Shown: in pieces, positions 1 through 44,707 of the stretch
How positions within the stretch are numbered: the first letter of the stretch is position 1
Layout: every line of letters begins with the position of its first letter
From: a virus
Length of the DNA: 44,707 nt
Reading direction: 5' to 3' (one strand)
Virus record (IMG/VR): IMGVR_UViG_3300005663_000085
Span: 1-44,707 of that record
The notes under the pieces: generated by a model
Databases searched by the model: none
What the model was told of the DNA's origin: nothing
Seen by the model: only the letters and a program-made list of their open reading frames with translations
Program-made: the position numbers and the translations under genes

Positions 1-1
1 G

Positions 2-3000
2 TATTATGGAGCGCCGGCGTTGCGTGCGGCACCTGTGACCGAGGAACCGGCCGGCCTCTTCGAGCGGATGATGCCTCGCACAGAGCTGCGATCGCCGGAA
101 GGCCGTGCCACGGCCGGCATCGAGCTGGAAGCGATGCGGGCCGGAATGCGGCCGGAGGCGTTCAAGACCTCTGTCTATCCGGAGGGCTCCACGATTCGCA
201 GGTTGGAGCAAATGGGCGATGGCATGATAGCCGGATCCCTGGGAACTGCAGAAGGAATGATCGGGGCCGTGGAGTGGATCACCGGATCCGAAACGGCCAA
301 GCAGCTTGCCGATGTGGTCAAGGCCCATCGCAAAGAGATTGGGGTGGATCCGGAGGACGCTACCTTCATGGACGAGCTGGCCATGGGTGCCGGATCCGCG
401 GCGATCTTCTTCATCCCGGGCCTGGGGATTGCCCGGAGCACGCAGCTTGCGGCCAAATTTTCGCCGGCGATCGCCCGGTGGTCCGGCCTGGGGATGGCGT
501 CGGTTATGGAGGCCATGACCGAATCCGGCCTATCCTTCCGGGATACGATCGCAGAAACACAGGACAAAAAGAAAGCCGAGAAGGCAGCCAACTTCACGTT
601 TTGGGCAAATATGGCCCTGTTGCCCATCACAAACGCCCTGGGCGTCTTCGGAACCCAGGGTAAGGTTGTGCGTCGTCTCATAATGAGTTCGGCCATGGAA
701 GGCGGTCAGGAGGCCGCCCAGGACGTGATCAGAGCAGTGGCCGAGGGAAAACCGATGCCCGAGATCGAGCAGCTAGCCAGATCGGCGGCCGTAGGGGCGA
801 TTATCGGTGGCGGGGTATCGGCAGTAACCGCTCTCGCGCCGACCGGAGTGGCTCCTGAAGAGTCAGAACTGAGAAAAGATCTACAGAAATTGGTATCGAA
901 ATACCTCCCGGAAGAGGAAAAACCGAGTAAACCGGAGGAAATCGAAGAAAAACCGACCGAGCCAAAAGCACCCGAAAAACCACCGCCCGAACCCGTAATA
1001 GAACCGTCCGAACCTAAACCCGCGCCAGTCGTGACTTTGCCGGAAGAACCTGCAGGTCCTGAGGGATCCGCCGGCGAGCTCCTCGATGATGTCCAGGAAC
1101 AAAAGCCAATCCCCGCTAAACCGCCAGAACCGGGTGAGGTTGCGGAAAAACCGTACGTTGAGGTGGCCGAGAAGGTAAAGGAGAGTATAGATAAACCCGG
1201 GCAACTGACATCGAAGGAGCTGTTTGAGTGGTACGATCAGGCGGCAGGCAAGACCCAGGCGGAAGGGGGATATACACCGAAGGATGCCTACGATGCCATG
1301 GAGCTGGGGATCAATAAGAGCTTTGAACTTTACGCCACAAACGCGCGAATAGCAGATGCGGCTGCAGCGGGAAAAGCGATAACGCAGTTAAAAAAGACGA
1401 TCAACACCAAGATGCCCACGCAGACGCGACGCACCGCAGAATCCGATGAGTTTCAGCAATTCTCGACCCCGCCGGCCCTGGCCTATGCAGCCAACTGGAT
1501 CGCAAAGCCGAGTAAGGAGGACGTCTTCCTGGAACCATCGGCCGGCGTAGGCGGCATTGCGATCTTCGGTAAGAACGCCGGCGTAAAGAAAGTGATTGTT
1601 AATGAGTTGTCGGACAGACGTCGGGCATTGCTAAAGGAATTGCCGTTTGATGAATACCACGGGGAGGATGCGTCACAGTTAAACAACATCCTGCCGAAAA
1701 CGGTCAAGCCAACGCTGATCGTGATGAATCCTCCGTTCTCAGCGACCGCGGGCCGGATTACCGGGCGGCGTCAGACGATGGAGGGCGCCAAGCACGTTGA
1801 ACAGGGATTGAAGCGATTATTGACAAACGGCCGTTTGGTTGCTATTGTCGGTAGAGGGATGGCGCACGGCCGGCCGACGTTTGTCGACTGGTGGAAGAAG
1901 ATCGAATCCGAGTACACGGTCCGGGCCGACATAGGGATCAGCGGCCAGGAGTACAAAAAATACGGAACTACGTTCGATAACCGGATCCTGGTTATCGATA
2001 AGACCGGGCCGACGGAAACGCCACCTCTAACCGGCGAAGTGGAGACGATTGAAGCATTAATCCCATTGCTGGAAGGAGTTAGAGATGCCCGAACAGATCC
2101 CGGAAAACAGCCTACCGTTAAACCGCCTGGCCAAGAAGGTGATGAAGGAATCGAAGGTCCGCCCGGACCCGAGCCTGTTGTACAGCCTGCAGGCGGCGAA
2201 GCACAGCCTGGAGAACGGATCCCTCTCAGTGAGGTACCCCGCCCTGAAAGAGAACCTGGACCGGATGTCAGCGGAGTGGTCCCCGAAGACGGTGATGTCC
2301 TTCCTGGAAGGCCCGGAAAACCACAACCTGTTGAAAGACCTGCCCAAGAAAAGAAACCTGCAGAACCTGTCGATCGTGGTGCTGGAGCAACTGCACAGCC
2401 GATTGAGCGCAAGCCTGGTGGGATACCCGAGGCCGAGAGATCTGCCGGCGAACTTCAGATAAAGGCAAAAGAGAAGGAAGCCGCCGGTGAGATCACCGAG
2501 GATCTATACGAGGGCTATCGCCCCGAGCGCGTGGAGATCCCGGGCTCGCAAAGGCATCCCACACCGTTAGTTCAAAGCGCGGCTATGGCCGCCGTAAGTC
2601 CTCCTCCAGCAACATACTCCCCTAACATACCGAGCAAGGTCATTAAAGAGGGCCGCATATCCGATATACAGTTGGAGTCGGTTGTCTATTCCGGCCAATC
2701 CCATGAAGAATTTCTGGAGGACGGATCCCGCCGTGGTTATTTCATCGGCGACGGCACCGGTGTCGGTAAGGGCCGGGAGATCGCCGCGGTGATTTGGGAT
2801 AACTGGAACAAAGGCCGGCGCAAAGCGATGTGGATATCCGAGAAGGCATCCCTATATGAAGACGCGAAGCGGGATGTTGAGGGGGTAGGATGGAACCCGG
2901 ATCATGTCTTTGCACTAAACAAGGTAAAAGCGGGGGCATCCATCAAGAATGCCAGCGGCGTGATGTTTACGACGTATGACACCCTGAAGTCGAAGTCTAA

Positions 3001-6000
3001 GAAGGAGGGTGTGATATCCCGGATCCAACAGATCAACGAATGGCTGGGCGATGATTTTGAGGGAGTGATAGCCTTCGACGAATCGCATAATATGGGCAAT
3101 GCCGTAGAAGTGCGGGGAGAACGCGGCCGGAAGCTTCCCGCGGCCAAGGCACTGGCAGGGGTGGAGCTGCAAAAAACCCATCCTAAAGCCCGGATTATAT
3201 ATGTGAGTGCTACGGGAGCGACGGAGGTGTTGAACCTGGCATACGCGGAACGCCTTGGGCTATGGGGCGAAGGGACGCCTTTCCCCAACAAAGCCACCTT
3301 TGTGGAAAAAGTGTCCGCCGGCGGGATTGCTTCGATGGAGCTGGTAGCCCGGGACATGAAAGCCATGGGCACATACAACGCCCGATCTCTGAGCTACGAC
3401 GGTGTGGAATACGAAAGGATGGAGCATCGGCTGACGCCGGCCCAGGTCCGGCAATATGACAAAATGGCCGATGCCTGGCAAACGGTCCTGCAGAACTTTG
3501 AGGAAGCCTTAAATTTAACCGGCGGAAGCGAGAGCGGCGGTGCTAAGGCCGCGGCAGCATCGGCGTTTTGGGGTGCCCATCAGCGCTTCTTCAATCAGAT
3601 AATAACCACGATGTCGCTGCCGTCTACGATCGAAAGGATCCACAAGGATTTAGACGCGGGCAATTCGGTGGTTGTACAGCTTGTCAATACCCTGGAAGCG
3701 GCCCAGGAAAGAGCCTTGACGAAACTGGCCGAGGAAGACAGTCTTGAAGATCTCGATCTGAGTCCGTTCGATATGTTGATGCAGTTAGTAGAGCATAGCT
3801 TCCCCGTCGCGCAATTCGAGGAGTATGTAGATGAGGACGGCAACCTGCGATCGCGGGTTGTCGAAGATTCCAAGGGGAATCCGATCCAAAACGCGGAAGC
3901 GGTGGCGATGCGCGAGGAGCTCCTGGATGAGCTGGGCAGCTTGCGACGGGAGGTTGCTGACAATCCACTCGATCAGATCATAGAGGAGTTTGGCACGGGG
4001 CAAGTCGCCGAGATCACCGGTCGTAAACGCAGGGTGATCCGGAAGGAAACCGACAAAGGCATAGAAAGGACGATAGAAAAGCGCAGCCGGGCAAAGGCCA
4101 TGGTGGATGCTGACGCTTTCATGGACGGAAAGAAAAGAATCCTGGTGTTTTCCGAAGCGGGCGGAACCGGGAGGAGCTATCATGCGGACTTAGAGGCGAA
4201 GAACCAGGAAAAGAGAATCCATTACCTGTTACAGGCGGGTTGGAGAGCCGATAAAGCCGTTCAAGGGCTCGGCCGTACCCACCGTTCGAACCAAAAGCAA
4301 CCACCTAAATACATCCTGGTGACCACGGATCTGAAGGGACAGAAGAGATTCCTATCATCGATCGCACGGCGACTTGACCAGCTCGGCGCACTGACGAAAG
4401 GTTCACGAGAGACGGGAAGTCAAGGCATATTCCAAGCGCGGGATAATCTTGAGAGTGAATACGCTACGGATGCCCTGGGATTGTTTTATGAGGACCTGGT
4501 GGACGGAGATATAGACACAATCAGCGTGGCCGAGTTTGAAGGACAAACAGGACTAAGTCTTACAGATACATTCGGCAACCTGAAGAAGGACTTGCCTCCG
4601 ATCAGGCAATTTCTAAACCGATTGTTGAGTATGAATGTAGATACGATGAACGCAGTGTTTGACGAGTTTTCGACCCGGATGGACTCGGTGATTGAAGCTC
4701 ATGTCCAGGCAGGTACTTTAGATCAGGGATTGGAGACGCTGAAGGCCGATAGTGTGGTCAAGGTAGATGAGCAAACCGTGCATGTCGAGGAAAGATCCGG
4801 AGCGGAAACAAGCTACGTGCAACTCGATGTAACCAACAAAGCGCCGATTCTTTCATACGAGTCAGCGATCGCATACGCTAAAGACGGTTTTTACCGAAAC
4901 ATCAGCAGCGGAAAAATATGGGCCAGCACTGTCAGGGCAGTAACGAATCGCACGACAGGGGATATTGCGGATACGCATGTGCTCAAATCGATTACCTACG
5001 GTGAGCAGCGGATCCCCGTGGAACAATTTACAGAGGACAAATGGGAGAAGCTATCAGAAGCCCAGGCCGAGCCGGTATGGAGTAAAGCTGTTACGGAGAC
5101 GCCGAAGACGATCGTGCGCCGGGAACATCTGATAACCGGAGCTCTTCTTCCCATATGGGATCGGTTGACCGGGCATCCGCGGATTATGCGAGTACAGACA
5201 GATGCCGGGGAGAGAATGATAGGCCGGATCATCCCGACGAATGTGTTGAGTCAGACATTGAAGAACCTCGGCGCAACAGCCGGACAGGTAGAGATGGAGC
5301 CGGCCGAAGCGCATACGAGGGTGGTCGATCAGAACTACACACTGGAGCTGGCCAACGACTGGCGGATTCGGAGGCGTCGTGTGTCCGGAGATAACCGCAT
5401 AGAACTCGACGGCCCGGGATTCAGCGACTTCGAGATCTTGAAACGGTATGGCGTCTTCTCCGAGAGGATACAATACCAGACAAGGTATTTTATACCTGCA
5501 GGGAAAGAAGGTGTCGATACCCTGGGCCGGATCGTGAAGAACAATCCGATCGTAACAGCCAATCCACCGGTAAGTGCTGCCATGGGAGCGCGTGAAGGGG
5601 AAGGTATCCTGGATGCGCTATCGAGAGAATCCGGATACATTGATTTACGGGTGATATTGGGGGACAAGAATATCGAGCGGATCCAGGCCAGGCTGGATGA
5701 CTTCCGAGGATCCCGGATGATGCATTACTACAATTACCTGCGCGGCCGGCAGGATGCCGACATCAGCATCGTTCTGCAAAAACGCCATCTTCCGCAGTTG
5801 GGTCATTGGTTTCGCAACATGGAAAGCATCCTGTCCCAAACCACCCAGGGGCGGCGTGTATACGAAGCGGGCCGAACCTTCAAGGAAGATACGATCCGGC
5901 AATTCAAGCAATGGGAGAACGTGTACGAGCTGGCGGTCCGAAACCTGGATGCCCAAGAGAAACGAGCCGTGTTGAGACTTTTGGATACCACCCAGGAAAT

Positions 6001-8305
6001 AGAGGGTGACCATCCGGTCGAGGTGGCAGCGGACCGGATCCGTCGCTTGCTGACAGAGGTCCGGACTTATCTGATCGATAACGGCAAGAAGGTAGGGTAC
6101 ATCGAGGGGTATCTTCCGCATATCTTCCAAGGCAAGTTTTGGGTAACCGCGGAAGGCCTATCGTCGCACAAGGTGGAAACCCTGGGGGAGGCGCTCCAGA
6201 TCGCGGCGACGTGGTCCGATCAAGGGCAAACGAGTATCAAGGTGCGGCAGGATACCTTTATCTCTCCGGACGATGCGACGATGTTATCCCGCCGGAGCTA
6301 TTGGCGACTGGTGAAAGCAATACAGGAAAAGGCCGGGGAGTCTATCGAGGTCTTCGACGATCTTAGTGCGACGGACATACATCAAATGCTGTCCGGTGAG
6401 AAGATTGCCCGGGCAAAGCCGAGAAAGCGGTTTTTTGGCAACCTCATGGAACGGGTTGTCAACAACCCCAACTTCCTCAAAGATCTCGATCAAGTGATGG
6501 GATTGTATTTCTACGGGGCATCCCGGAAGGTCGGTCAGGACGTATTGTGGAATACCGTTCAGAGGAACCTGGACAACATGCCGGCCGCTGATAGCCGGCT
6601 AAAGCAGTTCATCGAGACGGTGTATATGCCCGGGACCCTGGCGCACCCGACCAACATCGAGGAGGGGATAGCCAAGGTATTGCATGATATGAAAATCAAG
6701 CCTGGTGCATCCGGGCAGGATGTTCGTCGAATGTTTCATAACATCAACATGGTGCAGTATGTTTATGACCTGGGGCTGTCGATGTCTTCTGCGATCGCTA
6801 ATGCCAGTCAGTTCTTTGTGATGGCGTATCCGATTATTGGAGAGCAAAGCGCGGTAACAGGATATAGGATGGGGGCCCGGGCCTTTCGGGACCCGGTGTT
6901 GTTTGCCGAGCTGGAAGGCGAGGGCATCACCCAGGGGGTCAGCAGCATCACCGGGGAGGTCTTGCTGGACAGGAACGCATTGAGGGAGTTTAGAAGTAAG
7001 ATTCGCGGCAAAGAGGGCATCCGGGGATTCGGAGAAGCGACGCTGACACCCTTCAGCCTGGTGGAGCTGATGAACCGGTTCAGTACCTATTTTGCAGGAA
7101 AGGATTACGCCAAGCGGTGGCTGGCAAAGGAAAAGGATCCGATGAAGCTGGTATTGAAGGTGTCTCCGGAGACATCGTCTCTATTCAGCCAGGCCCGGGA
7201 GTATTCTGCCAGGCTTACGGATCCGGACGTTACACGAAACGCATCCTGGAAAGCGAAGAACCGGAGGCTCAAGGACGCTCTGGCCATGCGATTCGGTTAC
7301 GAGCTCAACGAGAAAGTAAACTTCAGGGCCGGCCGCGAAAACCTGCCCCAGGCGATCCGGGAGGTTCCGGTTCGGCTCCTTTCTCCTTATAAATCGTTTC
7401 TGCTCAACTCAATGAAATACACATTGGACACGGTTAGCCCAAAAGGCATGGTGAAAGATCCGAAGAAGGCTCTTCGGTTTACCGCCATGACGTTTGCCCT
7501 GGCAGGTGTTGCCGGCAACCCGATCTTGTACGGGCTCTTCCTGATTATCAATGCGCTATACAAGGAGCTGTTTGGCGTGGATCTGGAAAAGGAGCTGCGG
7601 CGGCACAACCTTTTACGGGGGCTTACCGGCAAGTTGGGCGTGGACATCTCCGGATCCGTGGCGGTGCAGCTTCCGGCCAGGCTGCAGGATCTGTTAGGTA
7701 GATACGGTAAGATAGCCCTGGAGCTCGGCACGCTGGCTGTCCAGAAGGCCCAGGGAACGGGCACGATAATCACGGAAAGAAAGCTGAAACGCCAGGTGAT
7801 GCCGGCGCAGATGCAGCGGGTAGTGGATGCCATAACTATCCTGAATGAAGGCCAGTATATAACCCCGATATCCAAGACGCCGGTGGCTTTGGATGGCGAG
7901 CCCTGGGTGGCTGCGGTTAAGAGAGCCGTGGGGATCCTGCCGGCCGCGGTGAGCAAGGCGTTCGAGGAAGAACGGGAGATGCAACGGCTGAAGCGGAAAT
8001 ACAAGGGACTGTCGGCCGATTTGACCGAGCGGTGGTCTACTGCAGTAAAGGATGAGGATGTCGTGCAGATCGATCGGGTGGTGCGGAAGGTGACCGGGCG
8101 GGTCAACGATGCGCTCGAACGCATGGCAAAGGCCAAGAATAACGACCAGGTCATCGAGGCGTTGACCGATCTGTTGTTTTGGCAGCAATGGATCGAGGGC
8201 AAAGAGAAGTTCAAGAACGCATTGATACGCAAGTACGTGCCCAGGCAGATCGAGAAGCAGAGGAAACTTCCCACATATCTTAGACCGGAGGCAGCGACAC
8301 CATGA
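2..8305 (+). CDS. Giant polyvalent protein: adenine methyltransferase + strawberry-notch helicase (DarB-like), 5' partial
   Basis: The frame is open from base 2, so the N-terminus lies outside the window; about 2,760 residues follow the TTG at 20, from which I number. Residues 60-280 hold Gly/Ala-rich hydrophobic stretches. A Pro/Glu-rich linker spans about 285-390. A class I methyltransferase domain (about 470-660) has a QFSTP entry motif, an EPSAG SAM-binding motif and catalytic NPPF at 570-573. After a second Pro-rich linker comes an SF2 helicase of the strawberry-notch type: Walker A GDGTGVGKG (910-918), DESH (1020-1023), GGTGRSYHAD (1381-1390) and GLGRTHRS (1416-1423). The last 1,200 residues resemble the helical domains of phage polyvalent proteins, with a hydrophobic stretch near 2490-2515. 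P1 DarB has the same methyltransferase-helicase pairing, is packaged in the head and protects incoming DNA from restriction. Packaging here is inference, supported by the neighbouring ejection-type genes if the map is circular. Confidence 0.85.
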   Translation, partial: YYGAPALRAAPVTEEPAGLFERMMPRTELRSPEGRATAGIELEAMRAGMRPEAFKTSVYPEGSTIRRLEQMGDGMIAGSLGTAEGMIGAVEWITGSETAKQLADVVKAHRKEIGVDPEDATFMDELAMGAGSAAIFFIPGLGIARSTQLAAKFSPAIARWSGLGMASVMEAMTESGLSFRDTIAETQDKKKAEKAANFTFWANMALLPITNALGVFGTQGKVVRRLIMSSAMEGGQEAAQDVIRAVAEGKPMPEIEQLARSAAVGAIIGGGVSAVTALAPTGVAPEESELRKDLQKLVSKYLPEEEKPSKPEEIEEKPTEPKAPEKPPPEPVIEPSEPKPAPVVTLPEEPAGPEGSAGELLDDVQEQKPIPAKPPEPGEVAEKPYVEVAEKVKESIDKPGQLTSKELFEWYDQAAGKTQAEGGYTPKDAYDAMELGINKSFELYATNARIADAAAAGKAITQLKKTINTKMPTQTRRTAESDEFQQFSTPPALAYAANWIAKPSKEDVFLEPSAGVGGIAIFGKNAGVKKVIVNELSDRRRALLKELPFDEYHGEDASQLNNILPKTVKPTLIVMNPPFSATAGRITGRRQTMEGAKHVEQGLKRLLTNGRLVAIVGRGMAHGRPTFVDWWKKIESEYTVRADIGISGQEYKKYGTTFDNRILVIDKTGPTETPPLTGEVETIEALIPLLEGVRDARTDPGKQPTVKPPGQEGDEGIEGPPGPEPVVQPAGGEAQPGERIPLSEVPRPEREPGPDVSGVVPEDGDVLPGRPGKPQPVERPAQEKKPAEPVDRGAGATAQPIERKPGGIPEAERSAGELQIKAKEKEAAGEITEDLYEGYRPERVEIPGSQRHPTPLVQSAAMAAVSPPPATYSPNIPSKVIKEGRISDIQLESVVYSGQSHEEFLEDGSRRGYFIGDGTGVGKGREIAAVIWDNWNKGRRKAMWISEKASLYEDAKRDVEGVGWNPDHVFALNKVKAGASIKNASGVMFTTYDTLKSKSKKEGVISRIQQINEWLGDDFEGVIAFDESHNMGNAVEVRGERGRKLPAAKALAGVELQKTHPKARIIYVSATGATEVLNLAYAERLGLWGEGTPFPNKATFVEKVSAGGIASMELVARDMKAMGTYNARSLSYDGVEYERMEHRLTPAQVRQYDKMADAWQTVLQNFEEALNLTGGSESGGAKAAAASAFWGAHQRFFNQIITTMSLPSTIERIHKDLDAGNSVVVQLVNTLEAAQERALTKLAEEDSLEDLDLSPFDMLMQLVEHSFPVAQFEEYVDEDGNLRSRVVEDSKGNPIQNAEAVAMREELLDELGSLRREVADNPLDQIIEEFGTGQVAEITGRKRRVIRKETDKGIERTIEKRSRAKAMVDADAFMDGKKRILVFSEAGGTGRSYHADLEAKNQEKRIHYLLQAGWRADKAVQGLGRTHRSNQKQPPKYILVTTDLKGQKRFLSSIARRLDQLGALTKGSRETGSQGIFQARDNLESEYATDALGLFYEDLVDGDIDTISVAEFEGQTGLSLTDTFGNLKKDLPPIRQFLNRLLSMNVDTMNAVFDEFSTRMDSVIEAHVQAGTLDQGLETLKADSVVKVDEQTVHVEERSGAETSYVQLDVTNKAPILSYESAIAYAKDGFYRNISSGKIWASTVRAVTNRTTGDIADTHVLKSITYGEQRIPVEQFTEDKWEKLSEAQAEPVWSKAVTETPKTIVRREHLITGALLPIWDRLTGHPRIMRVQTDAGERMIGRIIPTNVLSQTLKNLGATAGQVEMEPAEAHTRVVDQNYTLELANDWRIRRRRVSGDNRIELDGPGFSDFEILKRYGVFSERIQYQTRYFIPAGKEGVDTLGRIVKNNPIVTANPPVSAAMGAREGEGILDALSRESGYIDLRVILGDKNIERIQARLDDFRGSRMMHYYNYLRGRQDADISIVLQKRHLPQLGHWFRNMESILSQTTQGRRVYEAGRTFKEDTIRQFKQWENVYELAVRNLDAQEKRAVLRLLDTTQEIEGDHPVEVAADRIRRLLTEVRTYLIDNGKKVGYIEGYLPHIFQGKFWVTAEGLSSHKVETLGEALQIAATWSDQGQTSIKVRQDTFISPDDATMLSRRSYWRLVKAIQEKAGESIEVFDDLSATDIHQMLSGEKIARAKPRKRFFGNLMERVVNNPNFLKDLDQVMGLYFYGASRKVGQDVLWNTVQRNLDNMPAADSRLKQFIETVYMPGTLAHPTNIEEGIAKVLHDMKIKPGASGQDVRRMFHNINMVQYVYDLGLSMSSAIANASQFFVMAYPIIGEQSAVTGYRMGARAFRDPVLFAELEGEGITQGVSSITGEVLLDRNALREFRSKIRGKEGIRGFGEATLTPFSLVELMNRFSTYFAGKDYAKRWLAKEKDPMKLVLKVSPETSSLFSQAREYSARLTDPDVTRNASWKAKNRRLKDALAMRFGYELNEKVNFRAGRENLPQAIREVPVRLLSPYKSFLLNSMKYTLDTVSPKGMVKDPKKALRFTAMTFALAGVAGNPILYGLFLIINALYKELFGVDLEKELRRHNLLRGLTGKLGVDISGSVAVQLPARLQDLLGRYGKIALELGTLAVQKAQGTGTIITERKLKRQVMPAQMQRVVDAITILNEGQYITPISKTPVALDGEPWVAAVKRAVGILPAAVSKAFEEEREMQRLKRKYKGLSADLTERWSTAVKDEDVVQIDRVVRKVTGRVNDALERMAKAKNNDQVIEALTDLLFWQQWIEGKEKFKNALIRKYVPRQIEKQRKLPTYLRPEAATP

Positions 8306-8595
8306 TGGACGGGAAATCGATCGCGGAACTGTTGGGAGCGGGTGGTATTCTCAGTTTTATCGGGGTTATATTTCGGATGCAAAACAAGAGAACCAGCGAG
8401 CTTGCAGAGAAAACGGTTCTCCGCGAGGGGTGCAAGGAGCGCCACGGCACGATCGATAGACGCCTGGCCCAGGGAGAGGACCAATTCAAGACCATGACCG
8501 AGACGCAGACGGCCCAGGGATTGCTCCTGGTCAGGATAGATGAACGGGTCACGGCGCTCGCTCTAAAAAACGGGATAACGATCAAGGAGGGATAA
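8302..8595 (+). CDS. Small membrane protein with N-terminal helix and coiled-coil tail
   Basis: This 97-residue protein overlaps the stop of the giant gene by four bases (ATGA), which implies translational coupling. Residues 8-25 (ELLGAGGILSFIGVIFRM) form one probable membrane helix. The rest is charged, with heptad-like spacing of hydrophobic residues suggesting a coiled coil. The size, single N-terminal helix and position beside the tailspike fit a lysis accessory protein (holin- or spanin-like) or a small virion protein. I do not recognise a family and assign no function. Confidence 0.6.
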   Translation: MMDGKSIAELLGAGGILSFIGVIFRMQNKRTSELAEKTVLREGCKERHGTIDRRLAQGEDQFKTMTETQTAQGLLLVRIDERVTALALKNGITIKEG

Positions 8596-8596
8596 C

Positions 8597-11413
8597 ATGA
8601 CCAGAAGAGAGTGGTTGTTAATCGCCTTATTTTGTTTTCTGGCCGGTACTGTGGCGGTCGGAGACAGCATCACCGATCTTACAGGATACACCGGCCAGGT
8701 CGGCCAGGAAGACATCAATTACGGGACCGGCCTGAGCACAGACACCTTTACCGTGCCCACCTACGACGGCAGCACGGTAACCCTGACCAAGGTTCCGGAT
8801 CCCACGACGGATGCGCATAGCCGGATCAAAGGTGTCTGGTATGTCAACAGCTCGACCACGATCGCGGACCACGGGGCAGCGTCCGGAGCGGACTATGCCG
8901 CCGGCAATCTGAAGAAGATCATCGATCTGACAGGCCACGCCATCACCGCGGCCACCAAGGCGAATCCGGTGGTGATCAGCGCGGCGGACCACGGGTTTGC
9001 CAACGGTGATACGATCACCATCCTGGATGTGGTGGGCATGACGCAGCTCAACGGCAACGAGTATATCGTAGCAAACAAGACGACCGGTACATTTGAGCTG
9101 TCGGGCGTGGACGGATCCGCGTACGGGACATACAGCTCTGGCGGATATGCCCACGGCGACGGCGTGACGATAGATCTGCCGGCGAATGCGGACTATCCGG
9201 TGCTGACTAATATGGTGGTGCCCCGGAACGTCGGGGTCCGGACGAATCCCGGAGCGATTGTCGAAGCCACCAGCGGGACCGTGGCGTGGAAAGGGCCCGT
9301 AATTGGTGATCCTACCTTTCAATGGCTGTCCGGGTCAGGACACTCGTTTGCATCAACATTTGTAAGCAGACTACTCACTCAATGGTGGGGAGCTACCGGG
9401 AACGGGATAATCGCGGATACAGCTGCTATACAGAATACGTTTACTGCAAGCTATAGCTCGAAAATACCTGTGTTTTTCCCGCTCGGATCATATCTCACAG
9501 GTACGATTATATATTATGGACAATCCATGTATGGCGTTCCTGGCTCGGGAAATCCTCTGTTCTCGGCGGGGCGTAGTAGGATTATAGGTTTAGATACTGA
9601 GGACGTCTTTCAATTCCCTGATATCACTTCCGCGACGCAGGGCTACGTCAGAGGGACGTTAGTAAAGGATTTAACCATCATAGTTGACGATACCTCAGAC
9701 GCAACCGGGAGTTTTTCTAGAGATGGCGGGGCCGTGGGGAATTGTGCCTTCGCCTTGCCCGCCGCTAACGGCACCGCAGCGGGTCATACCTTCGGGAATA
9801 ACCCATTAATACATGGAAAGTTCGAGAATGTCAGTCTTGAATCTCTTTCCCAAACGGCACAAAACGGATCATGTGGTATATTTCAACAGGCCCTAATCAT
9901 CGATTTCATATTCGACCATTTGCATCTTCAGAGGTTAGAGTTTGGATTCTGGGGAACGAAACCAACTACCAATGACCATCTGATAGAGTATGCTCCTGAC
10001 TGGCTACAGTTCTTAGGCGTAAATTTCAATGGATGTATAAATCCCTTTAGGGTTTATAATTCTTTCCAGTCCATTATTGATGGGATGCTCGTGTTGGGGT
10101 CATCTTCTGGGGACAAGGGAATTCGCATAGAGCAGTATTCCTCACTAGCAAGGGATCTTACCATATTGTGGTCTATAACTGGTCTTTATGAGGAGCTTAA
10201 CGCTGCAACGACAGGGGAAATATCAAAGTACGAAGGCCATAATCATGTAATCACAGCTAGTACATTAAAGCAGAACTACGGTGCTAGCTATATTACTTGG
10301 GATGCAATAGGTTCTAAAGTAACTGGTTCTAGAATAAACGGTGTGACTGGTGGGGCATCCGCTACACTAAGATTTAGTTCGACCTCTAGGAACAACTTGT
10401 TCGACCAGATCACTACGCGGGAGCCAGACGGGGCATGGTTGTCGGATGCGGGCAATGGAAATATAGTCAAAACGGTTAGATACGACGCCGAAGCTATGAG
10501 ATCAAGCCGACCCATCTCGGAAATGATAAGCCGCTTTCAACCCGCATTGGTTCGCACTGGGGATTTCACTATAACTGGTCCATCTAGTCCTTATTTTAGT
10601 CAGGAGGACTTGTTCATCACTCCTAGTGATATGGATCTGACAGGGGTATCCGAGACCATAACAAAGGATACTACCATAATAGAAAGTGGTGAGTACATAA
10701 CCTTTCCCTCCCCGGGGTCGGCGGGTTTTTTTGATTCCAACTCTACCCCTTCATTGTTGGGGTATAGATTTCCAGAGAGTAAAATCCGTGTCTACATCAA
10801 GGCAAAGATGGCATCCTCGGCCACAACTCAGCCTTGGGACATAAGAGTAGATAATGTGGTTAAGGGGTCCGACAGCCTATCTTTTGGGACAACTTTCTCC
10901 GTTGAATGGTTCGACGCGGACTTCACCGGTCTTACTAAGGGAGACTCTATAAGGTTCTTTGCCGGTGATGCAGTAGTAGCCCAAGACGTCCATGTCGCTT
11001 GGGTTGCCGTTGTCCCACATAAGGAATATGATCTAAATGCTCATATAGGAACCAGTTGGGGGGTATATGACTTTGCTGTAGACACTGGTGCGACAGGCAA
11101 CTATAGACTGGGGCAAATATTTAATAATGCAGTTATTACGAGGGCGTGGTATGAGACGATTACAGATCCGACAAGTGACGGAGCGGCAACTATAGCAATT
11201 AGTACAGCCCAGGCGGCGAATGAAATCATCACCGCTACGGCATTTGATAACGCTATTTTCGACCCAGGATATCATGACGGTACTCCTGATGGTACGGCAA
11301 CCAATTTTACTACCCAAACCACCGATATTAGAGATGTCCAGTTGGTTATAGCTGGTGCTGCATTAACTGCTGGGAAAATCAAAGTTTGGTGGGAGTATGT
11401 AGTAGGGGAATAA
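8597..11413 (+). CDS. Tailspike-like protein with pectate-lyase-type beta-helix and N-terminal signal-like segment
   Basis: 938 residues behind a good GGAGGG ribosome-binding site one base after the preceding stop. Residues 1-23 look like a secretion signal or membrane anchor: charged start, then LLIALFCFLAGTVAVG. Near residue 255 the segment WWGATGNGIIADTAAIQ followed by VFFPLGSYLTGTI is typical of the first turn of pectate-lyase-like right-handed beta-helices found in tailspikes and depolymerases. The C-terminal third is beta-rich and probably a receptor-binding or trimerisation domain. Codon use changes inside the gene: up to about 9300 it is GC-rich like its neighbours, after that clearly AT-richer, which suggests domain exchange. 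The role as adsorption spike or capsule-degrading enzyme is inferred from family knowledge; I did not locate catalytic residues. Confidence 0.75.
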   Translation: MTRREWLLIALFCFLAGTVAVGDSITDLTGYTGQVGQEDINYGTGLSTDTFTVPTYDGSTVTLTKVPDPTTDAHSRIKGVWYVNSSTTIADHGAASGADYAAGNLKKIIDLTGHAITAATKANPVVISAADHGFANGDTITILDVVGMTQLNGNEYIVANKTTGTFELSGVDGSAYGTYSSGGYAHGDGVTIDLPANADYPVLTNMVVPRNVGVRTNPGAIVEATSGTVAWKGPVIGDPTFQWLSGSGHSFASTFVSRLLTQWWGATGNGIIADTAAIQNTFTASYSSKIPVFFPLGSYLTGTIIYYGQSMYGVPGSGNPLFSAGRSRIIGLDTEDVFQFPDITSATQGYVRGTLVKDLTIIVDDTSDATGSFSRDGGAVGNCAFALPAANGTAAGHTFGNNPLIHGKFENVSLESLSQTAQNGSCGIFQQALIIDFIFDHLHLQRLEFGFWGTKPTTNDHLIEYAPDWLQFLGVNFNGCINPFRVYNSFQSIIDGMLVLGSSSGDKGIRIEQYSSLARDLTILWSITGLYEELNAATTGEISKYEGHNHVITASTLKQNYGASYITWDAIGSKVTGSRINGVTGGASATLRFSSTSRNNLFDQITTREPDGAWLSDAGNGNIVKTVRYDAEAMRSSRPISEMISRFQPALVRTGDFTITGPSSPYFSQEDLFITPSDMDLTGVSETITKDTTIIESGEYITFPSPGSAGFFDSNSTPSLLGYRFPESKIRVYIKAKMASSATTQPWDIRVDNVVKGSDSLSFGTTFSVEWFDADFTGLTKGDSIRFFAGDAVVAQDVHVAWVAVVPHKEYDLNAHIGTSWGVYDFAVDTGATGNYRLGQIFNNAVITRAWYETITDPTSDGAATIAISTAQAANEIITATAFDNAIFDPGYHDGTPDGTATNFTTQTTDIRDVQLVIAGAALTAGKIKVWWEYVVGE

Positions 11414-11476
11414 GCGCAAAGATGATCTGAAAGGAGAAGATCCACCGATATAGGGAACCCGGCCGGACCCGGGGTA

Positions 11477-11510
11477 GGGCTCTCGCGGAAATATCCGCGG
11501 GAGCCCTTTT
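11477..11510 (+). terminator. Strong rho-independent terminator after the tailspike
   Basis: A 13-base-pair stem (11477-11489 with 11494-11506, one G-T pair), a four-base AATA loop and a TTTT run immediately after. It closes the transcript carrying the giant gene and tailspike, and lies just upstream of the next promoter. Confidence 0.9.
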
Positions 11511-11531
11511 GATTCAGCCTGCATTTTTTTC

Positions 11532-11560
11532 TTGACAAGTGTTTCATGACCGCGTAATAG
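11532..11560 (+). promoter_or_regulatory. Putative sigma-70-type promoter for the regulator/replication operon
   Basis: A perfect TTGACA -35 box (11532-11537) is followed after 17 bases by TAATAG (11555-11560); a better-matching TAGAAT starts at 11558, but at 20 bases spacing. A GGAGGA ribosome-binding site (11569-11574) and the ATG at 11580 follow directly. The site sits between a terminator and the first gene of an operon, as expected for a real promoter. Confidence 0.6.
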
Positions 11561-11579
11561 AATTCCTTGGAGGAATATT

Positions 11580-11954
11580 ATGGCAATCACGCAGAAAAGA
11601 TTAGCGAAGGCGGCCGGCGTTACCCAGGGAATGATCTCTAAATTCCTTAATGGGCAGCGCCGGCCGCGTTGGTTTAGGGCTAAGAAGCTGGCGGCGATAA
11701 CGGGCACCGCCCCGGAGCTCTGGATGGAAGGAAGCCCGGACGAGATCCAGGCGGCAGTCTGCCGGCCGGCCCACAGAGTGATCTGCGGATGGTGCAGAAG
11801 GATCAAGGACGTGGAGTTGAAGCGGTGGACGGACTTGAGACTTGCGATTCCGCCCGGCGGGGATCCCCCGGATATCAGCCACGGCGTATGTCCCAGGTGT
11901 GAAGATGACCAATCCTCTAAAGATCCTGGAAATAACGGAGATCGTGGAGAGTGA
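11580..11954 (+). CDS. HTH (Cro/XRE-like) regulator with C-terminal zinc-binding cysteines
   Basis: 124 residues. The N-terminus has a helix-turn-helix of Cro/XRE type: RLAKAAGVTQGMISKFLNG (7-25) with RRPRWFRAKKLAAITGTAP after it, the usual helix 2/helix 3 and wing layout. The C-terminal half has CGWC and CPRC pairs that could hold one zinc ion. It is the first gene after a TTGACA promoter, so it may control its own operon, which also carries the primase and helicase. A lysogeny repressor is less likely because no integrase or partition gene is present. Confidence 0.75.
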   Translation: MAITQKRLAKAAGVTQGMISKFLNGQRRPRWFRAKKLAAITGTAPELWMEGSPDEIQAAVCRPAHRVICGWCRRIKDVELKRWTDLRLAIPPGGDPPDISHGVCPRCEDDQSSKDPGNNGDRGE

Positions 11955-12114
11955 CGAGAAGCGAGTATTGGTTACTCTCAAAAGAGCCGTCCAGGTTTGG
12001 ATCCCCAAAAAGAACGCAACGTGGATGCCGGGATGTGTGGCGGTGCCGATGTGGTACTACGAAAAAGCCCTGAAGTATCTGATGGAACCGGGAGACGACG
12101 ATGTCCCGTTTTAA
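11905..12114 (+). CDS. Small hypothetical phage protein
   Basis: 69 residues starting at the ATG preceded by AGGTGTGAAG; longer readings upstream run inside the regulator gene. It begins inside the end of the HTH gene and overlaps the next gene by 14 bases, as in a tightly packed early operon. It has a charged N-terminal half (VESDEKRVLVTLKRAVQVW), a WMPG/WYYEKALKYL aromatic stretch and an acidic end. I recognise no domain. Confidence 0.55.
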   Translation: MTNPLKILEITEIVESDEKRVLVTLKRAVQVWIPKKNATWMPGCVAVPMWYYEKALKYLMEPGDDDVPF

Positions 12115-12340
12115 TCCGGATCCCCGGGTCCTCGTGATGATCGAGGTGGAAGTGGTAAAGACGGAGTTTCTCTGGATTTGCCCGAAATGCCAGAAGGAAC
12201 GGACTGTGAGAAGCAGACGGCAAATAGTGATCTGTAAGGATTGCAGGTTGAGTTTCGAGGTGGCCGGTGTAACGGATAGGGCGCCGGTAGATATTATTGA
12301 TATCAATCAATTTAGGAGGGTCAAATGGGAACAGGATTAA
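12101..12340 (+). CDS. Small zinc-ribbon protein
   Basis: 79 residues. A CPKC knuckle near residue 28 and a CKDC knuckle about 18 residues later make a classic four-cysteine zinc ribbon. Basic residues between the knuckles (ERTVRSRRQ) would suit nucleic-acid contact. Its start overlaps the previous gene by 14 bases and its end overlaps the next. The molecular partner is unknown; a role in transcription or replication is a guess from the fold and the operon. Confidence 0.6.
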   Translation: MSRFNPDPRVLVMIEVEVVKTEFLWICPKCQKERTVRSRRQIVICKDCRLSFEVAGVTDRAPVDIIDINQFRRVKWEQD

Positions 12341-12699
12341 CAGAATTAGCGGATATCAGAAACATGGTGACGAGCTTCGCGGTCCGGATGGAACAGAGAA
12401 TGGTCGAAAAGATGAATACGGGCAAACGCGGATGGAATAGCCACGTACCGAACTTTGATCTCCTAATCGGCCGGATGATGGAGGCGATCGATCAGGGTAA
12501 ATGGGTGGACGCGGCAAACTACGCGGCGATACTCGATTATCGATCGAGGCACAATCTGCGCGACTATCCCCCGACGCCCGGGGAGCAATTCTTCTGCCCG
12601 GAGTGTGGCGAGGAGCTGCCCCACGGCAACGCGGTGTGCGAGAATTGCACTGATCAGGAGGGTGTAGATGCTGAACAAACAGGGTCCCGGGAAGATTGA
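12325..12699 (+). CDS. Hypothetical protein with helical MazG/DUF550-like middle and zinc ribbon tail
   Basis: 124 residues with overlaps on both sides. The middle (about 33-72) has the pattern GKRGWNSH...LLIGRMMEAI...WVDAANYAAIL, which resembles the helical segment in MazG-like or dATP/dGTP diphosphohydrolase N-terminal domains (EAANVANFAMML-type). The metal-binding EExxE of true MazG is not evident, so enzyme activity is doubtful. The C-terminus carries CPEC and CENC, a four-cysteine zinc ribbon. The ribbon is seen in the sequence; the MazG similarity is weak inference. Confidence 0.55.
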   Translation: MGTGLTELADIRNMVTSFAVRMEQRMVEKMNTGKRGWNSHVPNFDLLIGRMMEAIDQGKWVDAANYAAILDYRSRHNLRDYPPTPGEQFFCPECGEELPHGNAVCENCTDQEGVDAEQTGSRED

Positions 12700-13330
12700 C
12701 TGGACGGACTACACGTGGAATCCCATAAAAGGATGCTTGCACGAATGCCCCTACTGCTACATGGACAAGATGGTGAGATTCGATCCGGAGATTATGGAAC
12801 CGGGATTCCGGCCGGAATTTATCGGAGACGACATGCCACGGCTCAGAAGGCTGAAGCCGTCGAGGATCTTTGTTGGTTCATCCGGAGATATGTGGGGTGA
12901 GTGGGTGAAGCCCGAATGGATTCTGCAGGCCTTATATGTAGTCGAGCAATGCCCGCAGCACACCTTCCTATTCCTCACAAAGAACCCGAGGCGCTACGTG
13001 GATTTCCCTCTTCCTATTGAGAACGCATGGTACGGTACGACAGACGACGGAACACCCAGGACGGAGGGCAATATAACGAAGCTGGACATGGCGACGCAAA
13101 GTCACGGCACCAAGCGTTTCGTATCATTCGAGCCCCTCCTGGAAGAAGTACTGCCAAACCTGGTCGGGATATCCTGGATAATCATAGGCGCCGACTCGAC
13201 GCGAGGCGCAAAAAAGCCTCCCGACGAGTGGGCCGACCGGATCCTCAACGAGGCAAGCCTCCTGGGGATCCCCGCCTGGGTCAAGGATAACTACAAGTAT
13301 CCCCTGAGTGTAAAAAGGTTGCCAACATGA
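12668..13330 (+). CDS. DUF5131 / phage Gp37-Gp68 family protein (radical-SAM-like)
   Basis: 220 residues, near the usual length for the family. The signature KIDWTDYTWNPIKGC at the N-terminus is diagnostic for DUF5131, first seen in mycobacteriophage Gp37/Gp68. It leads into C23-x3-C27-x2-C30, the cluster-binding motif of radical SAM enzymes. Family hallmarks follow: a VGSSGDMWGEW segment, FLFLTKNPRRY, and RFVSFEPLLE with WIIIGADST near the C-terminus. The reaction is unknown; members are common in phages and often sit among DNA-metabolism genes, as here. The start has a GGAGGG site and overlaps the previous gene by 32 bases. Confidence 0.9.
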   Translation: MLNKQGPGKIDWTDYTWNPIKGCLHECPYCYMDKMVRFDPEIMEPGFRPEFIGDDMPRLRRLKPSRIFVGSSGDMWGEWVKPEWILQALYVVEQCPQHTFLFLTKNPRRYVDFPLPIENAWYGTTDDGTPRTEGNITKLDMATQSHGTKRFVSFEPLLEEVLPNLVGISWIIIGADSTRGAKKPPDEWADRILNEASLLGIPAWVKDNYKYPLSVKRLPT

Positions 13331-13524
13331 AGAAGGACCGCGAGTTCTACATGGACCAGTTTAAGTCAGAAGAATGCCTGTGCGGTCGAACCAAAAGGCC
13401 CTGGAACGCATTCTGCTACACTTGTTACCAGGCCCTGCCCTGGACGATGAAGAATGATCTTTGGAAGTCCTTTGGGCACGGATACGAAGAGGCCTACGAC
13501 GAAGCGGCCGAATACCTGAATTGA
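13327..13524 (+). CDS. Small cysteine-rich phage protein
   Basis: 65 residues, starting in a 4-base ATGA overlap with the DUF5131 gene. It has CLCGRTKRPWNAFCYTCYQALP, giving a C-x-C plus C-x2-C zinc knuckle, then a helical acidic tail (KSFGHGYEEAYDEAAEYL). This compact pattern recurs in small phage early proteins. No function can be given. Confidence 0.65.
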   Translation: MKKDREFYMDQFKSEECLCGRTKRPWNAFCYTCYQALPWTMKNDLWKSFGHGYEEAYDEAAEYLN

Positions 13525-13573
13525 GTTGGCTAGCTATTGTTGTGAATGGAAAAGAGGCAACAGCGAGGGTGGT

Positions 13574-14014
13574 ATGGAAAATAGTGGCGGAATAACAGCG
13601 AGCAACGGGGTTGTAATTCCAGACGATGTCTGGATGGACGCCAACACGCTATTAATTACGGGCGGAACTTATGAGAGCAACAGTGTATTGGCCTGGGACT
13701 CAGCAGACGTAACTATAAGCACGGAGTTGCATCTGGGAGAGTATCGATTTACCCAAGAGGGCGAGGTGATTGGGCCGGATTGGGAGTACAGGATGGAAGA
13801 AGTAGCAGTTCATCTTCAAACGCACCACAAACAGGAGGGTATCATGGTAGATTCCATAGGAGGTGTTCTCGGGGTCATGCTGATCTGTATCATAACGGTG
13901 AAGGTAATCATTCCGCGACTGACCATCGGCAGGATGGTAAAGGTGATTCGCGACCGGTTATGGAGACCGACGAAACGAGTCGCGGAAGAAGTGAAGAACG
14001 AGTGGAGCGAATAA
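13574..14014 (+). CDS. Hypothetical protein with C-terminal membrane helix; possible internal start at 13844
   Basis: Reading from the ATG at 13574 (preceded by GAGGG) gives 146 residues; a TTG at 13526 would add 16. The first half is soluble and beta-like; the second has one membrane helix (GGVLGVMLICIITVKVIIP) and a basic tail. An in-frame ATG at 13844 has a much better ribosome-binding site (AGGAGGG seven to eight bases upstream) and would make a 56-residue membrane protein consisting of just the helix and basic tail. Either form, or both, could be made. It overlaps the primase start in another frame. Confidence 0.5.
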   Translation: MENSGGITASNGVVIPDDVWMDANTLLITGGTYESNSVLAWDSADVTISTELHLGEYRFTQEGEVIGPDWEYRMEEVAVHLQTHHKQEGIMVDSIGGVLGVMLICIITVKVIIPRLTIGRMVKVIRDRLWRPTKRVAEEVKNEWSE

Positions 14015-14718
14015 CCGAAAAGCCGTGCGCTTTGGTTTACAATACGTTCTTCGAGCCCGGGGAAGTAGTTGAGATCCGGGCGTTCGGACTGGCCAGGAGC
14101 AATAAGGCCTGGGAAGGATTCGCCGGCGGCACGGGCATAGTCTATGGATACTTCGACAATGCCGACGCTTTCGGGCAGGCGGCCGAGGCGCTCGATCGAG
14201 CGAAAGCGACTGGTGTCTATTTCACGCTCAACCCCACAAATCCCGATCTGCTGGCAAGAGCTGCCAACAGACTGAAGGCGGCCAAGGCCAAGACGCCGGT
14301 AACCTCGGATAAGGACATCGAGTGCATCCGCTGGTTGCCGGTGGACCTGGATCCCGTCCGGAGCTCGGGGATTTCATCCAGTGCCGAGGAGCTGGAAAAT
14401 GCCGAGGATCTTCGGGACCGGATCATATCCTGGATGTCAGAAAGCGGCTTTGATAAATGGATAGCGGCCTGTTCGGGTAACGGAACCCATGCGGTGTTTC
14501 GGACCCATGAAGATCTCCCCAACATACAACCGATAGTAGATATCATCCGCGGCGGAGTTGAGGCCATTGCGGATAAGTTCTCCAACCGCACAGTCCACGT
14601 AGACCGCAAGGTATTCAATCCGTCCAGGATATGGAAGGTCTACGGGACCACAGCCAGGAAAGGTGACCATACAGAGAACCGTCCTCACAGGAAGAGCTAT
14701 ATCGAAAGCATCTCATGA
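13960..14718 (+). CDS. Archaeo-eukaryotic-type primase (Prim-Pol) domain protein
   Basis: 252 residues from the ATG at 13960; a GTG at 14002 is an alternative start and neither has a strong ribosome-binding site. Catalytic motifs of the AEP superfamily are visible: VDLDP (D129, D131) for metal binding, CSGNGTH (171-177) as the S-G-N-x-H motif, and WKVYGTTARKG (225-235) as the basic motif with K226 and R233. Family knowledge says this enzyme makes RNA or DNA primers. It ends in a 4-base overlap with the SF3 helicase, so the two look like a primase-helicase split into two coupled genes. The N-terminal FFEPGEVVEIRAFG is typical of the phage branch. Confidence 0.85.
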   Translation: METDETSRGRSEERVERITEKPCALVYNTFFEPGEVVEIRAFGLARSNKAWEGFAGGTGIVYGYFDNADAFGQAAEALDRAKATGVYFTLNPTNPDLLARAANRLKAAKAKTPVTSDKDIECIRWLPVDLDPVRSSGISSSAEELENAEDLRDRIISWMSESGFDKWIAACSGNGTHAVFRTHEDLPNIQPIVDIIRGGVEAIADKFSNRTVHVDRKVFNPSRIWKVYGTTARKGDHTENRPHRKSYIESIS

Positions 14719-16526
14719 GCGAAAGATACACTCTCGATCCCGAATCGCCGCTCGCACGGCTCGCCGCGCTATCCCCAAAAACCCCCGAAAAAGACCCACC
14801 CCCTACTACTCGAAAGAAGCCGAACGTCCAACCTCGTGGCTCTCAGAGCGTCGATTTGGGGCCGGTTGACGTAAAAAAGTACTTATTGCACTATGGGTAC
14901 GATTTTAACGAGAAAGCGGGATCGGGCAAGATCTTCTATAGGCTGTCTCAGTGTCTCTTCGATTCCAACCACGGACAGAACGAGGGGGCGATCGTGCAGG
15001 ACGAACAGGGGATGTTGACCTATTGGTGCTTCCACGATAACTGTAACCACACGTGGGCCGCGGCCAGGTTTGAGATCTCGGGAGAGGAATCACTGGCTCA
15101 ATTCTGCAAAAACTATGATCCGAACTACACCTCGCGCGAGAAGTCCCCGATGGATAGAGGCAAGACCCCGGATCCGGATGCCACCCCTCCCGTCCTCCCC
15201 CCTTCTGAAATAGACCCGTTGGTTTTTTATGATGATGATGGCGGCAAGAAGAAGTTCCGATCGCAATTCCTGGCTGAATATTTGCAGAGCTGGTTTTCAC
15301 CGATCGTGTGGGACGGCATGGCGTTCTACAAATACGAGGACGGAGGAGTGTGGAAGACGACGCACCTGGACCTGATAGGACAGGACGCGGTGATGGCTAT
15401 GGGTAAATACGCGACAAATGGAGCTATCGAGGCTACAATCAAACTAATGGAGAAGCGAACTATGATTCACTTTGATGAGTTCAAGCACCAGAGCCAGTAT
15501 CTGAATCTAAAGAACGGAATGCTTGAGATAGAAACCGGGAAGGTGTTGCCGCACGATCCGAAGTATTACAGTCGGATTCAGCTCGACGTATCGTACGATG
15601 AGAGCGCCGAATGTCCCAGGTGGGATAAATTCCTTGCCCAGGTATTTGCGGATGACTTCGACAAGATCACAGCCTTGCAAAGCTATTATGGGTATTGCTT
15701 GCTGCAGGACTGCAGATTCCAGAAGTGCCTGTTTATGGTGGGTAGCGGGGCCAACGGCAAGAGCGTAGCGTCAGACGTCCTGATCGCTATCCTGGGGGAG
15801 AATAACGTGTCGGCGCTTCCGATCGAGATGATGGGTAAATCGTTTCTGGTGGGACAACTGAAGGATAAGCTGGTAAACGTGGCCACCGAGATCTCCACGA
15901 GCCAACCGACAGATGCGGCGGTATTCAAGAATGCGATCACGGGCGGGCTGCTGGCCGCCGATCGTAAGCATGGGGATCCGTACAAGTTCTATCCGATCGC
16001 CAAACACATATTCTCCATGAATGAGGTCCCGAAGATCATCGACAAGAGCTATGGGTTCCAGCGCCGGCCGATAGTAATCACCTTCAATCAGCGCTTCGAG
16101 CCCGGGGTAGAGCCCTACGACCCCCTGTTGCTGGATAAGCTGAAGCTGGAGGCTACGGGGATTTTTATGTGGATGCTCGATGGCCTCCAGAGCGTGCTCG
16201 AAAGCGGTGGTCTTTTCATTCCGGATGTGGTTGTGAGGGATACCGAGAAACTGATAACCAGCATGAACCCGGCCCTGCAGTTCATAGAGGATTGCTGCAG
16301 GGTAGGGGAAGACTACGACGTAAGGCCCCGGGATCTGTATGCCGGGTACCTGGCGTGGTGCAAGGAGGGTCATAACCGCCCTTTGTCGAGAAACAGATTC
16401 TATGGTCTGATCCTCCTGTATTGCCCCGCAGTGAAGCCGAAGCAGGTCGGGGAGGATAGACACCGCGTGTATGCCGGCATCGGCCTGAGAGCTGATGCGA
16501 TAGCGAGCCCGGGTACATATGAATAG
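14715..16526 (+). CDS. D5-like / P4-type SF3 replicative helicase
   Basis: 603 residues, translationally coupled to the primase by ATGA. Residues about 80-112 hold a zinc-ribbon-like cluster (C80, H86, C105, C110). The middle has the DUF927/D5_N-like motif LNLKNGMLEIETG. The SF3 ATPase core carries Walker A GSGANGKS (343-350), then KLVNVATEIS as the acidic motif, and SMNEVPKI as sensor 1. The C-terminal third has the winged-helix-like segment typical of phage/plasmid primase C-terminal helicases. It would unwind DNA at the origin and recruit the primase. No phage DNA polymerase is visible, so host polymerase is presumably recruited. Confidence 0.92.
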   Translation: MSERYTLDPESPLARLAALSPKTPEKDPPPTTRKKPNVQPRGSQSVDLGPVDVKKYLLHYGYDFNEKAGSGKIFYRLSQCLFDSNHGQNEGAIVQDEQGMLTYWCFHDNCNHTWAAARFEISGEESLAQFCKNYDPNYTSREKSPMDRGKTPDPDATPPVLPPSEIDPLVFYDDDGGKKKFRSQFLAEYLQSWFSPIVWDGMAFYKYEDGGVWKTTHLDLIGQDAVMAMGKYATNGAIEATIKLMEKRTMIHFDEFKHQSQYLNLKNGMLEIETGKVLPHDPKYYSRIQLDVSYDESAECPRWDKFLAQVFADDFDKITALQSYYGYCLLQDCRFQKCLFMVGSGANGKSVASDVLIAILGENNVSALPIEMMGKSFLVGQLKDKLVNVATEISTSQPTDAAVFKNAITGGLLAADRKHGDPYKFYPIAKHIFSMNEVPKIIDKSYGFQRRPIVITFNQRFEPGVEPYDPLLLDKLKLEATGIFMWMLDGLQSVLESGGLFIPDVVVRDTEKLITSMNPALQFIEDCCRVGEDYDVRPRDLYAGYLAWCKEGHNRPLSRNRFYGLILLYCPAVKPKQVGEDRHRVYAGIGLRADAIASPGTYE

Positions 16527-16527
16527 C

Positions 16528-16542
16528 CCACGCGAAGCGTGG
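16528..16542 (+). terminator. Weak hairpin directly after the helicase stop
   Basis: A perfect six-base stem CCACGC/GCGTGG with a GAA loop begins two bases after the TAG. The following sequence is only moderately T-rich, so it may be a weak terminator or an mRNA-stabilising hairpin. Confidence 0.35.
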
Positions 16543-16786
16543 TTCCCTTACAAATCTTTTCCTTCAAACCATTACAAATAGACAGGCATAGTGATTGCAA
16601 TGAGACTCAATCCCGCGCCCTCCCCTTTTTTGTTCGCCCTCCGCCGCCCCCCTCCTCCTTTTCAAGTGAAATTGCTCATTTCCTGTGAGGGGCCGAACAG
16701 CTTTGAGGCATTCCGAACGGCAAAGGAACATCTTAGGGAGAAAGGTGTTCGGTATATTAGGTGTGATATCAGTGTGTTATTGGATT

Positions 16787-16893
16787 CCGAACAGATAGAA
16801 CACCTTTTCTGTATATCTATACGTAGTGTAAAAGAAAGCAAGAAGAGGATGAACTAGACTATAAAGTGGGGAAAAAGTGTTCTTTCTGTTCGG
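16787..16893. repeat. 24-base inverted repeat (21/24) with CCGAACAG core
   Basis: CCGAACAGATAGAACAC (16787-16803) recurs in inverted form as GTGTTCTTTCTGTTCGG (16877-16893), 16 of 17 bases. Extending to 24 bases (16787-16810 against 16870-16893) keeps 21 matches. A related half-site, AGAAAGGTGTTCGG, lies at 16739-16752 and could pair with 16798-16810. Two shorter CCGAAC sites lie at 16693 and 16713. The arrangement suggests several binding sites for one protein, for example a repressor or origin-binding protein. Confidence 0.7.
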
Positions 16894-17118
16894 CCTGGCG
16901 CTGAATGATCCCGAATCATGGGAGGTATTGACGGGCGGCGACGGGGTTCGGGGAGGGATTTATGCAGATCGCGCCCGGGAGAGGCACACAGATTGGTCGG
17001 GGTTTTTCAAAGGCACGGGGGGAGGAAGGGGCGCGGAATATGGGTCGATCGCTGATTATCAGGGGTTCTCGCGCGTATCCTTGTATTCCTCGAATGGGAA
17101 TATCGGGATTCGTTGATT

Positions 17119-17152
17119 GGGCCTGGTTAGGGGTGATTGGGGTGGAATAGGG
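17119..17152 (+). other. Four G-runs with quadruplex-forming potential
   Basis: G-runs of 3, 4, 4 and 3 bases (17119, 17130, 17139, 17150) are separated by loops of 8, 5 and 7 bases. This fits a relaxed G-quadruplex pattern on the plus strand. It lies inside the non-coding region upstream of the HTH gene. Function is inference only. Confidence 0.35.
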
Positions 17153-17219
17153 TGATAATCGTGATGGTTGTATTTGGCCGGAAATGGGTCTATGGTGGGG
17201 CTCAGATCTTCCAATAACT

Positions 17220-17231
17220 GCCGGTACCGGC
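17220..17231. repeat. 12-base perfect palindrome GCCGGTACCGGC
   Basis: A perfect palindrome 114 bases upstream of the small HTH gene. It could be an operator for a dimeric regulator, though GC-rich palindromes also occur by chance in this genome. Confidence 0.35.
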
Positions 17232-17344
17232 GCTTCCTGGAAGAAGAATCGGAACCAACGTCCGATAACATTATATATGTAAACTTTTTGACCGAAACGG
17301 CGCTCCCGGATTCGGCGATTACAAGCAATGAGCGGGGATTAAGG

Positions 17345-17590
17345 ATGGCAGAATCCAAGACACGGATTGGGCGGAAGACGTGGCTGAAGCATCTCGGGGT
17401 GAGCAAGGAAGTCTTCTACGACCTCGTGGCCGATGGGATGCCGGTCGAGCTAAGAGGTAAGGATCACAAACGATGGGTAGGGAATGTCGACCAGGTCGAC
17501 GAGTGGTCCCGGGCTCGACCATCGCTCGGGCCGGGATGCCGGTCCCGGGTCGGATCCGGATCCCTGGTAAAATCCGAGACCGCTATATAG
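17345..17590 (+). CDS. Small HTH DNA-binding protein
   Basis: 81 residues from the ATG preceded by TAAGG. Residues 8-50 (KTWLKHLGVSKEVFYDLVADGMPV, then RGKDHKRWVGNVDQVDEWSRAR) show a helix-turn-helix with a small wing of the excisionase/MerR or Nu1 type: a helix that picks the site, a short basic hairpin, and an aspartate-tryptophan end. The likely role is binding the adjacent dyad-rich control region. A second small terminase subunit of the Nu1 type is an alternative, but a better terminase-linked candidate starts at 19298. The C-terminal tail is Arg/Gly/Ser-rich and probably disordered. Confidence 0.6.
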   Translation: MAESKTRIGRKTWLKHLGVSKEVFYDLVADGMPVELRGKDHKRWVGNVDQVDEWSRARPSLGPGCRSRVGSGSLVKSETAI

Positions 17591-17692
17591 CCGGCACCCG
17601 GATTGGGTCCCATCGGGACTCCGATAATATTGCTACCCACAGACGGATAGGCGGATCCGAAATTTCTAGAATTTTTTCGGGGGATTATTCAA

Positions 17693-17977
17693 ATGACAGG
17701 GACTATCAAGTTTCGCAGGTATCCGAGCCTTGGCCCGGACTGCACGCATCCGAAACCATTCTGTTTCGTTTGTCGAAAGCCGGTAGAGCGTATTACAAAA
17801 AAAATGAATCTCAGGACCATGGAAGAGGTTATTACCGTTTCGTGCCACGGGGAAACAGAGCAGACCACGTTGACATTGGAAGATCAGATGAAAACCATAG
17901 AACGTGGCGTTGCTTTTAGAAATGACAACAAGGAAACCAAACGACTACCCTTTATTGCCAAGGAGGTGGAATCATGA
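17693..17977 (+). CDS. Small cysteine-containing hypothetical protein
   Basis: 94 residues, with GGGGGAT about 8 bases upstream of the ATG. CTHPKPFCFVC near residue 17 and a later VSCHGE could form a zinc site. The final 4 bases overlap the next start (ATGA), supporting real translation. No known family is recognised. Confidence 0.55.
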   Translation: MTGTIKFRRYPSLGPDCTHPKPFCFVCRKPVERITKKMNLRTMEEVITVSCHGETEQTTLTLEDQMKTIERGVAFRNDNKETKRLPFIAKEVES

Positions 17978-18354
17978 GGACTGTTTTTTCGTATTGTTTC
18001 TCTGTTGGTGTTTGTTTAATTTTTGCCGCTTTCATTGTTGGAGGGCTGCATTATCTTTCCCAGGGGGCGGAGGTCCTGGCAGTGGAGGAGTACGTCAATC
18101 CTCTTTCTGAAGAGAAGGGTTTGTTTGTTGAGGGTGGTGGAGTGATGTCTATCGGTTGGGATAGGGAATGTCAGCCGGAGACGGTCACTGTCGGAGATGT
18201 CTTTGCAGATCTGAACTATGATTGGGGGGAGGGCGAGTGCGGCTATTTGTCGCGGTGGATTGGGGATTGGGAGAAGCTGTGCATGGGGTTGCGGTCGGAT
18301 GGGGTTGTGGTTTGGCGTAGGATTAAATGTCTGAAGAAAGGGGGTGCGGAATGA
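17974..18354 (+). CDS. Membrane-anchored hypothetical protein
   Basis: 126 residues. An N-terminal hydrophobic segment (VFSYCFSVGVCLIFAAFIVGG) is a membrane anchor or uncleaved signal; the rest is soluble with several cysteines and tryptophans and a basic end. It is coupled by ATGA overlaps at both ends, in an operon of small genes whose base composition is T-richer than the structural genes. No family is recognised. Confidence 0.5.
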   Translation: MRTVFSYCFSVGVCLIFAAFIVGGLHYLSQGAEVLAVEEYVNPLSEEKGLFVEGGGVMSIGWDRECQPETVTVGDVFADLNYDWGEGECGYLSRWIGDWEKLCMGLRSDGVVVWRRIKCLKKGGAE

Positions 18355-18695
18355 TTGAGTATGGCACAGAGGCAGTACCTCTGCGAGGCCGGTACTATTT
18401 CGGATATGATGTAAAAGCGATGTTAAGGGTCTTGCGGGACAGGGTTCATATTTCAGAGCAGATCCCGCTTGCTAACAAACTACTGAACATCAGCTTTCTT
18501 AACGCAGACGCGATGCGATACATCGACAAAGTCTACGGGCTTGATTCCATCCAGGGGCACTTCCGCATATTCGAGATGTCGTTGTTTCCCGAGGAAGCCA
18601 CGGCTGCGCTATTCGCAGCAAATGGTCTTCAGGTAAGCACAGCCGGGGAACTAGTCGGTGGAACCCGGTCGAAGTTGATTGAGAAGGAGGGGTGA
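18351..18695 (+). CDS. Hypothetical protein
   Basis: 114 residues from the ATG in a 4-base overlap with the previous gene; a longer upstream reading would start inside that gene and is not needed. The sequence is a soluble mixed alpha/beta protein (for example YYFGYDVKAMLRVLRDRVHIS). It ends in an AAGGAGG that serves the next gene. No family recognised. Confidence 0.5.
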   Translation: MIEYGTEAVPLRGRYYFGYDVKAMLRVLRDRVHISEQIPLANKLLNISFLNADAMRYIDKVYGLDSIQGHFRIFEMSLFPEEATAALFAANGLQVSTAGELVGGTRSKLIEKEG

Positions 18696-19108
18696 TGCTG
18701 AAGGGAGAAATGATGCGAAAGAAATTCTGGATAACTCCGCCTGAATTGTATAGGGAGCTGGACGAGGAGTTTTCATTTGATTTTGATCCTTGCCCGGACC
18801 CACGGCCAGAACTTTATAATGGCTTAGACGGTCCGTGGGGAATGTCCAATTTCGTGAACCCGCCCTTTCGCAAGAGCGACGGTGCGTTCGATGCCGGACC
18901 GACAGCGTTTATCCGGAAGGCAATCGAAGAACAGCAAAAGGGCAAATCCTCGGTAATAATCATCAACACCATGGCCTTTATCAATATGCTTTTGGAAGCG
19001 GGGGCTGAATGCAGGAGCATGGGCAGAGTGAGATGGCACGACGCACAAACAGGAGAAGAATGGAAGAAACCCTCAAATACCAGCCTGTTCGTGCTAAAAG
19101 GGAAGTGA
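18695..19108 (+). CDS. Phage Dam-like N6-adenine methyltransferase, short form
   Basis: 137 residues from the ATG at 18695 (AAGGAGG four bases upstream; the ATG pair at 18710/18713 is also possible). The N-terminal KFWITPPELYRELDEEF, a DFDPCPDP stretch and the catalytic NPPF (55-58) match the phage Dam family (PF05869), which methylates adenine without a separate specificity subunit. The family is usually somewhat longer; this copy starts at the TPPELY motif and may be a trimmed enzyme. It could protect phage DNA from host restriction or mark it for packaging. The target sequence is not known. Confidence 0.75.
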   Translation: MLKGEMMRKKFWITPPELYRELDEEFSFDFDPCPDPRPELYNGLDGPWGMSNFVNPPFRKSDGAFDAGPTAFIRKAIEEQQKGKSSVIIINTMAFINMLLEAGAECRSMGRVRWHDAQTGEEWKKPSNTSLFVLKGK

Positions 19109-19197
19109 ACGCTGTTGTCAAGGGGTTTTATTGGGTGGAAATGGGGGGTATTGGGAATTGGCGTTTTTTGTATTGAAAAGAACCTGTCTCGAAAACT

Positions 19198-19300
19198 CAT
19201 GATATATACGGAGGCGGTGGGGTTAATGCGAATCCACCGTTGATTCCTCTTCACGCCCGGGGGTAGCACAGCCCCCGGGCGGGACGGAATATATATCATG
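19198..19300. repeat. Inverted repeat enclosing the terminase leader; right arm contains the start codon
   Basis: CATGATATATA (19198-19208) and TATATATCATG (19290-19300) are perfect inverted copies 81 bases apart. The ATG of the terminase small subunit (19298-19300) is the end of the right arm. Pairing in RNA would hide that start codon; in DNA the pair could be a terminase or regulator site. Confidence 0.6.
19255..19280. repeat. Perfect GC-rich hairpin upstream of terminase
   Basis: GCCCGGGGG (19255-19263) and CCCCCGGGC (19272-19280) form a perfect nine-pair stem with an 8-base loop. No T-run follows, so it is not a standard terminator. It sits inside the larger inverted repeat just before the terminase genes, where a packaging site or attenuator would be expected. 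Confidence 0.6.
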
Positions 19301-19825
19301 CCCGCGCAGAATCGAATTAAGCAATATCAGTTGGAGCAACTCTTGCTTGATGCCCATCGTAGCGGTCTTACACAGGACGCTATCGCGGCACATCTTACCG
19401 AAGCATTGCATGAACGGGATATTGACAAATCTATCAGCCAGGCCTCTGTGCAGCGGTACCTGAAGGAAATCCGCATGGAAGTCGAGGATGAAGTTTCCTC
19501 TGTGGTGCATGACTATATCCGAAACTCGGTGCCCACCGATCTGGAAGGGGTCGAAACCGACCAAGCGTTTCTGGCCGATGTTCGAGACAATATCATCCGT
19601 GACCCGGAAACGGGAGAAGTTAAGAAAGGTGGCTTTGACATCCGAGCCCGGGTACACGCGGCGGTCAGTCACGCCCGGATCACCCACGATAAGATAGACA
19701 GGTTCAGCAAATTCAAGAAAAGCGAGGAGGCCGATGGCGGTCCCGATATACCAGAATCCTCTGTACCGACCGGATCCAATCTACGAACAATTACTGGCAA
19801 GTTTGGAGTCGGAGCGGGAAAGTAA
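19298..19825 (+). CDS. Probable terminase small subunit
   Basis: 175 residues directly upstream of and overlapping the large subunit by 92 bases. Residues about 15-58 form a helix-turn-helix region (SGLTQDAIAAHLTEAL, then SISQASVQRYLKEIR), as expected of a DNA-recognising small terminase. The middle is helical and acidic and would serve oligomerisation. The assignment rests on context and the HTH; the family was not recognised by motif alone. The protein would bind the packaging site and hand the DNA to the motor. Confidence 0.7.
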   Translation: MPAQNRIKQYQLEQLLLDAHRSGLTQDAIAAHLTEALHERDIDKSISQASVQRYLKEIRMEVEDEVSSVVHDYIRNSVPTDLEGVETDQAFLADVRDNIIRDPETGEVKKGGFDIRARVHAAVSHARITHDKIDRFSKFKKSEEADGGPDIPESSVPTGSNLRTITGKFGVGAGK

Positions 19826-21299
19826 GCAGAAGGAAGTTCTCAGAGAATACTGCGTCTACGACCTGTATTTCCTGGCGAAGTATATCCTGGGGCACTGGTG
19901 GCTCTGTTGGGATCCCCACAAGGAATTTGCCGAGGAGATAGAAAAAGAGATCAACATGGAGCTTTTTCTATTGCACCGCGGATCCTGCAAGACGATCATC
20001 TTCAACACCTCCGATAGTATCCGACAATACTTGAAAGAACCAGACCAGCCGATTGCCATATTCTGTGACCTGTCAAAACGGGCCAAGTGGAAATTAAGGC
20101 CGATCCGGTATCAGTTCGAGCGCAACGCCACGCTCAAGTGGCTTTGGCGCGAAATACTCTGGGACGAGCCGGAGAAAGAATCGGACACCTGGACCGAGTC
20201 GGAGCTGTTTCTTCCAGGGCGGCCCGAGGGGCAGGAACCGTCGATCGGCGTTTACGGGCTCGATGCCATGCCTACCAGTCTCCACTTCCCCAAGATCAAA
20301 GGCGACGACCTGGTTACCGATAAAACCGTGACGACCGCGGCACAGATAGGCAAAAGTCTCGACAACTACGGGTCGGTGCGATCCTCGATCCTCATGCCCA
20401 CCGGCACCATCCAGATCTGTGGTACGATCTATGACGATGGCGATCTGCATCGCACGATGGAGGATTCAGCGGAGTACACGGTCTATAAGCGGCCGGCTGA
20501 ATGGACGGAGATAGACGACGACGGCGTAAAACACCATAAGACATTCTGGCCGGTTCAGTTCGGGCCGGAGAAGCTGGCGGCGATCAAGCGGGATCCGGCG
20601 GTGAGCATTTATATCTATTCGTGCCAGTATCTTCAGGATCCGGTGCCGGAAGACGAGAACGCCTACTTCCAGCTCAAATGGTTCGGCCGCTATAACTACG
20701 AGCCCTGGCCGAAGGTACGCCCTGGTCTCAATATGTTTGCTGCAGCCGACCTGGCCATCTCGGAAAAGAAGACCGCTTGTGAGACAGCGATCGTTGTCGG
20801 CGGCATAGATTGGAATTACGAGCTGTTCATAGTTCATGTTGCCAAGGGGCATTGGGACGCCGGCGCGATCGTCGATAACATTCTCGATATACAGGCACGG
20901 TACCATCCCGGGATATTCACGATCGAGGCGGAAAACATCCAGAAGACGATTATGCCCTTCCTTCGGCTGAAGATGCGCGAGACGGGGATATTTCCCAATG
21001 TAGACCCGAGGTTGCCCATGGGTGATAAAATAGCCAAGGGCCGATCGTTTCAAGGTAGAGCAAAGGAGGGGGCAGTCCACCTGCCGGCAAAAGGACGGGG
21101 AGCGGCCCCTCCGGACTGGCTTCCCTTTACCGAGCTGCAGATCCGCAGGTTTCCAAAGGGCAAGGACAAAGACGTGGCCGATTCCATTTCCCTTCTCTGC
21201 CATCAGCTCGACGACCAATGGCGGCCGGCGACCAAGGAAGAGCTCGAAGCCCGGGCGCAAGAGGAATATGTGCCGCTGGAAGCGGCGATTGGAATGTGA
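19734..21299 (+). CDS. Terminase large subunit
   Basis: 521 residues with a GAGGAGG ribosome-binding site inside the small-subunit gene. The ATPase has a deviant Walker A, HRGSCKT (81-87), followed by adenine-motif-like PIAIFCDLS. The C-terminal RNase-H-like nuclease shows AADLA (D339), IEAEN (E398/E400) and DVADS (D480, D483), the three acidic metal ligands of headful and cos terminases. It pumps DNA into the prohead and cuts it. Length and motif order are normal. Confidence 0.95.
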   Translation: MAVPIYQNPLYRPDPIYEQLLASLESERESKQKEVLREYCVYDLYFLAKYILGHWWLCWDPHKEFAEEIEKEINMELFLLHRGSCKTIIFNTSDSIRQYLKEPDQPIAIFCDLSKRAKWKLRPIRYQFERNATLKWLWREILWDEPEKESDTWTESELFLPGRPEGQEPSIGVYGLDAMPTSLHFPKIKGDDLVTDKTVTTAAQIGKSLDNYGSVRSSILMPTGTIQICGTIYDDGDLHRTMEDSAEYTVYKRPAEWTEIDDDGVKHHKTFWPVQFGPEKLAAIKRDPAVSIYIYSCQYLQDPVPEDENAYFQLKWFGRYNYEPWPKVRPGLNMFAAADLAISEKKTACETAIVVGGIDWNYELFIVHVAKGHWDAGAIVDNILDIQARYHPGIFTIEAENIQKTIMPFLRLKMRETGIFPNVDPRLPMGDKIAKGRSFQGRAKEGAVHLPAKGRGAAPPDWLPFTELQIRRFPKGKDKDVADSISLLCHQLDDQWRPATKEELEARAQEEYVPLEAAIGM

Positions 21300-21303
21300 T
21301 GCC

Positions 21304-21639
21304 ATGAAAATGATCGACCTGAAGTGGACGAAGGCGGAGATCAAGAAGCGAAACAAGCCCACCACAGAAAGGATATTGGAGGGCGAAACCTATCCATGGG
21401 GCCTGAAGGTCCACTTTGAGAAAGAGGCCGTCGATAAGATGGATTCTCTGAAGAAGGTGAAGGTGGGCGCCATGGTCGACATACACGCGATCGGTAAGGT
21501 GGTCGAGGTTTCCATCACCGATCGAGATAAGAGTAAGAAACGGCACAGGGTTGAGATCCAGTTGCAGCAGGTCGGGATTCACGATCGGTCTGACACATCC
21601 GAGAAGATCTTCTCAGAAGCGGTCGATGAGGAGGATTGA
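21304..21639 (+). CDS. Probable capsid staple protein
   Basis: 111 residues from the ATG at 21304, four bases after the terminase stop. The pattern YPWGLKVHFEKEAVDKM, then KVGAMVDIHAIGKVVEVS and RHRVEIQLQQVGI matches the small proteins annotated as phage capsid staple proteins: a YPxGL motif, a KVGD-like turn, and a VELQI end. These bind on the outside of gp56-type or similar capsids and hold capsomers together. Position right after the terminase and before the portal is common for this family. Confidence 0.7.
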   Translation: MKMIDLKWTKAEIKKRNKPTTERILEGETYPWGLKVHFEKEAVDKMDSLKKVKVGAMVDIHAIGKVVEVSITDRDKSKKRHRVEIQLQQVGIHDRSDTSEKIFSEAVDEED

Positions 21640-21641
21640 AC

Positions 21642-21911
21642 ATGATAGCGTGTGATCCGTACTTATTGGAGTTTTTACGGGGGAACATCATAACCATGAA
21701 CGTTATCGTGGCGGGCATGGGCGCGTTTCTCAAGGCCTGGGCGACGATCTCAAAAAACAACGGGTCGAACAAAGTGCAGGATTTTCTAACTAGCCTGGTC
21801 GAGTCTGGAAAGACCGCCCTGGTCAACAGAAGGGAAAGGAAAAACGGAGGGAAAAATGCGAAACCCGATAAAGCAAGCGGCCATAGTCTTGGTACTGGCC
21901 ATAGCGGTTAG
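21642..21911 (+). CDS. Small membrane protein
   Basis: 89 residues from the ATG preceded by GAGGAGG. It has one probable membrane helix (NVIVAGMGAFLKAWATI) after an amphipathic start, and a strongly basic, probably disordered C-terminus. It overlaps the following lipoprotein gene. A holin-like role is possible because a lipoprotein pair follows, but only the helix is seen. Confidence 0.5.
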   Translation: MIACDPYLLEFLRGNIITMNVIVAGMGAFLKAWATISKNNGSNKVQDFLTSLVESGKTALVNRRERKNGGKNAKPDKASGHSLGTGHSG

Positions 21912-22293
21912 TGGCTGTACCTTCTTCGGCGACACCCTGAAGGAAGTTGCCGAAGATCAGAGGAATATAGACCAAGGAGGCAAGGAGCTGGCCGATGCCT
22001 TGATAGAGAGCTGGGAGTTCCGATCGGCGATGCTGCGGGAGGCGCTCGCCGGGGTTCCGGACTCGCAGGAATGGATGATTGACCAGATCCGGGAGATCGA
22101 TGATTTTATCCTGAACCTGCCGAAGAACGAAGGGGGCCGTCCGGATCTAACGAAACTCACGGATGCACAGAGAGGCCGGATGTTGGTATTGATGGGACGG
22201 ATAACCGGGAAGTTCTTCCGGAGAGCGATCCGGGAATTTGCGCCGCAAGCGCTGAGAGAGCTGGCCCCGTTCCTGGCCTTACTCGGGATCTGA
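21856..22293 (+). CDS. Lipoprotein, first of an adjacent pair
   Basis: 145 residues with GGAGGG upstream. A charged N-terminus, the hydrophobic stretch AAIVLVLAIAV and the lipobox VSGC (cleavage before Cys21) make a clear signal peptidase II signal. The mature part is helical and acidic, then basic. It would be anchored in a membrane facing the periplasm. Paired with the next gene it might act in outer-membrane disruption (spanin-type) or superinfection exclusion; neither is shown by sequence. Confidence 0.7.
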   Translation: MRNPIKQAAIVLVLAIAVSGCTFFGDTLKEVAEDQRNIDQGGKELADALIESWEFRSAMLREALAGVPDSQEWMIDQIREIDDFILNLPKNEGGRPDLTKLTDAQRGRMLVLMGRITGKFFRRAIREFAPQALRELAPFLALLGI

Positions 22294-22294
22294 C

Positions 22295-22609
22295 ATGAAA
22301 AAGGCGACGATCATTTGCATCATCCTGCTCATCCTGGGCGGCTGTGGCATGAACCAGGTCAAGGTATACGAGGGCGGACCCGGGACCATTGACAAGCCTC
22401 GGGAGCCGGCGTGGACGATTGACAATCCTCCGGCCAAGGGTGAGGTTACGTTTGAGAGAACCAAGGGTGAGGGGGCCGAGAAGGAAACGGTGAAGATCGC
22501 GGTTAAGAATGAGGGCGGCAATCTTAATCCCTTCGCTTGGATCAAGGATGTTTTCACCAAGGTGGTGGGTTTTTTCATCTCGAAAGCCGACGTACAGATT
22601 CCAATCTAA
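22295..22609 (+). CDS. Small lipoprotein, second of the pair
   Basis: 104 residues beginning two bases after the previous stop. The signal KKATIICIILLILGGC ends in a LGGC lipobox (Cys17). The mature protein is proline/glycine-rich at first, with two TIDxP copies (TIDKP and TIDNP), then Lys/Glu-rich, with a hydrophobic aromatic C-terminus (WIKDVFTKVVGFFIS). The small, proline-rich mature form recalls outer-membrane spanin subunits, but a matching inner-membrane partner is not evident. Confidence 0.65.
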   Translation: MKKATIICIILLILGGCGMNQVKVYEGGPGTIDKPREPAWTIDNPPAKGEVTFERTKGEGAEKETVKIAVKNEGGNLNPFAWIKDVFTKVVGFFISKADVQIPI

Positions 22610-22624
22610 ACCGGAGACAAGAAC

Positions 22625-22852
22625 ATGAAGCATTTCTGCAAGAGCTGCGGGGACTGGTCATGGAAAGACGGAGATAGTAAGGTGGTCAACATCGAGGGCG
22701 TCCAGGTTACCTTCCGGGCGTGTCTTACCAAAGAGATCGCACGGTGCATCGCGGTGTCCATCCCCGAGAGAAAGGCGATCATCGAGGCCAAGAAGAGGAC
22801 CCGGTTCCTAACACATGCGAAATTCGGATGCATTTTCTACAAGCGGACCTAA
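22625..22852 (+). CDS. Small cysteine-rich hypothetical protein
   Basis: 75 residues with GGAGA upstream. It starts HFCKSCGDWSW and has further cysteines at ACLTKE, ARCIA and FGCIFY, with the pattern suited to zinc binding. The RTRFLTHAKFGC segment recurs in small phage proteins of unknown role. No function assigned. Confidence 0.5.
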   Translation: MKHFCKSCGDWSWKDGDSKVVNIEGVQVTFRACLTKEIARCIAVSIPERKAIIEAKKRTRFLTHAKFGCIFYKRT

Positions 22853-22878
22853 TCACAAACCAGAACCAAGGAGCTGTC

Positions 22879-23343
22879 ATGAAACGACTATCAGCAATCA
22901 TATTATTGGCCGTCATATTGTCGGTTCCCGGGCTCGCCCTGGGCGTCACCAACAACGACGAGGTCGTGTCCTACCAGGAGCCGTACATATACGGTCCGTT
23001 CCGCGTGCTTGAAATAACCATCACGGCCGATAGCGGCGACGGCACCCTACCGGCCCAACCGATCCCATACGCCATCAACGGCATGGTGATGCTCGTAGAA
23101 ACCAACCCGGGGTCGACGGCCCCGACGGACAACTACGATCTGACCCTCACCGGAATCAACGGCGCTGACATCATGGGCGGAGCCCTGACCAACCGCGACA
23201 CGGCCACCACCGAACGGACCCAGGCGCTCACGAACGGATCCTACGGCGTGGCGGTCACACACCGGACGCTGACGCTGAATCTCACCAACAATAGCGTGGT
23301 CAGCGCGGATTTTGTCATCTGGATCTATTGGATCGCCAATTAG
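22879..23343 (+). CDS. Exported beta-rich protein, small fibre/decoration candidate
   Basis: 154 residues from the ATG after AAGGAGC. Residues 1-22 are a typical Sec signal (KRLSAIILLAVILSVPGLALG). The mature part is beta-rich with Thr/Asn-rich strands and resembles tail-fibre head domains or small decoration proteins. It is the first of four consecutive genes with signal peptides between the terminase and the portal. Export of a virion protein would be unexpected, so the place of action is open. Confidence 0.55.
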   Translation: MKRLSAIILLAVILSVPGLALGVTNNDEVVSYQEPYIYGPFRVLEITITADSGDGTLPAQPIPYAINGMVMLVETNPGSTAPTDNYDLTLTGINGADIMGGALTNRDTATTERTQALTNGSYGVAVTHRTLTLNLTNNSVVSADFVIWIYWIAN

Positions 23344-23354
23344 GAGAAACGATC

Positions 23355-24686
23355 ATGAAGCGCATTGTCATCTTCATAGCGACGGCCCTTATGCTCCTCC
23401 CGGCCACGGCCCTGGCAAAACAGGACCAAGTGCTGCAGGCGTTTGTCATCCAGGCAGGCGGAACGGATTTCGGAAACGTAACGGTTACCGGAGGGACGAT
23501 AGACGGGGTGATCATCGGGGGGACAACGCCGGCGGCGGGCACGTTCGATCCGGTAAAGACGACTGATACGAATGACAGCAATGCGTTGTCGATCATTTGG
23601 AATGAGAACGACACGTCGGACAGGACGATCAACATCGTTGTCAATGCGGGGGACAGAACGCTGGACCTTAGCGAGAATCTAACCGTCGGAGGCGGATTGG
23701 ATTTCACGTTGACGGCGGAAGATGCGGCCGGTTCAATTGTCCTGGATGAGCAGACCTTGGAAATAGAAGGCGAGGGGACGGCGACGCAGCTGACCAAATT
23801 GATTAACGCCAATAATGCAGCCGCTACTGTTACCATCGAGGGAACTTCCGCCGTTGTTAATCAAGACACGACTTCGGACGCCACGGTAACGTTCGGTACT
23901 GTCACTGCTCAGGCAGCTTCGAGTGCTGCTGCGAATATCTTCATAAACGCAAGTGCTGCGGAGCAGAATGCCGATAAGTGGAAAATCTCTGCTGCTGACG
24001 GTGGGAATCTCACGATTGAGACTGGTCAATCCGGCTCATACGTGGCAATCTGCACATACACCAACGCCGGAGCCCAAACCTGTACCGGCACGGTCACCGG
24101 CTCAAGCCTTGCAGCCGCAGCCAGCGCAGACCCTCTCTTGCAGATGACACAGAGCGGCGGTGATGGCAGCGTGGGTTTCGAGATGGACATCGACGCGACA
24201 ACCGTGACGGCTGCATCAGAGGACTATGACGTAGCTCACAAGGCCATGATCGGAGGTAGCCTAGACACCTATTCCTTCTTTGACGCTGATTCTGCGGTAG
24301 TCCTTGACAACGGTATTGACTCTACATACCAGCTTGGAAACACTGCCTCTCCTGCAACCCCAAGGCTATACGCAGCCACATACACGTCTGCCGAAACGCT
24401 GGAAACCGAAGAGTGCTATAACTCAACCATTTATATCTCTGGTGCCACTGTCATAACCTTACCTGTTATGGGATACGGGATGCAAATCACATTCATTACC
24501 CTTACCGCAAATGCTATCAGCGTAGACGCCAACGGGGCTGATGATACAGACCTGGATGGGGTAGCGAGTGGTGTTGGCGAAAAGTCTACCTCTCAAGGTA
24601 CGGTTGGCGAAGTGATTGTTTATACCTGGCTGGACGCTGATGGGTGGTATGCTACTTCGGATGGCTGGACGGACGGAGGGGCTTGA
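23355..24686 (+). CDS. Fibre-like protein with signal peptide
   Basis: 443 residues from the ATG preceded by TAGGAGAAACG. Signal peptide: KRIVIFIATALMLLPATALA. The body is low in charged residues and rich in Thr, Ala, Gly and Asp, with repeating short strands (GGTIDGVIIGGTTPAAGTFD, TVTAQAASSAAA), typical of phage fibre shafts. The C-terminal 100 residues look like a compact beta domain. From about 23815 the DNA is AT-richer than the start of the gene. Its stop overlaps the next start. Confidence 0.6.
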   Translation: MKRIVIFIATALMLLPATALAKQDQVLQAFVIQAGGTDFGNVTVTGGTIDGVIIGGTTPAAGTFDPVKTTDTNDSNALSIIWNENDTSDRTINIVVNAGDRTLDLSENLTVGGGLDFTLTAEDAAGSIVLDEQTLEIEGEGTATQLTKLINANNAAATVTIEGTSAVVNQDTTSDATVTFGTVTAQAASSAAANIFINASAAEQNADKWKISAADGGNLTIETGQSGSYVAICTYTNAGAQTCTGTVTGSSLAAAASADPLLQMTQSGGDGSVGFEMDIDATTVTAASEDYDVAHKAMIGGSLDTYSFFDADSAVVLDNGIDSTYQLGNTASPATPRLYAATYTSAETLETEECYNSTIYISGATVITLPVMGYGMQITFITLTANAISVDANGADDTDLDGVASGVGEKSTSQGTVGEVIVYTWLDADGWYATSDGWTDGGA

Positions 24687-25471
24687 TGCGTAGGATCGTT
24701 CCAATATTTATAATCCTGTTCCTATTTATCGATGTTGCCGGTGCAGACCATCGAGCTGTGATTGCCAGGAAGAATGTCGCGAGCGTCCCGGTTCCCGACT
24801 GGGAAACAGATTGGAACGGCGTAGGTGCAGACGATGAAACTTGTGCCGTTGCGGGAGGCTGTTCGACTCAAGGGGCCGCTACGGACGACCAGTGGCAGAC
24901 TTTAGCCAACGACGCGAATATTTCAGTCAGCAGTGATATCTTTGTTCATGCAACAGCTTCTGGAACCGGAAATGTAGCGGAATTTGATAACTTTGATGGG
25001 CAAACCGAGTTTACCCTACAGTTTGATTTCAGGATAATAGATAATTCTGGTGGGTGGGGGAACACCAAACTCTACACCATGGCCCAAGCCAATGCTTTCA
25101 TGTCAATGAAGTTACAGACCGGCGGAGCCTCCGGGACGTTTGATTTTCTTGTCACCAGAGTCGAAGCTGATGCTGCCGGCGCCGACAACACTTATGGAAT
25201 AACCTTTACAAGTAATCAGTGGTACACTGTTACCGTCTATGCTAAGCAAGATACGGATGGCGGGGCAGATGTTGGTGGAGATGATGGGATTGTTCAGAGT
25301 TGGATAGACTCTACTTCCGCTCACACCGAAACAGATGTAGATAATGATACCAAGGTCATAGATTCTTATCGACTTGGAGGCATCACAAACAACAGCGACA
25401 ACAACTCCAATATCGAGTTTGACAACTGGCGGTATTGGAACTCAGACCAAAGAACGGCTTTGGGGTTCTAA
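24686..25471 (+). CDS. Exported lectin-like (concanavalin-type jelly roll) protein
   Basis: 261 residues; the start overlaps the previous stop by one base. A Sec signal (RRIVPIFIILFLFIDVAGA) precedes a beta-rich body with FTLQFDFRIIDN, SNQWYTVTVYAKQD and a terminal NIEFDNWRYWN, the pattern of concanavalin/laminin-G-like sugar-binding folds. It probably binds glycans. It sits between two other exported fibre-type genes in an AT-richer block. Family assignment is from pattern only. Confidence 0.55.
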   Translation: MRRIVPIFIILFLFIDVAGADHRAVIARKNVASVPVPDWETDWNGVGADDETCAVAGGCSTQGAATDDQWQTLANDANISVSSDIFVHATASGTGNVAEFDNFDGQTEFTLQFDFRIIDNSGGWGNTKLYTMAQANAFMSMKLQTGGASGTFDFLVTRVEADAAGADNTYGITFTSNQWYTVTVYAKQDTDGGADVGGDDGIVQSWIDSTSAHTETDVDNDTKVIDSYRLGGITNNSDNNSNIEFDNWRYWNSDQRTALGF

Positions 25472-27333
25472 TGAAAACAGCGATTCTTATCATACTCCTC
25501 TTCCTGCCGTCGCTCGCATGGAGCGGCACATACTACGTTCGTCAAGGGTCCTCTGGAACGTGGGGAGTCGGGGCGGGGCAATGTGGGCACGCGGCGGATG
25601 GCCCGAGCAATCCCTGCTCCTTGAGATTCGGTGCTGTGGACAATGTGGTTGCGGGAGATACGGTTCGTCTACAAGACGATGGTGGCACGTTCACGGGCAA
25701 CTTCGCAGGGCTGATCGGTGGTTTTGATGGTTCTGGTGATCCTACTATGGCAAGCGGGACAGCGGGGAATGTGATCACGTGGGAAGCAGAATCGGGGGAC
25801 ACACCAGAAGTGGGATACAGCGGTGGCGATCCGGCGCGGCAATTCATGGTGAATCTGAGAGGACTGGCATATCATACGTTCACAGGGATTAAATTCACTG
25901 GTTCTGCTAATCATCTAATTTCTTTGGATGATGATAGTGGTTCGGCAGACACAGATCATATTATCTTTGATGGTAATATCTTCTATTCGACCTCTGCTGG
26001 AGCATTTACCATCCTTGAGATCCTATCGAACGCGCACGATATCATCATAAGAAACAACACTTTCGATTTCGAAAACGCCATCAACAGGAACCACGACGAT
26101 GGCTTGAACCTACAACCCGCCGTAGGCAATACGCTTGAATACATCTTGATTGAAGACAATATTTTTGGCACCGGTGCCGGTCATTCTATGTTTTCTTTAC
26201 AAACAGCAGGAGGGACGCTGAGATACGTCACCATACGAAATAATGTGATTGAGAATACGGCGCACACCGCCATGACTATATATGGCTCAAGTCCCTCTGT
26301 GCCGCAGTATATTCTGTTTGAAAACAATGTCGTTAAGAATGCAGGAGTAGAGTGCAGCTTAGGATCATGCAATGAATGTGTCTACTGTTCTAATGACGAT
26401 AAGGCTCAGGCCCGAGACATCAAAAATAACGGGCAGTTCGCTTCTATTGATTCAATATACCGATACAATAGCTTTGTAAAGGGCGGAAACGGCATAAGTT
26501 TTGAACCGGCAAACGGAGTAAGCCCAAACGATAACCGTCTATACAATAATGTATTTTACAAAAACGCAGTCGGTTTTCGGGTGCCGAACTTCGGTTTTGA
26601 CGTAGATGGGAACGTGCTTCTGAATAATGTCTTTCGTGACAACACAGAGGCCAGTAATAGCACGAACTATCCCTTTTTCTTTGAGGTTTACACTGGTGTA
26701 TCTAATTATGATATTGAGGTTGGTTTCAACTACGAGGACGAGACTGACGATTCAAGATATCGAGATGCCTCACCTCAGACCAAAGTGGGAAGTTTCAATG
26801 AATTAGATGCCGATCCCGGTGGCACGATATTTCATGATAACGAGGAGGGGTCTGTCAGTTTTTTTGACGAAGCGAATTTTGACTTCACCCTGAATTCAGG
26901 CTCCCCAGCCATCGATGCCGGAACGAACCTGACCACTGTAGACACCGATGATAGTTGTAACGGGGCGGCTTGTGCCGCCAATACCACACTTGAGGTTGTT
27001 GATTCACGTTTCTTTCAGGATGGAACATGGGCTCCAACCGGAGAGGTGTCTGCCGACTTCATCTGCATAGGGGCTTCGGTTGCCGCATCAGCCTGCGTAC
27101 AGATATCCTCCATCACAGACACAGATACGATTGAACTTGCCAGTGGAACAACGCGAAGCGATGGTGACAAGGTGTGGCTGCAAAAGGATTCCGATGGGAC
27201 GGTGGTTCTTCAGGGAAGTGGTACAGACATGGGCGCTGAAGAATTCAACGAAGACGCCCCAGAGCCTCCCCCAAGTGGAGGAGGCCAGCGAATGATAGGC
27301 GTTGTCAACTGCTCTGGATGTGAGTTCAAATAG
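25471..27333 (+). CDS. Exported right-handed beta-helix protein, candidate polysaccharide-binding or -degrading
   Basis: 620 residues, one-base overlap with the previous stop. Signal: KTAILIILLFLPSLAWS. Then TYYVRQGSSGTWG opens a parallel beta-helix with many short NNxF/NNV turns (HIIFDGNIFY, IIIRNNTFDF, VTIRNNVIENT, ILFENNVVKNA, NRLYNNVFYKNA), the PbH1-repeat type seen in pectate lyases and secreted or virion surface proteins. A GSPAIDAGT motif closes the helix near residue 490. The tail holds a cysteine-rich GVVNCSGCEFK end. Such helices bind or cut polysaccharide; catalytic residues were not located. Confidence 0.7.
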   Translation: MKTAILIILLFLPSLAWSGTYYVRQGSSGTWGVGAGQCGHAADGPSNPCSLRFGAVDNVVAGDTVRLQDDGGTFTGNFAGLIGGFDGSGDPTMASGTAGNVITWEAESGDTPEVGYSGGDPARQFMVNLRGLAYHTFTGIKFTGSANHLISLDDDSGSADTDHIIFDGNIFYSTSAGAFTILEILSNAHDIIIRNNTFDFENAINRNHDDGLNLQPAVGNTLEYILIEDNIFGTGAGHSMFSLQTAGGTLRYVTIRNNVIENTAHTAMTIYGSSPSVPQYILFENNVVKNAGVECSLGSCNECVYCSNDDKAQARDIKNNGQFASIDSIYRYNSFVKGGNGISFEPANGVSPNDNRLYNNVFYKNAVGFRVPNFGFDVDGNVLLNNVFRDNTEASNSTNYPFFFEVYTGVSNYDIEVGFNYEDETDDSRYRDASPQTKVGSFNELDADPGGTIFHDNEEGSVSFFDEANFDFTLNSGSPAIDAGTNLTTVDTDDSCNGAACAANTTLEVVDSRFFQDGTWAPTGEVSADFICIGASVAASACVQISSITDTDTIELASGTTRSDGDKVWLQKDSDGTVVLQGSGTDMGAEEFNEDAPEPPPSGGGQRMIGVVNCSGCEFK

Positions 27334-27342
27334 GAGACAATC

Positions 27343-27660
27343 ATGGCCGAGGGAATGCAACCGTTCAATACGATTCTGTTCGACATGGCGACCGAGCACC
27401 GGAAGATCGTTCATGGGGCTTTCTACCAGGCGATACGGGAGATCACCGGGCGGAAGCCGAGTCAGGTTGAGATGGCCAGGTTTGCGGGGATCGATACGCC
27501 GGATCATATGAATTGGGCGGATTATGTTTATAAGGGGACGGTGATATTGAGGGTGTTTGTGCCGGAGATCACCCGGAACCCGTTCACGGGGAAGGTTATG
27601 AAAGTTCACCAGAAGATTCACGAGGTATGGCGGACCGGGGGTCAACACAGACGACCGTAG
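27343..27660 (+). CDS. Hypothetical protein before the portal
   Basis: 105 residues, GGAGACA upstream of the ATG. Mostly helical at first (LFDMATEHRKIVHGAFYQAI), with basic and tyrosine-rich middle (NWADYVYKGTVILRVFVPEI). It is back in GC-rich codon use. Location directly before the portal hints at a head or packaging accessory role, but no family is recognised. Confidence 0.5.
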   Translation: MAEGMQPFNTILFDMATEHRKIVHGAFYQAIREITGRKPSQVEMARFAGIDTPDHMNWADYVYKGTVILRVFVPEITRNPFTGKVMKVHQKIHEVWRTGGQHRRP

Positions 27661-27682
27661 AGCGGAGAAGGAATAAGACCCG

Positions 27683-29548
27683 ATGGCGATGTTTAAAGGA
27701 GACAAGCTGGCCAAATACATCGTGGACGATCTTTTCAAGTGGTTTCGGGATGAGCGATCGGAGCAACTCGAACCACAGATGAGACGGAACTACGATGCGT
27801 TTCGCGGCAAGTACAATTCGGACGCCCTGAAGAAGTGGCGAGCCACGGAGGGCAACGATTGGCGGTCCCGGGTGTTCGTGCGGCTGACGAAACAGAAGGT
27901 GTTTACCTATTTCAACCAGGTCATGGCCATCCTCCTGCAGGACGGAAAAATGCCCTGGGACCTGGAACCATCCCCCATCCCCCAGGATCGCGCGGGCGCG
28001 GTATTGAATCCGGACGAAGCCAAGCGCCGATCGGAAGGGATGAAGCGGCAAATCGATGATGATTTCACGGACGCCCGGGCCTCGCGAACGATGCTCAGCA
28101 GCGGACTGGAAGGGGCGATATACGGGTACTCCTGGATCCGGTCACCGGTGATGAGGCCGCACGCATTCATGGGAGTAAAATTCGGGGTCCCCGGGATGCA
28201 GCCGTTATATTTCAACGAGGGAACGGTGCAGGAGTTCGGCCGGCACAGCATGGCTAAGCAGACCCGATTGCGGCCGGTGCTCGAAGGACCCGGGGTGTGG
28301 AACGTGTTCTGGGACCTGGAAACACCCGATCACCAGAAAGGCCACGGCGTGATCCTGCGGGACATGATGAGCAAGGGGCGATTTCTGGATCTGCAGGACC
28401 TGCCGGGATACGACGCCAAGACGATAAACGAGCTCGTATCCGGCCTGAAGGCAACCGACGACGACACCGGCGAGGAGGACGATTCGGAAGGCCCGATCCG
28501 GGAACGCCTCAACAAGCGCCGGCGAGTGATCCCCGTGTATACGATGTATGGTCGCGTGCCGCTGAAAGAGCTGCAAGACCAGGAGAAACGGAGCGGCCAA
28601 CCCATCCGGGGCCTTAACCAGCGGCACGAGCGCGAGGTGGAGATCTACACGGTATGTGCCGGCGTAAATGACGTCAAGGTCATCCGGCAGCCGGTCTTGA
28701 ATCCGCTGACGTACCGGCCGATGCACCTGGCCAAGTGGCAGGATCTGCCGCACGAGCCGGCCGGAGTGGGCACGCCGGAGGATATGGAAGACAGCCAGAT
28801 GGTTATGAACGGGCTGACCCGGGCAATGCTGGACAACAAGGCGATTTCAAGCAATCTGCTTTTATACTGGAATCCCCGCTTCATGGCCCCGGGCCAGAAC
28901 AAAAGCTTGTATCCGGGCAAGGCGTTCGAGGTGGAAGAAGGGGTCGACGACGTGCGGCAAGCGATGCAATTCTACTCGCCGCCGGACAACACCCGCGGCA
29001 CGCCGGATCTTATCAATCTGTTTCGGGATTTTGCCGACAATGAGACCGGCGTGTCCCGGACCCAGGACGGGCAGTTGGGGCCGGCCAACCGGACGGCGTT
29101 CGAGATGGCCAAGGTGGCCGAGGCGGGCAATAAGATGGTGGCCGGCACATTGAGAAATGTCGATGACGGCCATGTAGAACCGGTTGTGTTGGGGCAGTAC
29201 CATTACCACATGATGACCGGGCGCGACGAGAGCATCAAGGGGGATTTCAAACCGGTGGCCACCGGCTACCAGACGTTTGTCAACCGGAACAAAACCACCC
29301 AGGATCTATTAGGCCAACTGCAGTTAAGCCTGGCGACCGAAGCCACAATGCGATTTACGAAGGTGTTGCACTTTCTCCGGGATATTGCTAAGACCAACGG
29401 CCTAGACCCGGACCGCTATTATCCGTCCGAAGAAGAGGAAGAGGTCGACAAGCAAATCGAAATGATGGTCAAGATGCTTCCCGGGGTATCCGGACAGGGA
29501 TCCCCGGAAGGAGCTGCCCCGGTACCGGTGGATGGGAACGATTTATGA
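27683..29548 (+). CDS. Portal protein (podovirus type)
   Basis: 621 residues, AAGGA upstream of the ATG. The N-terminus has the portal-like NYDAFRGKYN, then VRLTKQKVFTYFNQVMAIL, and the typical MNGLTRAMLDNKAISSN long central helix region with NETGVSRTQDGQLGPANRTAFEMAK near the end of the stem. The C-terminus is acidic with disordered Pro/Gly. It forms the twelve-fold ring at the capsid vertex through which the terminase packages DNA. Size and order fit portals of phages with gp56-type capsids. Confidence 0.85.
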   Translation: MAMFKGDKLAKYIVDDLFKWFRDERSEQLEPQMRRNYDAFRGKYNSDALKKWRATEGNDWRSRVFVRLTKQKVFTYFNQVMAILLQDGKMPWDLEPSPIPQDRAGAVLNPDEAKRRSEGMKRQIDDDFTDARASRTMLSSGLEGAIYGYSWIRSPVMRPHAFMGVKFGVPGMQPLYFNEGTVQEFGRHSMAKQTRLRPVLEGPGVWNVFWDLETPDHQKGHGVILRDMMSKGRFLDLQDLPGYDAKTINELVSGLKATDDDTGEEDDSEGPIRERLNKRRRVIPVYTMYGRVPLKELQDQEKRSGQPIRGLNQRHEREVEIYTVCAGVNDVKVIRQPVLNPLTYRPMHLAKWQDLPHEPAGVGTPEDMEDSQMVMNGLTRAMLDNKAISSNLLLYWNPRFMAPGQNKSLYPGKAFEVEEGVDDVRQAMQFYSPPDNTRGTPDLINLFRDFADNETGVSRTQDGQLGPANRTAFEMAKVAEAGNKMVAGTLRNVDDGHVEPVVLGQYHYHMMTGRDESIKGDFKPVATGYQTFVNRNKTTQDLLGQLQLSLATEATMRFTKVLHFLRDIAKTNGLDPDRYYPSEEEEEVDKQIEMMVKMLPGVSGQGSPEGAAPVPVDGNDL

Positions 29549-29853
29549 AACGAAGAACATTTTTGAAGATAGTGGGGATGGCCGTTGCGATGCCAGGGGC
29601 TATGTTCAAGGCAGGGGCTTCGAGGTTGAGCTCCGCACTGCCGAAGCTCCCCAAGTTTAGGCGATACTCTGAAGAGGGTAAAGCGGCGATCGGGACATAC
29701 ACCGGCACCGGCAGCGACATCACTGTGGACTTAGGTGTTGTTCCCAGCTATGTGAGGGTAGTGCAATACGGCGAGGGCAACATCACGAGCCTGCAGGAGA
29801 GGCAGATTGACGAGACGCTGAAAACGATGATGGCGGGGGATCATGGCAGATGA
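29545..29853 (+). CDS. Tat-signal-bearing short copy of a head protein domain
   Basis: 102 residues, starting in a 4-base overlap with the portal. Residues 1-35 fit a twin-arginine signal: MKRRTFLKIVGMAVAMPGAM, with RRTFLK matching the R-R-x-F-L-K consensus. Residues 55-80 (IGTYTGTGSDITVDLG then VPSYVRV) closely match residues 7-26 of the protein at 35333-35851 (IGTCDGTGADINVCLG, VPSYVKV), which lies next to the major capsid gene. So this is a paralogous fragment of a probable head protein with an export signal attached. Its use is unknown. Confidence 0.65.
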   Translation: MKRRTFLKIVGMAVAMPGAMFKAGASRLSSALPKLPKFRRYSEEGKAAIGTYTGTGSDITVDLGVVPSYVRVVQYGEGNITSLQERQIDETLKTMMAGDHGR

Positions 29854-30145
29854 CGCCGATAGGCGAGACGAGGAAGTAACAGGTCCGGTACCGACGCAGC
29901 ATGAGGCGGAGAGTTTGGCGTCGTTGATGCGGGATCCGAGCTGGCAGGTTTTTCATGAATATCTGGACCGGATTATCGCGCGGGCCAAGCCCAAACATAT
30001 GAGGCTCAACCAGAACCAGGAGACGGCCGGGTATTACAAGGGAGTGCAGAACGTATGTGAGGACATACAGGATCTGCCGGAGGCGATTGCACGCCAGGTC
30101 TTTCCGGCAAAGGAGGAAACCAAGAACCAAGGAGGTTTGGAATGA
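29843..30145 (+). CDS. Small helical hypothetical protein
   Basis: 100 residues overlapping the previous gene by 11 bases and the next by 4. It is acidic and helical (SLASLMRDPSWQVFHEYLDRIIARAK, then NQETAGYYKGVQNVCEDIQDL). Short proteins of this look often lie next to portals in podoviruses. No function assigned. Confidence 0.55.
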   Translation: MADDADRRDEEVTGPVPTQHEAESLASLMRDPSWQVFHEYLDRIIARAKPKHMRLNQNQETAGYYKGVQNVCEDIQDLPEAIARQVFPAKEETKNQGGLE

Positions 30146-30468
30146 AGCGAGTGATGGTGATGGTGGTTGTGGCGATGGTGATGGCATCGTGTGCAACGAT
30201 CGATCGTACGGCCGACCCCATGGCCGGTCTGACGACCGATCGAGCATATGTGCCGGATGTGCGTAAAAGCGTGACCGAGTTCAGGGACGATACCGGGCAG
30301 CCGGTGGCCTACTTCATCGTGTATATGGATGTCAACGCCGAAGACCAGCAAAAGATCGTAGGAACGGCCCTGTTCGACAAATACGTTAACCTGTTAAGCA
30401 GCACGATACGGCCGGGATATCAGTACAGGCCAGGCCCGGTCAAGGAGCAAGCGGAAGAAGTAGACTAG
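30142..30468 (+). CDS. Lipoprotein
   Basis: 108 residues. The signal KRVMVMVVVAMVMASC ends in a MASC lipobox (Cys17). The mature part is a soluble alpha/beta domain with no known motif. It is the last gene before a strong terminator. Phage lipoproteins often block superinfection or help lysis, but nothing in the sequence decides between these. Confidence 0.65.
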   Translation: MKRVMVMVVVAMVMASCATIDRTADPMAGLTTDRAYVPDVRKSVTEFRDDTGQPVAYFIVYMDVNAEDQQKIVGTALFDKYVNLLSSTIRPGYQYRPGPVKEQAEEVD

Positions 30469-30517
30469 CCAACAAACGTGCGGTCTGATCGCCGGCCAGC
30501 GATCGGCTTATGAAGCT

Positions 30518-30566
30518 AAAAAGGGGACGCAGGTGAGTGCTCACCCACTCATTGCGTCCCCTTTTT
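30518..30566. terminator. Strong rho-independent terminator, possibly bidirectional
   Basis: A 14-pair perfect stem (30518-30531 with 30553-30566) with A-run on the left and T-run on the right works for transcription from both sides. The 21-base loop contains a further GTGAG/CTCAC pairing. It separates the terminase-portal transcript from the fibre-scaffold-capsid transcript. Confidence 0.9.
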
Positions 30567-30607
30567 GTTTGCCGCACGGCAACCTTTTACCATAGGGAGG
30601 AATACCC

Positions 30608-31258
30608 ATGACAGCAAGATTGAAGAAGGCGGGATGTCTCGTTCTGGCCTTGCTCCTGATCTCGACGACAGCGTGGGGGTTGAGCAGCCGGGCCAACGAG
30701 GTGATTACCGGCGAGTGGCGATTTATGAAGCCGGTGCGATTCAACAATGTTAAGTACACCTGGCCGTCTGCAGACGGATCCAGCACCGAGGTGCTTCAAA
30801 CCGACGGGAGCGGGACCCTGAGTTGGGTGGCCAATGCCGGCGGGAATACGGATTGGGAGAACATCGGGGATCCGAGCGGGGCAAACGCGATCGACATGAC
30901 CACGTATGCCACGACGTTTGATTTCGGCGGAACCGTCGATATGTTCACGCTGGAATTTACCGCGGCCTTTGCCGATGTGTCGGGGATGGTCCTGGAACAA
31001 AAGACCGGCGATCCGACAGACGGCACGTTGCTTGAATTGAAGCTGGCGGACAACGATCCGGATTTCCTATCAATGAAGACGTCGGGAACGGAAGTTCTCA
31101 ATGTCACGGACGATGGGGTGTTGACCCTATCGCCGGCCAATAGCCCAACCACAATACGGTTGTGCTTTCCCCGGGCGCGGCGGCAACGACGGCGATTCTG
31201 GCTACAGATACCGACTACACCAACGCCCTTAGCGCCGGCGACAATGACATCCTGTTGA
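30608..31258 (+). CDS. Fibre-like protein, N-terminal part (interrupted by -1 frameshift)
   Basis: GGAGGAAT precedes the ATG. It has a Sec-type signal (LKKAGCLVLALLLISTTAWG) and a fibre-like body (TEVLQTDGSGTLSWV, GTEVLNVTDDGVLTLSPANSPTT). Up to about residue 181 the protein reads normally; the last 35 residues are out-of-frame, Arg-rich and lack sense. The frame one base back continues as TVVLSPGAAATTAIL, which fits perfectly, so the real gene runs from here to 33165. The shift lies at about 31150-31155, near ACAATACGG. Confidence 0.6.
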   Translation: MTARLKKAGCLVLALLLISTTAWGLSSRANEVITGEWRFMKPVRFNNVKYTWPSADGSSTEVLQTDGSGTLSWVANAGGNTDWENIGDPSGANAIDMTTYATTFDFGGTVDMFTLEFTAAFADVSGMVLEQKTGDPTDGTLLELKLADNDPDFLSMKTSGTEVLNVTDDGVLTLSPANSPTTIRLCFPRARRQRRRFWLQIPTTPTPLAPATMTSC

Positions 31259-33165
31259 CTACGGGTGACATCAACGCGACCAATTACGACCTGACCGGGG
31301 CAACGGGAGATCTGACATTGGTCGGCGATGTGTCGGCGGTGGACGGAACCTTTAGCGGAAACGTGGCTGTGACCGGTACGTTTCAGCAGGATGCCATATC
31401 GGCCGCCACGGGCAATACCACCCTAACGATCGACGGGACCGGCAGCGGCGGTGTGTCGATCGGTACAGTGGCCGGCACCGGCGCGATCACGTTAGGCGGC
31501 GGCGGATTCTCGACGGACGTAACCCTGCCGGCGACGGTGGACCTAACACTGGTCGGCGGGGCTCTGTCTATTACGGACACTGCCAATGCAGATCTCGTAT
31601 TCCTGCTCAACAACACAATGACCACGTCCGACATCATCCAAATCACCGCAGCCGCCGCCAGAACGTCGAACAATATCTTCAAGATAGCAGACGGCGCGAC
31701 CACGGCCACCACAATCAATATTGTGGCCAACGCGCAGACGTCCGGCGACATGCTCTATTACAACAACACCGGAGCGGGCTTGACGGGATCGGCCATTCAC
31801 CTGGACATCGACGACGGGGCCGGATTCACCGGGTACTATTTACGGGCATATGACGGCGCTGCAGACGATTTCAGTATCAAGCGCTATGGCGCAACGGTCG
31901 TCGGCGGCCTGGCCAACACGGATATGTTCACAATTACAACCGGCCATATCCAGGTTGACGACGGCATGATCGAGGTCGATACCGATGAGGACCAGTCGAG
32001 CAATGTCACGAGAAACTTTGCCGGTGCCGGAACCGGCGCGGCGTTTGCCGTTGTCGATTCCAATGCGTCCAGCACAAACTCGGCCCTGGCAGTGACCTCG
32101 GCCGGGACGGCCGGAACCGGCGTTACGATCACGGCCTCGGGAACCGGGGCCGGAACCGGCCTGGCCATCGTTCACAGCGGCGATCTGGCGGCGATTAACA
32201 TTTCCGCGGGCGCGGCCCGGACCGGCGACGTGATTGCCATCCCCATGGCGAACATGCTGGCCGAGATAGCGATCAATATCGACGGGGCCTGGACGGGAAC
32301 GGCGGCCGAGGGAATGATCGATCTGTATTCATCGGGCAACATAGCCAACACGGCTTCGATGGTCCGGATTGATACCGACACCGGGACACCGGGCGGGAGC
32401 GGATTTGCGATCAATGTCGACGACGATTCGCTTGACGGCGGAACCTTCTACGCGGTCGTGATAAACAGCAACGCCAACGAGGGCCTGAATGTGGCCACCG
32501 GGCTGTCGCTGTTCGGGGAGATCGTGACATTCACCGGCGGCATCGATGTCGACGGCGACATAGACATCGACTATACGACCAACGCCCAGGAGGTCTCGCT
32601 TGACTCCACGGCCACGGACTACGCGGCGGGCGGCGGGATCGTTACCATCCACGGCAATCACGCCGGCAACGCGAACGATGCGCCGCTGTTGAGGCTTGTG
32701 TATCAGGCCAACGCGGATGCCCAGGATACGTTTTTGTTGATGGAGGATAATTCGACAGGAGCGGCCGCCAACGGCGACGATCAGTTTAAGGTGGGGACCA
32801 ACGGCGATACGACCATGGCCGGGATTCTGAGAGTTGGCAGCCAGATCGTCAACGATCCGCTGACCGAGACGGTGACCACGGAAGCGGACATCACGGATCC
32901 TCTCACCTCGACCATAGTTTTGATCGAGGGCGATAACGATGCCGACAACGACACCATCGACCTGCAGAACGGGACAACGGCAGGCCAGATGCTAATTCTG
33001 GCAGCCCACGCCAACGTGGATGCCGACGATACGATCACCATTAACTATGGCGATACGACCTGCACGAACTGTGCGGCGACAACCCTTAACAAGATCGGAG
33101 AAAGCGTGACGCTGTTCTGGGCCGGAGCGACCTGGATCCAGATTGCGCTTAACGACACTCTGTAA
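31162..33165 (+). CDS. Fibre-like protein, C-terminal part (continuation of the gene at 30608)
   Basis: 667 residues; there is no ribosome-binding site before the GTG at 31162. Sequence continuity with the preceding part is clear (VVLSPGAAATTAILATDTDY directly following SPANSPTTNT in the shifted frame). The body is a long Thr/Ala/Gly/Asp-rich repetitive fibre shaft with strands such as GDLTLVGDVSAVDGTFSGNVAV; the C-terminus has a compact domain with a CTNCAATTLNKIGESVTLFW end. Together with the 5' part this makes a fibre of about 850 residues. One missing base in the assembly or in the phage would explain the break; no slippery heptamer is visible. Confidence 0.6.
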   Translation: MLSPGAAATTAILATDTDYTNALSAGDNDILLTTGDINATNYDLTGATGDLTLVGDVSAVDGTFSGNVAVTGTFQQDAISAATGNTTLTIDGTGSGGVSIGTVAGTGAITLGGGGFSTDVTLPATVDLTLVGGALSITDTANADLVFLLNNTMTTSDIIQITAAAARTSNNIFKIADGATTATTINIVANAQTSGDMLYYNNTGAGLTGSAIHLDIDDGAGFTGYYLRAYDGAADDFSIKRYGATVVGGLANTDMFTITTGHIQVDDGMIEVDTDEDQSSNVTRNFAGAGTGAAFAVVDSNASSTNSALAVTSAGTAGTGVTITASGTGAGTGLAIVHSGDLAAINISAGAARTGDVIAIPMANMLAEIAINIDGAWTGTAAEGMIDLYSSGNIANTASMVRIDTDTGTPGGSGFAINVDDDSLDGGTFYAVVINSNANEGLNVATGLSLFGEIVTFTGGIDVDGDIDIDYTTNAQEVSLDSTATDYAAGGGIVTIHGNHAGNANDAPLLRLVYQANADAQDTFLLMEDNSTGAAANGDDQFKVGTNGDTTMAGILRVGSQIVNDPLTETVTTEADITDPLTSTIVLIEGDNDADNDTIDLQNGTTAGQMLILAAHANVDADDTITINYGDTTCTNCAATTLNKIGESVTLFWAGATWIQIALNDTL

Positions 33166-33243
33166 CTGTATGTAAACCTTTGGCCCACAACCGGCCGGTT
33201 TCCCGCAAGGCCCGGCAAGGTGTGGATTCCCAGGGAGGAAATT

Positions 33244-34206
33244 ATGGCAGTACCCAAGAAAGACGAGCAGACAGAGACGGAAGAGGAAGTCATTTCCGAT
33301 GAAGACATGGAAGCGGCATTCGCGGAAGGTTCAGGAGAAGAGGCCCCGGATCTATCCGGGACTCCCTCTTCTTCGGACAGCAAAGAAGGCGATGGTGACG
33401 GTGATGGAACTGGTGACGGAGACGGCGACGGTACTGGTGACGGCGATGGTACTGGCGACGGCGACGGCGACGGTGACGGCGACGGCAAACCGAGCTACGA
33501 AGACCTAGAGCAACAAGTCCAGGCCAACAAGTCCTGGGGAACCACAACCGCCCAAGCACTCGCAGAGACCAAGACCAAGCTGGAAGCTGCAGAGAAGACG
33601 ATCAGCAAAGCAAAGCCGGCAGAAGGTGATGGCGACGGCGATGGCGGCGACGAAGAATATGACGAAGAGGTAAAGGCGTATCTTAAGGATTACCCCGACG
33701 CCGAGCCCGCCATCAAGGCCATAATCAAAAAGCACGGCAGCGACGGCAAGGACCTGAAGGATCTTCGTGAGCAGATGGATACGATGACCACGGAGTTCAA
33801 GCAATACCAGGAATCGAGCGGGACGCAAACCACTTTCGAGCGAGCGGTGGTCAACGGGTATCAAGATGCCGCAACCGAGAAATGGGTCGATGGCCATCCG
33901 GATGCCTACAAGGTAATGGGATCGCCCGCCTTTAAGAAATGGTTCGAGGCCGAAGTCGAGAAGGATCCGGCCATAGGCGATATCAGCAATCCGGCGATGG
34001 CGATCAGTACGATCGGCAAGTACAAGACCGCCGCCGCCGCCGCCGCCGCCGCCGAACACGACGCCGGCCAGACAGAGGAAGGCGATGCGCTGGAGAGCAT
34101 GGCTACCGGTGCTGCAGGAACGGGTAACCAGAGCAACACGGGCGGGAAGGGAAAGAAGGACGAGGACCTGAGCGACGAGGAAATTTTCGATAAGCATTCA
34201 ACCTAA
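33244..34206 (+). CDS. Head scaffold-type protein with Asp-Gly repeats
   Basis: 320 residues from the ATG after GGGAGGAAATT. It is very acidic and largely helical or disordered, with a DG-repeat tract (about residues 50-81), a second acidic EGDGDGDGGDEE stretch, coiled-coil-like helices and a run of eight alanines. It lies directly before the major capsid gene, where scaffold proteins are encoded. High Glu/Asp content and coiled coils are typical for scaffolds. Function is inferred from position and composition. Confidence 0.7.
   Translation: MAVPKKDEQTETEEEVISDEDMEAAFAEGSGEEAPDLSGTPSSSDSKEGDGDGDGTGDGDGDGTGDGDGTGDGDGDGDGDGKPSYEDLEQQVQANKSWGTTTAQALAETKTKLEAAEKTISKAKPAEGDGDGDGGDEEYDEEVKAYLKDYPDAEPAIKAIIKKHGSDGKDLKDLREQMDTMTTEFKQYQESSGTQTTFERAVVNGYQDAATEKWVDGHPDAYKVMGSPAFKKWFEAEVEKDPAIGDISNPAMAISTIGKYKTAAAAAAAAEHDAGQTEEGDALESMATGAAGTGNQSNTGGKGKKDEDLSDEEIFDKHST
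33391..33486 (+). repeat. Asp-Gly tandem repeat in the scaffold gene
   Basis: About 32 codons alternate GAC/GAT with GGC/GGT/GGA, with occasional ACT-GG, giving a D-G/T-G polypeptide. Codons vary at third positions, so the repeat is kept at the protein level as well as being prone to length change. Confidence 0.85.
34030..34053 (+). repeat. (GCC)8 microsatellite encoding eight alanines
   Basis: Eight consecutive identical GCC codons near the C-terminal end of the scaffold gene. Identical codons suggest recent slippage expansion, in contrast to the mixed codons of the Asp-Gly tract. Confidence 0.9.
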
Positions 34207-34269
34207 CGACAGGTGTGGGGTGTCAGGTTCCACCTGCCCCGGGGCCTGTGAAATAGAAAGGAGAGAGAC

Positions 34270-35277
34270 ATGAGCGAGTACACGAAGTATGGGGACATTT
34301 CGCCCCGCACTAATTTTGCAGCCTGGGGCAAGCTGCTCAAGAGAACCGTGGCGGCCATCTTCACGGAGCGCACGGCACAAACCAAGCCGATGCCCAAGGG
34401 CAAGGGCCGGACGCAGATCTTCCGGCGCTACTTAACCCTGTCTGTGGCTACCACGCCGCTGGCAGAGGGCGTGACGCCCCCAGGGACCAAACCCGATTAC
34501 ACGGATGTGGAGTGTACGTTGGAACAATACGGCGACTGGATCGGGATCACCGACGTGATCCAGGATACCCATGAGGATCCGGTGATTAGTGAGTTCCGCG
34601 GCCTGCAGTCCAGGCAGATGAAGGATACGCGGGAAACGCTTAACATCGATATCCTTAAGGGCGGGACCAACGTCTTTTACACCAACGACTCATCGCGAGC
34701 GGCCGTCAACACGCCTGTCGACCGAGGTGATCTGCGCAGAATCGTGCGGGATATGACAGGATCCAATGCGGAGTTTTACATGGAAATCCTCTCCGGTTCG
34801 GCCAAGTACGACACGAGCCCGATCGGGGCTTCCTTCATTGGAATGACACACACGGATGCCCGCCACGATCTGCAGGAGATTACCGGTTTCACCGAGGTTC
34901 AGAACTATGGGGATCCGTCGGACAGAATGTCCAAGGAAGAGATGGGCCAGGCCGAGAACATACGGTTCCTCCTGGGTACCCTGTGGACACCCTGGGCGGA
35001 TGCGGGCGCGGGCGGCGCGACGATGATAGGTACGACGAATCCGGCGGCCAATGTGGATGTCTATCCGCTGGTGGTCGTTGCACCGGATGCATGGGCAACG
35101 GTTCCGCTTCGCGGTGTGAACTCCGGCAACATTGCGGTTGTGAACCCGCAACCCCGGGGCGGGGATCCGCTGGGGCAGCGGGGCACGTTGGGCTGGAAGT
35201 ACTGGCACGCCGGCATCATCCTGAACGACACGCTGATGGGCAGGCTGGAGGGCGCCTATACCTTGAACCCGAACTAG
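34270..35277 (+). CDS. Major capsid protein, N4-gp56 family
   Basis: 335 residues; AGGAGAGAG precedes the ATG. Family hallmarks: LAEGVTPPGTKPDYTDVECTL, then EQYGDWIGITDVIQDTHEDPV, a long helix (RQMKDTRETLNIDILKGG), and GMTHTDARHDLQEITGF. These match the N4-gp56 (HK97-fold) capsid family. It forms the icosahedral shell around the scaffold encoded upstream. Length is typical. Confidence 0.92.
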   Translation: MSEYTKYGDISPRTNFAAWGKLLKRTVAAIFTERTAQTKPMPKGKGRTQIFRRYLTLSVATTPLAEGVTPPGTKPDYTDVECTLEQYGDWIGITDVIQDTHEDPVISEFRGLQSRQMKDTRETLNIDILKGGTNVFYTNDSSRAAVNTPVDRGDLRRIVRDMTGSNAEFYMEILSGSAKYDTSPIGASFIGMTHTDARHDLQEITGFTEVQNYGDPSDRMSKEEMGQAENIRFLLGTLWTPWADAGAGGATMIGTTNPAANVDVYPLVVVAPDAWATVPLRGVNSGNIAVVNPQPRGGDPLGQRGTLGWKYWHAGIILNDTLMGRLEGAYTLNPN

Positions 35278-35332
35278 CGGATGGGAACCGTTAGTGGAAA
35301 CCGAGCGATAATCATAGAAGGGAGGAAGTATC

Positions 35333-35851
35333 ATGGAAGATAGTCTACATGCGATCGGGACATGCGACGGTACCGGTGCCGATATCAATGTGTGCCTGGG
35401 ATTTGTTCCGAGTTATGTGAAGGTGTGGAACATGGACGATGACACCAACGTGCAGTATTGGGAATGGCATTCGCAGATGCAGTACGTCACCGCCATGGCC
35501 GAGGGGCTCAAGTCCGACAAAGATGTGTTTACGGCCATAACGGCGGACGGCATCACCGAGTATGGCGGCGGCGAGCAGCTCATCTACGATGGTGTGACCA
35601 ATAACCGTTGGGAGTATGACCACGACGGCGACGGCGTGCTGGATGCCGATGCGGAAGAGGTGTTTGTCAACGGCCATTATCTCAAGGTCGCAAGCGGCGA
35701 TGCGGCTTATCAAAGCATCGGCGACTCGCAGATAGGAGCGTCGACGCCCCGCAACGGTGAGAAGATCAAGTCCACCGCGGGCTTCACCATCGGCGCTTTG
35801 GCCAACTGGAACGTGAACGGCGAGCAGTTGGCCTGGATAGCGTACAGATAA
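35333..35851 (+). CDS. Probable head decoration/minor head protein
   Basis: 172 residues with GGGAGGAAG upstream, directly after the major capsid gene. It is beta-rich with few long helices (GFVPSYVKVWNMDD, YDHDGDGVLDADAEE, which looks like an EF-loop-type calcium site). The N-terminal block reappears in the Tat-tagged protein at 29545. Position favours a decoration or head-completion protein. I know no named family. Confidence 0.6.
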   Translation: MEDSLHAIGTCDGTGADINVCLGFVPSYVKVWNMDDDTNVQYWEWHSQMQYVTAMAEGLKSDKDVFTAITADGITEYGGGEQLIYDGVTNNRWEYDHDGDGVLDADAEEVFVNGHYLKVASGDAAYQSIGDSQIGASTPRNGEKIKSTAGFTIGALANWNVNGEQLAWIAYR

Positions 35852-35930
35852 ACCCCAGAGCAGGCCGGGGAGCAAGAGGGTGTCAATCCGGCCACCCAAC
35901 TCTCCGGCCGTAGAAATTAACGGAGGTAGC

Positions 35931-36470
35931 ATGATGGAAGGGAACCAAGCGAACACGCCAATCGATCCGGCGACGAAGAAGGCGTTTGAGCAAATCAGCA
36001 AAAGAGAGAAAGCGGTTGAAAAAAGAGAGGCCAAGCTGTCAGTAGGTGAGGCGGAGGCAAAGCGGATCGCCCAGGCTAAGATAGAAACGAAGGGCAAGAA
36101 CTTTGCGGTAATCCGGATCTCCGGTGCCGGCGGCAAGGGCGAGCTCAACTATGTGCATGTCGGCGCAGACGACGGTAAGGGCGGCCATCGCCAACTCACA
36201 ATCATGAAGAACGAATATGTTCCCCTCGAAAAGCGCTTTGTCGACTCGTTGAAACACGCGACGGTGCCGATAATGGAACCCGACGACGGCACCGGAGATC
36301 AGCTTCGCCGGCGGAAGATTGTGAGCCGTGCGCCGAGATTTCCCTTTGAACTGGTGGCCTGGATAACGAAGGCAGCTTACAGCAAGATGCGAAAGCACGT
36401 ATTGCCGCAATACCAGGGAGGCAAGGGGTTGTCTTTGACGGAAGAGTTAGTATACGAGATGATGGACTGA
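35931..36470 (+). CDS. Head-associated hypothetical protein with coiled coil
   Basis: 179 residues from the ATG pair after GGAGGTAGC. Residues 15-50 (KKAFEQISKREKAVEKREAKLSVGEAEAKRIAQ) form a strong coiled coil; the rest is alpha/beta with several basic stretches (RRRKIVSRAPRFPFELV). It lies between decoration and adaptor genes and may be a minor head or connector protein. Confidence 0.55.
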   Translation: MMEGNQANTPIDPATKKAFEQISKREKAVEKREAKLSVGEAEAKRIAQAKIETKGKNFAVIRISGAGGKGELNYVHVGADDGKGGHRQLTIMKNEYVPLEKRFVDSLKHATVPIMEPDDGTGDQLRRRKIVSRAPRFPFELVAWITKAAYSKMRKHVLPQYQGGKGLSLTEELVYEMMD

Positions 36471-36478
36471 GGCAAACC

Positions 36479-37360
36479 ATGCCAAGCCAGTATGCCAGAA
36501 CCATACGGCAGGTGATAAACGACACCTTCCGGATATGCGGCGATTACCAGGGCAACGGCCGGGACGGGCTCCAATGGACCTGGGATGAGGCCCGGATCGC
36601 GCTAAAGGATGCGCTCCTCGATCTGATAGTGACCACCGGGATCCTTAAGGATTGGCGGACCATCCCCCTCGAAGAGGATACGCCTGTTTACGACCTGCCG
36701 AATAATTGCTTGCGGATCCTGCGCGTGGGGATCCACGGCCTGGGCGGCACAGTGGTATTTCCCCGGGACGTGGCGGAGCACGATTACCAGCGAACCGCCA
36801 TGGTGGCCGGCGGGTTTCCGGATTCCTTCTTCCGAGATACCCTGGAGCCCCATCAGATCGGATTCTACCCCACACCGGATCAGGCGGGATCTACCTTTAC
36901 CCGGGACAGCCAGTACGGCCTCCTGCGCCGCGTAGTGGACGAGGACGGCAACGAGCTGACGATCGACGCCAATCTTCCGCTCCGGCGAATCGGCGGCGTG
37001 CCCATGTCCAGGACCGGACGCGGCCGGATCATCCGGGAAGTGGTCAGTGAGTACGGCAACATTCAGATCCTATTTCTCCGGACGCCCTTCTTCCCGGACA
37101 ATCCGGATGAATATATAGACGAAGATATCCCCGACCATATCCACAAGGACCTGAAATACGGCACCTCGATCCGGCTGATGCGCGGATCCCGCAGAAGGCT
37201 GCACGCCCTGAAGATCCGCAAGTTCGAGCCCAAGTGGGTCCGGACCAAGAAGAGCCTGCAGCGAGTGGCCGAACATAAGGGGCCGCTCGACCGGGTGACG
37301 GTACCGGCCGGGGTGACCGGCAATGTCAATTCGGAGCTTTTTTCTTATCCGACAGAATGA
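36479..37360 (+). CDS. Head-tail adaptor protein
   Basis: 293 residues, 8 bases after the previous stop. The N-terminus (TIRQVINDTFRICGDY, WTWDEARIALKDALLDLIVTTGILKDWRTI) and the LEEDTPVYDLPNNCLRILRV motif are typical of podovirus adaptor proteins that sit under the portal. The gene order portal-capsid-adaptor fits. A second adaptor-like gene lies at 37943. Confidence 0.7.
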   Translation: MPSQYARTIRQVINDTFRICGDYQGNGRDGLQWTWDEARIALKDALLDLIVTTGILKDWRTIPLEEDTPVYDLPNNCLRILRVGIHGLGGTVVFPRDVAEHDYQRTAMVAGGFPDSFFRDTLEPHQIGFYPTPDQAGSTFTRDSQYGLLRRVVDEDGNELTIDANLPLRRIGGVPMSRTGRGRIIREVVSEYGNIQILFLRTPFFPDNPDEYIDEDIPDHIHKDLKYGTSIRLMRGSRRRLHALKIRKFEPKWVRTKKSLQRVAEHKGPLDRVTVPAGVTGNVNSELFSYPTE

Positions 37361-37374
37361 AACGGAGGTAGACC

Positions 37375-37581
37375 ATGGAAGCTGATTTTGCGAAACGATT
37401 CACGCACCACACACCGAAAGACGACCAGCCCGAGCGATACAAGAAGATAAGAGACCTGGGCTATCAGTTCGCCCATGCGATCAATGACGGCTGCCCGGAC
37501 AGTAGGGAGAAGTCTCTATCTATCACCAAGCTCGAAGAGACTGTTATGTGGGCCTGCAAGGCCATTGCGCAGAACGAATGA
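37375..37581 (+). CDS. Acb2/Tad1-like anti-CBASS (cyclic nucleotide sponge) protein
   Basis: 68 residues, ACGGAGGTAGACC before the ATG. The sequence FTHHTPKDDQPERYKKIRD, a CPDSREKS turn and the helix ITKLEETVMWACKAIAQNE match the helical-hairpin family called Acb2/Tad1. In studied phages Acb2 forms hexamers that bind cyclic di- and trinucleotides and so block CBASS (and related) abortive defence. The conserved proline-aspartate-arginine-glutamate corner and the final LEExxMWxxxAIxxNE are intact, so the protein is probably active. It is encoded within the structural module, after the first adaptor gene and before a small cassette. Confidence 0.85.
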   Translation: MEADFAKRFTHHTPKDDQPERYKKIRDLGYQFAHAINDGCPDSREKSLSITKLEETVMWACKAIAQNE

Positions 37582-37589
37582 GGTAAGGT

Positions 37590-37952
37590 TGAATGACACT
37601 TGTGAGTGTTGCCATGGAACCGGACCCATGCCTAAATTGCATATTGCCGGATTGCGACGATGGAGACCCCAGATGTCCTATCGGTAACGAGATACGGGAA
37701 GATTGGAAGGAGCGAAGCCGGGAACGGAGAAGGAGCCCTGAACAGAGAGCAAAAGAGTATCAAGCACATAAGGCCAGAAGAAAGACAGACAGAGGGCGAA
37801 TGCTCTGTGCGGCACAAAAAAGGAAGTATCGGCAGAAACATCCAGAGACTGAAAGAGCGATCAACGCAAGATACTACCAAGCAAACAGAGAGAGTATATT
37901 GAGAAAAAAGAGGGAAGACTATCAGAGCAGGATAGGGGCTGAATGACACTTG
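37590..37952 (+). repeat. 13-base direct repeats bounding a 350-bp cassette
   Basis: TGAATGACACTTG occurs at 37590-37602 and again at 37940-37952, exactly 350 bases apart. Each copy supplies the start codon and first codons (M-T-L) of the gene that follows. Removing one copy and the DNA between would rejoin the upstream AGGTAAGG ribosome-binding site to the gene at 37943 without harm. Confidence 0.8.
37593..37946 (+). CDS. Cassette-borne zinc/basic helical protein
   Basis: 117 residues starting in the left repeat and ending with ATGA overlap at the next gene. The N-terminus has CLNCILPDCDDGDPRCP, a four-cysteine zinc motif. The rest is a very basic, arginine/glutamate-rich helix (RERRRSPEQRAKEYQAHKARRK, shortened here), with a closing YYQANRESILRKKREDY like the linker seen before HNH nucleases. 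No HNH motif is present. DNA is purine-rich and unlike its neighbours. It probably binds nucleic acid; the family often accompanies homing elements. Confidence 0.6.
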   Translation: MTLVSVAMEPDPCLNCILPDCDDGDPRCPIGNEIREDWKERSRERRRSPEQRAKEYQAHKARRKTDRGRMLCAAQKRKYRQKHPETERAINARYYQANRESILRKKREDYQSRIGAE

Positions 37953-38644
37953 CCGACTTCAAAAAGACACGAACCGAGCTGGTCGACCAGACGTTATTGC
38001 TGATGGACGATCCCCTGGGGGAACGATGGGCAGCATCGAGGGTGCCCGAGGCGCTGAACGATGCGGTGCTGGATTTCTGCATGAAGACGCAGGTAATCAA
38101 GGCGGAGATCAATATCGTCCTCAAGACCAATATCCACGAGTACGACATCAAGACTCAGGTGGAAGAGGACGGCACGCTGAGACTGTACGGTTTCCCGATC
38201 CGGGTGGGCTTCAACGGGAATGGCGATCCCGGGATGTGGCCGACGACTCTTCTCACTATCGACCTCATGGGCTCATCGCAAACGGCGAACGCCTCTCCCA
38301 TGCAGTGGCACCTGGACAGCGTGAGCCCGGGCAAGATCGTTCTGTTCGGGCCGCCCGCCGCGGACGGTACGGCCAGCCCGAGCGAATCGGGCAACATGCA
38401 GGTTACCTATATCGGGCTGCCCAATTATATGGACGACGACGGCGACTACCCGGACGCCCACATTCCCGTGGCCTCGTACGAGACGATACCCTACGGGGCC
38501 GCGGCCATGCTCCTGGAAGAAGGCGACGGCGACGACCTGGCCAAGTCCATCGAATATGAGGCACTGTTCAGGCGTGGCACATTGGCCGCGGTGGCGGAGG
38601 ACTATCGATCCAATACGGTGTATGACGATGCGAGACCGGCATAG
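37943..38644 (+). CDS. Second head-tail adaptor/connector protein
   Basis: 233 residues. The start lies in the right-hand direct repeat. TRTELVDQTLLLMDD, RVPEALNDAVLDFCMKTQ and KTNIHEYDIKTQ resemble the adaptor family of the gene at 36479 (same N-terminal helix-pair then beta-domain order). PYGAAAMLLEEGDGDDLAKSIEYEALF near the end is a typical C-terminal helix region. It probably forms another ring between portal and nozzle. Confidence 0.65.
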   Translation: MTLADFKKTRTELVDQTLLLMDDPLGERWAASRVPEALNDAVLDFCMKTQVIKAEINIVLKTNIHEYDIKTQVEEDGTLRLYGFPIRVGFNGNGDPGMWPTTLLTIDLMGSSQTANASPMQWHLDSVSPGKIVLFGPPAADGTASPSESGNMQVTYIGLPNYMDDDGDYPDAHIPVASYETIPYGAAAMLLEEGDGDDLAKSIEYEALFRRGTLAAVAEDYRSNTVYDDARPA

Positions 38645-39098
38645 ATTCGGAACACTGAAGAACCCGACCGGACTGCCGGTACGGGTAGACCGGGGAGGCA
38701 ACGGCCACTTCGGTTCCCGGAGGTCCCTGTGGAGAGACGGCGAATTATACCGGTACAACCACAAGGGCCAGGACAACGAATGCGTGCCCGGGCAGGATGT
38801 CCGAGCGCCCATATACGGCAAAGTCCAAAGGATCGCCTATCCCCACGATCCGAGCAAGAGCCCTTATTCCGGCCTGATTATCGAGAACCCGGTTTATACC
38901 ATCAAAATGCTTTATCTGGCACCTCTCAAGGATATCGTAGGTAAGTACATCGAGGCCCTGGAGGTCATCGGCCAGGCCCAGGATATATCGCTGAAGTATC
39001 CGGGCAGCGGAGTTACCCCGCACATTCATACGGAAATCGTGAGCATATCGATGGACCCTGATCTGTATATGGAAGGACAAACGCTGAAGCCGACATGA
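38628..39098 (+). CDS. M23-family peptidase (LytM-like), tail lysin or endolysin
   Basis: 156 residues from the ATG at 38628; 38622 also possible and neither has a strong ribosome-binding site. It overlaps the adaptor by 17 bases. The zinc ligands are visible: H45 and D49 in NHKGQD, and H134 in HIHTE (with H132). The segment VRAPIYGKVQRIAYP is the family's core strand pair. M23 enzymes cut peptide cross-bridges of peptidoglycan. Its place among tail genes suggests a virion-bound lysin used on entry, but no other endolysin is seen, so it may also serve lysis. No signal peptide. Confidence 0.8.
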   Translation: MRDRHRFGTLKNPTGLPVRVDRGGNGHFGSRRSLWRDGELYRYNHKGQDNECVPGQDVRAPIYGKVQRIAYPHDPSKSPYSGLIIENPVYTIKMLYLAPLKDIVGKYIEALEVIGQAQDISLKYPGSGVTPHIHTEIVSISMDPDLYMEGQTLKPT

Positions 39099-40654
39099 GC
39101 ATACCGATAACCATACGAAAGCCCCAGGGGATCGCGCCCAGGTTCGACCCGAATCTGAAGGTGGGCTTTGCCCGGACCGCAGAAAACGCGGATCTGACAT
39201 CGGGCAAGCTGCGGGCCATGGCCGATGCTTCGCTCGAAGTGGCGGACACCAATCTTTACAATTCCATGTTCTACTTTGCCGGGGCCTGGGAGAGAAACAC
39301 CGACCGGTTCTATCTGGAATGGAAGATCGGGACCTACGATATTCTGATATATCTGGTCGACGGCGTGCCCACCAAGAAGATAGGATCCTCGACGGCTATT
39401 TTGGGCCAGCCCCGGCTGGCAGCGCCCACGGCAGCCGATAACGGAGGAGGAGCATTAACCGATACGTTCAGCTATATCATCACGACAACGCGAAGCGTGG
39501 GCGGATTTACAGAGGAGTCCGGACCCTCGACGGCATCGGCAGAGATCACGGTGGCGGCAAAGAAGATCCTGGTGACGGCCCCGACCATCAGCGACAGCGA
39601 CGTTACCTTCTGGAACATATACCGGATCAGCAATACCAGCGGCGAGTACCAGTTTGCGGCCACGGTGGCCGTGGCCACAACGACGTATGACGACAACAAC
39701 GCGGACACGGACCTCGGGGCGAGTCCCACTACCTGGTACACCTCCGACCAGGGCAACACCATCACGTGGGATAAGCCCCAGGTCACTTTCGACGGGATGA
39801 TTGCCGCGGAGCCCTATACCGGGATGCTGTTTTTCTGGAAGGGATCGACCCTGTACTGGACGGAGCCGGGACATCCCGATGCGATGCCGGCGTTCTACAA
39901 CATGAATTTCCCGAGCGACATACAACGGGTGTTTCCCTTTGCCGGCACACTGGCGGTATTGACCAAGACAGGCCCGCACCGGGTCGATGGCACCCACCCG
40001 GAATTGCTGCAGCCGTCCAAGGTTCTAGGGGAAGAACCGTGCATATCCACGGCGGCCGCCAAGACAACCCGGGGGATAGCGTATCTGTCAGATACGGGGA
40101 TTGTGCTTTTCAACCTGGTGGACACGGCGATCATGACCGACGAGAGATTTACAGAACAGTGGTTTGCCGATAACGTAACGGCGGCCGGCGCCTTCATGGA
40201 AGAAAACGACGGCAAGATTTACCTGTTTCATTCGGGCGGCGTGCTCGTGATGGATGCCCGAACCCGGGCGGTGATCTTTACCACCATGGATATCGTTGCC
40301 TATTCGAGCCACGTGCGTCCGGACACCGGAGAGCTGTACTATATGGACAGCGCCGGGGTGAAGAAACTGGCCGGCGGCACGGGGACGTTGACCTGGACCT
40401 GGCAGAGCGGAGATCTGGTGGGCCGGCACCCGGAAGATAAGGACTTCGAGGGAATCGAGCTGATCGGCAGCGGTGTGATTACGGCGACACTGTATATCGA
40501 CGGAACGCAGGTGGCGACAAAGGCCATGACCTTTAGCCAATACCGGGGCCGCATATTGAAGATCGACAGCGACGTGAACAACGGCCGGGCGATGCAGGTA
40601 AAGCTGACCGGCACCGGCCAGTTCGATGAGATCATCGCCCGATACTCGCCATAG
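39095..40654 (+). CDS. Tail nozzle/hub protein
   Basis: 519 residues, starting in a 4-base overlap with the peptidase. It starts with SIPITIRKPQGIAPRFDPNL, has a fibronectin-III-like insertion (about 110-220: FSYIITTTRSVGGFTEES, FWNIYRISNTSGEYQF) and then a beta-propeller-like body (MLFFWKGSTLYWTEPGHPDA, FPFAGTLAVLTKTGPHRVDG, GIAYLSDTGIVLFN). This matches nozzle (tail tubular B-type) proteins of podoviruses. It would form the distal tail channel. Confidence 0.75.
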   Translation: MSIPITIRKPQGIAPRFDPNLKVGFARTAENADLTSGKLRAMADASLEVADTNLYNSMFYFAGAWERNTDRFYLEWKIGTYDILIYLVDGVPTKKIGSSTAILGQPRLAAPTAADNGGGALTDTFSYIITTTRSVGGFTEESGPSTASAEITVAAKKILVTAPTISDSDVTFWNIYRISNTSGEYQFAATVAVATTTYDDNNADTDLGASPTTWYTSDQGNTITWDKPQVTFDGMIAAEPYTGMLFFWKGSTLYWTEPGHPDAMPAFYNMNFPSDIQRVFPFAGTLAVLTKTGPHRVDGTHPELLQPSKVLGEEPCISTAAAKTTRGIAYLSDTGIVLFNLVDTAIMTDERFTEQWFADNVTAAGAFMEENDGKIYLFHSGGVLVMDARTRAVIFTTMDIVAYSSHVRPDTGELYYMDSAGVKKLAGGTGTLTWTWQSGDLVGRHPEDKDFEGIELIGSGVITATLYIDGTQVATKAMTFSQYRGRILKIDSDVNNGRAMQVKLTGTGQFDEIIARYSP

Positions 40655-40662
40655 GAGGCGCG

Positions 40663-40977
40663 ATGTCCAACCCACCCCCGAGCAGGTTGCCGCTATACAC
40701 GAGACGGCAGCAATACAAACTGTCCGGATTATCCCTGGCCGAGCTCAATAAGGTCCTGACCAACATCGGGATCCGGCTGGATCAACTGAGCGCCATCGGG
40801 CAGGATGTAGACATGAAGGGGCGCTGGTTGAGGAATGTGCGGGTCAGCGCCACGGCCATCGCCCTGGGAAATCCGCTGGTCAACGGGACGTGGCGATTTG
40901 TGGTAGTCGGTACCAGGCTCAAGGCTCAAAGGAGAGAAGACAATGTTTGGGTGGATAAAGGCGGTTACGCTCCTTAG
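40663..40977 (+). CDS. Small tail protein
   Basis: 104 residues after GGAGGCGCG. The first half has a helix (LAELNKVLTNIGIRLDQLSAIG) followed by a beta end with GTWRFVVVGTRLKAQRREDN, as in short fibre-linker or trimerising proteins. It overlaps the following fibre gene by 35 bases. Confidence 0.5.
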   Translation: MSNPPPSRLPLYTRRQQYKLSGLSLAELNKVLTNIGIRLDQLSAIGQDVDMKGRWLRNVRVSATAIALGNPLVNGTWRFVVVGTRLKAQRREDNVWVDKGGYAP

Positions 40978-42037
40978 CATCCTGATAGTTGCAGCGGTAA
41001 CGCTCGGTGCGCTATGGGGCCCGAACCTGACACAAGACAGGCTTGTGTATGGAGACAGCGCCTATGAGATCCAGAGCGTTTCGGATCTGACGGCCTGGAT
41101 TGGGGGCACAGCGGGCGAGATCGCCGTGGCCGACGATGGGGACGGCACGATTACCATTTCCATGCCGGCCCCGGTATATGGAGAGTTGTCACAATCCGGG
41201 GGGTCTTTCGTAACCGCCGACAGCATAACGGTCAATACCGGAACGGTGGCCAGCGGAACGGTCGCGGATACATACACGGTAAACAGCACATATCACCAGG
41301 TGACCGAGATTGCCGGCGGCGGCGGCGGGTTCGATGTAGAATACATCTTTACCGTGGCAGATAATCCTGCATCGCTTTCAGTGGTAGGGCGCTATGAAGG
41401 GACCGTTGCACATAGTACGGTTGTCGAGGCGTGGAATTATACGGGAGGTACCTGGGATACCTTCACCGGTGCTGGTGACGATATGGATCACTCGACAACG
41501 GATGCGGAGTTCACGTTTACATATGCGGCCCTGGCCGGCGCGATCACGGACTATGTATCCGGAACTGCCAGCAAGTTCAGGATCTTCCAGGCGCCCCCCG
41601 GGACCGGAACGGATAACCTATACATAGACGCGGCCACGATTCAAATTCAGCAGTACGCAATTGCCAGCCCCGGTGTATATGGAACAATTACCGGAATGAG
41701 CCTCGGGGAAAATAACGGAATTACCATGAACGCCTCCTCCGGAACATGGACGATCGTAACCTCCGGGCTCTATGATGCCCGATGCGCCATTTCCTTTTCC
41801 GGCACACCGAGCACTCGTTTTCTGGGCCACTTTCACGTAGACGGCGCGATCGAAACAGAATCGGGTTTTTCAAGAAGATTAGGGTCGGGCGGAGATGTAG
41901 GGCCGGCGACGATAATGGGGCTGCTGGCCCTGTCCGCCGCCGAGGTCGTCACCGTGGCGATCGCCGCGGACGTCGGTGGAGTGTATGTGGCGATCGAGCG
42001 GCTCAACTGCAGCCTGACGATGATACGGGGGAGCTGA
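40943..42037 (+). CDS. Fibre-like protein with N-terminal hydrophobic anchor and C1q/TNF-like end
   Basis: 364 residues; AAAGGAGAGAAG precedes the ATG inside the previous gene. The N-terminus WIKAVTLLSILIVAAVTLGALW is a membrane anchor or signal. The middle is a beta-rich shaft. The C-terminal 110 residues (GVYGTITGMSLGENNGITM, GLYDARCAISFSGTPSTRFLGHFHVDG, SAAEVVTVAIAADVGG) have the jelly-roll pattern of C1q/TNF-like fibre tips. It is likely a receptor-binding protein; the N-terminal anchor is unusual for one. Confidence 0.65.
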   Translation: MFGWIKAVTLLSILIVAAVTLGALWGPNLTQDRLVYGDSAYEIQSVSDLTAWIGGTAGEIAVADDGDGTITISMPAPVYGELSQSGGSFVTADSITVNTGTVASGTVADTYTVNSTYHQVTEIAGGGGGFDVEYIFTVADNPASLSVVGRYEGTVAHSTVVEAWNYTGGTWDTFTGAGDDMDHSTTDAEFTFTYAALAGAITDYVSGTASKFRIFQAPPGTGTDNLYIDAATIQIQQYAIASPGVYGTITGMSLGENNGITMNASSGTWTIVTSGLYDARCAISFSGTPSTRFLGHFHVDGAIETESGFSRRLGSGGDVGPATIMGLLALSAAEVVTVAIAADVGGVYVAIERLNCSLTMIRGS

Positions 42038-42498
42038 TGATAATCCGTCCGGCAGTAACGACAGATATCGACCAGCTGGTTGTCATGAGCGAGAAATTTT
42101 ACATCACGGCGCACTTGGACGAGGTCGGCCTGGGGAGACGGAACGAAAGTGTGGCCGACTACATAAAAATGATGCTCCCGCTGGATCTTTTTGCGATATT
42201 CGTGGCCATCGAGGCAGGCTGGATCCGGGGAACGATATCCGGGATCCGGTATCCCTGGTTGATGGACATGAGCCAGGTTCTTCTCATGGAGAACTGGTGG
42301 TGGGTGGATCCGGACTATCGAGGCAGCGGTATGCAAAAGAGGCTGGAAGCCGAGCTGATTGCCTGGGGTAAGGAAGGCGGAGCATCGAGGCTGATAATGG
42401 TGGTGTCAGAAGGCCTAACCAAGAAAGACGCATTGCGGAGGTATTATGGGCGCAAGGGGTTCGAGCCCATGGAAACCCATTACATAAGGGAGATCTGA
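42037..42498 (+). CDS. GNAT-family N-acetyltransferase
   Basis: 153 residues, start overlapping the fibre stop by one base (TGATG). The fold is evident: MIIRPAVTTDIDQLVVMSEKF as strand 1 and helix 1, the FVAIEAGWIRGTI strand pair, NWWWVDPDYRGSGMQKRLEAELIAW with the R-G-S-G acetyl-CoA loop, and YYGRKGFEPMETHY at the end. It acetylates an unknown amine. Phage tail-proximal GNATs of this kind are frequent in podoviruses and may modify virion or host proteins. Confidence 0.85.
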   Translation: MIIRPAVTTDIDQLVVMSEKFYITAHLDEVGLGRRNESVADYIKMMLPLDLFAIFVAIEAGWIRGTISGIRYPWLMDMSQVLLMENWWWVDPDYRGSGMQKRLEAELIAWGKEGGASRLIMVVSEGLTKKDALRRYYGRKGFEPMETHYIREI

Positions 42499-42499
42499 A

Positions 42500-43417
42500 A
42501 TGCCGATAGCCACAGGGACGGCCATAGTGATCGCGGGCGCGGCGGCGCTTGGCGGTTCGCTATACTCATCGAGCAAAGCCAGTAAGGCAGCCGAGCAGCA
42601 AACCGAAGCGATCGCGGGGCGCACTGCCGCCAGCGATAAGATCTCGCTGGAACAATGGGACCGGTTCAAGAGGATATACGGGCCGCTGGAAGAACAACTG
42701 GTCGAGGAGGCCAGCGGCGGGTTTACCTACGGCCTGCCAAAGCCGGACAGGGCCGCCATCGAGCGCGAGGTGTTGGCCGAGAGGGGAGTGTCTGCCACCG
42801 GCAAGGGGGAGAAGCTGGCCGGTTTTGAGAGCCAGGTTGCACGCAGGGGACTGGCCGGAGCTCAGAGGACGGAAATACTAGCAGAGGTCGATAAACGCTT
42901 TGCCGCGGCCATGGAGAAATACGAGGCGTCCCGGACATTTACGGGCAGCCCGGGCTTGACCAGAATGATGGCGGGCATCGATCGGGGGTTTTCCGACATT
43001 GCCGCCAACACCCGCAGAACGCTCGGCGGCCGCTTTCCCCAGGGAGCCGGACTGGAGACGCTTTTTTCCAGGGACGTGGAGCTGGAGAGAACCCGGGCAA
43101 AAGCGGGGGCCGCGGCCGATGCAGAGACACAGAGATTCCAGCGGATGTTCAACGTGGCTCAGCTCGGGCGGGGCCTGCCGTCGGAAGCGATCGCCGGACT
43201 GAATGCCGGCAACGCGACGTCGGCCGCCCTGGCGAACCTGTATAGCAACCAGGCCACGCGGGGATATCAGGCCGCGGGAGATGCCGCGGGAAATATGATG
43301 CAGCTATACCTGATGTCCCAGGGCGGATTTGGTGGCGGTGGCGGTGGCGGCGGAACGGGCTTTCAAGGAACGCCGGCGCAAAACGCTTTCTTGAATCCGG
43401 AACCGGTATTTGCATAG
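42500..43417 (+). CDS. Internal virion / ejection-type protein
   Basis: 305 residues starting one base after the GNAT stop. The N-terminus has a glycine/alanine-rich hydrophobic segment (TAIVIAGAAALGGSLYSSSKASKAAEQQ) typical of ejected membrane-penetrating proteins; the rest is long helical (RRGLAGAQRTEILAEVDKRFAAAMEKY) and ends in poly-glycine. Such proteins travel in the capsid and form a channel for DNA in short-tailed phages. No family was named. Confidence 0.65.
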   Translation: MPIATGTAIVIAGAAALGGSLYSSSKASKAAEQQTEAIAGRTAASDKISLEQWDRFKRIYGPLEEQLVEEASGGFTYGLPKPDRAAIEREVLAERGVSATGKGEKLAGFESQVARRGLAGAQRTEILAEVDKRFAAAMEKYEASRTFTGSPGLTRMMAGIDRGFSDIAANTRRTLGGRFPQGAGLETLFSRDVELERTRAKAGAAADAETQRFQRMFNVAQLGRGLPSEAIAGLNAGNATSAALANLYSNQATRGYQAAGDAAGNMMQLYLMSQGGFGGGGGGGGTGFQGTPAQNAFLNPEPVFA

Positions 43418-43426
43418 GAGGCAACC

Positions 43427-44401
43427 ATGGGCATAGGAATCGGACTGGCACAGATAGCCGAGGGCCTGACCGGCGGTGCGGTCAGAGGCACGGCATTCAA
43501 CCTGCAGCGGGAATCTGCCGCCGGAAAGCAAGCGGCCGACGAGGCGCACCGGGCCGAGCTGCTCGGGATCCAGAAGAGGATCCTCGGCAACCAGGAAGAA
43601 CAGGCACAGATCAGCCGTACGGCAAACGCCATGAAGACCGCGTACGCGATCGCCAAGGATTCACCCAACGCAAAAGAGGTGTTCGCCAGCACGTATAAGC
43701 AGCTCGACCCCACCGGCCAAGTGCCCGAGGTGTCTTTCGAAAAGGATACGATCGAGATAAACTTCGAGGGCTTGAAATTCAAGGGCAAGAAAGGTCCGAT
43801 GATCGAGGCGCTCGGGATCATCGCAGAGAACCCCGAAGCTTCACCGGAAATCATGTCTCAACTGGTACAGCTCGGGCTGCTGTCGATAGAAGCGCCGAAG
43901 GACAAGCCGGGCAGAGTGGTGGTCGTCCCGCCCGGGCACGCGGTGCTCGACGAGAAGGGAGTGGTTTCGTTTCCTGCAGGCCAGAAAGGAGTAAAGGCCG
44001 GCAAGGGGGTAACGGTCAGCGAGCTTTCGACCGGGATCAATGCGATATTCAAGAAATACAAGGTCGACGCCGGCCTGGGGATTACGTTCGGCCCCGATAA
44101 AACAGCGACGATCGACATGGCGACATTCCTCAACGGCAAGGAAACGGCGTTTAATATCATCCAGAAAAAGGCCGATGAGAAAGACGCGGACGCGGTCGAG
44201 GACCTTGCCAAGATACAGGGATATTACGAATTGATGGACCGGCTGTTGCGCCGGGTCACACAGCCCCCCCCCAGCGGTGCCCTGGGACGGATGGCGGGGC
44301 TTGACGTGACCCCGCCTCCGACCGGCTCTCCCACGGGCACCGCTCCCACCGATACAAATCCGGTCTTTGACCCGACAACGGGGCGGTTCTCCGTTAAGTA
44401 G
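43427..44401 (+). CDS. Second internal virion-like protein
   Basis: 324 residues, TAGGAGGCAACC before the ATG. The N-terminus (IGIGLAQIAEGLTGGAVRGTAFN) is a short Gly-rich hydrophobic helix; the middle is helical, then alternates helix and strand. The C-terminus is proline/threonine-rich (PPPTGSPTGTAPTDT). Its place beside the first ejection-type protein and its composition suggest a virion-internal protein. The cellular sequence begins a few bases after its stop. Confidence 0.6.
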   Translation: MGIGIGLAQIAEGLTGGAVRGTAFNLQRESAAGKQAADEAHRAELLGIQKRILGNQEEQAQISRTANAMKTAYAIAKDSPNAKEVFASTYKQLDPTGQVPEVSFEKDTIEINFEGLKFKGKKGPMIEALGIIAENPEASPEIMSQLVQLGLLSIEAPKDKPGRVVVVPPGHAVLDEKGVVSFPAGQKGVKAGKGVTVSELSTGINAIFKKYKVDAGLGITFGPDKTATIDMATFLNGKETAFNIIQKKADEKDADAVEDLAKIQGYYELMDRLLRRVTQPPPSGALGRMAGLDVTPPPTGSPTGTAPTDTNPVFDPTTGRFSVK

Positions 44402-44407
44402 GGCGAT

Positions 44408-44644
44408 ATGATAATTGTCACATTGGCAGATAAGGGCATCACGGTCGAGTTATACCCCAGATTAGACGTCAAACTCGATAAACAGCTCAAATACGCTAAT
44501 AAGCGCGGCTTTCCTTACGTCCTCATCATCGGCGAAAAAGAAGCCAAACAAAATAAAGTTCGATTAAAAGACATGAACGCGAAAGTAAAAACCGAAGGAA
44601 AACTTCTCTCGCTAGACAAAGTTATCTCTCTTCTGCGATCATAA
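44408..44644 (+). CDS. hisS: C-terminal fragment of histidyl-tRNA synthetase (anticodon-binding domain)
   Basis: 78 codons from the ATG at 44408. From residue 7 on the reading ADKGITVELYPRLDVKLDKQ, LKYANKRGFPYVLIIGEKE, then QNKVRLKDMNAK fits the HisRS C-terminal anticodon-binding domain (typical core: GIxVELYPxxxKLxKQLKYAxxxGxPxxxIxG). The beginning of the domain and the rest of the enzyme are missing. Codons are AT-rich, unlike the phage. It is cellular DNA fused to the phage within about the first 20 bases of the frame, not a phage gene in its own right. Confidence 0.75.
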   Translation: MIIVTLADKGITVELYPRLDVKLDKQLKYANKRGFPYVLIIGEKEAKQNKVRLKDMNAKVKTEGKLLSLDKVISLLRS

Positions 44645-44648
44645 CTCT

Positions 44649-44707
44649 GTGACCAAATCTCGCAAACTAGCCTACCTGGCCTTGCTAGGCAACACCTTAA
44701 TTTGGGG
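44649..44707 (+). CDS. Start of an EamA/DMT-family transporter, 3' partial
   Basis: Reading from the GTG at 44649 gives KSRKLAYLALLGNTLIWG before the edge, the usual opening of EamA/DMT transporters (basic start, first helix, N-T/A-x-I-W-G). It starts five bases after the hisS stop, a normal cellular operon spacing. The gene is cut by the window end. Confidence 0.55.
   Translation, partial: MTKSRKLAYLALLGNTLIW

Follow-up and report, generated by a model that had tools for sequence, protein, structure and literature searches.

A stand-alone Acb2-type gene carried in a variable slot of a phage virion module

The characterised Acb2 proteins Vs.4 of phage T4 (PDB 7uq2) and the orf24 product of phage PaMx33 are 88–93 amino acids long and form a single stand-alone domain, a short helix followed by a two-helix hairpin; a review likewise describes the Acb2 protomer as a short helix plus two long helices (PMC12043709). 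In T4 Vs.4, Y8 and F82 stack on cGAMP, bonds to this ligand are made by Y8, H11, K23 and R79, and the hexamer is held by L29, A66, A73 and A77 (PMC10097602). Both proteins carry the motif MWAC(K/R)A(I/V)xQ in the C-terminal helix and basic residues at the K23 and R79 positions. Tad1 (7uav, 8kbb) has a C-terminal hairpin with an SRE...EEAxMW motif and, in addition, an N-terminal beta-sheet domain, and is about 123–138 residues long. The short proteins of PHROG 1454 and PF24729, among them those of Paenibacillus phages Lily and Heath and the relative in PDB entry 9ptq, share the motifs F-x-[YH]-H-x-P...Q, PxSREKSLx and LEExxMWxxxAIxxNE. The defence system Panoptes fires once Acb2 removes its decoy nucleotide, and the Panoptes authors describe a mutation in phage T2 that is likely to impair the dinucleotide site of Acb2 (PMC12657218).

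The window analysed here, i.e., the whole stretch of 44,707 bases, is a virus contig from IMG/VR to which no host genome is assigned. At positions 37375–37581 of the plus strand it holds an intact frame of 68 codons that starts with ATG, and a strong ribosome-binding site (GGAGG, 37364–37368) lies six bases 5' of this start. The encoded protein, P0001 (MEADFAKRFTHHTPKDDQPERYKKIRDLGYQFAHAINDGCPDSREKSLSITKLEETVMWACKAIAQNE), has the sequence PDSREKS at residues 41–47 and ends in the helix TKLEETVMWACKAIAQNE, which follows the pattern LEExxMW..AI.xNE. The initial annotation had given exactly this frame and had singled out both PDSREKS and the LEExxMW helix, which are present as described. P0001 equals the short PHROG 1454/PF24729 proteins in length and carries their three motifs, with H11, C61, K62 and Q66 where most of them have Y, N, A and R. 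Like T4 Vs.4 and the PaMx33 protein, it is a single domain with a short helix and a two-helix hairpin, carries the MWAC(K/R)A(I/V)xQ motif and is basic at the positions aligned with K23 and R79; unlike them, it is some 20 residues shorter, with a shorter inter-helix loop.

The family assignment is carried by profile matches of P0001. The Pfam Acb2/Tad1 hairpin (PF24729), the profile search that the initial annotation had proposed, is matched over its full length (1–58 of 58) with an E-value of 2.1e-20 and 73.1 bits, against a cut-off of 27, and PHROG 1454, whose function is listed as unknown, is matched with an E-value of 7e-23. By tblastn, relatives occur in 319 phage records, mostly of Mycobacterium, Paenibacillus and Gordonia phages and all below 60% identity, and a single motif pair retrieved 431 related stretches from IMG/VR. 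The closest sequence of solved structure is ‘Acb2 homolog 43’ (9ptq; E-value 5e-4 from sequence alone, 1e-5 with a profile); a literature search on the code 9PTQ found no paper. Aligned by hhalign with the T4/PaMx33-type Acb2 proteins, the P0001 profile matches with a probability of 93.9% and an E-value of 1.6e-7 over 34 C-terminal columns, a match that spans the last helix and leaves the N-terminal register outside it. The PADLOC and NCBIfam collections contain no model that matches P0001. We note that Paenibacillus phage records, e.g., MH460826.1 at 35106–35321 (L012, 4001–4216), label the family ‘phosphomannomutase’, apparently a propagated misannotation.

The gene is also under constraint. 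Between P0001 and its nearest relative, the copy at IMG/VR locus L013, pN is 0.21 and pS 0.93 (saturated), indicating strong purifying selection, and in the same pair of phages pN is higher for the adaptors (0.32–0.33) and the internal virion protein (0.26). Because of the PF24729 and PHROG 1454 E-values, the 319 phage records and this purifying selection, chance is excluded as the source of the family match, and by sequence comparison P0001 is a real, somewhat divergent additional member of the known Acb2 counter-defence family. That the gene is a decaying, inactive copy is very improbable: several conserved residues are changed and one relative is apparently broken, whereas the frame is intact, the ribosome-binding site good and the purifying selection strong. 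The broken relative (L041, 6001–6169) has a 31-aa ORF with homology resuming further on, which may reflect loss of function or an assembly error.

An AlphaFold2 model built with 28 family members places helices at residues 2–10, 20–39 and 44–65 (mean pLDDT 87.7), i.e., a short N-terminal helix and a two-helix hairpin, in agreement with the published Acb2 protomer. The most similar predicted viral structures are mostly annotated as Acb2/Tad1 hairpin proteins. Against solved structures in the PDB, a Foldseek search with the model returned no significant match, the small helical hairpin being an uninformative query, and in the VIA-align comparison Tad1 rows scored only weakly (Z 4.8), mixed with unrelated helical hairpins. 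The Pfam model covers the hairpin common to Acb2 and Tad1, and P0001 gives weak sequence matches to Tad1 chains, so a Tad1-type inhibitor of Thoeris that binds gcADPR has to be weighed. Neither the sequence nor the all-helical model, however, contains the N-terminal beta-sheet domain that Tad1 has, and with 68 residues against about 123–138 P0001 corresponds to the Tad1 hairpin without that domain, which makes a Tad1-type function scarcely credible. The initial annotation had spoken of an Acb2/Tad1-like protein; the family stands, and as to its form, the reading of P0001 as a stand-alone Acb2-type protein, not a Tad1-like one, is well supported.

Mapped onto T4 Vs.4 by alignment, the ligand-facing residues Y8, K23, R79 and F82 correspond to H11, R26, K62 and A65 of P0001, the N-terminal part of this mapping resting on a gap-free MAFFT segment whose register hhalign does not confirm. 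Charge is thus kept at the T4 K23 and R79 positions, and the two stacking positions differ: the stacking tyrosine (Tyr8/11 of T4 Vs.4 and PaMx33) is replaced by His11, and Phe82 by Ala65, alanine being found there in PaMx33 Acb2 as well. Three of the hexamer-interface residues of T4 (A66, A73 and A77) correspond to the small residues S49, T56 and A60. In a scan that did not select on the N-terminus, R26 is present in 77 of 77 readable members, and position 11 is tyrosine in 69 of these. Histidine occurs there in two others (L083 and L106), and H11 is therefore ruled out as a feature unique to P0001.

Four changes in P0001 (Y11H, A49S, N61C and A62K) alter residues that 80% or more of the other aligned rows have in common, and the C-terminus reads ACKAIAQNE in place of the usual ANAAIARNE; the L013 protein, its nearest relative, departs at 0 of 26 conserved positions. 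Of 95 distinct sequences, four are basic at position 62, and all four lack R66 (Fisher p 7e-5), a small, post hoc count in which the p-value ignores kinship and the scans were motif-seeded. The T4/PaMx33-type proteins have an invariant arginine (R79) at the position of K62. Together, the absence of R66 wherever K62 occurs and this invariant arginine suggest the retention of one ligand-binding basic residue, displaced by a helical turn from R66 to K62.

The same residues bear on an alternative in which P0001 is a sponge of altered specificity that keeps the Acb2 fold and, with H11, K62 and Q66 changed, binds 3',3'-cGAMP weakly or has lost this binding; its suggested targets are another cyclic nucleotide, or else the avoidance of Panoptes decoys. 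The departures from conserved positions, set against none in the L013 protein, speak for it, as do the restriction of K62 to proteins without R66 and the T2 mutation cited above. On the other side, H11 recurs in two further members, and the K62/Q66 arrangement resembles the validated Acb2 proteins of T4 and PaMx33 rather than a loss. We regard altered specificity as possible, though doubtful.

As the initial annotation had stated, the gene lies between two adaptor genes. Adaptor 1 (36479–37360) and adaptor 2 (37943–38644), both on the plus strand, are SU10-type head–tail adaptors that match PF24175 (SU10_adaptor) above its curated cut-off with E-values of 8.7e-7 and 1.6e-8, respectively, and belong to phrog_399. 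The two adaptors match each other's homologs weakly (19–22% identity) and are probably an old duplication, with the slot between the copies. The placement inside a virion module, likewise proposed at the outset, is borne out by further genes on the same strand, i.e., those of the large terminase (19734–21299), the portal (27683–29548), the major head protein (34270–35277; phrog_1357, E-value 1.7e-49) and the internal virion protein (39095–40654). The interval between the adaptors (37361–37942) contains, besides the acb2-type gene, a second small plus-strand ORF that the initial annotation had missed (37593–37946, 117 aa), which overlaps the start of adaptor 2 by four bases. Its product has an N-terminal cysteine cluster (CxxC...C...C) and a basic C-terminal half, and has no match in Pfam, PHROG or the phage collection. 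Third-position GC is 0.65 for the acb2-type gene and about 0.48 for the 117-aa ORF, below the 0.76–0.78 of the adaptors, which suggests that both ORFs arrived later than their neighbours.

Elsewhere in the window, ORFs 30608–31258 and 31162–33165 (216 and 667 aa) overlap in different frames and resemble one repeat-rich virion gene split near 31.2 kb, by sequencing error or frameshift. The virion module also includes an acetyltransferase-like gene (41782–42498; phrog_1249, E-value 7e-17) with a homolog at the same place in L044. At the contig edge, a gene for 2761 aa (20–8305) has DNA methyltransferase-like matches at residues 440–666, and parts homologous to it lie directly 3' of the virion genes in L044 and L047. 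Searches of IMG/VR with the internal virion protein or an adaptor protein of the window, used singly, found nothing; two-sequence alignment with L013 as query identified relatives through the internal virion protein (61–68% identical). In L047 (8962–11127), as well as in L046, the gene of this protein has an in-frame insertion of ~200 codons relative to the window gene.

The adaptor junction of these relatives differs from phage to phage. It is empty in L043 (2 bases) and in L045 (about 44 bases), is occupied by an unrelated 68-aa ORF in L044, and holds an unrelated Cys-containing ORF in L047 and the near-identical L046 and L048. L013, which is on the same contig as L045, has its acb2 gene (68% identical to P0001) elsewhere in the virion module, between homologs of the window genes 42500–43417 and 43427–44401; in the window, the matching junction is a 9-base gap (43418–43426). 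The junction between adaptors 1 and 2 is a variable cargo slot, newly described here. Because the junctions are empty or differently filled and the L013 copy lies at another junction, the comparison indicates that acb2 is an accessory gene, carried as cargo and moved within the virion module, yet conserved. The location inside the structural module would also be expected if the hairpin fold served a structural role, in the virion or in its assembly. Four related phages that share the module, however, lack the gene at this junction, and homologs occur in replication modules of other phages and, in Paenibacillus phages, outside the structural regions, so that a structural role is hardly plausible.

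For 18 other IMG/VR loci we examined one or two genes neighbouring the homolog, picked by ORF length rather than by full annotation. The homolog lies beside, or one gene away from, a terminase, portal or head-protease gene in eight of the 18 (L019, L024, L025, L026, L027, L028, L029 and L031), and a primase, polymerase or Sak4-like gene is the scanned neighbour in L022, L023, L030, L032 and L037. In L019 (1862–3770), the portal gene adjoining acb2 is apparently split into two ORFs. In contrast to the virion-module slot of P0001, the T4-type vs.4 gene is placed in the vs cluster and PaMx33 orf24 in an operon on the strand opposite the structural genes. By these neighbours, late-module placement is recurrent in unrelated phages; it is not a rule, because replication-module neighbours are also common and the characterised relatives lie outside virion modules.

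In the window, no same-strand terminator-like site and no promoter signal above chance were found between the acb2-type gene and the neighbouring genes. As all of these are on the same strand, P0001 is probably translated late, together with the adaptor and head proteins.

In 84,980 genomes searched with the major head protein, no relative exceeded 44% identity; most of the relatives lay in proteobacterial genomes or metagenome-assembled genomes (MAGs) and one in a Pirellulaceae MAG, none close enough for a host call. No tRNA genes were found in the window. The initial annotation had expected the host to carry a cyclic-nucleotide defence, which is a conjecture.

Taken together with the homology, predicted fold, purifying selection and variable slot, P0001 is most likely a stand-alone Acb2-type sponge, predicted to sequester CBASS-type cyclic signals and carried as slot cargo. 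By likeness to the hexameric characterised Acb2, it would assemble through its helical hairpin and sequester alarm molecules, cyclic di- and/or trinucleotides, made by CBASS or related systems. The CBASS effector would then stay inactive, and the infected cell would live long enough for virion production. A capsid-linked trigger of CBASS is supported in the literature (the Bas13 prohead protease, cited in PMC12409349); the link that the initial annotation drew to a capsid-triggered defence stands on such published work and not on the window, and with such a trigger a sponge made alongside the head proteins would be well timed. Panoptes sensing is one possible reason for the altered ligand residues and for the presence and absence of the gene among relatives. 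A more elaborate reading would make P0001 a late, slot-mobile Acb2 variant in which the R66-to-K62 shift and the Tyr-to-His change confer a new signal specificity, perhaps neutralising CBASS without alerting Panoptes-type decoy guards, and which is delivered when capsid-sensing CBASS fires; we consider this combination distinctly unlikely.

In sum, P0001 would add a divergent phage lineage to a widespread counter-defence family. The swap between residues 62 and 66 offers a concrete handle for mutational testing of signal specificity. Acb2-type genes occupy variable slots of virion modules, including a relocation between two related phages, and this raises the testable question of whether late placement is matched to defences that sense capsid assembly.
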